Assembly (NCBI GenBank): GCA_014871385.1
Contig: CM026421.1
Coordinates: 15,421,048 to 15,485,047 of the forward strand
Length of the DNA: 64,000 nt
Origin: Ceratodon purpureus
Taxonomy: Eukaryota; Streptophyta; Bryopsida; Pseudoditrichales; Ditrichaceae
Direction of reading: 5' to 3'
Below, piece after piece: positions 1-64,000 of this stretch. Both the position numbers and the translations under genes were made by a program. How positions within the stretch are numbered: position 1 is the first letter of the stretch; each line of letters starts with the position of its first letter. The notes under the pieces were generated by a model. It saw only the letters and a program-made list of their open reading frames with translations, did no database searches and was not told the origin of the DNA.

Positions 1-1175
1 GTATTTGGCACCCGCAACCAAAGCTCCCATATCCAGAGCAACCAGTCGAACTTCCAGCAAATTGCTGCACGAGTGCATAATAATCAGATTTGAATAAGCA
101 CAAGAGAATCCTTCAGGATCTAGATGATGATGGAAAGCAGATTAGTAAAAGCAACATGGAAGAAATCGACGACAGACAAACCCAACCACAAAAATTACCT
201 TGGTACATCCCCTCTAATTATTCGTTGAGCAAGACCTTCAACAACGGCCGTTTTTCCAACGCCAGGTTCACCGATCAAGACAGGATTGTTCTTCGTTCTT
301 CGCGAAAGGATCCTCACAACCCTCCGGATCTCTTCGTCTCTTCCAATTACAGGGTCCAACTTTACAGCGTCCTCGACCAAATCTCTGCCGTATTTCTTAA
401 GGGCTTGGAAGTTCGTGTCGCCGGTGGCATTATCCACTTTTTTAGACGCTCCTCTTACGGTCTCGAGCTCTTTCTTCACCCTGTCAGAAAAAGACAACCA
501 ATGTAATAATTCGTCTTAATTTCCACATCACTCTGCCGCCAAGTAGCATACCTCGTTGGTTGCTAAAATCATCGACGTATCCCCATTCAATCGAAAGAGT
601 AAACATATCGACAAGTGCACCGATTCGATTGGTAGACACAGAGACGTGAGCGATAACAACATGACATACTCAAGCACAGAAAGACAGAGAGACGTCAACC
701 ACGAGATGAATTCGACGAAAAACAGAGGAGAAAAACATAATACGGGCACGAGCCACAAAAATTACCTGGCTGCGCTGATGCCAGCCTCCTTGCAGCAATC
801 CGCGATCTGAGAATCCTCAAGCAAAGCAATAATGAGCTGATCGACCGCCAAGTGCGAGTCTCCCCTCGACTTCTGCAATTTCTGCGCCGTCCGAATACAC
901 TTAATCAGCGCACTGTTCGCAGGAGAAGCATCAGGAGGCGGACTCTGCGACGGAATTTTCTTCAAAGTACTCTTCAAAACGCGCTCCACGGACGCAACCG
1001 TCGCCTCACTCCCAGACGCCGAGGTAATCGCCTGCCTTAGCAGCCCTTCACTATCATCCAGAAGCGCAAGAACCAAATGCACCGGAGTATACTGCGCATG
1101 GCCGGCCTCCGTCGCCAGCTCCTGGCCCGCTGCCAGCGCCTCGTTCGTCTTGTGCGTAAACTTCTCCGGATTCAT
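1..1175 (-). CDS. HSP101: HSP101 / ClpB1 cytosolic disaggregase, 5' part (gene runs off the left edge)
   Basis: Hexameric AAA+ chaperone that, with HSP70, pulls proteins out of heat-induced aggregates. Three exons on the minus strand: 1175-766, 480-199 and 64 to beyond position 1, with GT-AG introns at 765-481 and 198-65. Exon 1 begins [14 protein letters not shown] and encodes the N-terminal double Clp repeat domain. Exon 2 carries [25 protein letters not shown] and the Walker A motif [15 protein letters not shown] of the first nucleotide-binding domain. Exon 3 continues with [15 protein letters not shown], which is near-invariant in plant HSP101. The splice joins restore the family sequence (SAAR-VKKEL; DVPS-NLLEV). 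No chloroplast or mitochondrial transit peptide precedes the N domain, so this is the cytosolic/nuclear form. The rest of NBD1, the middle domain and NBD2 lie outside the window. The identification is secure; the exon edges were read by eye. Confidence 0.97.
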
Positions 1176-1583
1176 GATGCCGAACCTCCGATCTCACAAA
1201 TTCTCTCCAAAAACCTACCAACTCCTCGTCACAAAATTCTGAAAACCTCAAAACAACACCTCCAACAAAGTCCGAAACAAAATCACCTCCCCGATCACAG
1301 TCCTAACAAAAATAAACCTCACTCTCTCCCTCTCAACCAAAATTGAGCGCAATCCTCCTCTTCCGAAAACAAAATTCTCACAGAACCTCCAACAAAACCT
1401 CGACAATTCTATGTGCAGACTGATCTATACAACAAGCTCGATTCTCGACAACATTGAGCACAATTAGACACCGATTCTGTTCCATGAGTAGCTTGAACCT
1501 GTGGTGATATACAATGGAGCTGCGCCGGTGAGGAAGGCCCTGGAATGCCATGGAATGGGCCTGGAATGGCGTCGAAGCTTGTA

Positions 1584-1596
1584 GAAGTTTCCAGAG
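1584..1596. promoter_or_regulatory. putative heat-shock element upstream of HSP101
   Basis: GAAGTTTCCAGAG matches three alternating nGAAn/nTTCn units (GAA-gt-TTC-ca-GAg), the binding pattern of heat-shock factor trimers. It lies about 410 bp upstream of the HSP101 start codon, a plausible place for a heat-inducible promoter element. The third unit is imperfect and the match is short, so it could be chance. Confidence 0.4.
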
Positions 1597-1629
1597 AAAC
1601 AGAGCAACGCCTGCACGCACTCAACACAG

Positions 1630-3810
1630 AACGCATGCAATTGTGTCTCGTGAGAACCGGGTATCGGTGTTAGTATTCGGGTGAGTATCTAAGCGAGTAT
1701 CTCACGGGTATGAGATAGGTATCGAGGTAGTGTTACCTGAGTATATGCGCAGTATTACAGGGTTATGGGCGGTGGGGGGGTGAGCAGTGGAGTGGGGGTT
1801 TGCAATGTTGGGGCAGTGCCAGATGGGATGGTACCAAGTGGCGGGCTGTCCAAGTGTGCATTGCATATGCATTGTCAGCATGGCGGCAACTGAGGGAACA
1901 TTGGGCTTCTCGCACACGGAATAACAAAACCTGTAGCTGCAGCGGTGATGGGGTGCGTTTACACTTCCCCAGTGGAAGCAAGAAATGTTTACTCCATGTA
2001 CAGTACCAGGCAATATGTTTTGCAACCCCAATTTCAAAAGTTAGCAAATTAGCTCTATTTCATAAATCGTTCATTTTTAATATACCAAATTTGGCCCAAA
2101 AATGCTTTATGTCCAAACAGTGGTACATGCAAATTTTCATGGCCAACATTCCTTTGTAGTGAGTGTGATAAATGTTTTAGTGTGAGGTTTGAAAGTGGGG
2201 TTGCAAAAACATATTGTCTGGATTGTACAATTAATTTGCTCCTAAATTCGTAGGATAAAAGCCATGAAAACTCCAATTATGGTCTAGAAGTTTAGAAGTA
2301 GGCTTCCTTCTTTGGCTAACAAGAAGTGTAAACGAGTCCATTGTGGGAATTAGAGGTCTTGAGTAGTTTTTGGACGTCCTTCTCATTTTTCAATAGTGAT
2401 TTGTATAAAAACTAGTGAGACCCGTGCCGTTGAGCACATTGACTGCACCTCGGTTTGTCTCCTCGACGGATTCCAAAGTGGAACCGTCGTGTGAGACAAA
2501 CCATGCTCAATTGTAAGATAGATGGTTTGTGAAGAGTAAGATAATGTATATAACTTTTTCTATTTAAAAAATGAAATATATCAAATTGGTTAGCAAGAAG
2601 GTGGTGTTTTATTTTTTAAAACCAAATATTCCATTTAATAAGTATAAAATCATGATAGTTGCATAATTTTTACAACTTTTAATTGTATTTTCACATGATC
2701 AATGACAAGATTTTCTACCACTCTATCTAGGTTTGATATCCGTTGTTATATAGAAATTGAAGTTTTATTAATTTGAATCTAATAGATAAAATGCAAGTTT
2801 GCATTTCAATTAAAAATTATATCAATCTACTGTTTTTGAAATTAAAGCTCATATGTATGTGCATTGCATTGTATCCACTTAATATGTATAAGGTATAATT
2901 CAAGAATTTCAAGCATTTATCAATTAAAATCAGAATGTAAACCTTCAAATTTTGATATCTTAGTTGACCTTTAAACATTGAAAGTGAACAATTTAGCCAC
3001 CATACATCCAAAAATATAATGTAGTACATTTGTATGTCCTTTTTAAAAATCAATTAAAAATAAATTGAATTGATGATCTTCGTGACATTGCCTTATTCAT
3101 TTGGAGGAATATTCTGTCGAACATGAATGCAGATAGATTTTATCTTAGAAAAATATGAAGGAAAATCATCAGCGTCGCTATGGTGACCTTTGTCGTTATG
3201 TAATTTGGGATTATTGGTCCTATATGGTTGTGAAAAGAAAGAAAAGATTGAAGTTGGAGTTGAAAACTTGAAAGATTGTTTGAAAGGTCATTTGTAAGCC
3301 AAACCAACGAGGTTTCCTCTTTCGTAAATTTTTGTGGGGAACCATACAAATCGCAGCCTTCTTCATGAATAGGTCTAGATTTCTATCGGGATTTATTTCT
3401 AGGTATTTAACCTAAAGGTGCCATTGATTTGCAATAATTTACAAGCCACCGCATAATCTTCTAACATTAAAAATTTTAATTTATTAAATTTCTAATTTAT
3501 GTAATATTTTTAAAAGAACATTAATATTATGTGTTTATTACAAAAAATTAGTTTTATAAAAATATTTTTTATTCATTATTCATGGATATTTATAGATATA
3601 AAACTATGATTATTGAATTTACAAACAATATTAAAAATACTTAATCATAAAAGTATACAATGAAGTTGCTATCAATACATATGATGTTTACATGTATTTG
3701 AATTTAAATGTTTATATGAAAATATGTTTGTAATTCAAAAATTTAAATAAAAAATAATTATAATCAAAGAAATTAATTATTTGAATGAATTATGTAGATT
3801 TCAATATGTA
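1630..3810. other. intergenic region, AT-rich, no supported gene
   Basis: No convincing coding sequence on either strand. At 1660-1750 there is a run of GGTATC/GAGTATCT-type short repeats ending in ACCTGAGTATA. Similar text (GGTATCGG, ATCACCTGAGT) recurs at about 58715-58765 and 60040-60085, so this looks like a dispersed repeat. From 2540 on the DNA is very AT-rich. Confidence 0.4.
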
Positions 3811-3813
3811 ATA

Positions 3814-4213
3814 CTCCCTCCGTCCCAAAATGATCTTCCTGTTGGCTTGCATTTCTTGTCCCAAAATGATCTTCCTGGTCGATGGATGATATTTATTGGA
3901 TGATTTCTGAAAATTTGGATGAAAATTGGAATATTTTGGATGAAAATTTGGATAATATGGATGAATGTTCCAAGAAGAACCAACGGAGCTAAGGAAATGA
4001 GTGGCTACCGGTGCTCCTCAAAAATGGCCAAAAATTTCCACTTTTCAATGCTCCAAACCTACACTTTTAAAAGGATTTTTAAACTCAAAATTTCAGAAAT
4101 AAAAGAGTGCACTAAACTCTACTTCTAGCTCGAAAATGATTTCAAAATTGTCATTTTCAACCTTAATCCAGATCATTTTATCAAACAGGAAGATCATTTT
4201 GGGACGGAGGGAG
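3814..4213. mobile_element. Stowaway-type MITE (Tc1/mariner, non-autonomous)
   Basis: A 400-bp element with perfect 30-bp terminal inverted repeats (3814-3843 and 4184-4213) that begin CTCCCTCCGTCCC, the classic plant Stowaway terminus. It is flanked by TA on both sides (3812-3813 and 4214-4215), the target duplication of Tc1/mariner elements. A 20-bp piece of the terminal repeat recurs as a direct copy just inside the left end (about 3859-3878). It has no coding capacity of its own. Confidence 0.93.
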
Positions 4214-4794
4214 TATTATTTTCTTTCAAAGATAAAATGCACAATCAAAAAGCATTCTTTACTTTTTGAGAAAAAATAAACCTTAAACACAAAATATATT
4301 AAAGTAAGTTTAGAGATGACAATACATTCTTTTTTAAATGGCAAAAAACCAAAATAAAATGAAATGTGCATCTATTGGTTTATAACTTGTCCATTACCTT
4401 ACAATGGCATTGGTGGATACATAATTGACATAAGCCGACATTGGTGAACGCAAATTGGACATTAAATCCATATTGTTTGGAAAAAGTTTTTGAATCATAT
4501 ATCTGAATAACACTATACTAAATGTTCAAATTATTGAATTAAAAATAAGAATTTTCAAAAATGCAAAAGACATACCCCCATTACATCATGGAATGTCACG
4601 TTGTCACTTATATGCAAGGCTCTCACATGAGTCCCATTCGATATGGGACATTTGTGGGAGACGCCCTAGGTTTGCTAGAGAGTAACTAATTCATGAGATT
4701 TGTTTTAAACCCTATCTCTACACCTAATTTCATCACCAACAGTAATATACAATATTTCATACAATGCTCATACCTTCTAGATTTACAGTTGATC

Positions 4795-5199
4795 TCAATT
4801 CTCATGGTACTTGCAATCGATAGTGACTAAGGCCCGGTTGAGGTAATCGATACACTCGTCCAAGTTGTGAAGATTCGCAAAAGTCAACGCATCAGGTGGA
4901 TCTAAAGTTGACGCATCAGGTGGATCGCGGTGGTGACCATTCAACTCTTGTTGCACGCTAAACTCCTTCATCATAACAGCTTTTGCCTTAGAGAAATGAT
5001 GACGCCGCAAGTAATCCAGAATATAACTGTTGCATAATTCCGCATGCGCCTTTGAATTCAACGCAAGAGGTAGGTCGTGGTGAACAAAAGGACCATTCAA
5101 CTCCTGTCGCAACCTGTACTCCTCCCTCAAAACTACCTCGACCCTAAAAAAGTGATGTCGGTGCAGGTAATCTAGAAGAATACCTATGCAATCCGCCAT
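4795..5199 (-). CDS. small protein with two LisH-like motifs
   Basis: A single-exon ORF of 134 residues that I do not recognise as a named gene. It contains two similar stretches, ILLDYLHRHHFFRVEVVLRE at about residues 7-26 and YILDYLRRHHFSKAKAVMMK at about 59-78, each followed by QQELNG or RQELNG. The pattern (L..YL.R..F..A...L..E) resembles the LisH dimerisation motif. A third, partial copy (CIDYLNRAL) lies near the C-terminus. Internal duplication argues for a real protein or a recent remnant of one. It stands alone in AT-rich DNA between two transposons, with no visible introns, so a gene fragment or retrocopy is possible. Start chosen at the first ATG (MADCIG). Confidence 0.5.
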   Translation of the reverse strand: MADCIGILLDYLHRHHFFRVEVVLREEYRLRQELNGPFVHHDLPLALNSKAHAELCNSYILDYLRRHHFSKAKAVMMKEFSVQQELNGHHRDPPDASTLDPPDALTFANLHNLDECIDYLNRALVTIDCKYHEN

Positions 5200-7933
5200 T
5201 ACCCTAAACCTGCACTTGATAGAGGAAAGTACTGTTACCTACAACTTAAGAACAATAACCATCAACAAATTGCGACATCATCGAAGAGTGGCCGCGAACG
5301 TGACAGCAGCAGCATCAGCGACATCAACAAATGTGACAGCAGCATCAGTGCACAAGATCCAAAGATAGAAAAGATTAGAGAAAGAACACTCTAGAGCAAC
5401 CGAACCACAAACAAAACAAAGCGCAGCACGGGACGCACCAAGACGCATTCAAGAAGCCTCCTAAAATTCAGAGGAAGACGATAAGGTCATTTTTCACCAT
5501 TTGAAATTAGAGTTAAAGTTATCTTTGATTGCTTACAAGAATGCACAACTTTATTTTTTTAAATTAAAAAAATTTGAATCAAATTCATCATGAAAACAAA
5601 ATGATTGAAGTATCAAGTATCAAGTATGAATTAATTGTTTATGCACAAAGATGGTTTTTAAGTAATTATTTTGAAATAAACCAAGTATTTGTAGAAAAAT
5701 GTGTTATTGAGAAAATCTTTATAAATAAAATATTAAAAACTCTCAATTTTTTCATAGGTTTGATGTCTTTTAATTAAATTAATGTTATAATATTATATTT
5801 TTAGGAATTTTTAATATTCCATAGCTATATTATATTTTTTATATTAGCTATATTCCATTGTTGGATAGACAGGTTAATACTGTGCACACACATATATTGA
5901 AAATTACCAAGGTCTTTAAAAACAAATTTGATATTCTAAATTACTTTGTAGTTCATCTAGAAGAAATCAATCCGGAGTACAACTCAATCCTTGTTCTTCT
6001 TGTAAGAGGAAGATCAAGATGATGGAATCCTAGTGTTAGGGATAAGTTTGTGCTTAACAAGAAAAACACCATTCGAAGAGGCAATCACAAAAATTCCAAG
6101 AGAAGATTTGTGTGCTTGGTTTCTCTCTAAAAAATCCAACTTTTCTGCATTACTCATGAATTGTTTTTCTTCTTCTCCTCAAAGTAAATACTTTGGTGTG
6201 GATACCAATAAGTTTGTTGTTGAAGATAATTGCACCATCGGAGCTATTGGAGAAGCATGAGTAATCTCCAAATTTGAAATGAAAGAATTAGTTCCTTGTA
6301 AGAGCAAAGGTCATAAATTTGAAGATGTATTCAAATCACTCCAATTTATACTTGGCATCTTTAAAAAATTTCATTGAAAATGTAAACTATGTGTAATTTT
6401 TTTGTTATAAAGTTTTGAAGCTAAAAAAATTTATTATCATTCAATTTATTAGTTTATAGCTATAAAGAAATTATTGCATTAAAGCTTTTATTTACATTGT
6501 TTGCCAAGCTAATTTTTCATTTTAAGTATGTTTAAAAGACTTTTATGTCATCTTTCTAACACTAAAAATCTAAAGCCTAAAACTCTTATGTCTTTAAATT
6601 GAGGTCATTTCATAACTCAATTCATGAACTCAATCTTTTTGACGTTCTTGTATATTTTCAATAAAAAGGTGAATTAAAATATTACAATTGTTCTATTGTA
6701 TAATAACCATTCATTGATGCAATATTATTAAATAATTCTACAAAGAAAAAGTCTACCTTTTAAATATATAATAATTTTAATATACCAATAAATCAAAAAT
6801 TAGATTATTTATAATGTAAAAACTGACAATTGTGTTTCAATTGAATTTATATTCAATAATAATTCACATAACACCCTACATTAATATAAGAAGTTACTAT
6901 TTCCAGAAAAGAAACATATTTGTAAAATATATAATATATGAATTCACTTTCTTTTTTATAAAAAATGGACATACATTTCAATTATAATACTTAGTGAATA
7001 TAAAACATGTTTAAAAACTTTAATGTCATGAATGATCAATAATACCAATGTTTAAATTATTTGTCAATTAAATAATAATATAATATGTATTATTTATGTC
7101 AAATTTTTAACTCATTCTTTACTTAACTTTGATGCAATTTGAAGGTAAAATAGCCCTTGGTGTAAATGTTCCAACAAATAGGACCAAATTATTCTTTAAC
7201 ATTCTCTTCTTCTTCATTTGGTGAAAATGTTACATTTTATTTTTTTAATTTTTACTTAACGTGGACTACACTACTTGAAGCAATCTCTATTTTTTAATAA
7301 TCAATCTACCAATGTGTCTTACTTTAATTTTGAGCTATATCATGAGTTTGGTGAATTGACAACTTATGTTAAAACATCTCTTAAGTTATGTATCACTATG
7401 CAAATTAAAAATACACATAATTTTGAATATAAATTAGATTTCAAGTGGATTTGGCAAATTAAACATCACAATATTTGATATTTTAGACAAAATTGACTTA
7501 AGAGTGTAAACCATTCTATTATTGCACATTAAATGCTATCATTAAAATGCTTCATTGTTGTCATCTCATGCCCATTTTAATTGATGGATGCAAGAAAAAA
7601 CAAATGAAAGCTATCTTTTGGAGATAATTGATTTGTAAAATTTCAATTACCTCTTTCATGCCTTCATGCTACTATTTAAACAATATTTTAAAATCAATTG
7701 ACATATTTTAGAAACAAAAGCAAAGCTCGACCTTATTAATTTTTTGTGTAAAGTTTATTTCATTTCATTTTTATATGAACACCTTACATTTCTTACTTAT
7801 TAGTTTTGGTTTTTTTGGAATTTTTCCCACAAAGTAGTCAAGCAATTTTCAAATTTTATACACTACAAACCATCATTCAAAAAACGAGTAGATTTATTTA
7901 CTTGCTAAATGTGAGACTTCACACTTCTCTGGC
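5200..7933. other. AT-rich intergenic DNA
   Basis: About 2.7 kb of very AT-rich sequence. The short ORFs in it have compositions expected by chance. The first 200 bp contain short GACAGCAGCATCAG-like repeats that may be the 5' leader of the LisH-like ORF. I see no transposon ends or RNA genes here. Confidence 0.4.
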
Positions 7934-7944
7934 GAGTGCCGCAA
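7934..7944 (+). repeat. left target-site duplication of the 13.9-kb MULE
   Basis: GAGTGCCGCAA, in the same orientation as the identical 11-mer at 21805-21815. It abuts the left terminal inverted repeat. Mutator-like elements make 8-11-bp duplications on insertion. Confidence 0.88.
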
Positions 7945-8009
7945 CAGCGACGCTATCTTGTGAGCGGTGAGCGGTGAGCAGTGAGCGGTGAGCACTAAAT
8001 TTTCAAATT
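7945..8009 (+). repeat. left terminal inverted repeat with five heptamers
   Basis: Reads GCTATCTT from 7952, then five tandem heptamers at 7960-7994 (GTGAGCG, GTGAGCG, GTGAGCA, GTGAGCG, GTGAGCA), then CTAAATTTTCAAATTTTT. It is the inverted counterpart of 21720-21804. Iterated terminal motifs are typical transposase-binding arrays, so these heptamers are the likely binding sites (inference). Confidence 0.9.
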
Positions 8010-8279
8010 TTTACCTAAAATTTTGAATTTTTAGTTTTTTTTTTTGAATTTTTTTGAGAGCAATCAAACAATGATGAGCAATTTAGGACACTTCGTTGCA
8101 ATATATGAATGCAAATAAAGTAGACCCTATAACCGTGGATTCAATAAAATGTGAATGGTTGGAGGGTTTAGGGTACTGTTTAAGTCACATATAGAATGAA
8201 TATCCAATTTTTTTAAATTTTTTTTTTATTGTATTTCTGTGGTCGCGGAAACTAGAGAAGAATACTTCTAAGGTATCAA

Positions 8280-8317
8280 GGAATATTCTTCTCTCGGATC
8301 CGAGAGAAGAATATTCC
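8280..8317. repeat. 38-bp perfect palindrome downstream of the transposase gene
   Basis: A perfect inverted repeat with no loop, centred on GGATCC, with arms that start GGAATATTCTTCTCTC. It lies between the left terminal repeat and the transposase stop codon. Its core CTCGGATCCGAG is shared with the 16-bp palindrome that recurs in the intronic tandem array at 16367-17696. It may be a protein-binding site or a transcript 3'-end hairpin. Confidence 0.85.
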
Positions 8318-8533
8318 CTAACCTTGAGAGATTTTGTTTTTTTTTGCTTTCATAATTTCATTTTACCACAAACACATTCGAGAGGTGGACAATATATAAA
8401 TAAATAGTGACCTTTATTTATGTTCTGCGGATTGCAAATCCATCACAAAGACAAAACAAATCAATTCCGCTATTCATATAATGTATTCTTGAACTGTATT
8501 GGTCACTTAATTTCACAGTCTAACCATAAGAAA

Positions 8534-11500
8534 CTACTGAAGCGGTTCAGCAACTTTGGCCATCTCCAGAACACGCATAACTTCGTTGAAGCTGAAGCTA
8601 GGGGCGTGCATAAAAGTATCAACCTTATAATCCATCTCACATAGATAGCGGAAGATATAATAAACATGTTTGCAGTACTTCCACTGTCCTCTTTTGCCAA
8701 GGGTTTCCGAAGTCATTTTCATGAAGTCGGGGCAAGTACATCCAGGGAAGTCCGTGATGGTGATACAATATATCGTTTCACTTGGGCTCTTCAAGGAGAT
8801 GACGCAGCCAAATCCTGGATATGGAATCGATGTGACATTTGTAATCCAATAGTTGTTCATGAGATCCGCGCTGCTCCACTTGTTTCGGTGGTCGGAGGTA
8901 GGAGCGTCAGAACTTCTCCTGATGGCATATCCGTTTCGAGTCGTCGGGTGTGTATCCGGATCGACAGGAACCGGGAAATGACTCCTTGGAAGCGGCATAT
9001 TAGCAGAAACCTGGAATTGACGACGAGGTGATAGTACTCCACGTTGTTGGAGTTGGAAGCCGGCCTCTTCAAGAGCCAAAATCTCTTTGATGGTTAGGTT
9101 CGTGCCCATTTTCACAGGCCAGGTCTGCGGGATAGACGGCCAATCGATCACAAACGACTTCTTTGTGCCCTTCACACATCTATTAATGTCATCGGCGCAA
9201 AACCAGAAGTCAGTAGAAATATGGCGATCGGTTCTGAACTCCTTCTTCAGCCCTACATAGGTAGGAGCGGGCGTACCATGTGTACCTCGGCGCACTCGGG
9301 TATCGCACTTCTCATTCGTATGAGCCTGCATTGCTTGGCATTTTCTGTTAGACTTGCCGGACAGTCTAGCAATGTGCCACTTAGACGGATCGCAATCTGT
9401 CTCCTGCACTGAAGTAATGTGTTCAACACCAGAGTCAGGTTGAGAAAGAGCCTCCTCAATTCGTGCCCTGGTGGATCTCGTCCCATCACGAGGAATGGAA
9501 TAATTCACTGTATCATAGCGATGTGAGTCATGACTCGAACCAGGCGGCAAATCTAACTTCCGTTTCGTAGATCCAAAGATCTCTGCACCTTCCAAGCCTC
9601 CTTTCTTCGTCAGTAAATCCTCGGCTCCCGGGTAGGAATTAACTGCTTCAGCAATCAACTTGGGGTCACCAGACCGTTGAGCGTGGCGTAAACGAAGTTC
9701 TGCTCTGTCCGGACCTTTACCGCCCTTTCCTCCCTTTAGCCAAGACCTGTAACTAGTGATCTGCATGAATGCTCGGATCATATCATCCACTGTTGCCTCG
9801 TACAAACAGGTCATTGTATTTCCTGATTGTTGAAGCCATCTGTTATGCACGGTTTCCGCAAGGTTGCAGGAAGGCATGTCGGCTCTCTCGTCAAGGGTAA
9901 GATCCTGGGAAATACAATAAAATAAATAATGTCATTTCCAGGATTATAGATAAAAGCAAGGCCGTAGTAATACTTGATGGAAGGTTTAGAGATGAATGAA
10001 CTTACAAGCTGCATCGAGCCTCCCCATTGTCTATACCGATAGTGCCAGAAAACCATCCAATCATTTAGATGACGCCTTCCTTCTTCAGTTGTAGCGCCTG
10101 ACGAAAGCCACCACCCGCGGATGATGTTGTACTGCGCTTCTGCTTCCTCCTGGGTCTTTGCGTCCTTCCATACTTTGCACAAAGCTTTGTGTTGGTCTTG
10201 AAAGCTTGGCAAGATATTCCGAGAAGTAGCTCTCTGAAGGCACTTTGTCCAGTGGAAAAGACAAGTGCGCTCCCGTTCTTCCATTGGATCATTGGGGTCT
10301 CCGTTCCCATACACCTTCCGAACAGCGTGCCAGTTCGCTCCAGCATTTTCAGCCATGAATCCTTTGAAATTAGTATTTTCAAGGCCGTTCTTGCGCATAA
10401 CTTCATTGAGCTGGAGCCAAAATAACTCTTGAGCAGCAGCATCTTCGGATTGCATGTCACAAAGGGCAATTGTCATAACTTTACAATACTTACTGTCATA
10501 AACGTGGCATGCCATAGTGGTCCAGTCAGCTACACGCCTAACATGGTCGAACATGATCCAGCAGTCTTGAAGATCACCTCCAGCCTGCATGCGCTTCACC
10601 AAATCCACACCGCTTCCTGGACGATCAGTAGACATCTTCAACAGAAACACCTTCCCTTCATTCTGGCCAGGGAACTGATTACGGTGGATGAAATCAAAGT
10701 TGGAGTAATCCTTCAGCTCCAGGATGCTATCTGTGACTCCTCTCCCTTGACGGAAAAACCTCTTCGAACCAGAAACAAAATTCCGTATATTCGGTGAAGA
10801 AAGAGTCTCAAATTGGTCCATTACAGCATCCATAGATGCTCCCCGAAGATGACTGCCTCCTGCAGTAGGACGGATCAGAGCATCGGCAAGGTACTGCTTG
10901 CTGGCCGCTAGAACGATAGCAGAGTTTTTGGCGTTAGGTGTCCTCTGAACCTCCTTAGCTATGCAGTCAAACATGACATCCATAGAATCTTGACATCTGC
11001 CTTGAGATACAGGATGTCTATGACGTCCTAAATGAATCGCCGCACGGGTCATATCATTGTCTGAAGACGACACATGATAGATCCTAGCCTCGCACAATGC
11101 TAGACAAGTAGGAGGGGTCTGACATACTTTGCATGCTAAAGTAGATTTCTCTGTCGGGGAGCCTCCCACAGAGAAAGGTACTAAAGCTACGCCTGACCAT
11201 TCAGTGCTATTTACCATCCCATTATTCCTGCAGATGTAATCACAACTCATGTTGGGACATTGTAAGTGTCCGGTACAGGATGACTTACGGTATGTGAGGC
11301 CATACTCGTTCTTGATGTTTGTGGTCATGGTCTTGCACCATGTGTGGCCATCATACTGCTTGCTCATCCCGTCCATTCCACCTCCGAATGGATTTGGAAC
11401 TCCTTCCGGTACAGGGGGCAGCTCGAAAATCTTGTCTCCATCGTAAACTGGCGGTAAATACTTCACTTGTTCATGTTCAATAGTGTCAAAATCAATCTTC

Positions 11501-12153
11501 GATAATTCTGATCGGGAGCCCCTTCTTGATGCTGTCATTCTGATGGAAAACATAATGCTCCTGGTTTTTTTGGAAGCAGGGTGAATAGGTGGACGCCCTG
11601 TAGACAATGACGCAGACATACTAGAACGACTACCCTGTCGAGATGGACGACCTGAGTCTTGGGATCCACGACTCTGAAATGGATTTGACATAGTGTCTCC
11701 TAGCTTGATCTCACTGTGAGTGTCATCATCCGAGTCACTCAACAAATGTACTGAGTTGTCACTGGGTTCAATTTTGACAGATGCTAGACCATGAACTTGA
11801 ACTGTTGACGTGGAGGGGGGAGGGGTCAAAAGAACAGTAGACTCAGACATCTGTGCATGTGATAACCCATAAACCTTGAAAGTTCCAGTGCTAAGAGTCC
11901 AAACGTAACCATCGGGTGTACTATCCTTCACTTGAAATACACACTCAAGAATCTCACCATTGTCATCAAAGATCTCTTCTTCCACGTAAATAGTCCCAGC
12001 TCTAAACCCAAACCTGAGGCTAAGTAATCGCTCCTCCACAACTACCTTATTGTCTAGACCTACTGACATCACAAAAGGAATACCTCCATCATGAGACCGT
12101 AGAGAGGCCATTCTAAGTGTACTATAGAAGATAGAAGAAGTACAATCATGCAT
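8534..12153 (-). CDS. MULE-type transposase with WRKY/GCM1-like zinc cluster and SWIM zinc finger
   Basis: Two exons, 12153-10006 and 9904-8534, with a 101-bp GT-AG intron. The join preserves frame (SMQL-DLTLDERADM) and gives about 1172 residues. Residues about 265-385 carry a Cys/His-rich cluster (SSCTGHLQCPNMSC, ACKVCQTPPTC, HLGRHRHP), like the WRKY-GCM1/FLYWCH fingers common at the N-termini of MULE transposases. Residues about 530-650 look like the DDE core: WIMFDHV, ALCDMQSE, GFMAENAGANWHAV and then CLFHW, the C-x2-H of MULEs. Near the C-terminus CTCPDF...KYCKHVYYIF (about 1104-1130) is a SWIM zinc finger. The FMAEN motif has Glu (residue about 602) where I would expect Asp, so activity is uncertain. 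A second possible start, MASLRS, lies at 12111. No nonsense or frameshift is visible. Confidence 0.85.
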
Positions 12154-12851
12154 TGGAGGAGAGCTTGTGCAAGTAGAGTGTAAGAAGATGTGCTTGGTGT
12201 GTTCCAGGTTGTAGAGATTATATAGTTGTTAGTGGTTAGTGTGGTGGGACAACTAACATACTCTAAAATGAAGTAGAGTGTACTGGCGAATTCACCATGA
12301 CCTGTATAACCTAATTTAAGTTCGAATGTATCTGACAAACTGAAATGCTTAGGCGGCTGAGACCGCCAACCACATCATGTTTAGCTAATACTATTATATC
12401 ATTCAGAAGAGAAATCAAACCGTCACAGATGTGCACCAATACATTTATAACAATTAGCCGTCAATGTGAGCGTGATCAGAGCAACTTTAATTTAAATAGT
12501 TATTTTGATTGGAGGCAGAGTTCCATATCTTACTTTATATTAAGGAGAGATATCATACCAGACCTGGTATTTGGTGTTCACAAATTTCAACATAAGATCA
12601 TGTCAACCCCTTTACATAGATTTGGTGGCCATTCTAAAATGGTCTGCAACTAACAATTTAAATACTACTATTATATATAACGAAGATACTGACACGAACA
12701 TTAGCAATCACAGAATGCTCATGCATGTATTATAGGTCTGAAAGGTTTAGGGTACTAAGACTCCACTATAAAACTGGTACTAAGCACTTGTCGATTTCAA
12801 AGCATACGTCTTCGTCAGAATTATGTTTACGGGATAGCGTTAGTGAGACCT
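12154..12851. promoter_or_regulatory. bidirectional promoter between transposase and ParB/methyltransferase genes
   Basis: About 700 bp separates the two divergent start codons. On the minus strand a TATATAA box occupies 12224-12218, about 65 bp before the transposase ATG at 12153. On the plus strand TATAAAA at 12767-12773 lies about 79 bp before the ATG at 12852. Both are at sensible TATA-box distances, which supports coordinated expression of the two transposon genes. Transcription start sites are not visible from sequence. Confidence 0.55.
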
Positions 12852-15800
12852 ATGAGGGAAGAGGAAGAGCCAAGCCCCAGAGTGCCGAGGGCTCCTAGAT
12901 CATGTACGACTAGAGGTAGAGGGAGAAGGCGAGGTTCAGGTTTTAGTAATACGAAGCAGGTGGCGGCCCAAAAGAGACGGAAGGAGAAACTCGCTCTTGG
13001 CCGTATTGCAGAAGTGGATTATAGTTCAGATGGTCCCAAACATCTCAAAATCAAAGCATTGGCCAGTATATGTCAGGTATACCATACCATGCAGTTTGCA
13101 TTATAATTGTAAGTATTTTTAAATCTTACATTTAATTTTTCCATTGATTCAGGTTGATTTTTGTTTAATTACTCTAATGGTAAGGGACATTAAGAGGTAG
13201 GGCACACTGCTTTGACAAGAAGCTCACTAGGCGTTCAGAGAATCTAGGCGAATGCTAATTATTGAATGGACGGACTTCATGAAAATGAGATTTTCTCAAT
13301 TACTCAGTCTGGTAGGAGCTAGGATGAGCATGAACTCGGTCAGGTTACCCCGTTGACCGTCACCATGTCTGCACGGGCCTCTTGCAGGTCACTTCAGTCG
13401 TGAGCACTCCAGGCGACCTTCTCGGCGAGGGAGCTGAAGCAACCCCTACAAACCGCTCCTCGACTTCACCAGCTTCCGACGAGAACCCATCGCAGGTACA
13501 GATATACGACATTAACCATCGCAGATTCTCAGGTGAATTATAGATATCACATTACATTCTCTTTCGCGTGACTTAGTCGGTTTTGGTGCGAATCTTAACT
13601 GTCGAAACCCTAGGGTAGAAATCTAAATGGCTCGGGATGTTGGGTTCTTCAGCAGGTGATCTCTCTAGGTGCAATTGAGTGCGAGGGTCATCCGGGTTTT
13701 GAAGAGGTAACGCAAGCTTACACAATACTGCCGACTGGGTGCTCAGCGACGGAAGAAGAGGTCCACGGAATCTCACTGGTTAGAGTCGTCTTCATTTCAT
13801 TTTTCTCAGCAATGTCAATTTGGGGAATTAAGTACTTGTAAACTGTACTTCATGCCAAGCCGCATTAGGGTACTCCTGGTCGTTCAAATCCCAATTCAGT
13901 GTCGGTGCTCGATGGTTCGGTACTTAAGGGGGTTTTTTGCAGGTGAACGAGGACTGTGATAATTTCCGGGAGAGAATCTCGTTTACTGAGATTGCGGAGG
14001 AAGTCCACTCCAGGCAGATCTCTGAATTCCTTTCTCCAGCTCGGTATTCTCTTGAAATTGACAAGGTAAGTTAGATTGCTGCAATTAATCAGTTCGTGAC
14101 TTCTGTTGTGATTGTTTTGTCAAATCCTGTCTAGTATTTCGATGAATGAGCAGTGGTGACCAGAACTTCTAGAGCTCAGAAAATTAAGTGTTTCGGTTTG
14201 CCTAATTTCCTTCCAATTAATGATCGGTTTGTACCTTTCGATCAGTTCAATAGAGTGACAAATTTGTTCTGGAACACCGGATTACATATGTTGTAAAAAT
14301 TAATTTTTACGGCCAAACAACTAAATGTACCTCGCAAGACATTTGTGCTTTTGTGACTTTCAATTCTGATCTTTGATCAATGCAAAGTATTATCTCTGAA
14401 ATTCGTGTTTCGAAACTACATCTATGTTGTCGCTGGAAAGGGAATCTTCAATGTACTGTGAATGCTAAGTTTTGAGGGTTCCCTAGGTTATGAATTCCGG
14501 CAGCATTTTGATGTTGAACACCCTAATTAGGATTTCGTAGCATATTGTTTACTCAGAAGCCTTAGCTGTAATTCCATACTCGTTTCACTTTCATTACAGA
14601 ATTGCGCTGAGTGTTTCGGAAACATTATAGTGCCTGGATACTATGATTCTGTGGCAGTAACCGAATGACTTAATGGGAATGGGTGTTGTGGGGTCAGGTT
14701 ATAAGTGTTGGTAAATGCCGTATAATTAGCTGCAGTGCAAGTCGATCGCTTTGGGCTAACATTTTTTTATTGTTGCTAACTGCAGATGTGCTGTGACCAG
14801 GGCATGGAAGAGGTGCGCAGCCCGTCTACGGCCATGGACTGTATCGACGTGGGTCTTGCCGAAATGGAAGATCAGCTCCGCAAGGCTGTGAAGGGAAGTT
14901 CACATGTTGCTCTCCAAGATGCAGTTGACATACCAGGCATGGAGATTGATGTGCCACTGTGCAGGATGATACCTATGTCGGATGTGAGGGAGCCATTGAA
15001 GACCGACATACAGAAGCTAAAGGCCGAATTCAGCCACGGATACAAGCGAGGTTCATCGTGCTTCTATCTATCACTGAAGAGCTTTAGGATGGAAGAGTCA
15101 AGTGTCACCGAAGCTGACAGGTCTTCCTGGTCTGATTTATGGCGAAAGGAGGACCTTGAGTTTGAAGCACGGTTGCTGTCAAATCCAGACTTGAAGAAAT
15201 ACTCCAATCGCTACTTCTATGTGTGGGACGGGAATCATCGCCATATTGCTTGGTCTGAATTGATCAATTCTCTCCACAAGCATGATGCTTCTTTCCATGT
15301 TTCAGCCCGTTCAATCATCATCAACGTCACGCCGGCAAATTGCAATATGTTGTTGCACGCCATGATAGATTGGAACAAGTAAGTAATTCATTAAGTTTAA
15401 ACTCATTAGTGACTCAAGTATATGAAAGTTTTGAATTTGTCCCATTTATTTAATTTACATTTGATTGATAGTTCAATTTAATGGATTGCATGTCAACTTC
15501 CTGCAGAAAAAATGAAGTAGACCATGTTGTTCAGCATTGGACCCATGAGGTGAAGCGGGTCCAACAGCTAGGTCTGTTGGATTTTGACCAGTTGAAGGGT
15601 CTGGTGAAAGATGAAGATTTGCAAGCAAGCATAATAGAGTGGGGGCGTATGAAGAACAGAAAGTGGTATCATCTCTTATATGATGCATTCATTGACTTCT
15701 TATACGAGGTGAGAATGTTCAATGGATTTAAGTTGTCAAATATTTATCAGTACTGACCTCATCTACTGTCAAAGCCTATATACTAACAAGTAATTAATGT

Positions 15801-18800
15801 ATTTTAGAGAGAAATATCAGCCGCCCAAGAGGAAGCTATCAGAATCTACAGGCACTCATTAGTCACAGGTCGCGGAGAGGACAAGATGGGGAGTCCTTCA
15901 GAGCTCCTTGCCGTTGCGAAGAAGGCAGTAGCCACGAAGAAGACATCCCTCTCCACTAAATTGGACCGATACTTGGCCATTGCCAACCCAGCTAATGGCG
16001 AAGGCTTCTTAAAAGAGGTATTTTTATTTCAATAAACTTAATTTTTTTGTGTTTTAAGACCTCGGATTTGAGCTCGGCTCGTGCTTATATCTCATGCTGG
16101 TTCTACATCTATGTTGTAGCCACGGTCTTTTTTTTTTATTTTAAATTTGCTTCGTCAGTGATCACGGTTTTTATGCCCATGCGCTGCTGTGCTTCCTCTT
16201 GGGTGCTGCATCGAGCTTGCCTCTGTGGACTGATGCCTTGGGAGGGACTACGTGGTTGCATGGTACCGTATGATCTTTCTTAAATGATGTTCGTTGCAAG
16301 CAGTCGGGGCTTGGTTTTTGCCGGGTGTCGCCAAAAAAGTGACTTCAATGGGCACCCCCGGAGGTTCCCTCGGATCCGAGGGGTGCTCCGACCTCGCTGT
16401 GGCAACTCACTTTTTCTTGAACATGCTGTGCAATTCCAGCTTGGAGCCACGGTCTTTTTTTTTTTTTTTTTAAATTTGCTTCGTCAGTGATCACGGTTTT
16501 TATGCCCATGCGCTGCTGTGCTTCCTCTTGGGTGCTGCATCGAGCTTGCCTCTGTGGACTGATGCCTTGGGAGGGACTACGTGGTTGCATGGAACCGTAT
16601 GATCTTTCTTAAATGATGTTCGTTGCAAGCAGTCGGGGCTTGGTTTTTGCCGGGTGTCGCCAAAAAAGTGACTTCAATGGGCACCCCCGGAGGTTCCCTC
16701 GGATCCGAGGGGTGCTCCGACCTCGCTGTGGCAACTCACTTTTTCTTGAACATGCTGTGCAATTCCAGCTTGGAGCCACGGTCTTTCTTTTTTTTTTTTT
16801 AAATTTGCTTCGTCAGTGATCACGGTTTTTATGCCCATGCGCTGCTGTGCTTCCTCTTGGGTGCTGCATCGAGCTTGCCTCTGTGGACTGATGCCTTGGG
16901 AGGGACTACGTGGTTGCATGGTACCGTATGATCTTTCTTAAATGATGTTCGTTGCAAGCAGTCGGGGCTTGGTTTTTGCCGGGTGTCGCCAAAAAAGTGA
17001 CTTCGGTGGGCACCCCCGGAGGTTCCCTCGGATCCGAGGGGTGCTCCGACCTCGCTGTGGCAACTCACTTTTTCTTGAACATGCTGTGCAATTCCAGCTT
17101 GGAGCCACGGTCTTTTTTTTTTTTTTTTAAATTTGCTTCGTCAGTGATCACGGTTTTTATGCCCATGCGCTGCTGTGCTTCCTCTTGGGTGCTGCATCGA
17201 GCTTGCCTCTGTGGACTGATGCCTTGGGAGGGACTACGTGGTTGCATGGTACCGTATGATCTTTCTTAAATGATGTTCGTTGCAAGCAGTCGGGGCTTGG
17301 TTTTTGCCGGGTGTCGCCAAAAAAGTGACTTCGGTGGGCACCCCCGGAGGTTCCCTCGGATCCGAGGGGTGCTCCGACCTCGCTGTGGCAACTCACTTTT
17401 TCTTGAACATGCTGTGCAATTCCAGCTTGGAGCCACGGTCTTTCTTTTTTTTTTTTAAATTTGCTTCGTCAGTGATCACGGTTTTTATGCCCATGCGCTG
17501 CTGTGCTTCCTCTTGGGTGCTGCATCGAGCTTGCCTCTGTGGACTGATGCCTTGGGAGGGACTACGTGGTTGCATGGTACCGTATGATCTTTCTTAAATG
17601 ATGTTCGTTGCAAGCAGTCGGGGCTTGGTTTTTGCCGGGTGTCGCCAAAAAAGTGACTTCGGTGGGCACCCCCGGAGGTTCCCTCGGATCCGAGGGGTGC
17701 TCCGACCTCGCTGTGGCAACTCACTTTTTCTTGAACATGCTGTGCAATTCCAGCTTGGAGCCACGGTCTTTTTTTTTTTTTTTTTAAATTTGCTTCGTCA
17801 GTGATCACGGTTTTTATGCCCATGCGCTGCTGTGCTTCCTCTTGGGTGCTGCATCGAGCTTGCCTCCGGGGGCAGCATTCCAATCTGCAGGCAGCATTCC
17901 AATCTTGTTTTTTAATTTAAACTCACTTTAAGTATATGTTTTTCTTCGCTTCTTGCTGGGGTCTCCCATGATAATTTTCTGCTTACATTAAATTTATGCA
18001 CCATACCGTTTTAATTGCTGAATGTCACATGCTTAACTATAATCAAATATAGTCTGTTCTTTTCACTTGAAAGAATGTTTTTTTGGACAATTTTTATAAT
18101 TTAGAATTCTATCATTCTCATCTTAGTGTTATCTGTTTTGCCAGATCATTCGCCATTTTGATGTGTATCAAAGCGACGCAGAAATGACCCCAGAGAAGTT
18201 GCAACTTTTTGCAAGCGCCAAGGTTGCTCCCAAGTACAAAGAGAGATGGCTAAAGTGGTGGAACATGAGCAAGCAGAGTCGGGTGGAGTACAACTTTCCT
18301 CCAACACCAGCTTCAGATTTAGTTCTTCGAGTTTGGATCGATCAAGCAGCCTTCTGGGCTGGGGTAAGCACAATCATCCCATTTCTCCTTTAAATTAGAT
18401 TGATCAATGTCTTCTAATTTTGCAACTGAATTTTAAACAACATTCTTTCTAATGTAATGGATTCTAATATTTTTGGTTTATTTCTTATCCCGCAGTTAGA
18501 AGAAGAGGCTAGCCTTCGTTATGCCAAGATTGTAGAGGAGGATATCATAGTTCTCAGGACCACGGATTTACCTAATCCTGTAGATGATATTGGCTCGTGG
18601 ATTGAGGCTCATTCTCTGACTCTTTGGGGGAAGGCGTTCACTGGTTTCTTCCCTAAGGCTGGCACTTTTACAAAGAAAGAGCCATTTCTCAACCAAGCAG
18701 GGGCTGAGAATGCTATGAAGAGGGTTATATTGAGGTACTTTTGGAGAGAGTTGGTAGTTAAGGGTGCCATTGATAGGAATGATATTCCTCAGCGTTTTAA

Positions 18801-20812
18801 GAAATGGGTGGATATTTCTAGCTCTGAGTGCATTTTTACAGATTATCAGAGGAGGCATTTTCGAGCTCCACATCTTGTTCAATGTCCCTGGTACCTTGAA
18901 TTGAAGGAGAATGAGAAGTGCCCTGGGGATGAGAGAGCTTTGAAGGCTAGCTGTGACAACTTGGTGCTGCAGCTTGGAGATGAGAATACCATGAATTTGG
19001 AGGAGAATGCCTCGGAGGTTGGTGATGATGCTTCTCTTTCTGAGAAGCAAAGGAAGAAACTAGCAGAGAGGAAGGCAAAGGCTGAGGCACGGATGAAGGA
19101 GAAGGAGGACAAGAAGAAGGAGAAGGAGGAAGGAGTCAAGCTCAAGAGAGAATTGGCAGCAAGGAACAGGGAGCTTGCCAAGCTTGTTTTGAAGGAAGGG
19201 CCAGAGAAGATGTTGACTCATGTTGGCATTTCTCCTTCAGGTAGCAGCATGGCTGCTGCCATAGTTCCTGTAGCTCCTCAGGTGCCTCTTTTTTCTACCC
19301 CCATGCCTTCTCAGACTATCTACACCATTCCATGCTCGCAGTTGGATGATGTAGACACTAGGGTTGAGATCATCAATGACTCCCCTATGGGCATTTTGGA
19401 GCTGTTTAATGATCTATCAGAGGGGGATGAGCCTGAGGTTTGGATGAAGGTGAAGGACTGGATCAAGGAGAATCTCGGTAGCAAGGCTAGGAATTTTGGA
19501 GGTGAAGAGGCTGAGGCTGCTGTGGACCTCATCATTTTTGATGTTCCAGAGGATTTACCAGTTCCAGGTTTAGGGTAGGATGGTGAGATTCCATTCTGGA
19601 ACAAGCACCCCAAGATTTCAGCAGGGAAGAAGATGGAGTCTTCGTGGATTAAGGCCCATTTTGAGTTTGCTATGCAGTTTCTGCAGGATGATGGAGCCTT
19701 GATTGTATTCTACCCTGATTCAAGGTTCATTTCGAATGAGCTTATTTCCTGGGCAGAGTGGGCTAACTTTCAGGAGGAGGCCAAGTGGTTTGCAATCAAT
19801 GGCCTGCCATTGACTATTCCAGATCGTTATCCACGGGAGCACAAGACTTTTATGGTCAAGTGCTTCATCAAGATGGAGAATGCGGAGGAGGGTGTTCCAA
19901 GGTCTAAGTTCCAGTTTCATGATAGGGCTGAGCTTGGTGCCCAAGGCATCAAGCTCTCCACTGATGGTCACTGTACTAATTTGATTACTGCAGATTCTCT
20001 GACTTATAATTCAGAGACAGGTTTGCCATTCAGAGGTCCTAGAGAGAAGACTTCTAACCTCTTGCAGGCTCTGATTGATCTCTGCACTGTAGAGAATGAC
20101 ATTGTCATGGATCTCACAGCTTCTACAGGTATTTTTTTAGTCTTTCTGTTCTCTGATTGTTGTTAGTTGTATTTCTTTTTATTCTTTAGTCTCATGCAAT
20201 TGAGCTACAATTCGTGTGCAGGTGCTTCCATTCGAGCATCGAAGAGTCTCCGGCGCCATGTCATAGGCTTTGAGTATGACACCACCTTGTACAAGCAGGT
20301 GTTGTTGCCTCTTCTTCCAAGCGCCGAAGAGGTTGAGTCTGCTCCAATTCCTGTGGCATCACCAAAGAAGAAACGTGCCATTGAATCAGATGATGAGCCT
20401 GAGAGGAAGACTGCCCCCAAGCGTTCTTGTAAGTAAGTCTCTACATTCATTTGACATTTGTTTATTTGTTTACAAAAGTTTAGTTCAATATTTATTAAAC
20501 TGTGAAATTGTCATGTGCAGTCGGAAGAAAGCGTTGAAGAATGACATTGGTGGCTCTATTATCTCGCGCCATCTTAGCAAGATAAAGAGTCCAGTTAGAC
20601 CTTTAGAGCTTCCACATTATGCAGAGATGCAGGCTCAAGCTTATTTAGCTGCTCCTTCTCCATCTATTTCATCTGATAGAGATAGCATTTGTCGTGATGC
20701 TGAGATTTATCTTGACATAGCTGCAGAAGTTGCCAGAGTGGTATTATCTAGTGATAGCGATTCTTATGATGGTTGGATTGATACTCGTAGCGATGATGAG
20801 ATGTCTACTTGA
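12852..20812 (+). CDS. ParB-like domain fused to a permuted N4/N6 DNA-methyltransferase-like domain; second gene of the MULE
   Basis: Proposed exons: 12852-13076, 13388-13495, 13656-13706, 13943-14065, 14786-15378, 15507-15708, 15808-16017, 18145-18363, 18496-20128, 20222-20432 and 20521-20812. All have GT-AG borders and together give 1289 in-frame codons; the first four exons are least certain. The N-terminus is basic (RGRGRRRGSG, QKRRKEK). Residues about 225-365 resemble a ParB/Srx domain: CRMIPMSDVRE, then WDGNHRHIAW. A charged stretch rich in KAEARMKEKEDKKKEKEE follows near 760-795. Residues about 915-1140 follow the beta-class methyltransferase order. Motif IV is at VDLIIFDVPE (DPPY/W in active enzymes), then GALIVFYP, then FRGPREKTSNLL (like the F-x-G-x-REKP lead-in). 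Motif I is DLTASTGAS-IRASKSLRRHVIGFE, where active enzymes have DPFAGSGTT. The C-tail has NLS-like KKKRAIE and KTAPKRS. An in-frame TAG interrupts exon 9 at 19576-19578 (codon about 938). It would be removed if 19568-19621 or 19568-19624 is a very short intron (54 or 57 nt, GT-AG, both in frame). Confidence 0.72.
16119..17866 (+). repeat. tandem array of 328-329-bp units inside an intron of the ParB/methyltransferase gene
   Basis: Five complete units begin with GCCACGGTCTTT at 16119, 16446, 16775, 17104 and 17432. A partial sixth runs from 17760 to about 17866. They are nearly identical: the visible differences are T-tract lengths and a few bases, for example CTTCAATGGG in the first two units and CTTCGGTGGG in the next three. 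This shows recent amplification or ongoing homogenisation. Each complete unit carries the 16-bp palindrome CCCTCGGATCCGAGGG (starts 16367, 16696, 17025, 17353, 17681). The array swells one intron to about 2.1 kb. ORFs on both strands within it simply repeat with the unit and are not genes. Confidence 0.95.
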
Positions 20813-21719
20813 TCATTGCATATTTACTCTATATTGTTATGTTTTCCCTACTTCTATATTATATGATAGCTTTGGCTTTGGATTTTATATTTTACCTTAA
20901 CCTCACTTTACTCTACTTTTGTGTGAATTTCTCTACCGGCCATATATTTTAAATTCAATTCAAACATGATTGAATAATAAAATGGTACTAATTTTTTAAG
21001 AAGTTGAACATTCCTTGGTTACAACTTGAAGGCATCACAGTAAAATATGGTTTTCTTAAAACCTTTTTCATGTAGTTTTCCCTACCCTTTAAATTGCACC
21101 TTTAAATTAGTCATCCAACAATTGGATGAAAAGTTTGTCATCCCAAAAAACTTGAAGCCACAGTCATCTGCAATAGCGGTTGTGTATATCCACCCTAAAC
21201 CTAATTGTTTTTATTTTATTTTTATCTTTCTTCTTTCTCTCCTTTATGTATTCATTAATTTTATTTGTTTTTCTTTTTTAGAGAATTCCTTTTTATGTTT
21301 CGTCTTCTATTTTTTTTAATTTATTTTTTAATTTATTCGTTGCTTTTCTTCTTTCGTTGTTTTATTTATATTTCTTTCTTTTCTTCTTATTTTCCTTCAT
21401 TTTTTTATTTTTTTTCCCCTATATTCCTTTTCATTATTTATTTTTAATCTATTTTCTTTCTTTCATTTATTTATTTTTTTTCTTTTCTTTTTTTTCCTTT
21501 TGTTTTTTTTTTCTTCTTGGTCTTCATGGCGTGGAATTGATAGGATATATGAAAAAATAATCACTATTTATTCGGGTATGAATCGGGTGTAAATTTCTAC
21601 ATTTATCAATTTAGAAGCCATTATTTTAAGAATATACCCTAAAACACCTTCCACGGTCATAGGTCCCATATATGCCATGTCATGCAAAATCATCTCAAAA
21701 TATCAAATAAATAGTCAAA
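20813..21719. other. right subterminal region of the MULE, with a long pyrimidine tract
   Basis: Non-coding DNA between the ParB/methyltransferase stop codon and the right terminal repeat. From about 21196 to 21515 the plus strand is almost pure T/C (TTTTCTTC-type text). ORFs here are poly-Phe artefacts. The tract could affect polyadenylation or transcription termination, but nothing specific is visible. Confidence 0.6.
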
Positions 21720-21804
21720 AAATTGAAAATTTAGTGCTCACCGCTCACTGCTCACTGCTCACCGCTCACTGCTCACTGCTCACCGCTCACAAGATAGCAT
21801 TCCT
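21720..21804 (-). repeat. right terminal inverted repeat with eight heptamers
   Basis: On the plus strand GAAAATTTAG leads into eight tandem heptamers at 21735-21790 (TGCTCAC or CGCTCAC, the complement of GTGAGCA/G), then AAGATAGC at 21791-21798. It is the inverted counterpart of the left end, with three more heptamers. Confidence 0.9.
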
Positions 21805-21815
21805 GAGTGCCGCAA
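21805..21815 (+). repeat. right target-site duplication of the 13.9-kb MULE
   Basis: GAGTGCCGCAA, identical to 7934-7944 and in direct orientation, next to the right terminal repeat. The following base is T here and C on the left. Confidence 0.88.
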
Positions 21816-22630
21816 TAGACACTTCCTTGTGAAATATTTTAATTTATATTCAAATTAAAAAATATGGAGTTTGTACCAAAGGACTTCATAAATTATGATT
21901 TTTGTCGACGGTTGTGCGTAGCCCTAGTTTGTTTTGTAAAAACTAGAATCAAATAAAAATTAAACATTAGAAACAAAACTTTATAAGAAAGCAATAACTT
22001 TTTGACTGTTTCTGAGTTCACAAATATTTCTCCTATCATTGTTGTTTTGTCACATATAGAGCCCTACCTTCAAAAGGTGGTGTTAAATCCAAGAAGAATT
22101 TAAGTACGTGACGCGGCCCACAAACAACATTTTTACAAATTAAAGGGTCATTTATTCACGCTGATATTAATTATACCAAATATATATACTAGGAAACAAC
22201 CTCTTGCAATGCAACAAAAGAAAGCGCAAGAATTGCATTGGCCATTAGGAAACTAAAAATTAATTGAAAACATGAAAAAAACATAGGAACCTTTGGGAAC
22301 AAAACGAAGCTGCGGATGAAAATTGTGGATGTGATATAGTATTATGACGGATATCAAATAGGGTAGTGACTAATAAAAAAGGCAACTAATCTTTACTTCA
22401 CGATTCAATGGTCTATCTCTTCTTTGTAACCAATATACTCCAGTCAAATAATCTTATGATTCAAAGATGCATCATAAATATTCCTTCATTCTCATCAAAG
22501 GTAGCCAAACTAGTTTCATCTTGAATTGAATGTCCACAAAACTCGTCTATATTTAAAAACTATTTAAAGTAAACAACCCATTCACAGTAAACAAATCAGA
22601 ATATCTTTAATCAAATCTCATGGTAATTAA

Positions 22631-23708
22631 CCCCTAAAGGCCTTTGAGACCACACTCTAATTGCAGGGAGACTTTTTAAGCTCCCACGTTTTGTACATTA
22701 ACTAAAATTTTTACAATACTAGTTTTAATCAGTAGCTTTTCCATGGCGCAAATTTCAAAGCATTTGGAGTTACAATGCAAAAATTATGGATTTTATAAGA
22801 ATCTACTGTAAAGTGATAAGACAAAATTTTCAAGGGTGGGCACTTACAAAATGATAGGCCCAATATTTTTTCATCCATACACTTTCATGATAGTTTTCAT
22901 TGGATAAACGTTTTTTTATCCAACTCTCTGTTTTTATCTAAAGAGGTTGTAGAAATTTTTCATCCAAATGGCAATTATCATCCAAAATTTAATTTTCATC
23001 TATACTTTATTTTCATCCATCTAAAAAATTACATTCAATCTTCTTTTTTCATCCAGACTATACATTTCTCATACATTATTTATAATATAACAGGGGTCCA
23101 TCCCCACAACCTATTATATCAAAAACTGCCCGTTAAAATTACAGTGAAATTTACCTTGTCAACTTCAAAATATTCCAAAAATTTGAGTTTTACTCCAATT
23201 GCTTTTAGAATTTTTATGGTTTTTCCTCTCATTAACTCCAACATATTGACCATTTGGATTTCCAACTGAACATGTTTAGATTATCTTTTTTGTAGTGTTT
23301 ATTTTCGAGAATGTAAGGCAATTTCAGCACACCCCCTTTCTCAAAATCAAGGATTTTTTCCCCTTCCAAAGCCTGTATGAGACTCAAACTTTGTGAACGT
23401 ATACCTAACTTCCACACCTACAAGAATTGATGACCTTCTACGTCAAATCAAATGTATTTGCAATGTATACTTTTTGGCCATCAAAATTTTGATGTACTCC
23501 CGGGGCCGCGTCAAAAAAAACTTTTACAATGACTTCAAGCGTTATAATCTCGCAATCTACACAGTGGACTGTGATCAAATTTGGTACACACCTTTTTTAA
23601 TAAGGTAATTACAAGACATTAGGATTATATGCTCAATTTTATATTCATCAATATGGGTATGTTTTTGGCAATTTTAGCTCCAAAAACACAAAGAGCCAAG
23701 TTTAAGAG
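22631..23708. mobile_element. decayed TTAA-bounded (piggyBac-type) short element, copy A
   Basis: Flanked by TTAA at 22627-22630 and 23709-23712. The left end is CCCCTAAAGGCC; the right end read inward is CTCTTAAACTTGGC, so the terminal repeats are weak. Internal text is shared with 30318-31073, for example CAAAGCATTTGGAGTTACAA and TTTTCGAGAATGTAAGGCA, in the same order and spacing. That shows the two are copies of one repeat family. No coding capacity. Confidence 0.55.
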
Positions 23709-26164
23709 TTAACACAAACTAGAATAGTTACTATTCCAAATAACTCCACAGTTATCACAGAAGCGAATATTTCACGCCACAATAGTCAGATAATAGATTG
23801 TATCCATTCAGTTCAGGCTCAATCAGTTCAGGCTCAAGAGCTCCATTGGAACCTTAACGCTGAACACAACCTCTACACACTGTAACATCAATCAAAAATC
23901 AATCTCATGAACTAAGTTACTAACTCATAATTTATCATAAAATGTTTCACCGCTCTGATCTGGTCTCCACTATTCATGACCTTCGGCATATATCTCCTGC
24001 TCAAAGTGAGCGTTACCATATGACCATCAGAACATATACCAGCTGGATCCTACAATGAGCCCAGGCTCAAGAATCCAGACTTCCACCATCTGAGCCCTCC
24101 CATACCTTCGCAGATAATGGTATCATCTCTTTTGCAGACGCCACCACCTGATTGCACCTACACTTGTGCCGAATCTGCACATGCAGTCCACCGCATAAGA
24201 CATGATCCTCAATTCCTCGTCTCGAGATCAGCTAGATTACAGCCCTTGAAGCTGAGGAGAGATGAGTCATGAATTACATCAAATTCTTGGAGACTGAACA
24301 TGAATCTTTGGGAGCTTTTTTGACTGTTTGGGTGAGTTGAATGGTGGTTGGGAGGATGAGTTCCTGCAGCTTTTTTGAGACCGTGCACTGATCCAGGTTT
24401 GGTACCATTATCCCATTGCTTACTGGCTATGGCGACTTGGTGTTAGATTCTAGACAGTTGGTGTTTTGCTCATGGTCAACGTCGTGCTTGAACATGGGAA
24501 GGAGGGGGTACGTTGGGCATTGAAGTGGATTTGGATTTGTTGAGTGAGTGTTGAAAGAAAGTTTTGGAATTCGGCGCCTCGAAGTGAATGTTGTTGATTG
24601 GGAAGGGGTGTTTCGTAAGTTCCAGGGGGAAGAGACAACGTCTGGATGGATAATATTCTCGAGTCTTTAAGTGTGGAAGCTTACATGGAACCAGCGCTGG
24701 TACTGGGGAGATCGTGAGACTAGCTTGTGGTGCACGGCATTTGTCTTTGAGTACTACCAGATGAGTTTAGTGTTTAAAGCGTTTCCCGTGGGTTTACAGG
24801 AAAGTGTTTACTGAAGAGCGAAGCGAGCTCCGAGGTCGAGGTTAAAGTGTGATTTTTGCAGAGAAGGATTGATTTTGTGTCACCTAAACACTCGTGCATC
24901 AAGGTTTCCTTTCTTTTTTCATGCAAATGAGATGTTACGTAGATCACAGTTTTAGTTGCAGAAATCACCTGCAGAGCTTAGGATTATTCTCTAGCCGCCA
25001 CAATGCAGCTCAGGACTGGTGTGAGTGAACGGGCAAGCAACAAACATGCAGAGTTGTAGACATGATGTTGATCTTTGTAGCATCTAAAACTTAAAGTAAA
25101 GAATCAGGGATCTTTACTCGTCGTAAATCATGACAAGAATCTCTCATACATTCAAAGATTTATCTTCCATAGCTTCAATCAGCATCTGCACATAATGTTC
25201 AGTCGGTTCAGCGAATTCCACAAGGAACAAACAAAACAATGGTTCATGATTGTTTACGTGCATGTTCAGTCAACAGTGGCTTACTAGCTTGAATTTGTAA
25301 TCCTGTGGGGCTTGCAATGTTTCCACATCGCTAGTAAATAATGCTGACACAATCAGAACAATTCCCTAGCAACCAACCGCCGATGCTAATGAATCATGTC
25401 TCTTCCTTAAACCACGAGTCCTGACCGGGATTGATGGAAATTCAACAGAAAAGTCGAAATAGTTGAGCATTTGCCGTTTCAGGTTATTTCTTGATATATA
25501 TATAAATGCTGAGTGCCGGCAGGACAATCTGGTGTGTGACACAGATCCAAAATTCGATGAGTGTGCTCCGACCGATTGAGGTGTGACTCAAGAAAATCTA
25601 AGACGAGCCAAGATGCACACACTACTCTGGGGGAGATGTTCGTCCATATTTCCATGCTTCGTGAACCAGAGAGGTTACTTGATACGGAGTAATTTCGAGT
25701 TGTAAGCCAATCTTAGTCTCGATCTTGTGTTAGGACAGTGGTGAACCTCAATCTTTTGGCCAGAAGCTGATTCACTTCAAAGTTCGATTATACGCTGTGG
25801 CTTTATTCTTATATCCAATACCTGTATGTCAATTTTCACAACTGCAGGCTCTATATCAAGAATCTTACTGTGTTCACCAACATCTTTTTCTGTCGGCAAT
25901 TTCAACTCGATTATGATCTGTTAGTTAGGAAAAAGGCAGAACCCTCAATCAATTACCTCTTCACCGCTTGTAAAATGAATCGTGTCAACTACGTGGAATT
26001 AAATAGCGGTGTAGTTAATGTGATGAAATGGCTTGATCGATGCCTCAGAAGGAGTAGGTTTAGATGCATACGACAATGGCAATATTGCAAAGGAGGCGCG
26101 GGTTTTCAAGCGTCAATGAAACGACAATTCATTTTGTTCGTCGTGATTGTCATTTAACGGTACT

Positions 26165-26213
26165 TCAATAATTCTCACCGCTCACACCGCGCACACCGCT
26201 CACACTCAATGCG
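26165..26213. repeat. isolated CGCTCAC repeats resembling the MULE terminal heptamers
   Basis: CTCACCGCTCACACCGCGCA followed by CACCGCTCACACTC: imperfect repeats of the same CGCTCAC word that builds the ends of the 7945-21804 transposon, about 4.4 kb outside its right end. It could be a solo end or a remnant of a related element, or coincidence in simple sequence. Confidence 0.4.
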
Positions 26214-26460
26214 TGAGCTGATGTCCAATATAATCTTTGACCACGAGCGTCACAGTAACCCCAAAGTCCCAACTCAAATCCTTACACATGGAAATTGTGA
26301 ACATTTCCGGGCATGACTCATGCTTACCGAAACTAGACACAACAAGTTCATTGGACTATGTCAATGATCAAGGTCAAGACCCATCAGTGCATGGCATGAA
26401 GTCCATTTACACTCAATAATTTACTGCCAGGAGCAGTAGTTTCCGAACCCAAACCAAATC

Positions 26461-26508
26461 CAAACCTCTGTTCAAACCTCTGTTCAAACCTCTGTTCAAA
26501 CCTCTGTT
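26461..26508. repeat. 12-bp minisatellite, four copies
   Basis: CAAACCTCTGTT repeated four times without a mismatch and followed by a partial copy. On the minus strand it is open and would read as a four-residue FEQR repeat, but no gene context is visible. Confidence 0.9.
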
Positions 26509-26880
26509 CAAACCATGTCACGTAGTAAAGTTTCCTAAGCCTGTGAACTAATAAACTAATAACGACGTGTGCACTAACTGTACCATAACCACACTGCACC
26601 GAGATCAAATTCGAGAATCTCACTAGATCAGGCTCTTCATCAAGAATCAGGATCGATGACCCGTGTCCGCAGAAGTCACGGTGCTGCTGGTGAAGAGCAT
26701 CTGTTTGACTCCTCCCAATCTGTAAACTCAGTGGGAGCACTCCTGAGGAGGTCAGCACCCGCCTCGGAAACCACGAAAGGGCCAGCAAACTGGTATTTTA
26801 TTCAATAAAACTGCTTGTTTATTCCACCAGCTCGGAGGCCCTGATCAGGCTGTGGTGCTCTGTCACGACCCACTGCCACT

Positions 26881-27023
26881 GTCAACAGTTTCTCAATAGT
26901 TTTACAACAGTTTTCCAATAGTTTTTCAATAGTTTTTCAATGGTTTTCTCAGTTGTTTATTCAGTTTTTTTTCAGTAGTTTTTTCAGTTTTTTTTCAATT
27001 GTTTTTTCAGTTGTTTTTTCAGT
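26881..27023. repeat. degenerate tandem repeat of CAGTTGTTTTTT type
   Basis: A run of imperfect 11-20-bp units such as TTTTTCAATAG and TTTTTTCAGTTG covering about 140 bp, T-rich on the plus strand. Simple-sequence expansion with no coding potential. Confidence 0.75.
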
Positions 27024-28354
27024 GATTTGGGGAAGCAGAGGGGGATATAATATGAGTAGTAGTTCTGCAATATCAGAGCATTGAGTTCCAGGTTCCAAGT
27101 AAGTTAGGGACTGTGGGGCTGGGCAGAGATCAAGGGAAGAATGTATATCACGGATCCCAAAACCTCATGGCGCTGTCTGACGAGCTGCTCCATTATAGCT
27201 GCCATGTCCATGCCTCCGCTCTGTGGCAGTCGCTTCCCGATGCAATTGCACCTGAGATTATGAGCCTGAGATTTCGAATTCGGTGGTGCAATTACAGTTG
27301 GAGCTCAGCCTGTTGCTGTAGCTGTTATTATTCAGGTAGAAGACCTCATACCAGGGTTATACGATGATTTTTGTGTTTTGTGTTACTGAGGATTTGGGGA
27401 GCACTAGATCTGATGTAATTCAATTGTGTATCTTATTGGTGTTGGTGTGTATCTCTCTAAGATTTCCACCATTGCATCCTAGTGTATCATTGTTTATTCA
27501 TACATTGTGTTGGAGCCTTGAATCCATGACATTGGATTCATGTAACCTTGGTGTTGGATTTCCTGTAACCTTAATCTTGATCCATGACACTTTTGATCAC
27601 TATAGTAGGTGGCTCAAAACCCGCGCAACACCACTAACGGCTTTCTAGACCTATCCAAGCAGGAGGTACATTATAGCTTTCAACTTCAAATTTTTATGTA
27701 ATCACGGTGTACATTTTAGGCTGAGCGGTTTGAGATGCACTTATAGTTCTCCTTCCAAAATTCATAAGTTCATAACTAATTATATATTATTCCAAAATTA
27801 TGTATTCCAATTGGTCTAGTTTTCTAAATACTTTTCACATCTTCCAAAATTTGATTCCCTTAATAACTTCCGACCGAGCTTGCCAATCTGAAATTTGAGC
27901 AATTTCTAAGCCACTTACTACAGTGGAAAAGGTGTATAAGTACACTTAGTACACCAAAGATAAACACCAAGCAGTGATAGATTACACCAAAAATATAATC
28001 CATCACTACTTGAAGTTTATTTTTGGTATACTTCTCACCTTTTCACTAGAACATTAATATAGAGCCTTCAAATATATTGTTCAAAGGTGTACCTAAAATT
28101 ATTTTGAAACACCACCTTCTTTTCATTCAGGGATATGCTAGTTCTAATGCATTTGAAATTCTAGTAGTACTTTCCACAAGTTTAATGTTCATTATAATAA
28201 GAAACACCATTATAATAGAATAAATCTATGGATTAGATTAAGTGTATCATCGTGCTTGTAAGTTTGTTTACACTTGGTTATTTTACATATAATAACATCT
28301 TCAGAAAAAAATTGATAGTCATAGAATAGTAAAATTTGTCATAATTTTTCAAAC

Positions 28355-28411
28355 TTATACGTAGAATGATCGCAATCATTATATTATACGTAGAATGATC
28401 GCAATCATTAT
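28355..28411. repeat. 27-bp tandem duplication
   Basis: The 27-bp segment starting TATACGTAGAATGATCGCAA occurs twice in a row with a 2-bp spacer (28356-28382 and 28385-28411). A small local duplication. Confidence 0.85.
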
Positions 28412-30317
28412 AGAACCTTTAACATTTCAAGATAACTATCATGTTATCAAAATGCTTCTTTTCATCAAATGAAGATGAACGACATACAAGATCTCATGTA
28501 CAAAACCAATGAGTAAATCATCTTTGTAAACTTCTACATGAAAGGTTCATACAATTATTGCCCCGCACTGGGCCTTATTGTTGCATTTGCATCATGCAAC
28601 AAGTAAAGCAATTAATGAACAACCCATGTCACACTATGTTGGGATTACATTATAATGGATTATACAATGAGAACCTCACACTTTGAAGTTTGAATGTTAA
28701 GCTTGATCAGGTAATCTTGTTGTGTGGACTGTGAAACCCAGAGAGGTCTCCATGTATGTGCGCATGGGATTTCTTATCGTCGAAACTTGTGAAGGTTACA
28801 GTGTACGTTACCCTCGTCTTAGGTTTTCCTTTTTCATGCATGCACTGGGGCAGAAGTCCCGTCTCGAAATGTGAGCCACGAGAATGTACAGTCACAAGAT
28901 GGGCTGTAAAAGGGCAGGCATACTTTTCTTCTTTCTTGATTTGAACATGAATGAAAGAAGGTGTCCAGACTCTCCAGCAACTCCATTCAGGTATTGAGGT
29001 CGTTTAGACTAAAAGGTTGTGATCAAGTGACCTGAGGTTCTAAAAATTTGTGATGATCTAAATTAATTGTACCAGCCCAATTTGGACTTCGCGCTGAGGA
29101 ATAATTGAAAGTGACCACAAGGTTTGAGAGATATTAACTACTAAATTCTACACTCTAAAAAATGTTTCATGGATTCTATGAATTTGTGTAAAGAGAGCCT
29201 CTAGAGACTTTCTTGATGAGGAAGTAGATAATCAAGGACCCAGTTGGAGAGTGTTGGGGAAAAGAAAAAATAAATTGGTTTTAAGTATCTCATGTTAGAC
29301 TCTACTTAAACGTAGAAGAGGAAGTTGGAGTAGAAATTTCCTTATTTACATGGCCTATGTGCAATCTTCAAATTCTTCCACCTCACTATTTTAGCGATAG
29401 TATGAACTACATGGACTCCTCAGATATTTCAGCGAAGAGATATTATCGTTTCCATCTAAAGCTCCATTCGGTGCATCTTGTTTAGCGTATCATGAGATAA
29501 AATTGTACTCAGTGAATCTACCTTTCCACTTCATGTCTTGACTCTACTCATGTCCTCAAGCTTTGGACCAGGTAGTCCACAACTTTGGCGAGTGGCTGCA
29601 GGTGTTTGCGAGGTTCAATGCAGGTACATGGGGGCTAATTCAAATGATGGCAATCGCAATATCATAAGACTGAAGATAAGGTAAAGTCTATAGTACAATG
29701 ACTATGGATGAGCATTGCCCCTGTTATCAGATTCTCAAAGCAAAAAAGACATCAAGAAGACAGCGATAATCACCTTCCTTGCAAGAAGCGATTTTAATTT
29801 TCCTTGGCCACACTCAGCTCAGTCTCCGTGATATTAGGTGTGATCATTGATTACGGAAAGGAATTGAAAATGGGTATCTACAATGGCATGCTAAAAGTGG
29901 GGAGAATGGATCAACTTCTCGATGGGAAGACGATGATGAGCCCTGGGTCTAGAAAGATAAAATTATGTAGGGGCTCGGTGAATATTAATAGCAAGTTGTT
30001 GTGTGAATCTCAATTGCAGGGAGTCTGCAGAGCTCAGTGATCTCCTTGGGCCCTACCACCCCAAGCATATGTATTCATTTACTTGGTCTTATTTCATTTG
30101 TTTCCCTTAAACTTCAGTTGGGAGTAAGGTGAGAGCAGTGACCATGCCAATTATTTTCAACAATGTTGTATCCGGGTGGAGGTACTCAATCAACAGTGCA
30201 AGTTCATGGCATGCAAACATTAAGGTAGAGGTACTGAAATAAGCAGATTCTTGTATTAGAAGATATAGTCATGAAAATGACTTGCATGTATTAGCAAATT
30301 TTGGAGTTGGAATTTAA

Positions 30318-31073
30318 CCCTGTAGACCTTTGAAACCACATTGTGGTCGTGTTCTTCTAGGCAGGCTATTCTAAAGTCTCATAATTTAAGTATTTTCTGA
30401 AATTTTTACTACACATAGCTTTCAACGGTAACTTTCTAATGGCACAAATTTCAAAGCATTTGGAGTTACAACGCAAAAATTATGAATTTTAGAAGAATCT
30501 ACTCTAAATATGGACATCCAATAAGCAATCAAAATCTCCCATTTTCTACCATCATTCATAAGGGCAGAAACTGACAAGACTAAATTTCACAAGATGGGTG
30601 CTTGCTAAATAATGGGCCCAATATTTTTTCATCCTTTTTGTAGTTTTTATTTTCGAGAATGTAAGGCATTTTCATCACACACCTTTCACAAAATCAATGA
30701 TGTTTTTCAATTCCCAAGCTTGTATAAGGCTTAAACTTTGTGAGCTTATACCTAACTTTGACATCTACATAAATCGATGACCCTTCTTGAGTCAAATGTG
30801 TTTGCAATGTATACTTTTTGGGCATCAAAACTTTGGTATACTTTGAGGGTAGTGTCAATAAGAATTTTAAAGTGACCTCAAACCTTAAAATCTTGCAATC
30901 TGTACGGTGGAATATGCTCAAATTTGATATGTACCTTTTTGGATAAGTTAGATATAAGATCCTACGGTTTTATGTTCAATTTGATGTTTAATTTTATTAA
31001 AAAATAGGTTTCTGTAGATAGTGGTACATTGTTTTGGCAATTGGGCTTCAAAAACACAAAGAACCATTAGGGG
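30318..31073. mobile_element. decayed TTAA-type short element, copy B
   Basis: Left flank TTAA at 30314-30317 followed by CCCTGTAGACCTTTGA. Right end ACCATTAGGGG followed by TCAA, a mutated TTAA. It shares ordered segments with 22631-23708 (CAAAGCATTTGGAGTTACAA; TTTTCGAGAATGTAAGGCAT), so it belongs to the same family and is diverged. Confidence 0.5.
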
Positions 31074-31666
31074 TCAACCTAAGTGATTTCGTTGTTTTTG
31101 GAGTTGATATGAGTAAATTGTAAAATTTTAAAGTAAAGATAGTAATACCTCATTATACATTCCATGAAATAGGAGAATAATAACTTGAGGTAACTTCTAT
31201 TTGGATAACTTGTAACTGATTCTCTATGAAGAATCCTTTGCTTCCATTTTTTCAAATATAGCTTCCACTTATATCACTTTGGTTAATCTTCCACGTTGAT
31301 TGAGGAAAAAAAAATTTACTAGCTTAAGACATACTTTCTTGCTCGTCATTTGTTAATACTCAAAGCAAGCCTTTCCATTGACAACTTTGCGATCTTGGTT
31401 GGACAAACTTGGAGCTACGGTTACGGTTTCATCTTCTTACTTCAACAAAAAAATAAAAATAAAAATAAAAAATAAAATAAAATAAAAACAAAACAAAACT
31501 TTATGATCCGTTCCAACTCATTTGCATGTGCAAAATTTTGAATAATCTTTTAGATAAAAATTTGGCTATGAGCTCTTTTCCTCCCATAGAAAGTAGACTT
31601 CACAAAAACTTCTTATAACATTCATTAGCTAGATAAACATCATCCAATCTTATGGTGGCGCATTAA

Positions 31667-32506
31667 CCCCTAAACGGCCAAGGGTGGTTTTCATCAAAAC
31701 TGCCTCAAAACAGCCCCTCTTCAAAGCAAGGTGGATTTTGCAAACTTGGGGTCTTAATTAGTACATCAAACCGCAAGATCTTGTAGCTAACTTCTATTTC
31801 TACATGTCCACCAAATCTTACACACTCATTTCTCACCAATTGCAAGATCATAACGTTCAAAGTTGAAGTTCAAGTTTTTTTTCCCTGCGCAAGAAGGGAT
31901 CAGCAGAGTTTTGAAGGCCCAAAAAACCATTGTTTTCATTATGGATTTTGGGGGTTTTGATGCACGTCAAAGAAGACTGAGTTAGCTAATTGTGTTAAAA
32001 AAATTATATTCAAAAAAGTTGTGGAAGGTTGCCAAAAAAATCATTTTCCGCTAGGGAGTATACTGTAATTCACAAACAAAGGCCGTTTTTTGACAATAAA
32101 AATAGCATATGAAAAAATTTTGGATTAAAAATCCGAACGGTGAGATCATGCTCTACTACCTTATCTATACATAGAAATTTTTATTTTTGAAAAATATTAA
32201 AATCTCAATTTTTGGTGGAACTTCAAAGTTTCGTCTTTAGGCAGATTTGGGCAGATTTGGGCAGTTTTGGGCAGAAATTGCTGCATTCACAGTGGCTGAG
32301 AGCCTGCCCGTGGAAGGGCGTTTTATGCTCAGAGGAGCATAACTTTTTCTCACTTCATCCAAAAAAAATTAAAAAAATATTCCCATAAACCTCTTGAAAA
32401 AAACTTTTACCACAAAATATTTCAAAAAATTTCAAGTAAATTTGAATTTTTAGGAACCTGCCCAAATTTCAGAAAAGCCCATTCTAGGACAATGGCCGTT
32501 TAGGGG
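31667..32506. mobile_element. piggyBac-type MITE with 14-bp terminal repeats and TTAA target site
   Basis: 840 bp flanked by TTAA at 31663-31666 and 32507-32510. The ends are perfect 14-bp inverted repeats CCCCTAAACGGCCA. TTAA duplication with a C-rich terminus is diagnostic of the piggyBac superfamily. It has no ORF of note. Inside is a small tandem repeat of TTTGGGCAGA around 32240-32275. Confidence 0.85.
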
Positions 32507-33562
32507 TTAAGTGTATAAATGACTTGTTCCTATTACTATAGATCATATATATCTAAAGTTTAGCAAAAGTAAAAGGTAAAAATTAATAATAACAAGGAAA
32601 AAATTCTAGAAGAACTTATAGTCCAAGTACTTATACCATCATTTTATTTGGATGTAGATACACCTTTTGTGCTCATTTCACCTTTAATTTCTTTGAGTTT
32701 ATGGAAACCATATTTCTTCTCTATCCTCTTGTTTCATCTCCACTTGAACACTCCATGTCAACAAATTGGTTAATATTGTTCAAAGTCAAAAACCTTTATC
32801 TGACATTTCTTCTTGAAGTTCGGTAATCAAATGGAAACCCAACCTTTTAAAATGTAATCTTGTATGTTGGGTGACCTTAGGCGAGGAGTGGATCAGATGG
32901 GTGCATGCAAAGTGCCGAGGGTAGTAGAGATTGGCAGGACACAATTCCTTGACAAAAGAGTGGTGTCAATAGCAGTCTTTGCAATTCATCATCTTCATTG
33001 TGCTACAAAGTGCGCCAGGCATAAGTGTGTAGCCCATAGTACATACAAGGAGATGAATAATAAGTTGATCATAAGGGGGGTTTGAGCCTGAAATTGTCAT
33101 AAAAATTGAAGATGAATTGTCTGGGAGATTCTAAAAGAGACTCTGGCTATGGCAGACGCCACGGGTATGGCTATGATTACCTGAGTGCACTACAAACCAT
33201 GAACACGAGTCAAAAGAGGTAATAAGTTATCCGAGTAGTAACGAGTTGCAGTAAGGGAAGCTTTGACCGGACTCTTCCTCGCTCTGATCAGAGAATTATA
33301 GCAGCCATGCTACTGTTTTACAAGACCCACTCATTGTCATTCATCATCAACGTATGCAGTGTAAGTGCAGATGGGCTGTAAAATAAGTGGGTCAGGTGAG
33401 TACATTCTGGTGGAGTAGGAGGAGCGCGGAGAAAAATTAAGCCATAGCGTGGACGGGTGCCCCATTTCCTACATTTCCAAGGCAAGGCCCTGTTTATACC
33501 AGCGGCGGAAAAACTTGGAGAGAGAATTTCCGAAACTCTTGCTTACGTTCCTATGAGATTAA

Positions 33563-34601
33563 CACCTAAAGCATCAACTCAACAGTTTTGGTATGATTTA
33601 GGGTGTGTTCAGGCTCCCTATGAGTCAAATTTCACCGGATGAGTCAAATTGTCATATCTTTCTAAAAAGACCAAATTTTACTTTCATCGGGCCCGTAGTT
33701 AAGAAATAATGTGTGTTTGAAGATCAAAATTCAATTCAATGTAGCTAGGGCAGGTTTGTGGCCGATGAGAGTGGTGTACCAAATCTGTGACAGTCTACAG
33801 TGACTTCCAAATGATCCTTTCTAAAATCGTTTCACGATTTTTTTTGAAACATGATTTTGAAAAATCCAACCGTATGATCTTGTTCAAAGCCATTCAATTA
33901 GTCAACTTACCAAGTTTTGTAAATTTTGACCATACGGATCTTGAGATATATTCAGTCAAAGTTCCAAGTTTTATAAAAACTTTCTGACAGATCAACAATG
34001 ATTGGGTCACCTTCGTCACCCATTTTTCCTTCACCATTTTCTCCTCCTAAACTATAGTATATGCTGTAAAATTCAAATCTATTTTGGATTTATTTATTTT
34101 TGGATTTCTTTCCTCTACAATTTCTTTTCCATACAAATGCATGTATACACTGTTCGGATTTCAAAAAATAGATGATCTTCTTAGTGTATATGCATTTCAT
34201 TTGACTCCCGTCACTGGAAATGTGGTTTTCCAATGCTTCTGTGTGTTGTATTGTCTTCAATTTTTTTGAGCATACTCCCAACTCACTTTGGAATCCAAAA
34301 CTGAAGAGCCTCTAACCACACGATCTCAAAAAATTGGCTGTTTCATTCTCTGAAGGGTGGCAGCTGTCCCCTGCCGGGCAGTACCAAATTTTTTTTCCTC
34401 TCAAGTTCAAAACCTTATGATCTTCCAAACGGTGAGGATTTACAATCTAAAATTTTGTGTACACATACATGTACAAGTTAGGTACTAGATACTACGGTTA
34501 GATTCTTTAAAATACGTTTGAATTTGCATAATTCTACCTTGAACTAAAACAGGGCAGAATTGAGGCAGAATTTGGGAAATTATGGCCAAAAATTTTAGGG
34601 G
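33563..34601. mobile_element. possible decayed TTAA-type element
   Basis: Left TTAA at 33559-33562 followed by CACCTAAAGC; right end TTTTAGGGG followed by TTAA at 34602-34605. Only about 8 bp of terminal repeat is recognisable (C-x-CCTAAA). It shares GGGCAG-type internal words with its neighbours. The call rests mostly on the position among similar elements. Confidence 0.35.
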
Positions 34602-35454
34602 TTAAGAAACCTTTGTTTGAAAGCCAGGAGCTTAGAAAATAGTGTGAAACAAAAAGTGACTTGACGTAAATCAAATTGTTTTCTCAGTACAATAGAATTA
34701 TAGAGTATCATAGAACCGTGGGCCATAAACTTCATCCTCATCTTAAAGAAAGCAGGCCTCCTTCCTCTTTTTATTTCTAATTTTAGATGACATGCAACCG
34801 TGTTTTAGTAAACTTGAACATTTATGGAACCATGGACTCCAAATTAGGCTAAGGGGTCTCATTTAGTTAAATTTATAATATTTAAAATTTTAAAATTTGA
34901 ATTGTTCATCAACAAAATATTTATAGAGAGCTTTTGCCTTTACCAATGGGAACCCTGCTTGGGGTCCCTTGTCATTTAGACGAGGGCAATGTTTATTGTT
35001 GGGGTAATAGAACAACCGTTATGTTTCTTGCCAAAACCTTTCCAATATCAATATTTTATGAAAACAATATTTTTATACATTCGAAAGCCAAGAACCCAAG
35101 TATGAATTTCAAGAAAATTTCATTTACCTTATAAGGTTGAGGTACCCATGGCCGACCAGATACCCATAACTGATAAGTAGATTTCTCCTTTTCAGAGAAG
35201 CTCTAAAATCATCTCACTGAACTTTCAAATTTAAAATCTTGTGAGATCTAGAACAAAGTATCAAGCATGATTACAGAAAGGAAATAGTTTGGAGATATTT
35301 TGATAATAGTACAGTGATCAAGTTTTGGTGTCATGGTGGTCGGTTTTAGATGGACCTACATATTGGTTGTATGTATTACAAAAAATCTGGCTTACAGAAT
35401 TCATAGTAATTTAAATATTGGAATAAACATTAAATTTAAAGTTGCATTCCTCAA

Positions 35455-36379
35455 CCACTAAAGGTCCAGAAAAGCCAAAATGGCTTTTTGCTGTTTTGGG
35501 CAGCCTAGATGAAGAGGTTAGAAGTAATATTTTTGCCTAAATTATTTACTGGATGCTCCCTTTACCACAATGTGAACGTGGTAAAATTTTCAAAGTCAAA
35601 TTCCAATTTTAGAACCTTCAACTAGAAATTTAAGGTTTCAAGTCAACTTTGGGCAGTTTAAAAAAAGGTTTTTTAAAAAATAAAATAAAATAAAAAATAT
35701 GTTTATAACCAAATAACTATTCAAAATCAAAAGTGACCCAAGTCAAAAAGCTTATCAATTTTAGAAAGGCAGCCTCCAAAAATTACATGAACAAGCTTCA
35801 AATTTTTTTGTAATTTTACATTTTCTCCTTTCAAAAATTGTCAAAATTTGAGATTTAGGAATTTTTTAAAATTTGTTTTTTCTAAGATTCACAAACTCAA
35901 ATTTTTTACTGTTCACTTTTTTTGCAAACCAAAAATCTTTAACGTTATTTAAGTTTGGCTATATTGTCGGTTTTATACCTCCTTCTGGAAAATAATTTCC
36001 ATGAAGGCCAAAAAATCAAATTGAGTCTCTAAAATTTTGCATGGAGGTGCCTAACTTAGTTACCTACATGGAAAAAATTATGAGCAAAATGTTTGGGGTA
36101 GCAATCAGCAAGTCTCCCTTGGCACCATTTAGACTATGCCTTTCCGACAAAGCCAAAAAAAAGAAACAATAAACTTTGATTGTTATAATTTCACAAATGG
36201 TCAAGATCCAACGGTTGAAATTTTACAAGGTGTTAGTGAAAGTAGTTAGGTTGAAGATCTTACGGTTGGAAATACCAGAAAATCATCTGTTATTGGAAAC
36301 ATTCATCAATTTCCATAAAGTGGTCAAAATCTGCAGTTTTCTGTTTTGGAGGTGCCAAAACACCTTGGACCTGTAGGGG
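35455..36379. mobile_element. decayed TTAA-type element
   Basis: Right end GGACCTGTAGGGG followed by TTAA at 36380-36383. Left end TCAA (mutated TTAA, 35451-35454) followed by CCACTAAAGGTCCAG. The ends pair as CC(A/C)CTA(A/C)AGGTCCA inverted repeats. No coding capacity. It lies only about 170 bp from the large piggyBac element. Confidence 0.5.
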
Positions 36380-36554
36380 TTAAACCTATTTTCCTTTCAA
36401 GGAAAAATCTCCATCAAGTTATACACCTCCAGTTTCAGTGGAAAATCTCTTAACTGGTCGGTTTTAGGTGCCCCAACCTTAGTCAAAAAATTCATGAATT
36501 CCAAGCAGTTTTAGAGCTGTAGCCTGTAACAGTGCAGGGATGCGAAGGGGTTAA

Positions 36555-37829
36555 CCCAGAATCGCCGGACTGGTCACCGCGGAGAAACAGGAGGACAGTG
36601 ACCTAAAACCGTGCAAGTCTGAATCTGTCAACTCTGTGAATGCAAGAGAGGGGATAATCATTTGGTAATTGTTGCAAGCAGGGAGTGAAGTAGTTACGTT
36701 CCACATGGGCAAGTGTAAAGTTCGAAATAGAACAACATGTGATATAAAAATCGTGATCCATGACAAGCTATCTCAAGAGAGACTGTCCGGCAAGCACTCA
36801 AAAAAGGATAACAAAATTTGCTAAAGGTTGACACGGATCTTGGAGCATTGAAATACGAAACAGTGGCTACTGTTGAGCCTAAAAACAGCATCCTCACAAG
36901 AAAAATATGCGGAGCCTTCCTACAGGAGTGCTTGCAATGTTGTGATTAGAAAAAATATGTGGAGAGGAATTGGCAAGGAAAGTCGCTGAGAATGTGCATG
37001 GCCAAGAGCTGGCCGCAGATTCAGCTGACTCCGAACAGTGAGAGATGGAAGAGAATAGTAAGAGCTCGAAAAAAACAACTTCAAATGCAAAGTGGCCCTC
37101 CAAATTGTGGTGTTCAGCATGTGCGGGGTCGGGCAGGGAGCATTCTACGGACAGCACTGTTGGTCAGCAGTGAGATGACATGCCGGCCCCAAGCCCAAGA
37201 GCCTGCCCACCTCCCTTGAGCTGACCGCCTGCACTTTCCCGTTTGGCACTTTCACGTGGGCTGTTTGCCACGTCCGACTTCCCGCCCTTCTCTCTAACTG
37301 CCTCCCAACCTCCCCGTATGCCACAGTCCCAAGACCTCGGCACTTGAACTCTCCTCGCCCCATTCCTGAGACCCCCCTTCTGTGCAGTAAATTTTTGCAC
37401 TGTATGGCCTGCAGAAAATTCTGAAGTCAGTTATTTGGAAAAAAAACCAAGAGCCTCTTATCCAATTTGTATTTTATCTCACACTGACAAATAGAAAAAT
37501 AGAAGCATAAGATACTATGTAGTAATGGTGAAAGAAATTTTAAAAATTTAAATTAAAAAAAATAAAACAAACAAACAAACAAACAATTTGAAGAGACATT
37601 AGATAGAGAAGTAGAACATAAAAACCGTAGAAAGTTTAAGAAATTAGACGATGGATAAAAGATGTATAGGCAATGGAGAATGTGAAAAACATAGAAAAGA
37701 GAATAATAGACAAAGTGAACTCTTAGAGAAGAAACATTATACATGTAGATCGTGCTCTAGAAAAGACAAGTAATAGATAAAGGAAATGGTTTAGAGAGGA
37801 AAACCTACAGATGGATTTAGAGTACCATA
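36555..37829. other. 3' non-coding part of the piggyBac element
   Basis: Between the left terminal repeat and the transposase C-terminus, about 1.3 kb with no supported gene. The segment 36900-37400 is G/C-rich and gives spurious ORFs in several frames. Around 37560-37585 there is an AAAC/AAAT simple repeat. Confidence 0.5.
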
Positions 37830-39450
37830 GAAAGCTTCACCAATGGATATCCCAATAGCATTCTTTGCAAATGAAGTCCCTGGCAACCCGGGCATGTACT
37901 ATTTGTCCTTGCATTGCACACTCAACAATTTCTCCTCTGCTGCCCCATACTTTTCAAGCCATGCGCTGATGAGACATATGGAAATAATGTTGAATATCCA
38001 CGTTTTCTGCCTGCCCATTTAGCTGCTAGGTTTTTTGCCAATTGCATGATAAAAGAGAGGTGAGTTACCGGCTCCTGTAAAAATCTAAAACTAAGATCAC
38101 TGTGTATAATCCATGCATTCACTATAACCGTGTCTAACATGTAGAAAAAAAGGCGATGCCACCATTTGTGGCTTCTTGTAAGGCATGAATAAGTGCCACG
38201 TTGTTGATCAGCAGTGTCTATTCCCCTCATATACTTTGTATACTGCAAATGCATTGGCCCAGACTTCACTTTTTTCCTCTTCCCACTTATTTTCCGCATC
38301 ACAAACTGTGTAACTTCTGGTGATGGAATTGGCTCTGCATGCGTAGAAAGAAGGACTACGGCTTGCTTGTCTTTCCACAATGCACAACATATTTTTCCTT
38401 CCTTGTGCATGCGATAATCCACCCATCCAAGGTCTTCTTTCTCTGTCACTTTCTTGGAGTACATTGCCCGAGGTACATACTTGCGGTTGGCTCTTAGAGT
38501 GCCTGCTGCCATGATGCCATCCTCCAATAAATCCAAATATAATGGCATGGATGTGAAAAAATTATCAGTTGTTACAATATGGCCTCTCCCCCCTAGATCT
38601 CTCATGAGATCTTTTACTACATTTCGACCTTGCAAGCCTTCACCCTTGCCACTTCTCAACCGCTCCTCACCTGATGAATTTCCACTGCCTTCTTCTACAT
38701 CAGATGCCACTTCTTCATCATGTGTATTACCCCCTTTACCACAATAAATGTCAAAGTTCCATAAATACTTGGATACTGCATCGGCTGCTGCCGAAACTTT
38801 AATTCCAAACCTTACTGGTTTTTTTGGCATATATTGTCGCACTGGACAATACTTTCCTTTGTACATAACCATGCTTTCATCCACTGTCATTTGCTGATTT
38901 GGAGACCACATAGCTTTGCACGGTCTCTCACTTCATCTAACATCCATCGAACCTTGTGCAATTTGTCATACCTTGGGCTTTCCCAGTTTGTAACACATGG
39001 AGGTGCATTTGCCACATGAAGACAACGTGTTATAGCTTCAAACCTGTCTCTTGTCATAATTGAAGAAATGGTTGAACAACGAAATAATGACTCCTCTTTT
39101 GACCAATAAAGTCTTATAGAAGGTAGCTTCTTTATCCCCATAAATAAACATATAGAGATGTATCCACGAAACTCCTCTAATCCTAGAAGAGTCCAATCTA
39201 AGCCACCTCTTGTCTTTCCATCTTCACCTATTACTTCAGAAGCATATCGATTAGTCTCCCGTACCACCCTTCTTTGCAACTTCTAAGACCAAAACTTTTC
39301 AAATAATCTCACTATAGATGGCAACCTTCCATAAAGGTGTGTGCATCCTGGTTCTGGTCCTGTAAATGGAAGAGGTGGATTTACATAACAATGAGTGTCT
39401 TTTGTCCATGTATTAGGTCCAAATCTCTCCAACATTGGATTGTCTTTCAC
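37830..39450 (-). pseudogene. piggyBac transposase, disabled copy
   Basis: The DDD core of the piggyBac superfamily is clear: MTVDESMVMYKGK (first Asp), IVTTDNFFTS (second Asp) and RGIDTADQQRGTY (third Asp). The upstream part reads RETNRYA and FRGYISICLFMGIKKLP. Downstream a Cys-rich segment of the C-x2-C / C-x2-C type marks the C-terminal domain, ending near 37830. Three lesions are visible. A TAG lies at 39283-39285 just before the RETNRYA block. A frameshift lies near 38900-38911, where the frame changes before MWSPNQQ. A TGA at 37922-37924 truncates the protein inside the Cys-rich domain. A further frame change near 39447 separates it from the upstream ORF. The catalytic residues survive but the gene cannot make a full transposase as read. 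Confidence 0.88.
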
Positions 39451-40745
39451 ATTGTTGGTAGCCCCTCTAGATGGGCCTGCTGTACCCCTTCCTTTCCCCC
39501 TTGCTCTGGACCCCGTCCTCTACCCCGTTTTTTCTTCGGTGGGGGCTTGTACCAAGAGTCACTGCTACTACCTGATTGGCCGCCGTTGCCATGTGGGCTG
39601 AGAGGCACGGGCCCACCCATTTGCAATGGCAACTGCACCCTTGCAGCCGAAGGACCTCCCCAACGATCCTCTACTTGACCGGGCGCCAAGCCCACCCTCT
39701 CTCCTGCCCGATCTGCCCCTCGGCGCCCTCCTCCTCGTCGACGCCTTCTACATCCTAAGTCTCTCCCTCGTCCCCGCCCTCTCTCGGCACCCTCCCTTGC
39801 AATGTGCCTCACTCCCTCCGCCCTGCCGTGGCCGTCTCTCTCCGCTTCCTGACGCCGTCCACCCAAGCTCGCAGCTTGCCTCGCTCCCTCCGCCTCGCAG
39901 TCTGCCTCGCTTCCTCCCGCTCCCGCACGCTGCTCACCCTCTGATTGCTGGCGGTTTTCCTCCGCTCCCTGCCTGTCGCCCCTTGCCGCTCCTTCAAGCC
40001 GTTCACCCTCTCCGAGCAGTCCAGCTCTTCCTACCCGCTTCGCTGCTCTCGGCCGCCCTGCCCTAGCATATTCGCCCTCTGAGAGGGTACTGTCCGAGTC
40101 TCTCTCCCTTGAAGGTGTGAGGGCAATGTCACGTCCCTTGCCTCCTTGCTGCCTCCACCCAAGGTCTTCGGATTCTGTTGCTTCATCACTGCTTAATTGT
40201 TGCCTGCTTCCAAAGTCTTCACATTGTGTTGCGGAGTCCCTGCTTGAAGAGCTACTGTCGGCAGATGAAGGATGACCGTCGTATGCAGGCACAGGTGAAG
40301 TGGCGCGCACATGCATTTCAATTCTACTTGGCTCTGTTGTTGCAAAGGTCTCTTCTTCGTGTTGTGTCTTAGAATGAAGTCTTCTATATGATCTGTGCAC
40401 TGCCCCCTCGCATATTTCTTGCACTTCTCCATCTTCGAATCTTACAGTTATGGTCTTTTCCTTACTGCTAGGGTTTACAGATTCTTGAATGAGATGACCC
40501 ACACTCCATGTTTCCACATTGTGCATAGTATCTTCTATGTCTTCATGTAAGAGTAATTGTTGTACCCTAACAACTTCTTCTGTTTTTTTTGTGCACTGAT
40601 TCAGAGTGTGAGGAAGGCTCACCTGTGATCCTTGTGCGTCCGAAGTCATCTGGAGTTGGATGTCCGGCGGGTGGATCTGCGAGCTCCCAGCCTGAAGGCT
40701 CCCATGGCGTTCGACCGGTTCTTCTTGGCCCATGCAGGGAGGACA

Positions 40746-40788
<43 letters not shown>

Positions 40789-41792
40789 CGGCCTTCTCGC
40801 ACCTCACTCTCTCCCATAATCGTTGCTCCGCTGCACGTAGACGGGCTGTCGATGCTGCTCGTGCCACAATCTCCAACTCCTCTGCATGGTTGTGCATTGG
40901 TTGCACCTGGATCTGTGCTTCCTGTAACGTCAAGGATGTGTTGGAATGACCATGCGGACAGCTGACCTCGTGGGTCCTTGCTCCAGATAATGTTGAAGTT
41001 CTCATCAAAGAACCCAAAGTCTTGCATCCCCTGCAGCCACCACCGTCGGGCGGATGATGTTGGAGTTGATCCAGGGGGTGAGGTCGGAGCTCGTCTGGAG
41101 GTCGCAGCAACGGGCGTGAGGGGGCCGCTGCAGCCTGCGCCTGTATCGGAGTATGCATCTTGTGAAGGGGCGGCGGCTGCTGGGCTTGCACCTGCATCAG
41201 AGGTCGGAGCGAGGGCTGTGAGGGCACGGCTCCAGCCAGCGCCTGCTGCGCTTGCTCTCGCATCGGCAGCATCGACTTGGCTTCTACAGTCTCGGCTACT
41301 GCTGTTACCTCTATGGTCTCTGATCCTGCCCTTGCTTGTGAGCTCTCGGCTACTGCAAAGAGAGTGTTCTGTGACCCCGGTGGCTGGTGCAGCTAATGAG
41401 CAAGTTGCTTCATCCTCATCATTTTCGACTTTGGGGAAAGGATATATCCTCTCTTGTAGTGTTGTGTACACCTCCGGTCCGAATCCGTTTGGATGACCTT
41501 CAGGTCTGCGCTCCTTCCACCCTAGCAATTTTGTAGCCCAAGAATACCACAACCACCTGAGATGTTGGGGAGATCTGTCACAGAGCTCACTCTTGTCTTT
41601 CTTCAGACGTGGCAAATTCACTAAATAACTCTCAGTAAGCATTCCTAGCAAATAATCTATCTGCCATTGTTTTGCAGCATGTTTTGTTTTGAGATGGGCA
41701 GCAATTGCACAAGCATCAAAGTTGCACCAGCCTGAAGGGCGAGGAGGTGGAGGCAATTCTGTATAATTTTTCCTGACTCTCTGCTTTCTCAT
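39447..41792 (-). CDS. 781-residue ORF of the piggyBac element, probably the transposase N-terminal extension or an accessory protein
   Basis: A long uninterrupted ORF starting MRKQRVRKNYTELPPPPRPS. The first 150 residues look globular (WCNFDACAIAAHLKTKHAAK, LRWLWYSWATKLLGWKE). The middle is Ala/Ser/Pro-rich and low in complexity. It contains a proline run encoded by a 42-base C tract (plus strand G, 40747-40788). Near residue 447 the text TVRFEDGEVQEICEG resembles a Tudor/SH3-like beta barrel. The C-terminal 200 residues are Arg/Glu/Gly-rich and probably disordered. It lies directly upstream of the transposase fragment on the same strand and may once have been joined to it by frame or splicing. 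A short Ser/Glu/Arg-rich ORF at 41879-42196 on the same strand may be an upstream exon. Function unknown. Confidence 0.55.
40747..40788 (+). repeat. homopolymer run of 42 G
   Basis: Uninterrupted G on the plus strand, inside the long minus-strand ORF, where it encodes proline. Such a run can form G-quadruplex structures. It is also a classic place for length errors in sequencing or assembly. Confidence 0.9.
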
Positions 41793-42714
41793 TGTAATGT
41801 GCTCTTTTATTCCAATCTGAAGTTCTACAACAAATTCCGATCACTCTAGTACTGTGCGTGATCTAGATTCGGACATACTCAATTCCCTGCATCATAAAGC
41901 TCACTGCTTGATTTCTGTGCTCCCCTCACTAGTCTCTCACTCACTCTGTCTGAATCTGCTCTCTCTTCGGTCTCTCGCTCACTCTGGGTGACTGCTCTCT
42001 TTTTAGTCTCTCGCTCACTCTTGCTGACTGCTCTCACTTCGATTGCCCTCACTTCACCTTCCCAGACCGCTCTCACTCCACTGTCATTTGCTGATTCGTC
42101 GTTTTGCCCGTCTGTAGTAGGCTGGATCGTAGGAAAGTTGCTTCTTTGTAGTAGCTTAGATCGTGCCTTTTCTTTGCATTGAATTCTTCTCTTCAATGCT
42201 TGGTGTGTTTCTCAATAACCTCCAATTTTGTGTAACCGCCATTTCCTCTCACTTATCAGCAACTTTGCATGAATGTTTTTTTTGAACCGGAGACCTCATT
42301 TGGCGCCAAAATTGTCACCAACAACCATTTGCCTTCTTTCGCCCCACAATGAAGTGCCCATTAGATGACATGGCACGCTGCCCCTTCCAAAAAAAAATTA
42401 AATAAACACCATTCCGGGCAAGCACGTCAATTCTTCCCATGCCGCTCAACGACTATGCCCCCACCGAAATTCTTTCCTTGGGCAGGGCCCCTTTAACCAC
42501 GGAGCAGCCAAGCGCCCACCGTTTTTATTGCAAATCTGACATTCACATTAAGAGGAACACCCCCACGATGGAGTTCTTTGATGCATTGGCACCCCAACTG
42601 AACCAGACACTTCCACAAAAATCCCAAGATGATAATTACTGTTTTGTCATCCGTAAATTATTTTTCTAGTCATCCAAACGCCATGAAATGGCGCCCGCGG
42701 CGCTTCTGGGTTAA

Positions 42715-45700
42715 ATAATGGGAATTGTTGAATGAGTTGAAGTATCCTGCAAGAATAGAAGCGTGCATCAGGATTAGGTAAATTCTGGCTTCACTGACCT
42801 CATGGCACATTGTGCCTTGAGCTGTCTTGCTCCTACCGAGTTAACTTAGCTTGGAGTAAAGTTAACTTAGCACCTACCAGTACTATCTCTAGATGCGGCT
42901 GCAAGCAAGTACGAAGTTAGCAGATGGAGTGCTTGGATTTGGTCATATATTCCTCAAACTAAAGACATCTGATCAAAGCCGAATTAATTATAATAAGTAA
43001 GATCAAAGAAGGGAAAGAATCTCCGGTATGGGCATTGTATGCATATGGCAAGAATTTGTACTGAAAAGATGTCAAGCAAAATGTCTTTGACTCCGTCTTT
43101 TATATGTTTACAATTGTTATGCTAACTTATGTGGTTTATGTCCATCAGCTTTTGAAAATATTGAACCAGCAGCCCACCACTGATCATATTTGGCAGATTG
43201 AAATTACTGGTCAAACAGGGATAAAGAAAAGCTATGCTCTTCTTCTGCTCAAACACTAGGTTGTATTTTACTCAATTATGGTTTTTCACCCCTCTAGATT
43301 CGTCACCTCCTCCTTCCACCCGGGGAAAAAAAGGGGGTAAAAAAGAGGAGAAAATAATGAATGTTGAAGTTCTGCTTTCCAAATGAGGAATGAAATCACC
43401 TACGTTTAAAAAAAGAAAAAGAAGATTATCATTCCAATGACTCCATTTTACTGGAATTGCTGCTGAACTGTACCTTGTATTCTTGAAACTTTAAGCGGAA
43501 TGCATTAAAATAGCTCTAAGTGGAGAAAAATGGGGCTGCTATTCCCTTGGACGTGTCATTTCAGAAATTTTCATTTCAGTCCAAGCAAATTACAAGGCAG
43601 CTGTCCACATTCAGGCATCATCATCTCCAGTAACATTTGCTTGCTTAATCCTTTAAACAACAAAGTTAAACTAGATATTTGGAGAATATGAGAGTTTTGA
43701 CTTTCAAGTACAGAAGCAGTTTATGTTTTAAAACATAAACATATCATTTCATCTCATGGATGATGCTAGAGAAAAGGGTCATAAAAATCTATAACAATCA
43801 TTAGCTAGCAATTGATTTTCAAAGTGCTCTGAATTTAAAAAAAAAAAACCAAGGTCTCCAAGTTGGAAATTTTTCAAATGTTAAGATTTTATATCTTGCT
43901 GAAACCTGGATCTGGTGGTGCCATGGATGGCTTGGTCGTGGAAGTTGAGTTAAACAAGAGAGTTCAATTTTGTTAGCAATGAAATAAAGTTTTGTTAGTT
44001 TCCAAAAAACACAAGGAAAGAGTTAAACAAAATCAACCCTACGAAAGCCCTGCCTCATAAGCAAAGTGTCAGGCTTCTTGGGCACAATGAGTGATTGCTT
44101 CTCATGCACAATTTGTAACTCATTGGCATTACTATGGTACCCTTAACAGAGTAGAAATACAGCTCAGCTGTAAGAACCCGAATCATTTCAGCGTCAAAGA
44201 AAAGTCACCCCTCTGAAAGCAGTCGGCGCTGCATACTCCATGGACCCCTAGCTACAAGTAAAACCCCCATCCCATTACCACAGCTGCCCGTGATAAACAA
44301 GATCCCGCTGGGACTTAACCATAGCAGCCACAAATGATTTCCCCTTATTCACCAGTGACTCCAATCACTGGCAAGATTGACCCAGATGGTAAATTCCTGT
44401 TCATGTCCAGAGCCCAGTCCTTCCTGTCTGCTCCCCTCCAGGGTTAAGTTAACCCACCTGTAAGAGAGGAGTCAGTTTCACAATAAAGTCCCTCCATTCA
44501 TAGCCAAAAAATAAAAATCAGAAAAAAAATAGCGAAACGCTCACTCCATGCATCAAGCCCAGCCAAGGACTAACCAACCAAGCCCAACCAAGCCCTCAAG
44601 CGCCAAGCCCAGCCATGGCCTCCACATACACACACATGTAGCCAACATACAAACCAAAAAGCAAAACAAAAAAAAAAAACACTGCCAGCCTCGCCCCAAG
44701 AGACGAGTGGAGGCTGCGACAAGTAGTCTGCACTCATACGCACCGCGAGCCCAAACGGCAAAATACATTCATACAACATACATGCATGGTGCGGGTTGGA
44801 TGTGTTGTGGGGCTGGGGAGGCAGCGCTGTCAGGCTCCCCCCTGCAAAGCAAAGAATCTCACATCCACTGCCGCATCTGGCACTGGCCTTTCCAGGCCTA
44901 CTCCTCTAGCTCCAGGTGATTGGTGCAAGAGCGCGTGTGAAGGTGCTCCCCGGGTTGCCCACCTCTCCAAAACCATTTAAATATCAATTAAAAAAAACAC
45001 ACACACCAAAAAAAACAAACACATATTTTAATCAATCAAACCTCCCTCAAACACACTCCAGACCCAACCCAACTCAACTCAACCAACATAACAAGTCTTG
45101 CACCATCTCTCAGTAACTTAGCACTTATAACACTTAGCCTCAGTGGGAGGAGTACAATATTACATCATCAGCTTGATCACTCCTAAATAGCTGAGGAGCC
45201 ACATCCCGGAGTTGTAGTGGTAGTGGACCATCCGGGATGATGCAGAAGTAGTAGTAGTACAACTCCATCATCCCAGTGCCTGTTGCCATGAGTTTGTGAT
45301 TTGCAAACAACGTTGCATCAATTTGCAGACACTGCCCAGACAACGTCCAGTCCAGACCAGCTGCATTATTTTGAGCTTGAGTGAGGTGATGAGACTTGTC
45401 GCTTGACTGGAGAGACGAAGCTTGTACGCTGGGATGCATCATGGTTGATGGCGAGTGAGGTGCAATGGCTGTGATGAGGGAGCTTCTGGAGCCTGGAGGG
45501 ATGTGCTAGATTTTGAGAGAGTGAGAGAGAGATCGAGTGCTGAGCATTGGTTTTGGTTGTGATGATGATGATGTCCAGGTCGGTTGTAGAGATGTTTTGA
45601 GATGTGTAAGAGATGAGTAGAGATGAGTAGAGATGAGTAGAGGTGTGTAGAGGTGTGTAGAGGTGTGCACTGTGTTACATCTACGGACAGATCATTGCAA

Positions 45701-46365
45701 GGTTGCTGCTTGAAAGGTGGAAGCTTTGGCAGAGGGGAGGGGGAGTGTCAGTGGGGGGCGATTGAGCATCAGTTTGCAGTGGAGAGAGAGAGAAAGTCCA
45801 AGTTACCCAAGTGGCAGAGCTACGTGGGTTGGGAGAAAAATTGTTTGACACACCGACAGAACGAGGTGGCGGATCCCGTTGCGTGATCAGAATCGCGGTT
45901 GTGAGGATTGGTGAACTTGGTTCAAGGACATCGAACTGACTTGAGTTGATGCATTTGGCGAGGGTAGTGGTGGGATGATTAAAAGCTTGGAAGAGGCCCG
46001 ATGGATGCTAGTTGCTGGTGGTCGCCGGTGATGGTTAGTTTGAAGGGAATTCTAGGAGCTTGCTGTTGCATTTGAAGATCAGTGTGGGTACCGAAGGTGT
46101 TGAGGTTTGAGTCTAGACGTTGAGAGTGGACAGCGGCGGAGTTTGCGAAGATGCACTCCGATTGCCTGATCTTCTGACTTAGTTGTCGTCTGAGTTTGGG
46201 GACAGCTCCGCACTCACATTGTAATGAATCTGCGGCTCATGGAGTAGTACTATTGAGCACTGGAGAGATTGGCGTCACCTAGTGCGAGATTGAGCCTGTA
46301 AGGGTGAGAGTCGCGGCTGTTGCGGGATATCGAGGTGTTGGGAAGGTGAATAGGCGGTTGCAGAG
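42715..46365. other. intergenic and probable 5' leader region of the bHLH-MYC_N gene
   Basis: About 3.6 kb without a supported ORF. 44540-45120 is C/A-rich on the plus strand (CCAACCAAGCCCAACC-type text). 45400-46360 is G-rich, as is common for plant 5' leaders, and probably includes the promoter and untranslated exon of the gene at 46366. The ORF at 45140-45442 (minus, 100 codons) has no recognisable motif. Confidence 0.4.
45601..45670 (+). repeat. 10-bp tandem repeat in the putative 5' leader
   Basis: AGATGAGTAG three times (45611-45640), then the variant AGGTGTGTAG twice, then AGGTGTGCAC. A G-rich minisatellite about 0.7 kb upstream of the bHLH-MYC_N start codon. Confidence 0.9.
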
Positions 46366-48748
46366 ATGGATTCTCGACAGGCAGGAGGAATGTTGCCGGC
46401 GATGAACCCCATGCTCTTGCAGCACACGTTGCGTGGCTTGTGCACCGACTCGCAGTGGGTGTACGCCGTGTTCTGGCGCATCTTGCCCCGCAATTACCCC
46501 CCTCCGCAGTGCGTAAATCCTTCCACCCTCCCACTCCACCTCATTCCAAGTAGTGGCATGCACGTGCTAATCCAGCTTCTTGTGAGTCTTCTCTGCGAAC
46601 GTTGTCTGGCAGCTTTTACCCAGCTATAAGATCTAGAGCTTGATCTTTGTTTCGATTCCCAATGCTTGCTGATCACTCAGAAACCACCTCTACTAGCTAG
46701 CTGTCTTAAGGTTCTACTTGTTGGTCACTTCCTTTCTCTCCGATACGCGACTCATATACATTAATTACTCCTCAATGCTGAGCTTACAAAGACGTCGCTA
46801 CGGTTTGCTTGTAGAGTCAGTAGAGAGTGATCAATTCTGTTGTGAGGTAGAACTAGCTGGAGTAAGTCTGTTCTTAGTGGAGTCCCTCCTTAATTTTCAT
46901 TTGATTCTCGCCACTGGCGAGTTGTGTTTGTGGAGGCCACAGTTTGTGAATTTTCTTTAGTTCTGATTGCGTGTTGGTGCAGATGGGACACAGATGGCGG
47001 CATCATGGACAGATCCAAGGGCAACAAGCGCAACTGGTATGACTACGGTGGGCTTCTTGGTAGATGGAGATGTTTGTTTTTCATTAGATTCTGATGTTAG
47101 AACTCCTTGGTCGAATTCTCGCAGCTCTAAGTCTAGTGTCAACGTTAATTTATGAGCAGGATTCTGGTGTGGGAGGATGGGTTTTGTGACTTCTCGGCTT
47201 GCGCGAGCGGAACAGGCAACGAGTCGACACGAGCTGCTAGCTCCTCGTTCCTGGCCACGAGACAACTCCGTCCTAATGTCGATGACGAGCCAGAGGCCAT
47301 GAACCCGGAGCTCTTCTTCAAGATGTCACACGAAGTCTACAACTACGGTGAAGGGTACGTACGCGTCTTTGCCATCTCTCCCTTCCACCGATTGCAAACC
47401 CTACGCACTCTGTTCCGGAATCTGAGCTCTAACAATCCCTTGCCTTGCAGATTGATGGGCAAGGTGGCCGTGGACAATAGCCATAAATGGGTGTACAAAG
47501 AACCGTTGGAGAATGAGATCAGCTTCCTCTCTCCTTGGCACGCTTCGCTTGACCCTGTAAGCTCATCCCTCTCACCATCGTCTTCATTGCTCCTCTGTAC
47601 CAGGTCGAGCATTTTTTCCATCGCTACTGATTTGAATTTTTCATCATGTTGTTTTTTTTGTATCTGCAGCATCCACGAACATGGGAAGCGCAATTCAAGT
47701 CCGGAATTCAGACCATCGCAGTGGTGGCAGTGCAAGAGGGCGTCCTCCAGCTCGGTTCCACAAAACGGGTATGTCATCTCATCTCATCTCATCTCATCTC
47801 ATCTCATCTCACCGCCTCCTGCACCGCTCTCCTTTGTGTGAGGTGATCGACAATCACAACGCACCATGACTAAATGCTTTTGATGGGATTTGTTTGCAGG
47901 TCATGGAGGATTTGAGCTTCGTCCTGTACATGCAACGCAAGTTCAACTTCCTGCACTCAATCCCGGGAGTGTTTGTCCCTCATTCAACATCCGGCAGTGG
48001 CACGAAACGACCAAGCCCTCCAACTGGGTTACCATTACCATCGCCATTCGACGCCAGCCAGAGCCATAGCCAGTTAACCTTGCGCTCCATCGATCAGTTC
48101 CTGTCGCCGCGAATGGGCGCTCCTGACCTATGGCGACCCATGTCCAACATCCCCAGCACCGGCGTTACCGGCATGAAACGCCCCCCGGAACCAACTTCCC
48201 AGTCTCTGAACCTGAAGGAGTACGCCTACTTCAACGGCTTCGAATGCCGCCCGGAGTCGTCGCCGTCTCCACCCAAAGCGCTCAACACGGGCCACACCAG
48301 CCCGCAGGGCGCCACCAGCCCCACTCTGCCCACGCTGCTGCCCTCCATGTCCAGCCTGCAAGCGCTCCTGTCCAAGCTCCCCAGCGTCACGCACTCTCTC
48401 GACGCCGAGAGCACCATCCATGGCCTTCCAAGCTCCGGAATCCCATGCACCGGCTTCACCAGCAACCGGCCGCCCATCTCCCGTTCCGTGAGCAAGGCTC
48501 CCAAGGAGGAGATTTGCAATGGCAAGAGGATGTTGAAGGGCGAGGTGATGGACTCCGGCAGCACTTCCGATGTGGGCGATGTGGATACAGTTGACGATCC
48601 GCAACCGAGCTGCAACATGGCTGATCATGCACACGAGAGCACCACCTTTCTGGAGTCGTTTGAGAATCTGAACGAGTATGGGATCCCGGAAGCGTTGGAG
48701 AATGGCGACTCCAGTTACAGCTCGTTTCTGAACGAGATTTGCAGCTGA
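46366..48748 (+). CDS. bHLH-MYC_N domain protein (LHW-like / 'WNK-related' family)
   Basis: Six exons: 46366-46508, 46983-47036, 47160-47354, 47451-47556, 47670-47768 and 47900-48748, all GT-AG, 1446 nt, 481 residues. The N-terminal 190 residues are the conserved bHLH-MYC/R2R3-MYB N-terminal domain. Landmarks are LLQHTLRGLCTDSQWVYAVF, WRILPRNYPPPQ-WD, then DRSKGNKRNW-ILVWEDGFCDF, ELFFKMSHEVYNYGEG, LMGKVAVDNSHKWVYKEP, PRTWEAQFKSGIQTIAVVAV and VMEDLSFVLYMQRKF. Each splice join restores family sequence. In Arabidopsis, relatives such as At3g15240 are annotated misleadingly as WNK-kinase-related; there is no kinase domain here. The family lacks a C-terminal basic helix-loop-helix in many members. 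Here the last exon is a Ser/Pro-rich, probably disordered region ending in an acidic tail. Likely nuclear and possibly a dimerising transcriptional regulator (inference). Start chosen at the first ATG (MDSRQAGGML). Confidence 0.93.
47776..47810 (+). repeat. ATCTC microsatellite, seven units, in intron 5 of the bHLH-MYC_N gene
   Basis: Seven exact ATCTC units starting 7 bp after the 5' splice site. CU-rich repeats so close to a donor can bind polypyrimidine-tract proteins, so length variation might affect splicing (inference). Confidence 0.95.
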
Positions 48749-51700
48749 TCACATCAAGGGCTACGTTTCCATGGTGCATCAATTGCTCTCGGCAAAATGT
48801 ACAATCTATTCAGCCTCAAAGTGGAGTGGTGATGCACAACGCAAGTGGTGATGAGACGAGATGACAATCCCAATTGCAAGAGTTTGTCTGAATGTAAGAA
48901 AGCTCATAATAATGTCGGACAGTGTCAGGTTTGGTATATCGGTCTAGGATTCTTATGATTATGATCTGTATCAGGTGAAGTAGTCGAGTTTAATTGGGTG
49001 ATGGACAGCAGGCAGACAAATGTTTGAACATGGTGCTGATTTTCCTCTGGAACGGGATTGTTATTTAGAATTGGGATTCATTGTACAGCTTTAGGTACCA
49101 TTGGTATTGCAGTAGTATTGCTAGCTTTCATAGCGAGACTTGTGTGGTGTGCTTGTCCAAACTTGGACTCGAAAAAATTTGGTCTTTTGTGCCGAAGGCG
49201 TAAAGTAAAGAGTTCGCATTGCTTGTCTTGACTGCCTTCTCAGTAGAATCACCCCATTGCCATGAAATTAGTTGCTTGATATGCAGAAACGGCTTGTTGA
49301 TTACTAGCTTTCTAAACTTCTGATGTTGCCAGTGCTGATTACACCAGATCATTGTTTGAATCTGTGAAAATTAGTTACGACTCACTGCAGCGCCACATCG
49401 GTTGATCAACCATCGCATGCAATGAAGTGCAGACAATGGCCACCGCTGCAGTCCCCAGATAAGACAGAGCTCATTACGGCGAAGATTAGAGAATGTAGAA
49501 TAAGATAGAAATTAATGAAAACCAGCCAGTTTGGTCCAAAAGGCAAAACCAAGCCTCACATGCTAATCATTCCGGTTGATTGGATAGGTTACATCGAAAA
49601 GTACCGTTTTACGAGGGCCCAGTTAAGCACCGAAAATAGGCTGGTCCAGACGCACAAGTCAAGCTGCAGATATTGATTTCGGCTCGAAGAGAACTAGAGA
49701 CAAGCGCCCGAAACACACAGGGCTGCAAGCAGCCAAACCAGATGGCAACAGCAAGCTCCGAAATTACAGCCGACTCGGGCTTTCTCGGAACATGTGACCA
49801 TTCGGCATCAAAATTATCTATTCTCTCATGCGGCATTAACTTCAAAGTGTTCCTGTTCACTCGCAGCTGAGGAGGACCAGGCCCCACCGCAATAGATATA
49901 TTCATCAGCTTCATGACACGGAACTTAGACGATTCAATGGCCGGATCAGCTTGTGATAAACATAAATATTGCACTCTCACCTTGCTGATTAAACCGGAAG
50001 TTTGCGCTCTCAACTGAGGTTAACTGTGCTTATTAACTGAGGTTGCTGTTTTAGAGGTCAGAAGAATTTGACTAGTCCTGTGATTCGAGGCGAGAGCTCC
50101 TAGAGAGCTACATGAATGAACGAGCATAAAATATTAACTTTGTTCACAGATTGAGGTTAGAGATGGTAAAGAGTGCGTCCCGGTTTTATATACCCGGACT
50201 CTTGGTTTAAGGGTTGGTTCAGACTATGCCCAAATTTTGAGAGGTTGTCGGTTTGGACGAATGAAAATGCTGAAATGTCCAGAGTCTAGCTTCTTGGCCT
50301 TCACACTGTAGATCGAAGTTCAAAGAATGTCGCCTTCAAAAGAGCTTAGATGGCAGCACTTATAGGAAGTTATGACGACGACTTCTTGAGCAATACCTTG
50401 TTAAATTTAATTTTTAAATTTATTTATTTATTTATTTTTCATTTGTTTTTTGTCCATAGCTGCAATTCTTCAACTTTTTTGCATATCTTCTCCGAGAATT
50501 CACCCATTTCAAAATTGGTAGCTTCGAGGTCGAACAAAATGTTTAATCCAACTTTTGTTGAGAGGTCAAGCTTTTTTTCATTGGGCTTGGAGTCCCGACA
50601 TTGTTTGGTCCAGAAAAGTGACGGTCATCTTCTCAACTTGGGCATAGTCTGCATTGGCCCTCAGTTTGTATTTGGCACATTGAGGCATGGGTTGTGTTGC
50701 TATTCTGAATCATCCCTACACTGTACACATAGAGTCTGCTGTATTTCTGTGACATATGCCTGGGTAGTTAAAATAAATGATAGAGATATGATAAAAAAAA
50801 ACTAGTACATGTCATATGGGTTTATACGTTCTTTTCTGATGGCAGGTTCATGTATGACGTGATAACTAACCTGTTGGCTCAACTGGGTGTGCAAACAAGG
50901 GGTGTCTTTTGTAAAGACGGGCTTTGTCTTTCGATGCCCATGCTTGGGAGTAGGGACCCATACTCTGGTTGACTTGAGTATGGTGGATAGGTTGGAGGAA
51001 GACCACCAATTGCACCATGTAGCAGATTATAGATTTTGTAACAGTTGGTAAGCAGTAGTGATTACACATGTCTCCTGCGAGATGGTGTCCAAAACTTGAG
51101 TGGGAGTAATTAATTAGGAACTTTTGTCATGTATACAATACTGTTTTTTACTCAAACATAGTATAAATAACTTCCTCTTTAATTACCAAATAGTCACCAA
51201 TCTTATCCACCACCACTTAACACATTCAAATCATTTAGATTGTACTGAAGTGTGAGAAGCACCTTCGCCATTTCCCAGACTGGTTTGCTAGCCCTTGTTC
51301 ATTGTACAGACTAGTCCAGCTTCAAGACCCAATTCAACAATAGCACAGGTTTTTTTGTTTTGTCGCCGATAGCACAGGTTATCATCTTTCGCGTTCCATC
51401 AATAAAAAAATAATCCTCAAACTTGATGCAATTTATCTGTCAAAAGAATATAATTAAAACATCCACATAACCCCTGAGAGGGAATCAACAACCTGCCATG
51501 CTTTGAAGTGGAAGCTCGCCAATCATATGAAACTGTTGCTTTTCCAACAAAAATAAAAATTGGAGGTGGTGGGAAAAATGCCACCAGACTGTAGCACTCT
51601 GGAAATCATTGGCTAAAGGCACATCCAGATGTTGGTATACCCCAGGAACCACCCTTGGTCCCGCTCGTCTTTGTGATTTTTTTTAACATTCTACAGTGAG

Positions 51701-52001
51701 TTCTATAAGTAGTTGCAAAGTTGTCTTTCCTCTACAGGAAAATTGCTAATACAATGATGTGTGTCATTGATAAGAACACACTTTTCAACTAACACCTTCT
51801 ATGTAGTACATGTTTGAACTTACAAATAGTTCAATGAATTAAAGATAATTGCTATTATCTTTAGAAGAGACTGTATGATTATGGAGAAAATCATAAACCC
51901 ATACCTAATAGAGACACTTGAGGTTTTCTTAGAAGGACACCTCTTGAATACTGTACCCGAGCACTGAGACTAGCTGGCTAGCCCCAACTTGAGACTAATT
52001 A
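48749..52001. other. 3' region of the bHLH-MYC_N gene and intergenic DNA
   Basis: The first 400-600 bp are probably the 3' untranslated region. The ORFs at 49609-50013 (minus) and 50350-50805 (plus) have no recognisable domain, no homologous pattern and no splice context. I see no transposon ends here. Confidence 0.4.
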
Positions 52002-52141
52002 CTCATTGACTAATTTTTTTTTTTTTTTTTTTTTTTGAGTCAAATGGTGAAAAATCCATTGCAAAATAAGAAGTTACACCGTTGCGGAACCAAGTCAGGC
52101 AAGCCTAACTGGCGGGAAATTTATGCTCATTGACTAATTTT
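52002..52141 (-). mobile_element. short retroposon (SINE-like) with target-site duplication
   Basis: The 16-mer CTCATTGACTAATTTT occurs at 52002-52017 and again at 52126-52141. Between them lie a T tract of about 20 (a poly(A) tail on the minus strand) and about 90 bp of unique sequence starting, on the minus strand, near CCCGCCAGTTAGGC. Direct repeats of this length bracketing a poly(A)-tailed insert are the signature of target-primed reverse transcription. The body contains GACTTGGTTCCGCAACGG and is too short to code. It is either a SINE or a 5'-truncated retrocopy. Confidence 0.75.
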
Positions 52142-55100
52142 GAAATCAACAATATAATCTTCCCAGCTAAATATGATTATATGAATTGGAAATGTAGCAC
52201 TTGAGGACCAAGGACCCCCAATATCTTGTACTTGAACGTTTGAATGGATCATGAGGAGTCAGTTGTAGGCCACAACCAAATACAATTACAGCCCATCTTC
52301 TCAAAAAATCAAGATCCAGATCGAAGCAGTAAATGTGCGGGGAACAACCTTGAGTCAAAGCATCTCTTGACTTACAGTTGGGGTAAATAGTGGTCCTCTG
52401 CGTATACCCTTCCATACAACTCAATCAATGATAAGAGACTGGAGAAACAACAAGATATACAAAAGGTCCTGAAACAACTCAATAGTGTGATACCAAACAA
52501 TAGCGCTACAATGTGAACTGAAATACATTAGTTCCAAATATATAGTAGTACCAGATTTTGGTCAGGATGGACTAAAAGGGCAGGGCTCAACAAACTGAAT
52601 TAGTCATGCATGTAGTACATGTCTTTTACTAATACTTTTGAACAACGTACAAGCTGATTACTGGTTTGAATTGCAAGCAATTGGTTGCTCCAAGTGGACT
52701 TTATAATGCAGCAAAGAGGGCAGTCAACTTTTACCAGCCTTTTCACTGGTCGCCGCCCAATTCACAACGTCATAGTTATGTCCTTTGCAACAGTTACCAG
52801 TTTACAGGAGTCATCATCTGCACAATTGGGGCTTACAGGCTCTGTGATAAGGAATGCTTTGCCTTTTCATTGTTGGCTGGTTTGAATTAGGGTAGAATGT
52901 CCTTAAACCGCAAACTTAAGCATTTGGGTATAGGTGTGGGGCTCTTATGTATTTTCTGAAAATTTTCATCAAAGGTAGAACAAGAATGATGCTGAAGGCA
53001 ATTTTTTTCGGAATTAAATAGCAAAAATCCAATTTATTATGAATTTTGTAAGTGAAAAGTGTCCCAGACCTAAAAGCGATCTGATGCTGAAATGTACAAA
53101 AGAGGTACATCTGATTTTTTAAAATCTAGAAATCGAGCCAGATCGGTTTTGGGTCTTGGTTGGTTCAAGGACATTCTACCCTATAAGGGTTTATCTGTAA
53201 TAATGCCGTTGGGGGAGAAAGCCTGGTTTGTATCAACAGCAGCTGAGGATTCAATGAGACCCTTGTTGTATTCAATGGATCTGCAATCAAGTAAAGGTCC
53301 TCCGTGTGAAATTAAAAGGGGAAAAAGGGGAAAAGAAAAGCCTGGTTGCAAAAAAAATGTCTGAAGGAGCACCTGGCATGCAACACAATATACAGTATTT
53401 CCAAACTCCCCTTTGGGAGACAAATCAATTCATTTGTTGCTTGTTATTGAAGCAAGCACTCATGTACTTACAGACATGGTTTCAGGATGGGATGACTTCG
53501 TTCGTAAGCCTTTAACTCTTGGAGAATAAACCAGTAGAGGAAACTGGCAAGGAGACAGATTGGTTCAAAGATGTCAGGTATACAAACCAACCAATAAGTT
53601 AGCAGGATGTTACCTTAGGAATAATGTTTACAGGAAGAGTCAGGCTGGTTACACAGATGTTGCGGCGGTGACTGCTCCTCACATGTCAAAACAAAAGCAA
53701 AATAACAAAAACAAGAATCAACATGCAATTTTTGCCACACAGTGGAGTGACAAAGAACAACCCAGCAGCTGAAGGACGGCAATCATATCTGAAGAGAAAG
53801 GAAAGATAATGCTCTATGTAATCAATGTGAAAAACGTTTCTCTCTGGTGAACCATAGTTTTGGTGAAGAATTTTGAGCTACAAAACACAAAACATTTGTT
53901 ATTTGGTAGGTACTGAGACTTGGCCCGAAAGTATGTTATCTGACAAGTAATAACAACTCCAATTGAAACCGCTATGCAGTAAAGAGCAACTACTTCACTG
54001 CATACTACAGTAATTGCACAGAACTGTTTGGTTTCAGTCAGAAGAAAGCACTGCTTTTGCAAAAATCGCTTATAACAGTAACAATGAATGTCATGAGGAA
54101 AGAGGCATTGACCAACGTCTCCTGTAAACCTTGTTCATGCTGCCATGAGTCCCCAATATTGGATTATTGCTTGTCCTTGCCACTCTACCAATCAAATATC
54201 CAGTCAACAAGAACATCAGCCCAAACTGATCTGGAAGGAAGAAAAAAAAGCAGCATAATTGGGTACTGGTATAGCCTAATTTAGTCAAATGAGGAAAAAC
54301 CTTTCTACAGAGCTTCCTGAACAAAATAGCTCACATGAACTAAACCAAGACTGTAGGCAAGGTTGCCCTCAAGATAGCAACCATCAGAGTCCAATTGGCT
54401 ATTTTTTTCGTGGAATATGCCCCTCCAGTGACGTAAAGAGTGTTTCCATGCCAGAAATGCGACACCGGGCAATTCTGTGCAGGATATACTGGAAATCATA
54501 CTGAATATTAGTGGATTGGCGGTCACTGGGAACTTGAGTCTCTAGCGTTCCCCAAGAGGCGCTCTCTCTTCCCCCGTTCTGACCTCTGTTATTCTGCTTT
54601 AGCTTGCTAGAAGAACAAATCCCAGGTGAAAGCAACATTCCAACAACCTATCTCGGCAATGGCCTTGACCCACAGGTCGGATTCAGTAGCTCACCTACAC
54701 TGTAGAAAGTTTTGTTCAAAATGGCTATTGCTCAATTTGTGTTAGAGAATCTGGGTTCTACAGTAAAGCATAGAGGTGAAACACACATGCTTTTAGAAAA
54801 TGTACATATTAGTAAATGATATTCTGGAAGGACGTGATTTGTACCAATCCAGCATTTCAGTCAGAAAAAGGACCGGGAAATGACAATATTAGGAATCTGA
54901 GGAACGGTACGTCACTATGTTCGAATCTTCTAAGCTTTGAGCTATTTCGAAAACACTACGTACTATCAACGTTGGCTAATGATAATGTTGACATCCTTCA
55001 ATGAATCAAACGCAATGTCGGTTGTTAACACTCTTGCCTCAATTGTCATAGAAGTTTCCGCAAATCTTTTGCTAACTAATAGCAGTAACATTAATCCTGG

Positions 55101-57503
55101 TAAAGCTGATGATTTCGTGAAACTAATGCTGTCAACTAGATGCTCTCGAAAGATGCAAATAGATCCAGGGCCCAATGTCACCAAATCTAAAGCGTAAAAG
55201 TACTAGAAAAGGAGGATTTAAGGCATGGTTGGATACCAGAAGGTGTTATATACGGTGACGGAAGGAAAGAAGGTAGACACGGGTAATATCAACATCTGAA
55301 TGGCTAAAACGGGACCCTCAGGAGTAGAGATTACGGTAGTCAACTAAATAAGAAAATGCTTAAGGACTCTGATATGGCTTCAATATCGAGAATTAATTGT
55401 AGTGCACAAGGAGGAAAGGATTGTGCGAGCTTATTCTCTGGCTATAATATTGCACAGTAACTTAGTCATCGACACTTAAATTCAGACACGTACCTGAGGA
55501 AATCCAAGCACATAAATTTTCAGCTCGCAAATTAGCCAGAATCACCCAAGTCCTGACTTCATAAAATATAATCAGCCTTAGCAAAGTATGTGACATCACA
55601 CAAACTACTCAATTATCCTTACACATTCAAGGCCCACCAAAGACCTTTCCTTCTGAATCTAGTTGTCAAAAGCTAGACAATTTAAGAAGATACTATCGTA
55701 GTTCTGGTATTAGCATATACTGTGCACAGATTAAATGAAACCCAGGATAAAGCGTAATTACTACGTATAAGTTCAAAAAGATCGCTGAGGCATACCTTTC
55801 AGGGCAAAAATTAAATTTGACCGTGAAGGAAACAAAACTGTATTTGGAACAACTGAAGAACTTATGGAGACCTGAGATTTTCGAGGGCAGCGTACTCTCC
55901 TAATCTACTTATCGGCACTCAGGGCCACATCACACAAGAATTTGATGTCGACAAACCTACAGACCCTTCAAAATGCAGAAAGCCAACACATTCAATCCTC
56001 AAGAGACTCTAACGTTCTAGCTCGTTCTTCATTTCGTCTAAGCAATTTGACATAGCTGAGAAATAGAGGAGACCTGAAAGTGTTTTTCCAACCTACTATA
56101 TATAATTTCGTACAGGAAAAAGAATACCTGCTAGGACAAAGACCAATAGTCACGATAAAATAGCTCTTATCAGCTTCATACTGACACCATGCATGGTGAA
56201 TACCTGCTGTTATGCGGAGAGGGTTACGTCAAAGAATGGTTGAACTAAAAAGTTTAAAACTCCCTCACAGCATCCATTAGAACCACAAGGCTGGATTACC
56301 ATTCTAGACTGCTGGAATGTATTTTAGGTCACCACATAAAGGTTTCAAAATGTTGAGATCCCAAACCTTAATGTTGCGGTTTGCTCAAGTGCAATTGTTC
56401 TTTGTCCACTGCAACTCGCTTCTCGTAACCTGCTTCAGGGCACAACTAGTTGACTAAGCATATCTTCGGAATTGCTACAAATATGTCCAACCAGTTTCAG
56501 ATCAAAGCAAGACATGCGAAGAAGTTCTTGATTAAGGTCTGCACTCATGACTCTTCAATACCAATCTAAGAGTACAAACATAACTAAATAGAATTGTGAC
56601 AAACTTGTCTATTAAGATTAAAAATGGGCATCTACCAATTTATTCATTTGAACATATATGCTTCAATGGAAAGTGGAAATTTCAATAAGTACCTGTTAAT
56701 ACATGGAACAACAGTTCAGAGGATCATGAGCGCAACGCATATGTTCTACGAATGCCACAAACTAATATATTCCAGTTTCTCAGCCAGCAGAAGGACGAGT
56801 AACAACCGTAATAAGTGAAGGCTGCAAACTAAAACTAACCTGCTGCTGATACCGTACTCAGCCAACAAGACGAGAGCTCTTGCTGCAAGAAAATCGACGC
56901 AAAATTCTAACCACAATAATGAAAGCACTGAAATTCACGGAAACAGATGTTCAAGCCGGCATTGATTCCAAATACTTCAGACTACATAGAAAGGGAAGAT
57001 TCCATGGATCACGAAACAATGCTAGTACCTTTACGTAGAAATTCACGAGACTTAGAAAGGCCCGTGCGTTGATAGACGGTTCAAAGCTTTGTGCAAAAAA
57101 CACTTTCGTGAATTAGACTAGGCTGGATGTGAAGCCACAAAAGCAAAAACTGTGCGACATACAACCAGCCAATATTTTCGTATGACTCGATACTCGAATT
57201 ATCAGAACGAAAGATTCATCCACAAAAACGAACATATGATCACACAGTCTCAACGAGGATTTGCAAAATAAGGACAAAAATATATCTTAATATATATTAC
57301 AACAGCGCCTTGCCAGTCCAGGACCCGCAACCCCAGTGGAATGAAGAAACTAAACACAGCGACCTACATCGCTACTACTTCAAACTGAGGTATTCTAATG
57401 GCATGAGGAAGGAATTGCAGGGTCCGACGCATTCGCACAAGCATTATCCTAAAGTGGTATGAATCAAAATTGTTGAAGAGTGTTGATAAGAAAACATTAC
57501 AAG
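52142..57503. other. intergenic region, no supported gene
   Basis: About 5.4 kb. Many ORFs of 60-90 codons are scattered on both strands, none with a recognisable domain or a convincing splice chain. Base composition is less AT-rich than the 3-8 kb region, so a non-coding transcript or a very diverged gene cannot be excluded. Confidence 0.35.
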
Positions 57504-58586
57504 CTAAGCTCCCGTTGCGATCGCTCCCTTCCGCGAAACTTTCCGCTTACCCTCCACATCACTCTTTTTCCTCTTCTTAGTCTTCTCTGCTACTACAGTC
57601 TCCTCAACCACGTCCATATCATCCCCACCCTCATTCTTCACCGCGGCCTTCTCATTCTTCACCGAGGCCTTCTCCTTCTTCGCCGAGGCATTCTCCTTCT
57701 TCGCCGAGGCATTCTCCTTCTTCGCCGATGCCTTCTCCTTCTTCGCTGATTTCACACTTTTCTTGACCTCCAATTGCGAAACCACCGGCAATTCAATCTT
57801 CAAAGGCATGACAGGAAGCGCCTGATACAAAGGAAGCGACGCAGACTCCAACGTCTTCAAAAAATACGCCCGAATGTTGGCCCACTTCTTCGGAACCTGC
57901 TCCGCCACACCCTCAACAACCGCCATCACATTCGCAACAATCTCCTCCCGCGGCTGCGACACCCTCGCAACCTTCACAACACTACACGTCCCCCCACTCA
58001 AATACACAAACGTCGAATTCAAAGCCGCCATAATCTGCCCCGTCCACTGCGCCCGCGTCAAATCCACAGGCACCGGATGCTTCTTCTTCCTATAAAACGC
58101 CTTCCCTAACAGCTTCGGCAGCTCCCCGAGAATCCGATCATCCGCCAGAAACATATCATACGACCCGCACAGCTTCCGCTTCGCCTCGAACGAGAAGTAA
58201 TCCGTCTTCAGCTTCGACAGCGGAATCACCTTCGCAATCCGCAACCCTTCCTTCTCAATCCGCTCCTTCGCCACCTGCTTGCTCAGCTTCACCTTCGCAT
58301 GCTCCCTGTCGCTGATAATCAGGCACACCTCGTGGCTGTTGCCGTCGTAGAGCGGGTGCGGCAGCGGCACCCGGTACGCATTCGTCCTGCCATTCTCCGG
58401 CACCTTGTTCATCCCCACCACCACGTACATGAGCTGGTCATCCTCCAGCAGCTGCGCCTTTTCCCTCTGCTTCTGCGTCCCGTTCCACTTCAGGAGCGCG
58501 TCCACGGCCTTCTCCACGAGGCTGCCGTCCACCTTCCCGCTCCCCTGCGCCGCGCCTCCCCCCTCCGTGTCCATCGTCTCCGCCAT
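57504..58586 (-). CDS. ribosomal L1 domain-containing protein (RSL1D1-like, nucleolar)
   Basis: Intronless ORF of 360 residues from the ATG at 58586 (MAETMDTEGG). An upstream in-frame ATG at 58634 would add 16 residues. Residues about 20-260 match the L1p/L10e fold of plant RSL1D1/UTP30-like proteins: VEKAVDALLKWNGTQ, VVGMNKVPENGRTNAYRVPL, VCLIISDRE, FLADDRILGELPKLLGKAFYRKKKHPVPVDL, FVYLSGGTCSVVKV and KKWANIRAYFLKT. This family acts in 60S/40S pre-ribosome assembly in the nucleolus. The C-terminus is a Lys-rich tail with four to five 8-residue repeats of the ASAKKEN/K type, then KKRKKSDVEGKRK, consistent with nucleolar targeting. It differs from the true ribosomal protein L1/L10a in length and tail. 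Confidence 0.93.
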   Translation of the reverse strand: MAETMDTEGGGAAQGSGKVDGSLVEKAVDALLKWNGTQKQREKAQLLEDDQLMYVVVGMNKVPENGRTNAYRVPLPHPLYDGNSHEVCLIISDREHAKVKLSKQVAKERIEKEGLRIAKVIPLSKLKTDYFSFEAKRKLCGSYDMFLADDRILGELPKLLGKAFYRKKKHPVPVDLTRAQWTGQIMAALNSTFVYLSGGTCSVVKVARVSQPREEIVANVMAVVEGVAEQVPKKWANIRAYFLKTLESASLPLYQALPVMPLKIELPVVSQLEVKKSVKSAKKEKASAKKENASAKKENASAKKEKASVKNEKAAVKNEGGDDMDVVEETVVAEKTKKRKKSDVEGKRKVSRKGAIATGA

Positions 58587-58824
58587 CGCTCCCTCCGCTT
58601 CGCTTCTCTCTGCGCTTAAACCCTCCCGCGTCACTTCACTGCCTTCTTCACTGCCCTAGGGTTTAAGCTTCGTGCCTGGTTTCACATCAAGAGAGCCCGA
58701 GTACGAAGCGGGTATTGAATAGGTATCGGTTGTGTACGATACCAGTATCACCTGAGTTTGATCGCCTGGATATCAATCGAGAACGCAGGATCCTTTGTGC
58801 TCTTTTTTCACTGTCTAGGGTTAA

Positions 58825-59961
58825 CCCTTTAGTACAATAATGTGGTTGCGGAACTCAGTTGGGGTGAATATCTTGAAATCCAAAATGAATTTGCTCTCGA
58901 CTATACCTGTTCAGATATCTGTTCTTCTCATAGGCTCACGATGCAACAATCAGATCTCAATTCGGAGTAGTGTAGACGGTCCAAATTGATAAGAATACGT
59001 CATTGTAGCAATATACGGCAACCAAAAAAAAGGTAGAATTGAAGAGAATACGGAGAGGGTAGTACAAAAGATAAGTCTTGGTGGGATGAACTTCGCTCAT
59101 GAAGAAAGTTTTAGTCCATGAGTGGTTGTTTCCGTTGACATTGTAAATGTAGATGGATGATTCTCTAGAAAAAGAAGTGATGTGTCATTGAAGTAAGGCT
59201 AAAGATGATTGCCATAACGATACACATCCTTGTCAATACGGTATTAGAGTCATATTGTACATGTAGTGTATATAGTGTAAAATATAGTAGATTTGAGGTT
59301 TTTTATTTACTTTTTTCCTTTTATGCCTACATTCTAAGTCTTCAACTATTGTGGATTGCATTACATTTGAGTCATGTCAATGAGGCCTAGTGTACAAAAA
59401 ACATGCTAAGCCGTATTTTCATGCCTAAACCTTAAAAATCCTTTAAATCTTTTACTAATTTAGCACATATATATTTTTGATTTATCCTAAAGATGTTAAC
59501 ATTGGGCATCGCTGAACCGCTCTTTTACTAAATTTAGAAATTTATTCCGAGATTTATAGGGTTCCAAACGTACACCCCCTTAAAAATTACACTTAACTGA
59601 AATCTAATTGTCCTCCATATACGGATTATATACTTAAAGTTCTTATGGTTGGATTAGGTCCATGTTTTGCCCATAGTATTCTACTTACCTTAACTACAGT
59701 ACTATACGGTTAGATACGGACGTGTATGACACTAGTAGAAATATGATCCTAGTAGAAATATGATCCTTAATGACTTGTCCTCAATGACATTTATGATCCA
59801 AAATGACTCAAATTGAGACATTTTGGACCATTAAAGTCATTATGGAGGAGTCATTAAGGACCATATGTCTACTAATACGAACCTATTTTCGTTTATGTCA
59901 ATAATAGCGCTAAAAACCAGAAAAAACAGAGTTGCTCAAAAAAAACCGTGGGCACTAAAGG
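58825..59961. mobile_element. TTAA-bounded (piggyBac-type) non-autonomous element
   Basis: 1.14 kb flanked by TTAA at 58821-58824 and 59962-59965. Ends read inward CCCTTTAGTACAATA and CCCTTTAGTGCCCAC, so about 11 bp of terminal repeat with one mismatch. Contains the fold-back at 59751-59873. On both outer sides lies related text (GTATCGG...ATCACCTGAGT, about 58725-58760 and 60035-60080), suggesting that the target was itself a repeat. No coding capacity. Confidence 0.68.
59751..59873. repeat. 123-bp fold-back (long hairpin)
   Basis: Two arms of about 61 bases pair almost end to end. The left arm begins AGTAGAAATATGATCCTTAA; the complement of the right arm begins AGTAGACATATGGTCCTTAA. The loop is only a few bases near CTCAAATTGAG. 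A 16-bp piece of the left arm end is duplicated just upstream. It is a MITE-like fold-back nested inside the TTAA element. If transcribed it would give a hairpin suited to Dicer-like processing. Confidence 0.82.
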
Positions 59962-60828
59962 GTTAAGGATGGTGTGGTTTTGCAACATGAGGACCAAAGT
60001 ATGTGGTGGATGTTAATATGGTATTGCTAGAGTATCAAGAGTGTATCGGTATGGTATTAGACCAATATCACCTGAGTATAGGTGTGGGTTTCATACAATT
60101 TTGGCCTGAGTTGATGGCTAAGGTAGTCATCAGGAATGCCTGATGGAGTAAATTTCATATGAATTCTATAAAAATTTAATATTAAATTTAATAAGCTAGC
60201 CTTTTAAAAAAAAACGTTTGTTAATCTTTTGTCAATTTAATTAGTACCATTTGTATTAAAAAAAAAACTTAAATTCTACGTTACAATTTTGAAGGTAAAT
60301 TTATATAAATTGCATATAAAATTTGCATGAAATAAATCTTAAAATTGTACACATGAATCTACTTTTGTTTAAAATTTTGGAGGTGGAATTTTGAATATTT
60401 GTAGATTTGGGATTGAATGGTCATGTAGCTACATGGTAGATTACAGTTGGGGAAATGAAAAAACAGGGCAGATTTAGGATCAGTGAATTGTATGCATATG
60501 GTAAATTTCCAGTGCATAAAACACAAATAAATGTACATTCCATATTCATACAATGTAATAAGGCGGTAGATTTACAATAGATCAAATGTAACAATTGAAT
60601 AGATTTAAAAGGTAAAAATTACATGCTAATAAGGAGAAGTTACATCTAATTGAGCTGGATTCTTCAAACCCCACACCTCTCTAAATACAAGAGTGCACAT
60701 TACTGTATGCATAAAGCCCCACCCACGACCCTAAACTGCTCCTTTGAAATTTAAGAGCAGATGCTACGCTAATACCGTATATAAGAAATGGATACACCTG
60801 ATGATGATTAAGAAAGGAAAACAGAAAC

Positions 60829-61131
60829 TTACATATGATGATTTTTTGAGTGATCACGGGTTAAAATGCTGAACCCTGTGGACATTCTTGTATCGATGGC
60901 TATCACACAGTAATCCGCTCCAGCTTTTGCAACAGTAAAACTACTATACCCTGTGGACATTCTTGTATCGATGGCTATCACACAGTAATCCGCTCCAGCT
61001 TTTGCAACAGTAAAACTACTATACCCTGTGGACATTCTTGTATCGATGGCTATCACACAGTAATCCGCTCCAGCTTTTGCAACAGTAAAACTACTATATG
61101 GTTTCAAACGCCTCTTATATACATTAACCAC
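60829..61131 (-). pseudogene. PBF1: proteasome beta-1 (PBF1-type) exon fragment with in-frame triplication
   Basis: The reading frame contains AGADYCVIAIDTRMSTG followed by FSILTRDHSKN. This closely matches the start of plant 20S proteasome subunit beta-1 (AGADYCVIAADTRMSTG-YSILTRD). A 25-residue segment, YSSFTVAKAGADYCVIAIDT plus RMSTG, is present three times. The usual N-terminus (PYDNNGGTCVAIAG) is replaced by KPYSSFTVAKAG. After SKNHH a good splice donor (AT|GTAAGTTTC) follows. No further proteasome exons are recognisable nearby, so I read this as a captured or duplicated exon fragment rather than a working gene. It might still be an exon of an unrecognised transcript. Confidence 0.7.
60874..61098. 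repeat. three identical 75-bp tandem units
   Basis: Units at 60874-60948, 60949-61023 and 61024-61098, each beginning CCCTGTGGACATTCTTGTAT, with no difference between them. 75 bp is 25 codons, so the frame is preserved. Identity indicates a very recent event, or a collapse/expansion artefact of assembly. Confidence 0.95.
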
Positions 61132-62539
61132 ATCTCTCTATATACAGTAACCAGTAACAGCTCCTCCATACCACCCACCTGAAACAAATAACTAGTAATG
61201 TCAATCCATCTAGCCTTAAATCGAGTGAAAAACCTTTGACCATATCAATTTCCACTAATGTCCTCGCTAACTCCATACCTGCATTAAATAAGAAAAATTC
61301 ACCTAAATTTTCATTAACTTCCAAAGGACAAGCATCTCAGTGACTGTACCTGGATAAGTATCTTCTCGCCATAGGCCTGTTTTACAGCATCCATCCATGA
61401 ATTTTAACTCATTAATACAGAAGAGCCATGAAGTGCGAATCCAGAAACAGGGCATGCATGCTTGAGAATTTTGAAAACCTCCTAGTTCTGACTCTCTTGT
61501 ACACAACCAAGATTCATAAGAAATCCTCGATACCAGTCAGAAGCGTACTCACGAATAGGAAAAAAGACAACCGTATGAGATAACCACTCCTGAACTGTCC
61601 ATCACGTACACCGCATCAATCCAATGTGGATTTTCTGCAGAAGAAGCCCCAAACAAATTCACAAGGCTCAGTTTGGGGCGCCAAGCTGATCATTGCATGT
61701 TCACGTGTGCATGTAATTCATTGCTGAGATCGCGAACAACAGAGTATGTGCTATGAACATTGGAAATTGCTACACACGTGGTATTGTAGGCATTCCTGGG
61801 GATGGCGACGTTAATGACGCCGTTGGACCAGTGCCCAAACCAGACTTTCACAGAAGTAGAAACAATTGTGATTGCCGGTGCTGCAGCAAGGAAGTTCGAA
61901 GCCTTCGTCTCGGCAGCTGCCTGTCCAGCCGCAGCAGACTTCCTCACAGCAGCAAGACGTTGCTTGTGTGTTTCACTAAAGGTGGAGCATCTGTAAGAAC
62001 GATACTCAACTCCGCCAAAACTAATCACTCCGAAAATATACTACAATTTCTCTGACCAAAGTCCTGGAACAATGAGAGGTGAGGTAACAACATTACCTGA
62101 GTACTTAAACGATGTTTTTCTGTGTTGTCTTGGCATGTTTGACATCGTTCAAAAGTAGAATGTGCTGTGACCTAGGTTAGACTCACTTTGGACACATGAT
62201 CTGGAATCCATCATTTTCTCATTCACAGTGATGGAAATAATATTCTACTTGTAACCCACATTCCAAAAATGTCTAAACAACAAAGAAATTGCAGATTTCA
62301 CATTGTCACAACTCACAGTTTTCAGAATGACTCAAAAGTATATAAAACCATTACATGCTATAGTATTAATATTACAAATGTTACCGTGGGCACATTTTAG
62401 ATTGTTCCAAATCTCTAGATATGGAAAGAGGTCCAGTCAGACACATTTATGTATGTAAGAATCATTCTTCTAAAATGACTCGTGTCTGGACCTCAAATAC
62501 ACCTCTAATACAGTTATCATATTCTCAAACGATAATCAG
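61132..62539. other. intergenic region, no supported gene
   Basis: Holds a 112-codon minus-strand ORF at 61690-62028 with an Ala-rich middle (RKSAAAGQAAAETKAS) that I do not recognise. It could be a lone exon. The rest is AT-rich with no clear features. Confidence 0.35.
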
Positions 62540-63425
62540 TTAGTCCTCAGCCAGTGGACTAGTGATGGAAGTGTTTGGATCGGTGACATCGGTGCAGCCG
62601 ATATTCTTGGGTTGAAGCTCGGCTGCCTGGAGGCCTATTTCGTTGTTTCTTAGACGTACGGTCAGCTCAAACTGTTCAATCATCTCAAGGTTCTGCTGCT
62701 GGATTTTTCGAGCCAACTCCTGGGATTGCTAGATTGAGGTCAAGCGTATGCAACAGAACATGATTGCAGGGGTTATTAGTAGCAACACTGATATCAAAAC
62801 AGAATGTTCAAAGGAAGGACAGCATAGATTGTATGGAAGTTACGGTTTTTAATGCTTTCGGTTTTTAGATCCTACATACCTTGGTTAATTCAATCAGATT
62901 GTCATGCTCCGTCTTGAGATCTAGAGTGGTTGGCGTGTTAGCAGCTGTAGTGGTTGGCGTGTTAGCAGCTGTACTAGATAGTTTCTGCCTCTTGGGTGCT
63001 GGGGGAGAATCAGCTTGCATGCGATACTTTTGCAGACGGCTCTTGACATTTAATATTGCAACGTCTGGGCAACCCATGAGGCGTTGAACCGTCTTTGGAG
63101 TCGATTTGATGGGGCCACCGAGTTCCTTAACTGCGTCCTCAAACTTCGTGACTAGTTCTGGAGTCCAACTTAAACGTGGCTTTTTGATCGCCGCCCTGTA
63201 AAGAAGTTCTTCAAGTACATCATCTTGATCATCGGGGGTTACCGGCTCGGAAATCACGTCAGTCGGGCTGATGGAGTCAGGGGAACCCGGTGCTTCTATC
63301 TCCGGATTTGAGCTGTTAGACGAAGGACTCGGGGAAGTAAGCTCGATGATCTGGCGTTCGGTATCCGGGCTTGGAGTTGGCGGTCCATCATTTTCCCCCA
63401 TTGACAATAGCTCCTGCTTCATCAA
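62540..63425 (-). CDS. GARP (G2-like/Myb) DNA-binding protein
   Basis: Two exons, 63425-62880 and 62728-62540, joined by a GT-AG intron of 151 bp (LIELTK-QSQELARK), giving 244 residues. Residues about 79-136 are a GARP motif: KPRLSWTPELVTKFEDAVKE, then GGPIKSTPKTVQRLMGC, then LNVKSRLQKYRMQ. This matches the family pattern KPRL.WT..L...F..AV..LG....PK.I..LM......NV.SHLQKYR, but with SRLQKYR in place of SHLQKYR. The N-terminal half is acidic and Ser/Pro-rich (TPSPDTERQIIELTSPSPSS, DQDDVLEEL). After the domain comes a 24-bp duplication encoding TAANTPTT repeats, then a Gln-rich helix (ELARKIQQQNLEMIEQFELT). Probably a nuclear transcription factor. The first ATG is used as start; MGENDG eight codons later is an alternative. 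The upstream ORF at 63674 ends in a stop and is treated as a separate gene. Confidence 0.85.
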
Positions 63426-63673
63426 ACTTAAACAATTCAGATCAAATCTGATACATACCAGACCCTTGATAGCCCTTCGCGCTCACAATTAGAACGACCC
63501 TCACAGGCTCATATGCAGGTACAAGTCGAGTTTCTAAACTTTCATATTTTTCTTGTTAAGAAATGAAATAGTAATATTGAAAAAACAATTAAATAATGCA
63601 TAGTATGAATACTGCAAAGTTATTTAATGTCTAAATAACACCATCGCATATCGAGTATTTCTGTGCCTACATT

Positions 63674-64000
63674 CTAATGGACATCAAGGAACAGCGCCTT
63701 GAAGGCAAGCGGCGACGCTCTCACCAGTGCATCATCATTGAATGGGCATTCGGTTTTCGAGTTCAGATAATTGTCGATTAGCTTCCATACACCCGGGCTC
63801 ATGGGAGGACCGTAATCGCCTGTGTCGCTGATGGTCGGCGAGCTCGGATGTTCAAAGTTTGGGTGGTATTCCGAAGCCATGCTCATTGTAGGTGCGGCAT
63901 AGTCGCCTGCGCTGATGGTTGGCGAGGTCGGATGATCAAAGTAAGGGTGGTTTTCCGAAGCCATGCTCATTGGAGGTGCGACATAGTCGCCTGCGCTGAT
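63674..64000 (-). CDS. 3' end of a gene encoding 28-residue tandem repeats (runs off the right edge)
   Basis: Open from the window edge to a TAG at 63676-63674. It encodes at least two 28-residue repeats that begin MSMASE(N/Y)HP(Y/N)F(D/E)HP and continue SPTIS..GDY..P, encoded by 84-bp units (period 84 around 63876-63960). A third copy is cut by the window end. The repeats are followed by a unique tail, MSPGVWKLIDNYLNSKTECP, then FNDDALVRASPLAFKALFLD. I do not recognise the family. It lies 248 bp upstream of the GARP start codon on the same strand; I see no splice donor before its stop, so I do not merge them. Confidence 0.6.
   Translation of the reverse strand: MSAGDYVAPPMSMASENHPYFDHPTSPTISAGDYAAPTMSMASEYHPNFEHPSSPTISDTGDYGPPMSPGVWKLIDNYLNSKTECPFNDDALVRASPLAFKALFLDVH

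Follow-up and report, generated by a model that had tools for sequence, protein, structure and literature searches.

A two-gene Mutator-like moss transposon with a predicted methyltransferase-type second protein and a conserved intronic palindrome

The escape of transposons from plant silencing is, to our knowledge, understood in its mechanism mainly from Arabidopsis VANDAL elements. In the 64,000-nucleotide stretch of Ceratodon purpureus DNA analysed here (the window), an earlier note had described a single transposon with two divergent genes, and the locus raises the question of what the second gene does for the element that carries it.

Ends and target-site duplication

The complete element in the window is 13,861 bp long (7945–21805), and it is delimited by the following features:

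7935–7944, no strand: left copy of the target-site duplication, AGTGCCGCAA, 10 bp
7945–8032, plus strand: left terminal inverted repeat, CAGCGACGCTATCTT with five GTGAGCR heptamers and an AT-rich part
21697–21805, minus strand: right terminal inverted repeat, CAGGAATGCTATCTT with eight heptamers
21806–21815, no strand: right copy of the target-site duplication, AGTGCCGCAA, 10 bp

The inverted arms (7945–7994 and 21756–21805) are 92% complementary over 50 nt, with a second pairing of 73 nt at 86%, and the ends are built of GTGAGCR heptamers, as the earlier note had proposed. That note had also placed the element at 7945–21804 between copies of an 11-bp direct repeat, GAGTGCCGCAA, which occurs in the window only at 7934–7944 and 21805–21815 (2 observed versus 0.02 expected). 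The termini, however, read CAG...CTG, and the G at 21805 closes the right end. This leaves a duplication of 10 bp and an element that stops at 21805, so that the left boundary and the flanking repeat stand, whereas the right boundary and the repeat length each change by one base. In both of the other copies fetched, 10-bp duplications (GCAAACAAAC and TGTTTTAAAA) adjoin identical ends, which gives this length in three of three copies examined, window included. Independent insertion of the window's two ends was considered and rejected.

Genome-wide counts refer to the 362-Mb Ceratodon purpureus genome, in which we found 723 element ends (roughly 360 element-equivalents when halved) and none with a reversed-pattern control. 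Passages of a survey of the Mutator superfamily give target-site duplications of 8–11 bp and terminal inverted repeats of 14–500 bp (PMC6446971), ranges that include the 10-bp duplications and the 50-nt arms seen here. Because the duplications are perfect and some copies are 98–99% identical across 1.5 kb, the transposon was probably mobile until not long ago.

The transposase and the second gene

The window transposase, 1,172 amino acids long, is encoded on the minus strand by two exons:

10006–12153, minus strand: transposase exon 1, with a D-D-(E)-type catalytic region by eye
8534–9904, minus strand: transposase exon 2, with C-x-C...C-x-H near its end, SWIM-like by eye

A dN/dS of 0.086 across 30 copies (L001 and L002, the window copy, being replaced by the window sequence) indicates purifying selection. 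Profile searches did not establish the previous assignment to a MULE/SWIM transposase: the best Pfam match, Transposase_mut, reached E 0.034, below the cut-off, in two of five sequences, the window's own not among them. PF10551 gave no match in the transposase sequences, SWIM gave none in Pfam at E up to 10, and a PDB search with the transposase profile returned nothing up to E 10. The AlphaFold model of the transposase exon has a pLDDT of 32.

The second gene, on the plus strand, encodes a protein of more than 1,100 amino acids. Its eight exons between 13943 and 20812 splice together in frame, and a further exon lies upstream of them:

12852–13076, plus strand: first recognisable coding exon (tblastn homologues), basic, with RGRGRRRGS
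13943–14065, plus strand: exon of the in-frame splice model; limits within 13077–13942 are provisional
14786–15378, plus strand: exon with the DGNHR motif (ParB/Srx-like by motif only)
15507–15708, plus strand: exon B
15808–16017, plus strand: exon C
18145–18363, plus strand: exon D
18496–20128, plus strand: exon E, with the middle region and the start of the methyltransferase fold, motif IV DVPE
20222–20432, plus strand: exon F, with the SAM-binding-type motif DLTASTG/AS across the E–F junction
20521–20812, plus strand: exon G and stop

In the window copy, an in-frame stop at 19576–19578 (exon E) breaks the gene. This codon is open in 29 of 29 other aligned copies (in this alignment L032, the window copy, was replaced by the window), and 15 of those 29 have a premature stop within exons D–G. 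The second gene is under purifying selection except in its C-terminal tail, where dN/dS is 1.1; across 29–30 copies it is 0.13 in exon D (L041 left out), 0.20 in the middle and 0.23 in the methyltransferase region. Compared with this range of 0.13–0.23, the transposase is the more conserved of the two.

The claim that the second gene is methyltransferase-like was borne out by two kinds of match to the N6_N4_Mtase fold. PF01555 matched P0002, the sole annotated relative found and itself multi-copy in the genome, at E 4.9e-7 (30.4 bits, above the cut-off of 26.7), as well as the window piece at E 5e-5 (23.8 bits, below the cut-off) and P0001 at only E 0.01 (16.2 bits); a PDB profile match to DpnA (E 3.6e-5) extends across the SAM-motif half of the protein. 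Beta-class DNA methyltransferases have the catalytic motif [DNS]PP[YFW]. Here, 28 of the 29 other copies read DVPE at motif IV and one reads DVLE; D[VI]PE stands in 16 of 16 relatives covering the site and DTPF in the distant P0002, and DPPY is present in none of the copies and relatives seen. The C-terminal part of the second protein is predicted to be a DNA methyltransferase fold of bacterial type (beta class, N6/N4) that has lost its catalytic motif. The structure model of P0002 has a pLDDT of 40, and a PDB fold search with it gave no match at E ≤ 0.001. The ParB half of the fusion proposed earlier is not established, consisting as it does of a single DGNHR motif: two sequences scanned against Pfam gave no ParB match with E values as high as 10, and the window's DGNHR exon gave none in NCBIfam or PHROG. 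A phage search with the DGNHR region yielded three matches, all at chance level (E 6–9). Phage methyltransferase genes fetched at two hits measure just 768 and 666 bp, and their annotation names no ParB part.

Markers for the transposase and the second gene number 115 and 104 genome-wide. A divergent listed transposase marker lies within 40 kb of 81 of the 100 second-gene markers listed (of 104), and the second gene is therefore a regular constituent of the element, encoded by it as had been supposed, and not a passenger. Eight of the 100 have a listed transposase marker in any non-divergent arrangement, and 19 have no divergent one within 40 kb. By tblastn, a homologue of its first exon lies upstream of the transposase, in divergent orientation, at 30 of 30 loci (window included); with the ends and the 10-bp duplications, this bears out a real, multi-copy moss transposon with two divergent genes. 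The expectation that other copies carry both genes between such ends held for 18 of the 33 end pairs among the matches listed, but nine show neither gene marker, four that of the transposase only and two that of the second gene only; counter-evidence of the kind named in the earlier note is thus partly present. The gene-less end pairs and unpaired second-gene markers fit derivatives and missed markers, and the element is best explained as an autonomous two-gene cut-and-paste transposon of the Mutator-like type.

A palindrome in the second-gene intron

Two further features of the window copy centre on CTCGGATCCGAG, a perfect 12-bp palindrome whose core forms an extended imperfect inverted repeat:

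16114–17866, plus strand: intronic tandem array of the second gene, 329-bp unit × 5.3, with CTCGGATCCGAG at 16369, 16698, 17027, 17355 and 17683
8280–8317, no strand: perfect 38-bp palindrome centred on CTCGGATCCGAG, 3′ of the transposase

The palindrome in the second-gene intron, arrayed in the window and in other copies, is a new observation; the earlier note made no mention of the 329-bp array. No other 12-mer of this intron is common to as many copies as CTCGGATCCGAG, which 28 of 30 contain; the next unrelated one is common to 14 copies, and a Markov null peaks at 2–4. The palindrome is thus conserved amid introns that are otherwise mostly unalignable (between copies, the alignable share of the visible intron has a median of 17%), partly as copy-specific arrays. 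At least two sites are present per visible intron in 15 of 30 loci, one in 13 and none in two; the array period varies by copy from 266 to 423 bp (six loci), with 256, 348 and 413 bp elsewhere, and TRF detected long-period arrays in 6 of 30 intron stretches. None of the 30 transposase loci (about 5 kb each, including 1.5 kb upstream) contains CTCGGATCCGAG, so that it is absent upstream of the transposase there.

Extended palindrome sites number 703 genome-wide, against 0 for the control. The 100 listed of these form 27 clusters. Of these, 23 are in or near elements, 13 being enclosed by end pairs and 10 no more than 15 kb from an end that faces inward, and four are near no listed end; among random points, 0.6% fall inside end pairs and 1.4% inside or near them. 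An exact extended-pattern site is listed in none of 8 of the 21 end pairs from C1–C2, which is an undercount: one such pair, C2:6419155–6433805, has no listed extended site, yet its locus (L060) has three of the 12-mers.

Possible roles of the second protein

This architecture resembles VANDAL/VANC anti-silencing, with an unrelated protein. Like the Arabidopsis element VANDAL21/Hi with VANC21, also of the Mutator superfamily, the moss element is Mutator-like with two or more genes. In passages of PMC5735166, VANC targets are described as tandem repeats in VANC and VANB introns and upstream of VANA, which vary through the gain and loss of units and co-diverge, and VANA as more conserved than VANC. 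The moss second protein is likewise less conserved than the transposase, and its gene likewise has short motifs in intronic, non-coding tandem repeats that vary by copy (compare parts of PMC5735166 and PMC10398659). Unlike VANDAL21, whose site is YAGTATTAY, the moss element has a perfect 12-bp palindrome as its site and a methyltransferase-type second protein, and no motif was found upstream of its transposase. It also has 10-bp duplications, ends made of heptamer arrays and a moss host. Scanned against Pfam, P0001, P0002 and a set of window exons showed neither of the VANC domains DUF1985 and DUF287.

Our best explanation, to which we give a probability of roughly 45%, is a Mutator-like two-gene moss transposon in which gene 1 is the transposase and gene 2 would encode a non-catalytic, VANC-like sequence-specific factor acting in trans. 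This factor would bind the CTCGGATCCGAG sites in non-coding parts of the element and would shield both the element and its gene-less derivatives from host silencing. We hold more tentatively still that a methyltransferase became a non-catalytic reader of palindrome arrays in an independent, VANC-like anti-silencing system, counter-defence having arisen at least twice with unrelated proteins and similar architecture. Mosses may then have an independently evolved version of the plant anti-silencing system; if so, intronic short-site arrays would look like a general solution for silencing escape, a haploid plant group would serve as a test system for it, and a protein that reads palindromes could be used to target chromatin where desired. 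Counted against anti-silencing are the lack of CTCGGATCCGAG upstream of the transposase, the single-site and siteless introns, the detection of long-period arrays in no more than 6 of 30, the stops in 15 of 29 copies, the siteless C1–C2 end pairs, the four clusters near no listed end, the missing DUF1985/DUF287 match and the low PF01555 score of P0001, and also that the transposase or a host factor could be what recognises the palindrome, or that it could work as RNA.

Dyad-symmetric 12-bp sites, partly arrayed, and a ParB-like DGNHR motif would also suit a protein that binds the palindromes for transposition, through synaptic pairing or bending or through ParB–parS-like spreading, with silencing uninvolved; sites are retained in some end pairs showing neither gene marker, and part of PMC6446971 records a second open reading frame in several MULE groups. 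Such a role is unlikely: the sites lie mid-element, mostly in introns and away from the ends, two pairs of about 3.0–3.1 kb (C1:1312678 and C2:15519042) have both ends although no site is listed in them and neither gene marker is seen, and ParB is unsupported by any profile. Were the protein to serve transposition instead, its gene would still represent a novel type of accessory gene in elements of this sort. Since the sites are intronic they are probably transcribed, and the extended imperfect inverted repeat around the core would suit recognition by a host protein or a function as RNA hairpins (in splicing, as a small-RNA decoy or as an insulator), with gene 2 tasked otherwise. We consider this unlikely, given that the half-sites are conserved as sequence, with the exact 12-mer in 28 of 30 loci, that in several copies (L033, L042 and L053) just one of the two outer arms is altered, by eye unlike a maintained RNA stem, and that three end pairs with neither gene marker likewise contain sites.

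The PF01555 matches to P0002 and the window piece and the DpnA match would equally be expected of an active DNA methyltransferase placing N6-methyladenine or N4-methylcytosine on element DNA; with DVPE or DVLE at motif IV in the copies, D[VI]PE in all 16 relatives and DTPF in P0002 alone, this is improbable. Broken frames in 15 of 29 copies, and the tendency of MULEs to pick up host gene fragments noted in part of PMC6446971, could point to a captured host gene carried as a passenger. That reading is largely refuted by the divergent-marker counts and is very improbable in view of the near parity of markers (104 versus 115), the fixed divergent orientation, the selection on the gene and its presence on many chromosomes; its one annotated relative is multi-copy too.

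Other known systems share parts of this design. Maize MuDR (mudrA/mudrB) likewise combines a transposase with a second gene between terminal inverted repeats; mudrB is not known to be a methyltransferase-type protein, and we know of no palindrome arrays in MuDR. As in Bacillus cereus Bce_0392, described in part of PMC5512222 as the fusion of a ParB domain with an adenine methylase, a DGNHR motif precedes the methyltransferase fold in the moss protein, which differs from bacterial fusions in its lost catalytic motif, in having the ParB motif only, in its length of more than 1,100 amino acids and in its place in a eukaryotic transposon. Dinoflagellate and charophyte retrotransposons also carry DNA-methyltransferase-type proteins (PMC5890265, in part); theirs are C5-cytosine DNMTs, whereas the moss protein is of the predicted beta-class N6/N4 type, with its catalytic motif lost, and belongs to a DNA transposon.

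The element and its ends

A complete element flanked by a target-site duplication occupies 7945–21805 of the window, and its inverted ends of GTGAGC(G/A) heptamers, described in the earlier note, pair over 50 nt at 92%. The GTGAGCR arrays hold five heptamers on the left and eight on the right, and the entire window contains 26 against 10.8 expected.

Features of the element and of the window around it
7945–21805: complete element, 13,861 bp, with inverted ends and flanking duplication
within the element, minus strand: transposase gene, two exons, 1172 aa
12852–13076, plus strand: upstream exon of the second gene
13943–20812, plus strand: second gene, eight exons with in-frame joins
37922–38911, minus strand: Piggybac-like transposase piece (DDE_Tnp_1_7, E = 5.7e-47)
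39447–41792, minus strand: 781-aa open reading frame, no Pfam match
47152–47841, plus strand: bHLH-MYC_N-like fragment (E = 1.1e-5, under the Pfam cut-off)
57504–58634, minus strand: Ribosomal L1 domain protein (E = 8.3e-45)

GAGTGCCGCAA, the repeat at the two flanks, is present just twice within the window. It was first described as an 11-bp repeat outside both ends, but the duplication is 10 bp long because the element reads CAG...CTG at its termini. Perfect 10-bp duplications stand beside the same ends in both further copies for which the two ends were retrieved (L062–L065). Genome-wide, the end pattern marks 723 ends (reversed-pattern control, 0).

The second gene model sets exon limits for the upstream exon and from 13943 onward. 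Exon E of the window copy carries a single in-frame stop at a codon that is open in 29/29 other copies, so this copy of the gene is probably broken. Counting stops alone, and only in the 3′ exons D–G, 14 of the 29 other copies have no premature stop codon.

Association of the two genes across the genome

The genome searched comprises 362.49 Mb in 151 contigs, one of at least 96 Mb; for C. purpureus, a 360-Mb genome with sex chromosomes of more than 100 Mb is described (PMC8000587). The transposase search gave at least 53 matches, from 39 scored of 4712 candidates. Across 30 aligned transposase copies (the window and L003–L031), mean pairwise dN was 0.0114 and dS 0.133. Internal stops are absent from 24 of them, including L030, which has a 2-base gap; L004, L011, L014 and L031 carry insertions of 1–7 bases, counted across exons and intron jointly.

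Patterns of 36 bases served as gene markers and matched 115 places for the transposase end and 104 for the second gene, whereas the reversed patterns matched none. Pairing was counted on the first 100 listed places each of transposase markers, second-gene markers and ends. A divergent listed transposase marker lies within 40 kb of 81/100 second-gene markers (within 15 kb for 65), and 8/100 have one in some other arrangement; conversely, 81/100 transposase markers are accompanied by a second-gene marker. Arithmetic from marker density predicts about 0.5 such pairings per 100 by chance. An exact left end lies about 620–700 bp outward of 20/28 transposase markers on contigs C1–C3.

The 100 listed ends (exact matches, C1–C4) form 33 pairs and 34 unpaired ends. 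The expectation that both genes always lie inside such ends holds in part: 18 pairs contain both markers, nine neither, four the transposase only and two the second gene only. Two of the four transposase-only pairs, L015 and L023, nevertheless have a diverged homologue of the second gene's exon 1, which is present at 30/30 transposase loci, the window copy included (identity at least 68% in 25, 45–47% in five). One copy, L058 (G000:C2:18.57 Mb), is a mosaic whose exon E is 91.5% identical to the window and whose sequence from exon F to the 3′ region is 99–100% identical, which suggests recombination or gene conversion between elements.

The second protein

The second protein had been read as a ParB/methyltransferase-like fusion, of which the methyltransferase-type fold stands. 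Against PF01555 (N6_N4_Mtase), the window piece scores 5e-5 (23.8 bits, under the 26.7 cut-off), the C. purpureus relative P0002 4.9e-7 (30.4 bits, over it) and the relative P0001 a weak 0.01, and a profile matched the DpnA methyltransferase at 3.6e-5 across the SAM-motif half. The ParB part amounts to a DGNHR motif, for which profile searches found no ParB support; ParB–methylase fusions are known in bacteria (PMC5512222).

At catalytic motif IV, the window copy and 28/29 others have DVPE, the remaining copy has DVLE, 16/16 relatives covering the motif (17 relatives found among 7998 scored) have D[VI]PE, and P0002 has DTPF. The dN/dS ratio is 0.13 in exon D (29 copies), 0.20 in the middle and 0.23 in the methyltransferase region (30 copies), or 0.09, 0.19 and 0.24 with the four most divergent loci removed; the C-terminal tail gives 1.1, at a dS of just 0.027. 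A fold maintained by selection without the catalytic motif suggests a binding role.

P0002 itself represents a related multi-copy family that shares ~36% identity with the second protein of the window. Its gene has copies of up to 97% identity in this genome, and family members on many chromosomes are 60–97% identical to P0002 over residues ~135–452 (for example, G000 C4:10037277–10038230 and C3:2173950–2174903). By eye, 0/14 such places on C1–C4 fall inside the 33 listed end pairs, so these genes may belong to another transposon family.

Marchantia sperm reportedly carry N4-cytosine methylation. Literature searches (ParB–methyltransferase/Mutator, moss ParB/DNA methylase transposons, 4mC in bryophytes, VANC/anti-silencing, transposon-encoded DNA methyltransferase, Ceratodon Mutator, anti-silencing in moss) found no element like the one in the window among the titles and abstract openings listed, in a library with few subscription journals. 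Table 1 of a MULE survey includes second ORFs and SET domains, and neither DNA methyltransferase nor a bryophyte group appears in it (PMC6446971).

A shared palindrome and its possible reader

The array of 329-bp units in the intron before exon D contains CTCGGATCCGAG five times, and a sixth sits in the middle of a longer, perfect palindrome (38 bp) on the 3′ side of the transposase gene; all six occurrences in the window are inside the element, with none in shuffled sequence. CTCGGATCCGAG is the most shared 12-mer of the visible intron, found in 28/30 copies (absent from L041 and L058), at least twice in 15 and once in 13. The next unrelated 12-mer is common to 14 copies and the next palindromic one to four (Markov null peak, 2–4), and when visible introns are compared between copies, the alignable share of one has a median of 17%. 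Tandem Repeats Finder detected long-period arrays in 6/30 loci, with periods of 266 to 423 bp; other listed sites are spaced at 256 bp (31 sites), 348 bp (6) and 413 bp (11).

The extended pattern YYCTCGGATCCGAGRGGTGC, with one mismatch allowed, has 703 sites genome-wide (control, 0). One hundred listed sites (all exact, C1–C2) form 27 clusters, of which 13 lie within end pairs, ten are up to 15 kb from an end that points inward and four are in neither position, against 0.6% of random points inside pairs and 1.4% inside or near. Of the 21 end pairs on C1–C2, 13 hold a listed site and eight do not; three with sites lack both gene markers (C2:12241117–12245764, C2:21737698–21747888 and C2:22231750–22235855).

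This layout resembles that of VANC targets in Arabidopsis VANDAL elements. These targets are tandemly repeated and lie upstream of VANA as well as in VANC and VANB introns; they gain or lose units and diverge together, and the VANDAL transposase is better conserved than VANC (PMC5735166; PMC10398659). Given the likeness, we infer by analogy that the second protein could read the palindromes and thereby shield the element family from silencing. Unlike VANDAL, which has targets upstream of VANA, the moss element showed no site upstream of its transposase in the loci searched: CTCGGATCCGAG is missing from all 30 transposase loci. The second gene might instead serve transposition, or a host factor might read the palindromes, or they might be read in RNA form.

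Some palindrome clusters have a median spacing of 128–139 bp, with sites on both strands, and lie ~1.9–2.5 kb inside an element end (G000 C1:1206258–1206905, C2:10037539–10038028, C2:24659520–24659795 and similar); these are perhaps a non-autonomous derivative family that has retained the sites.
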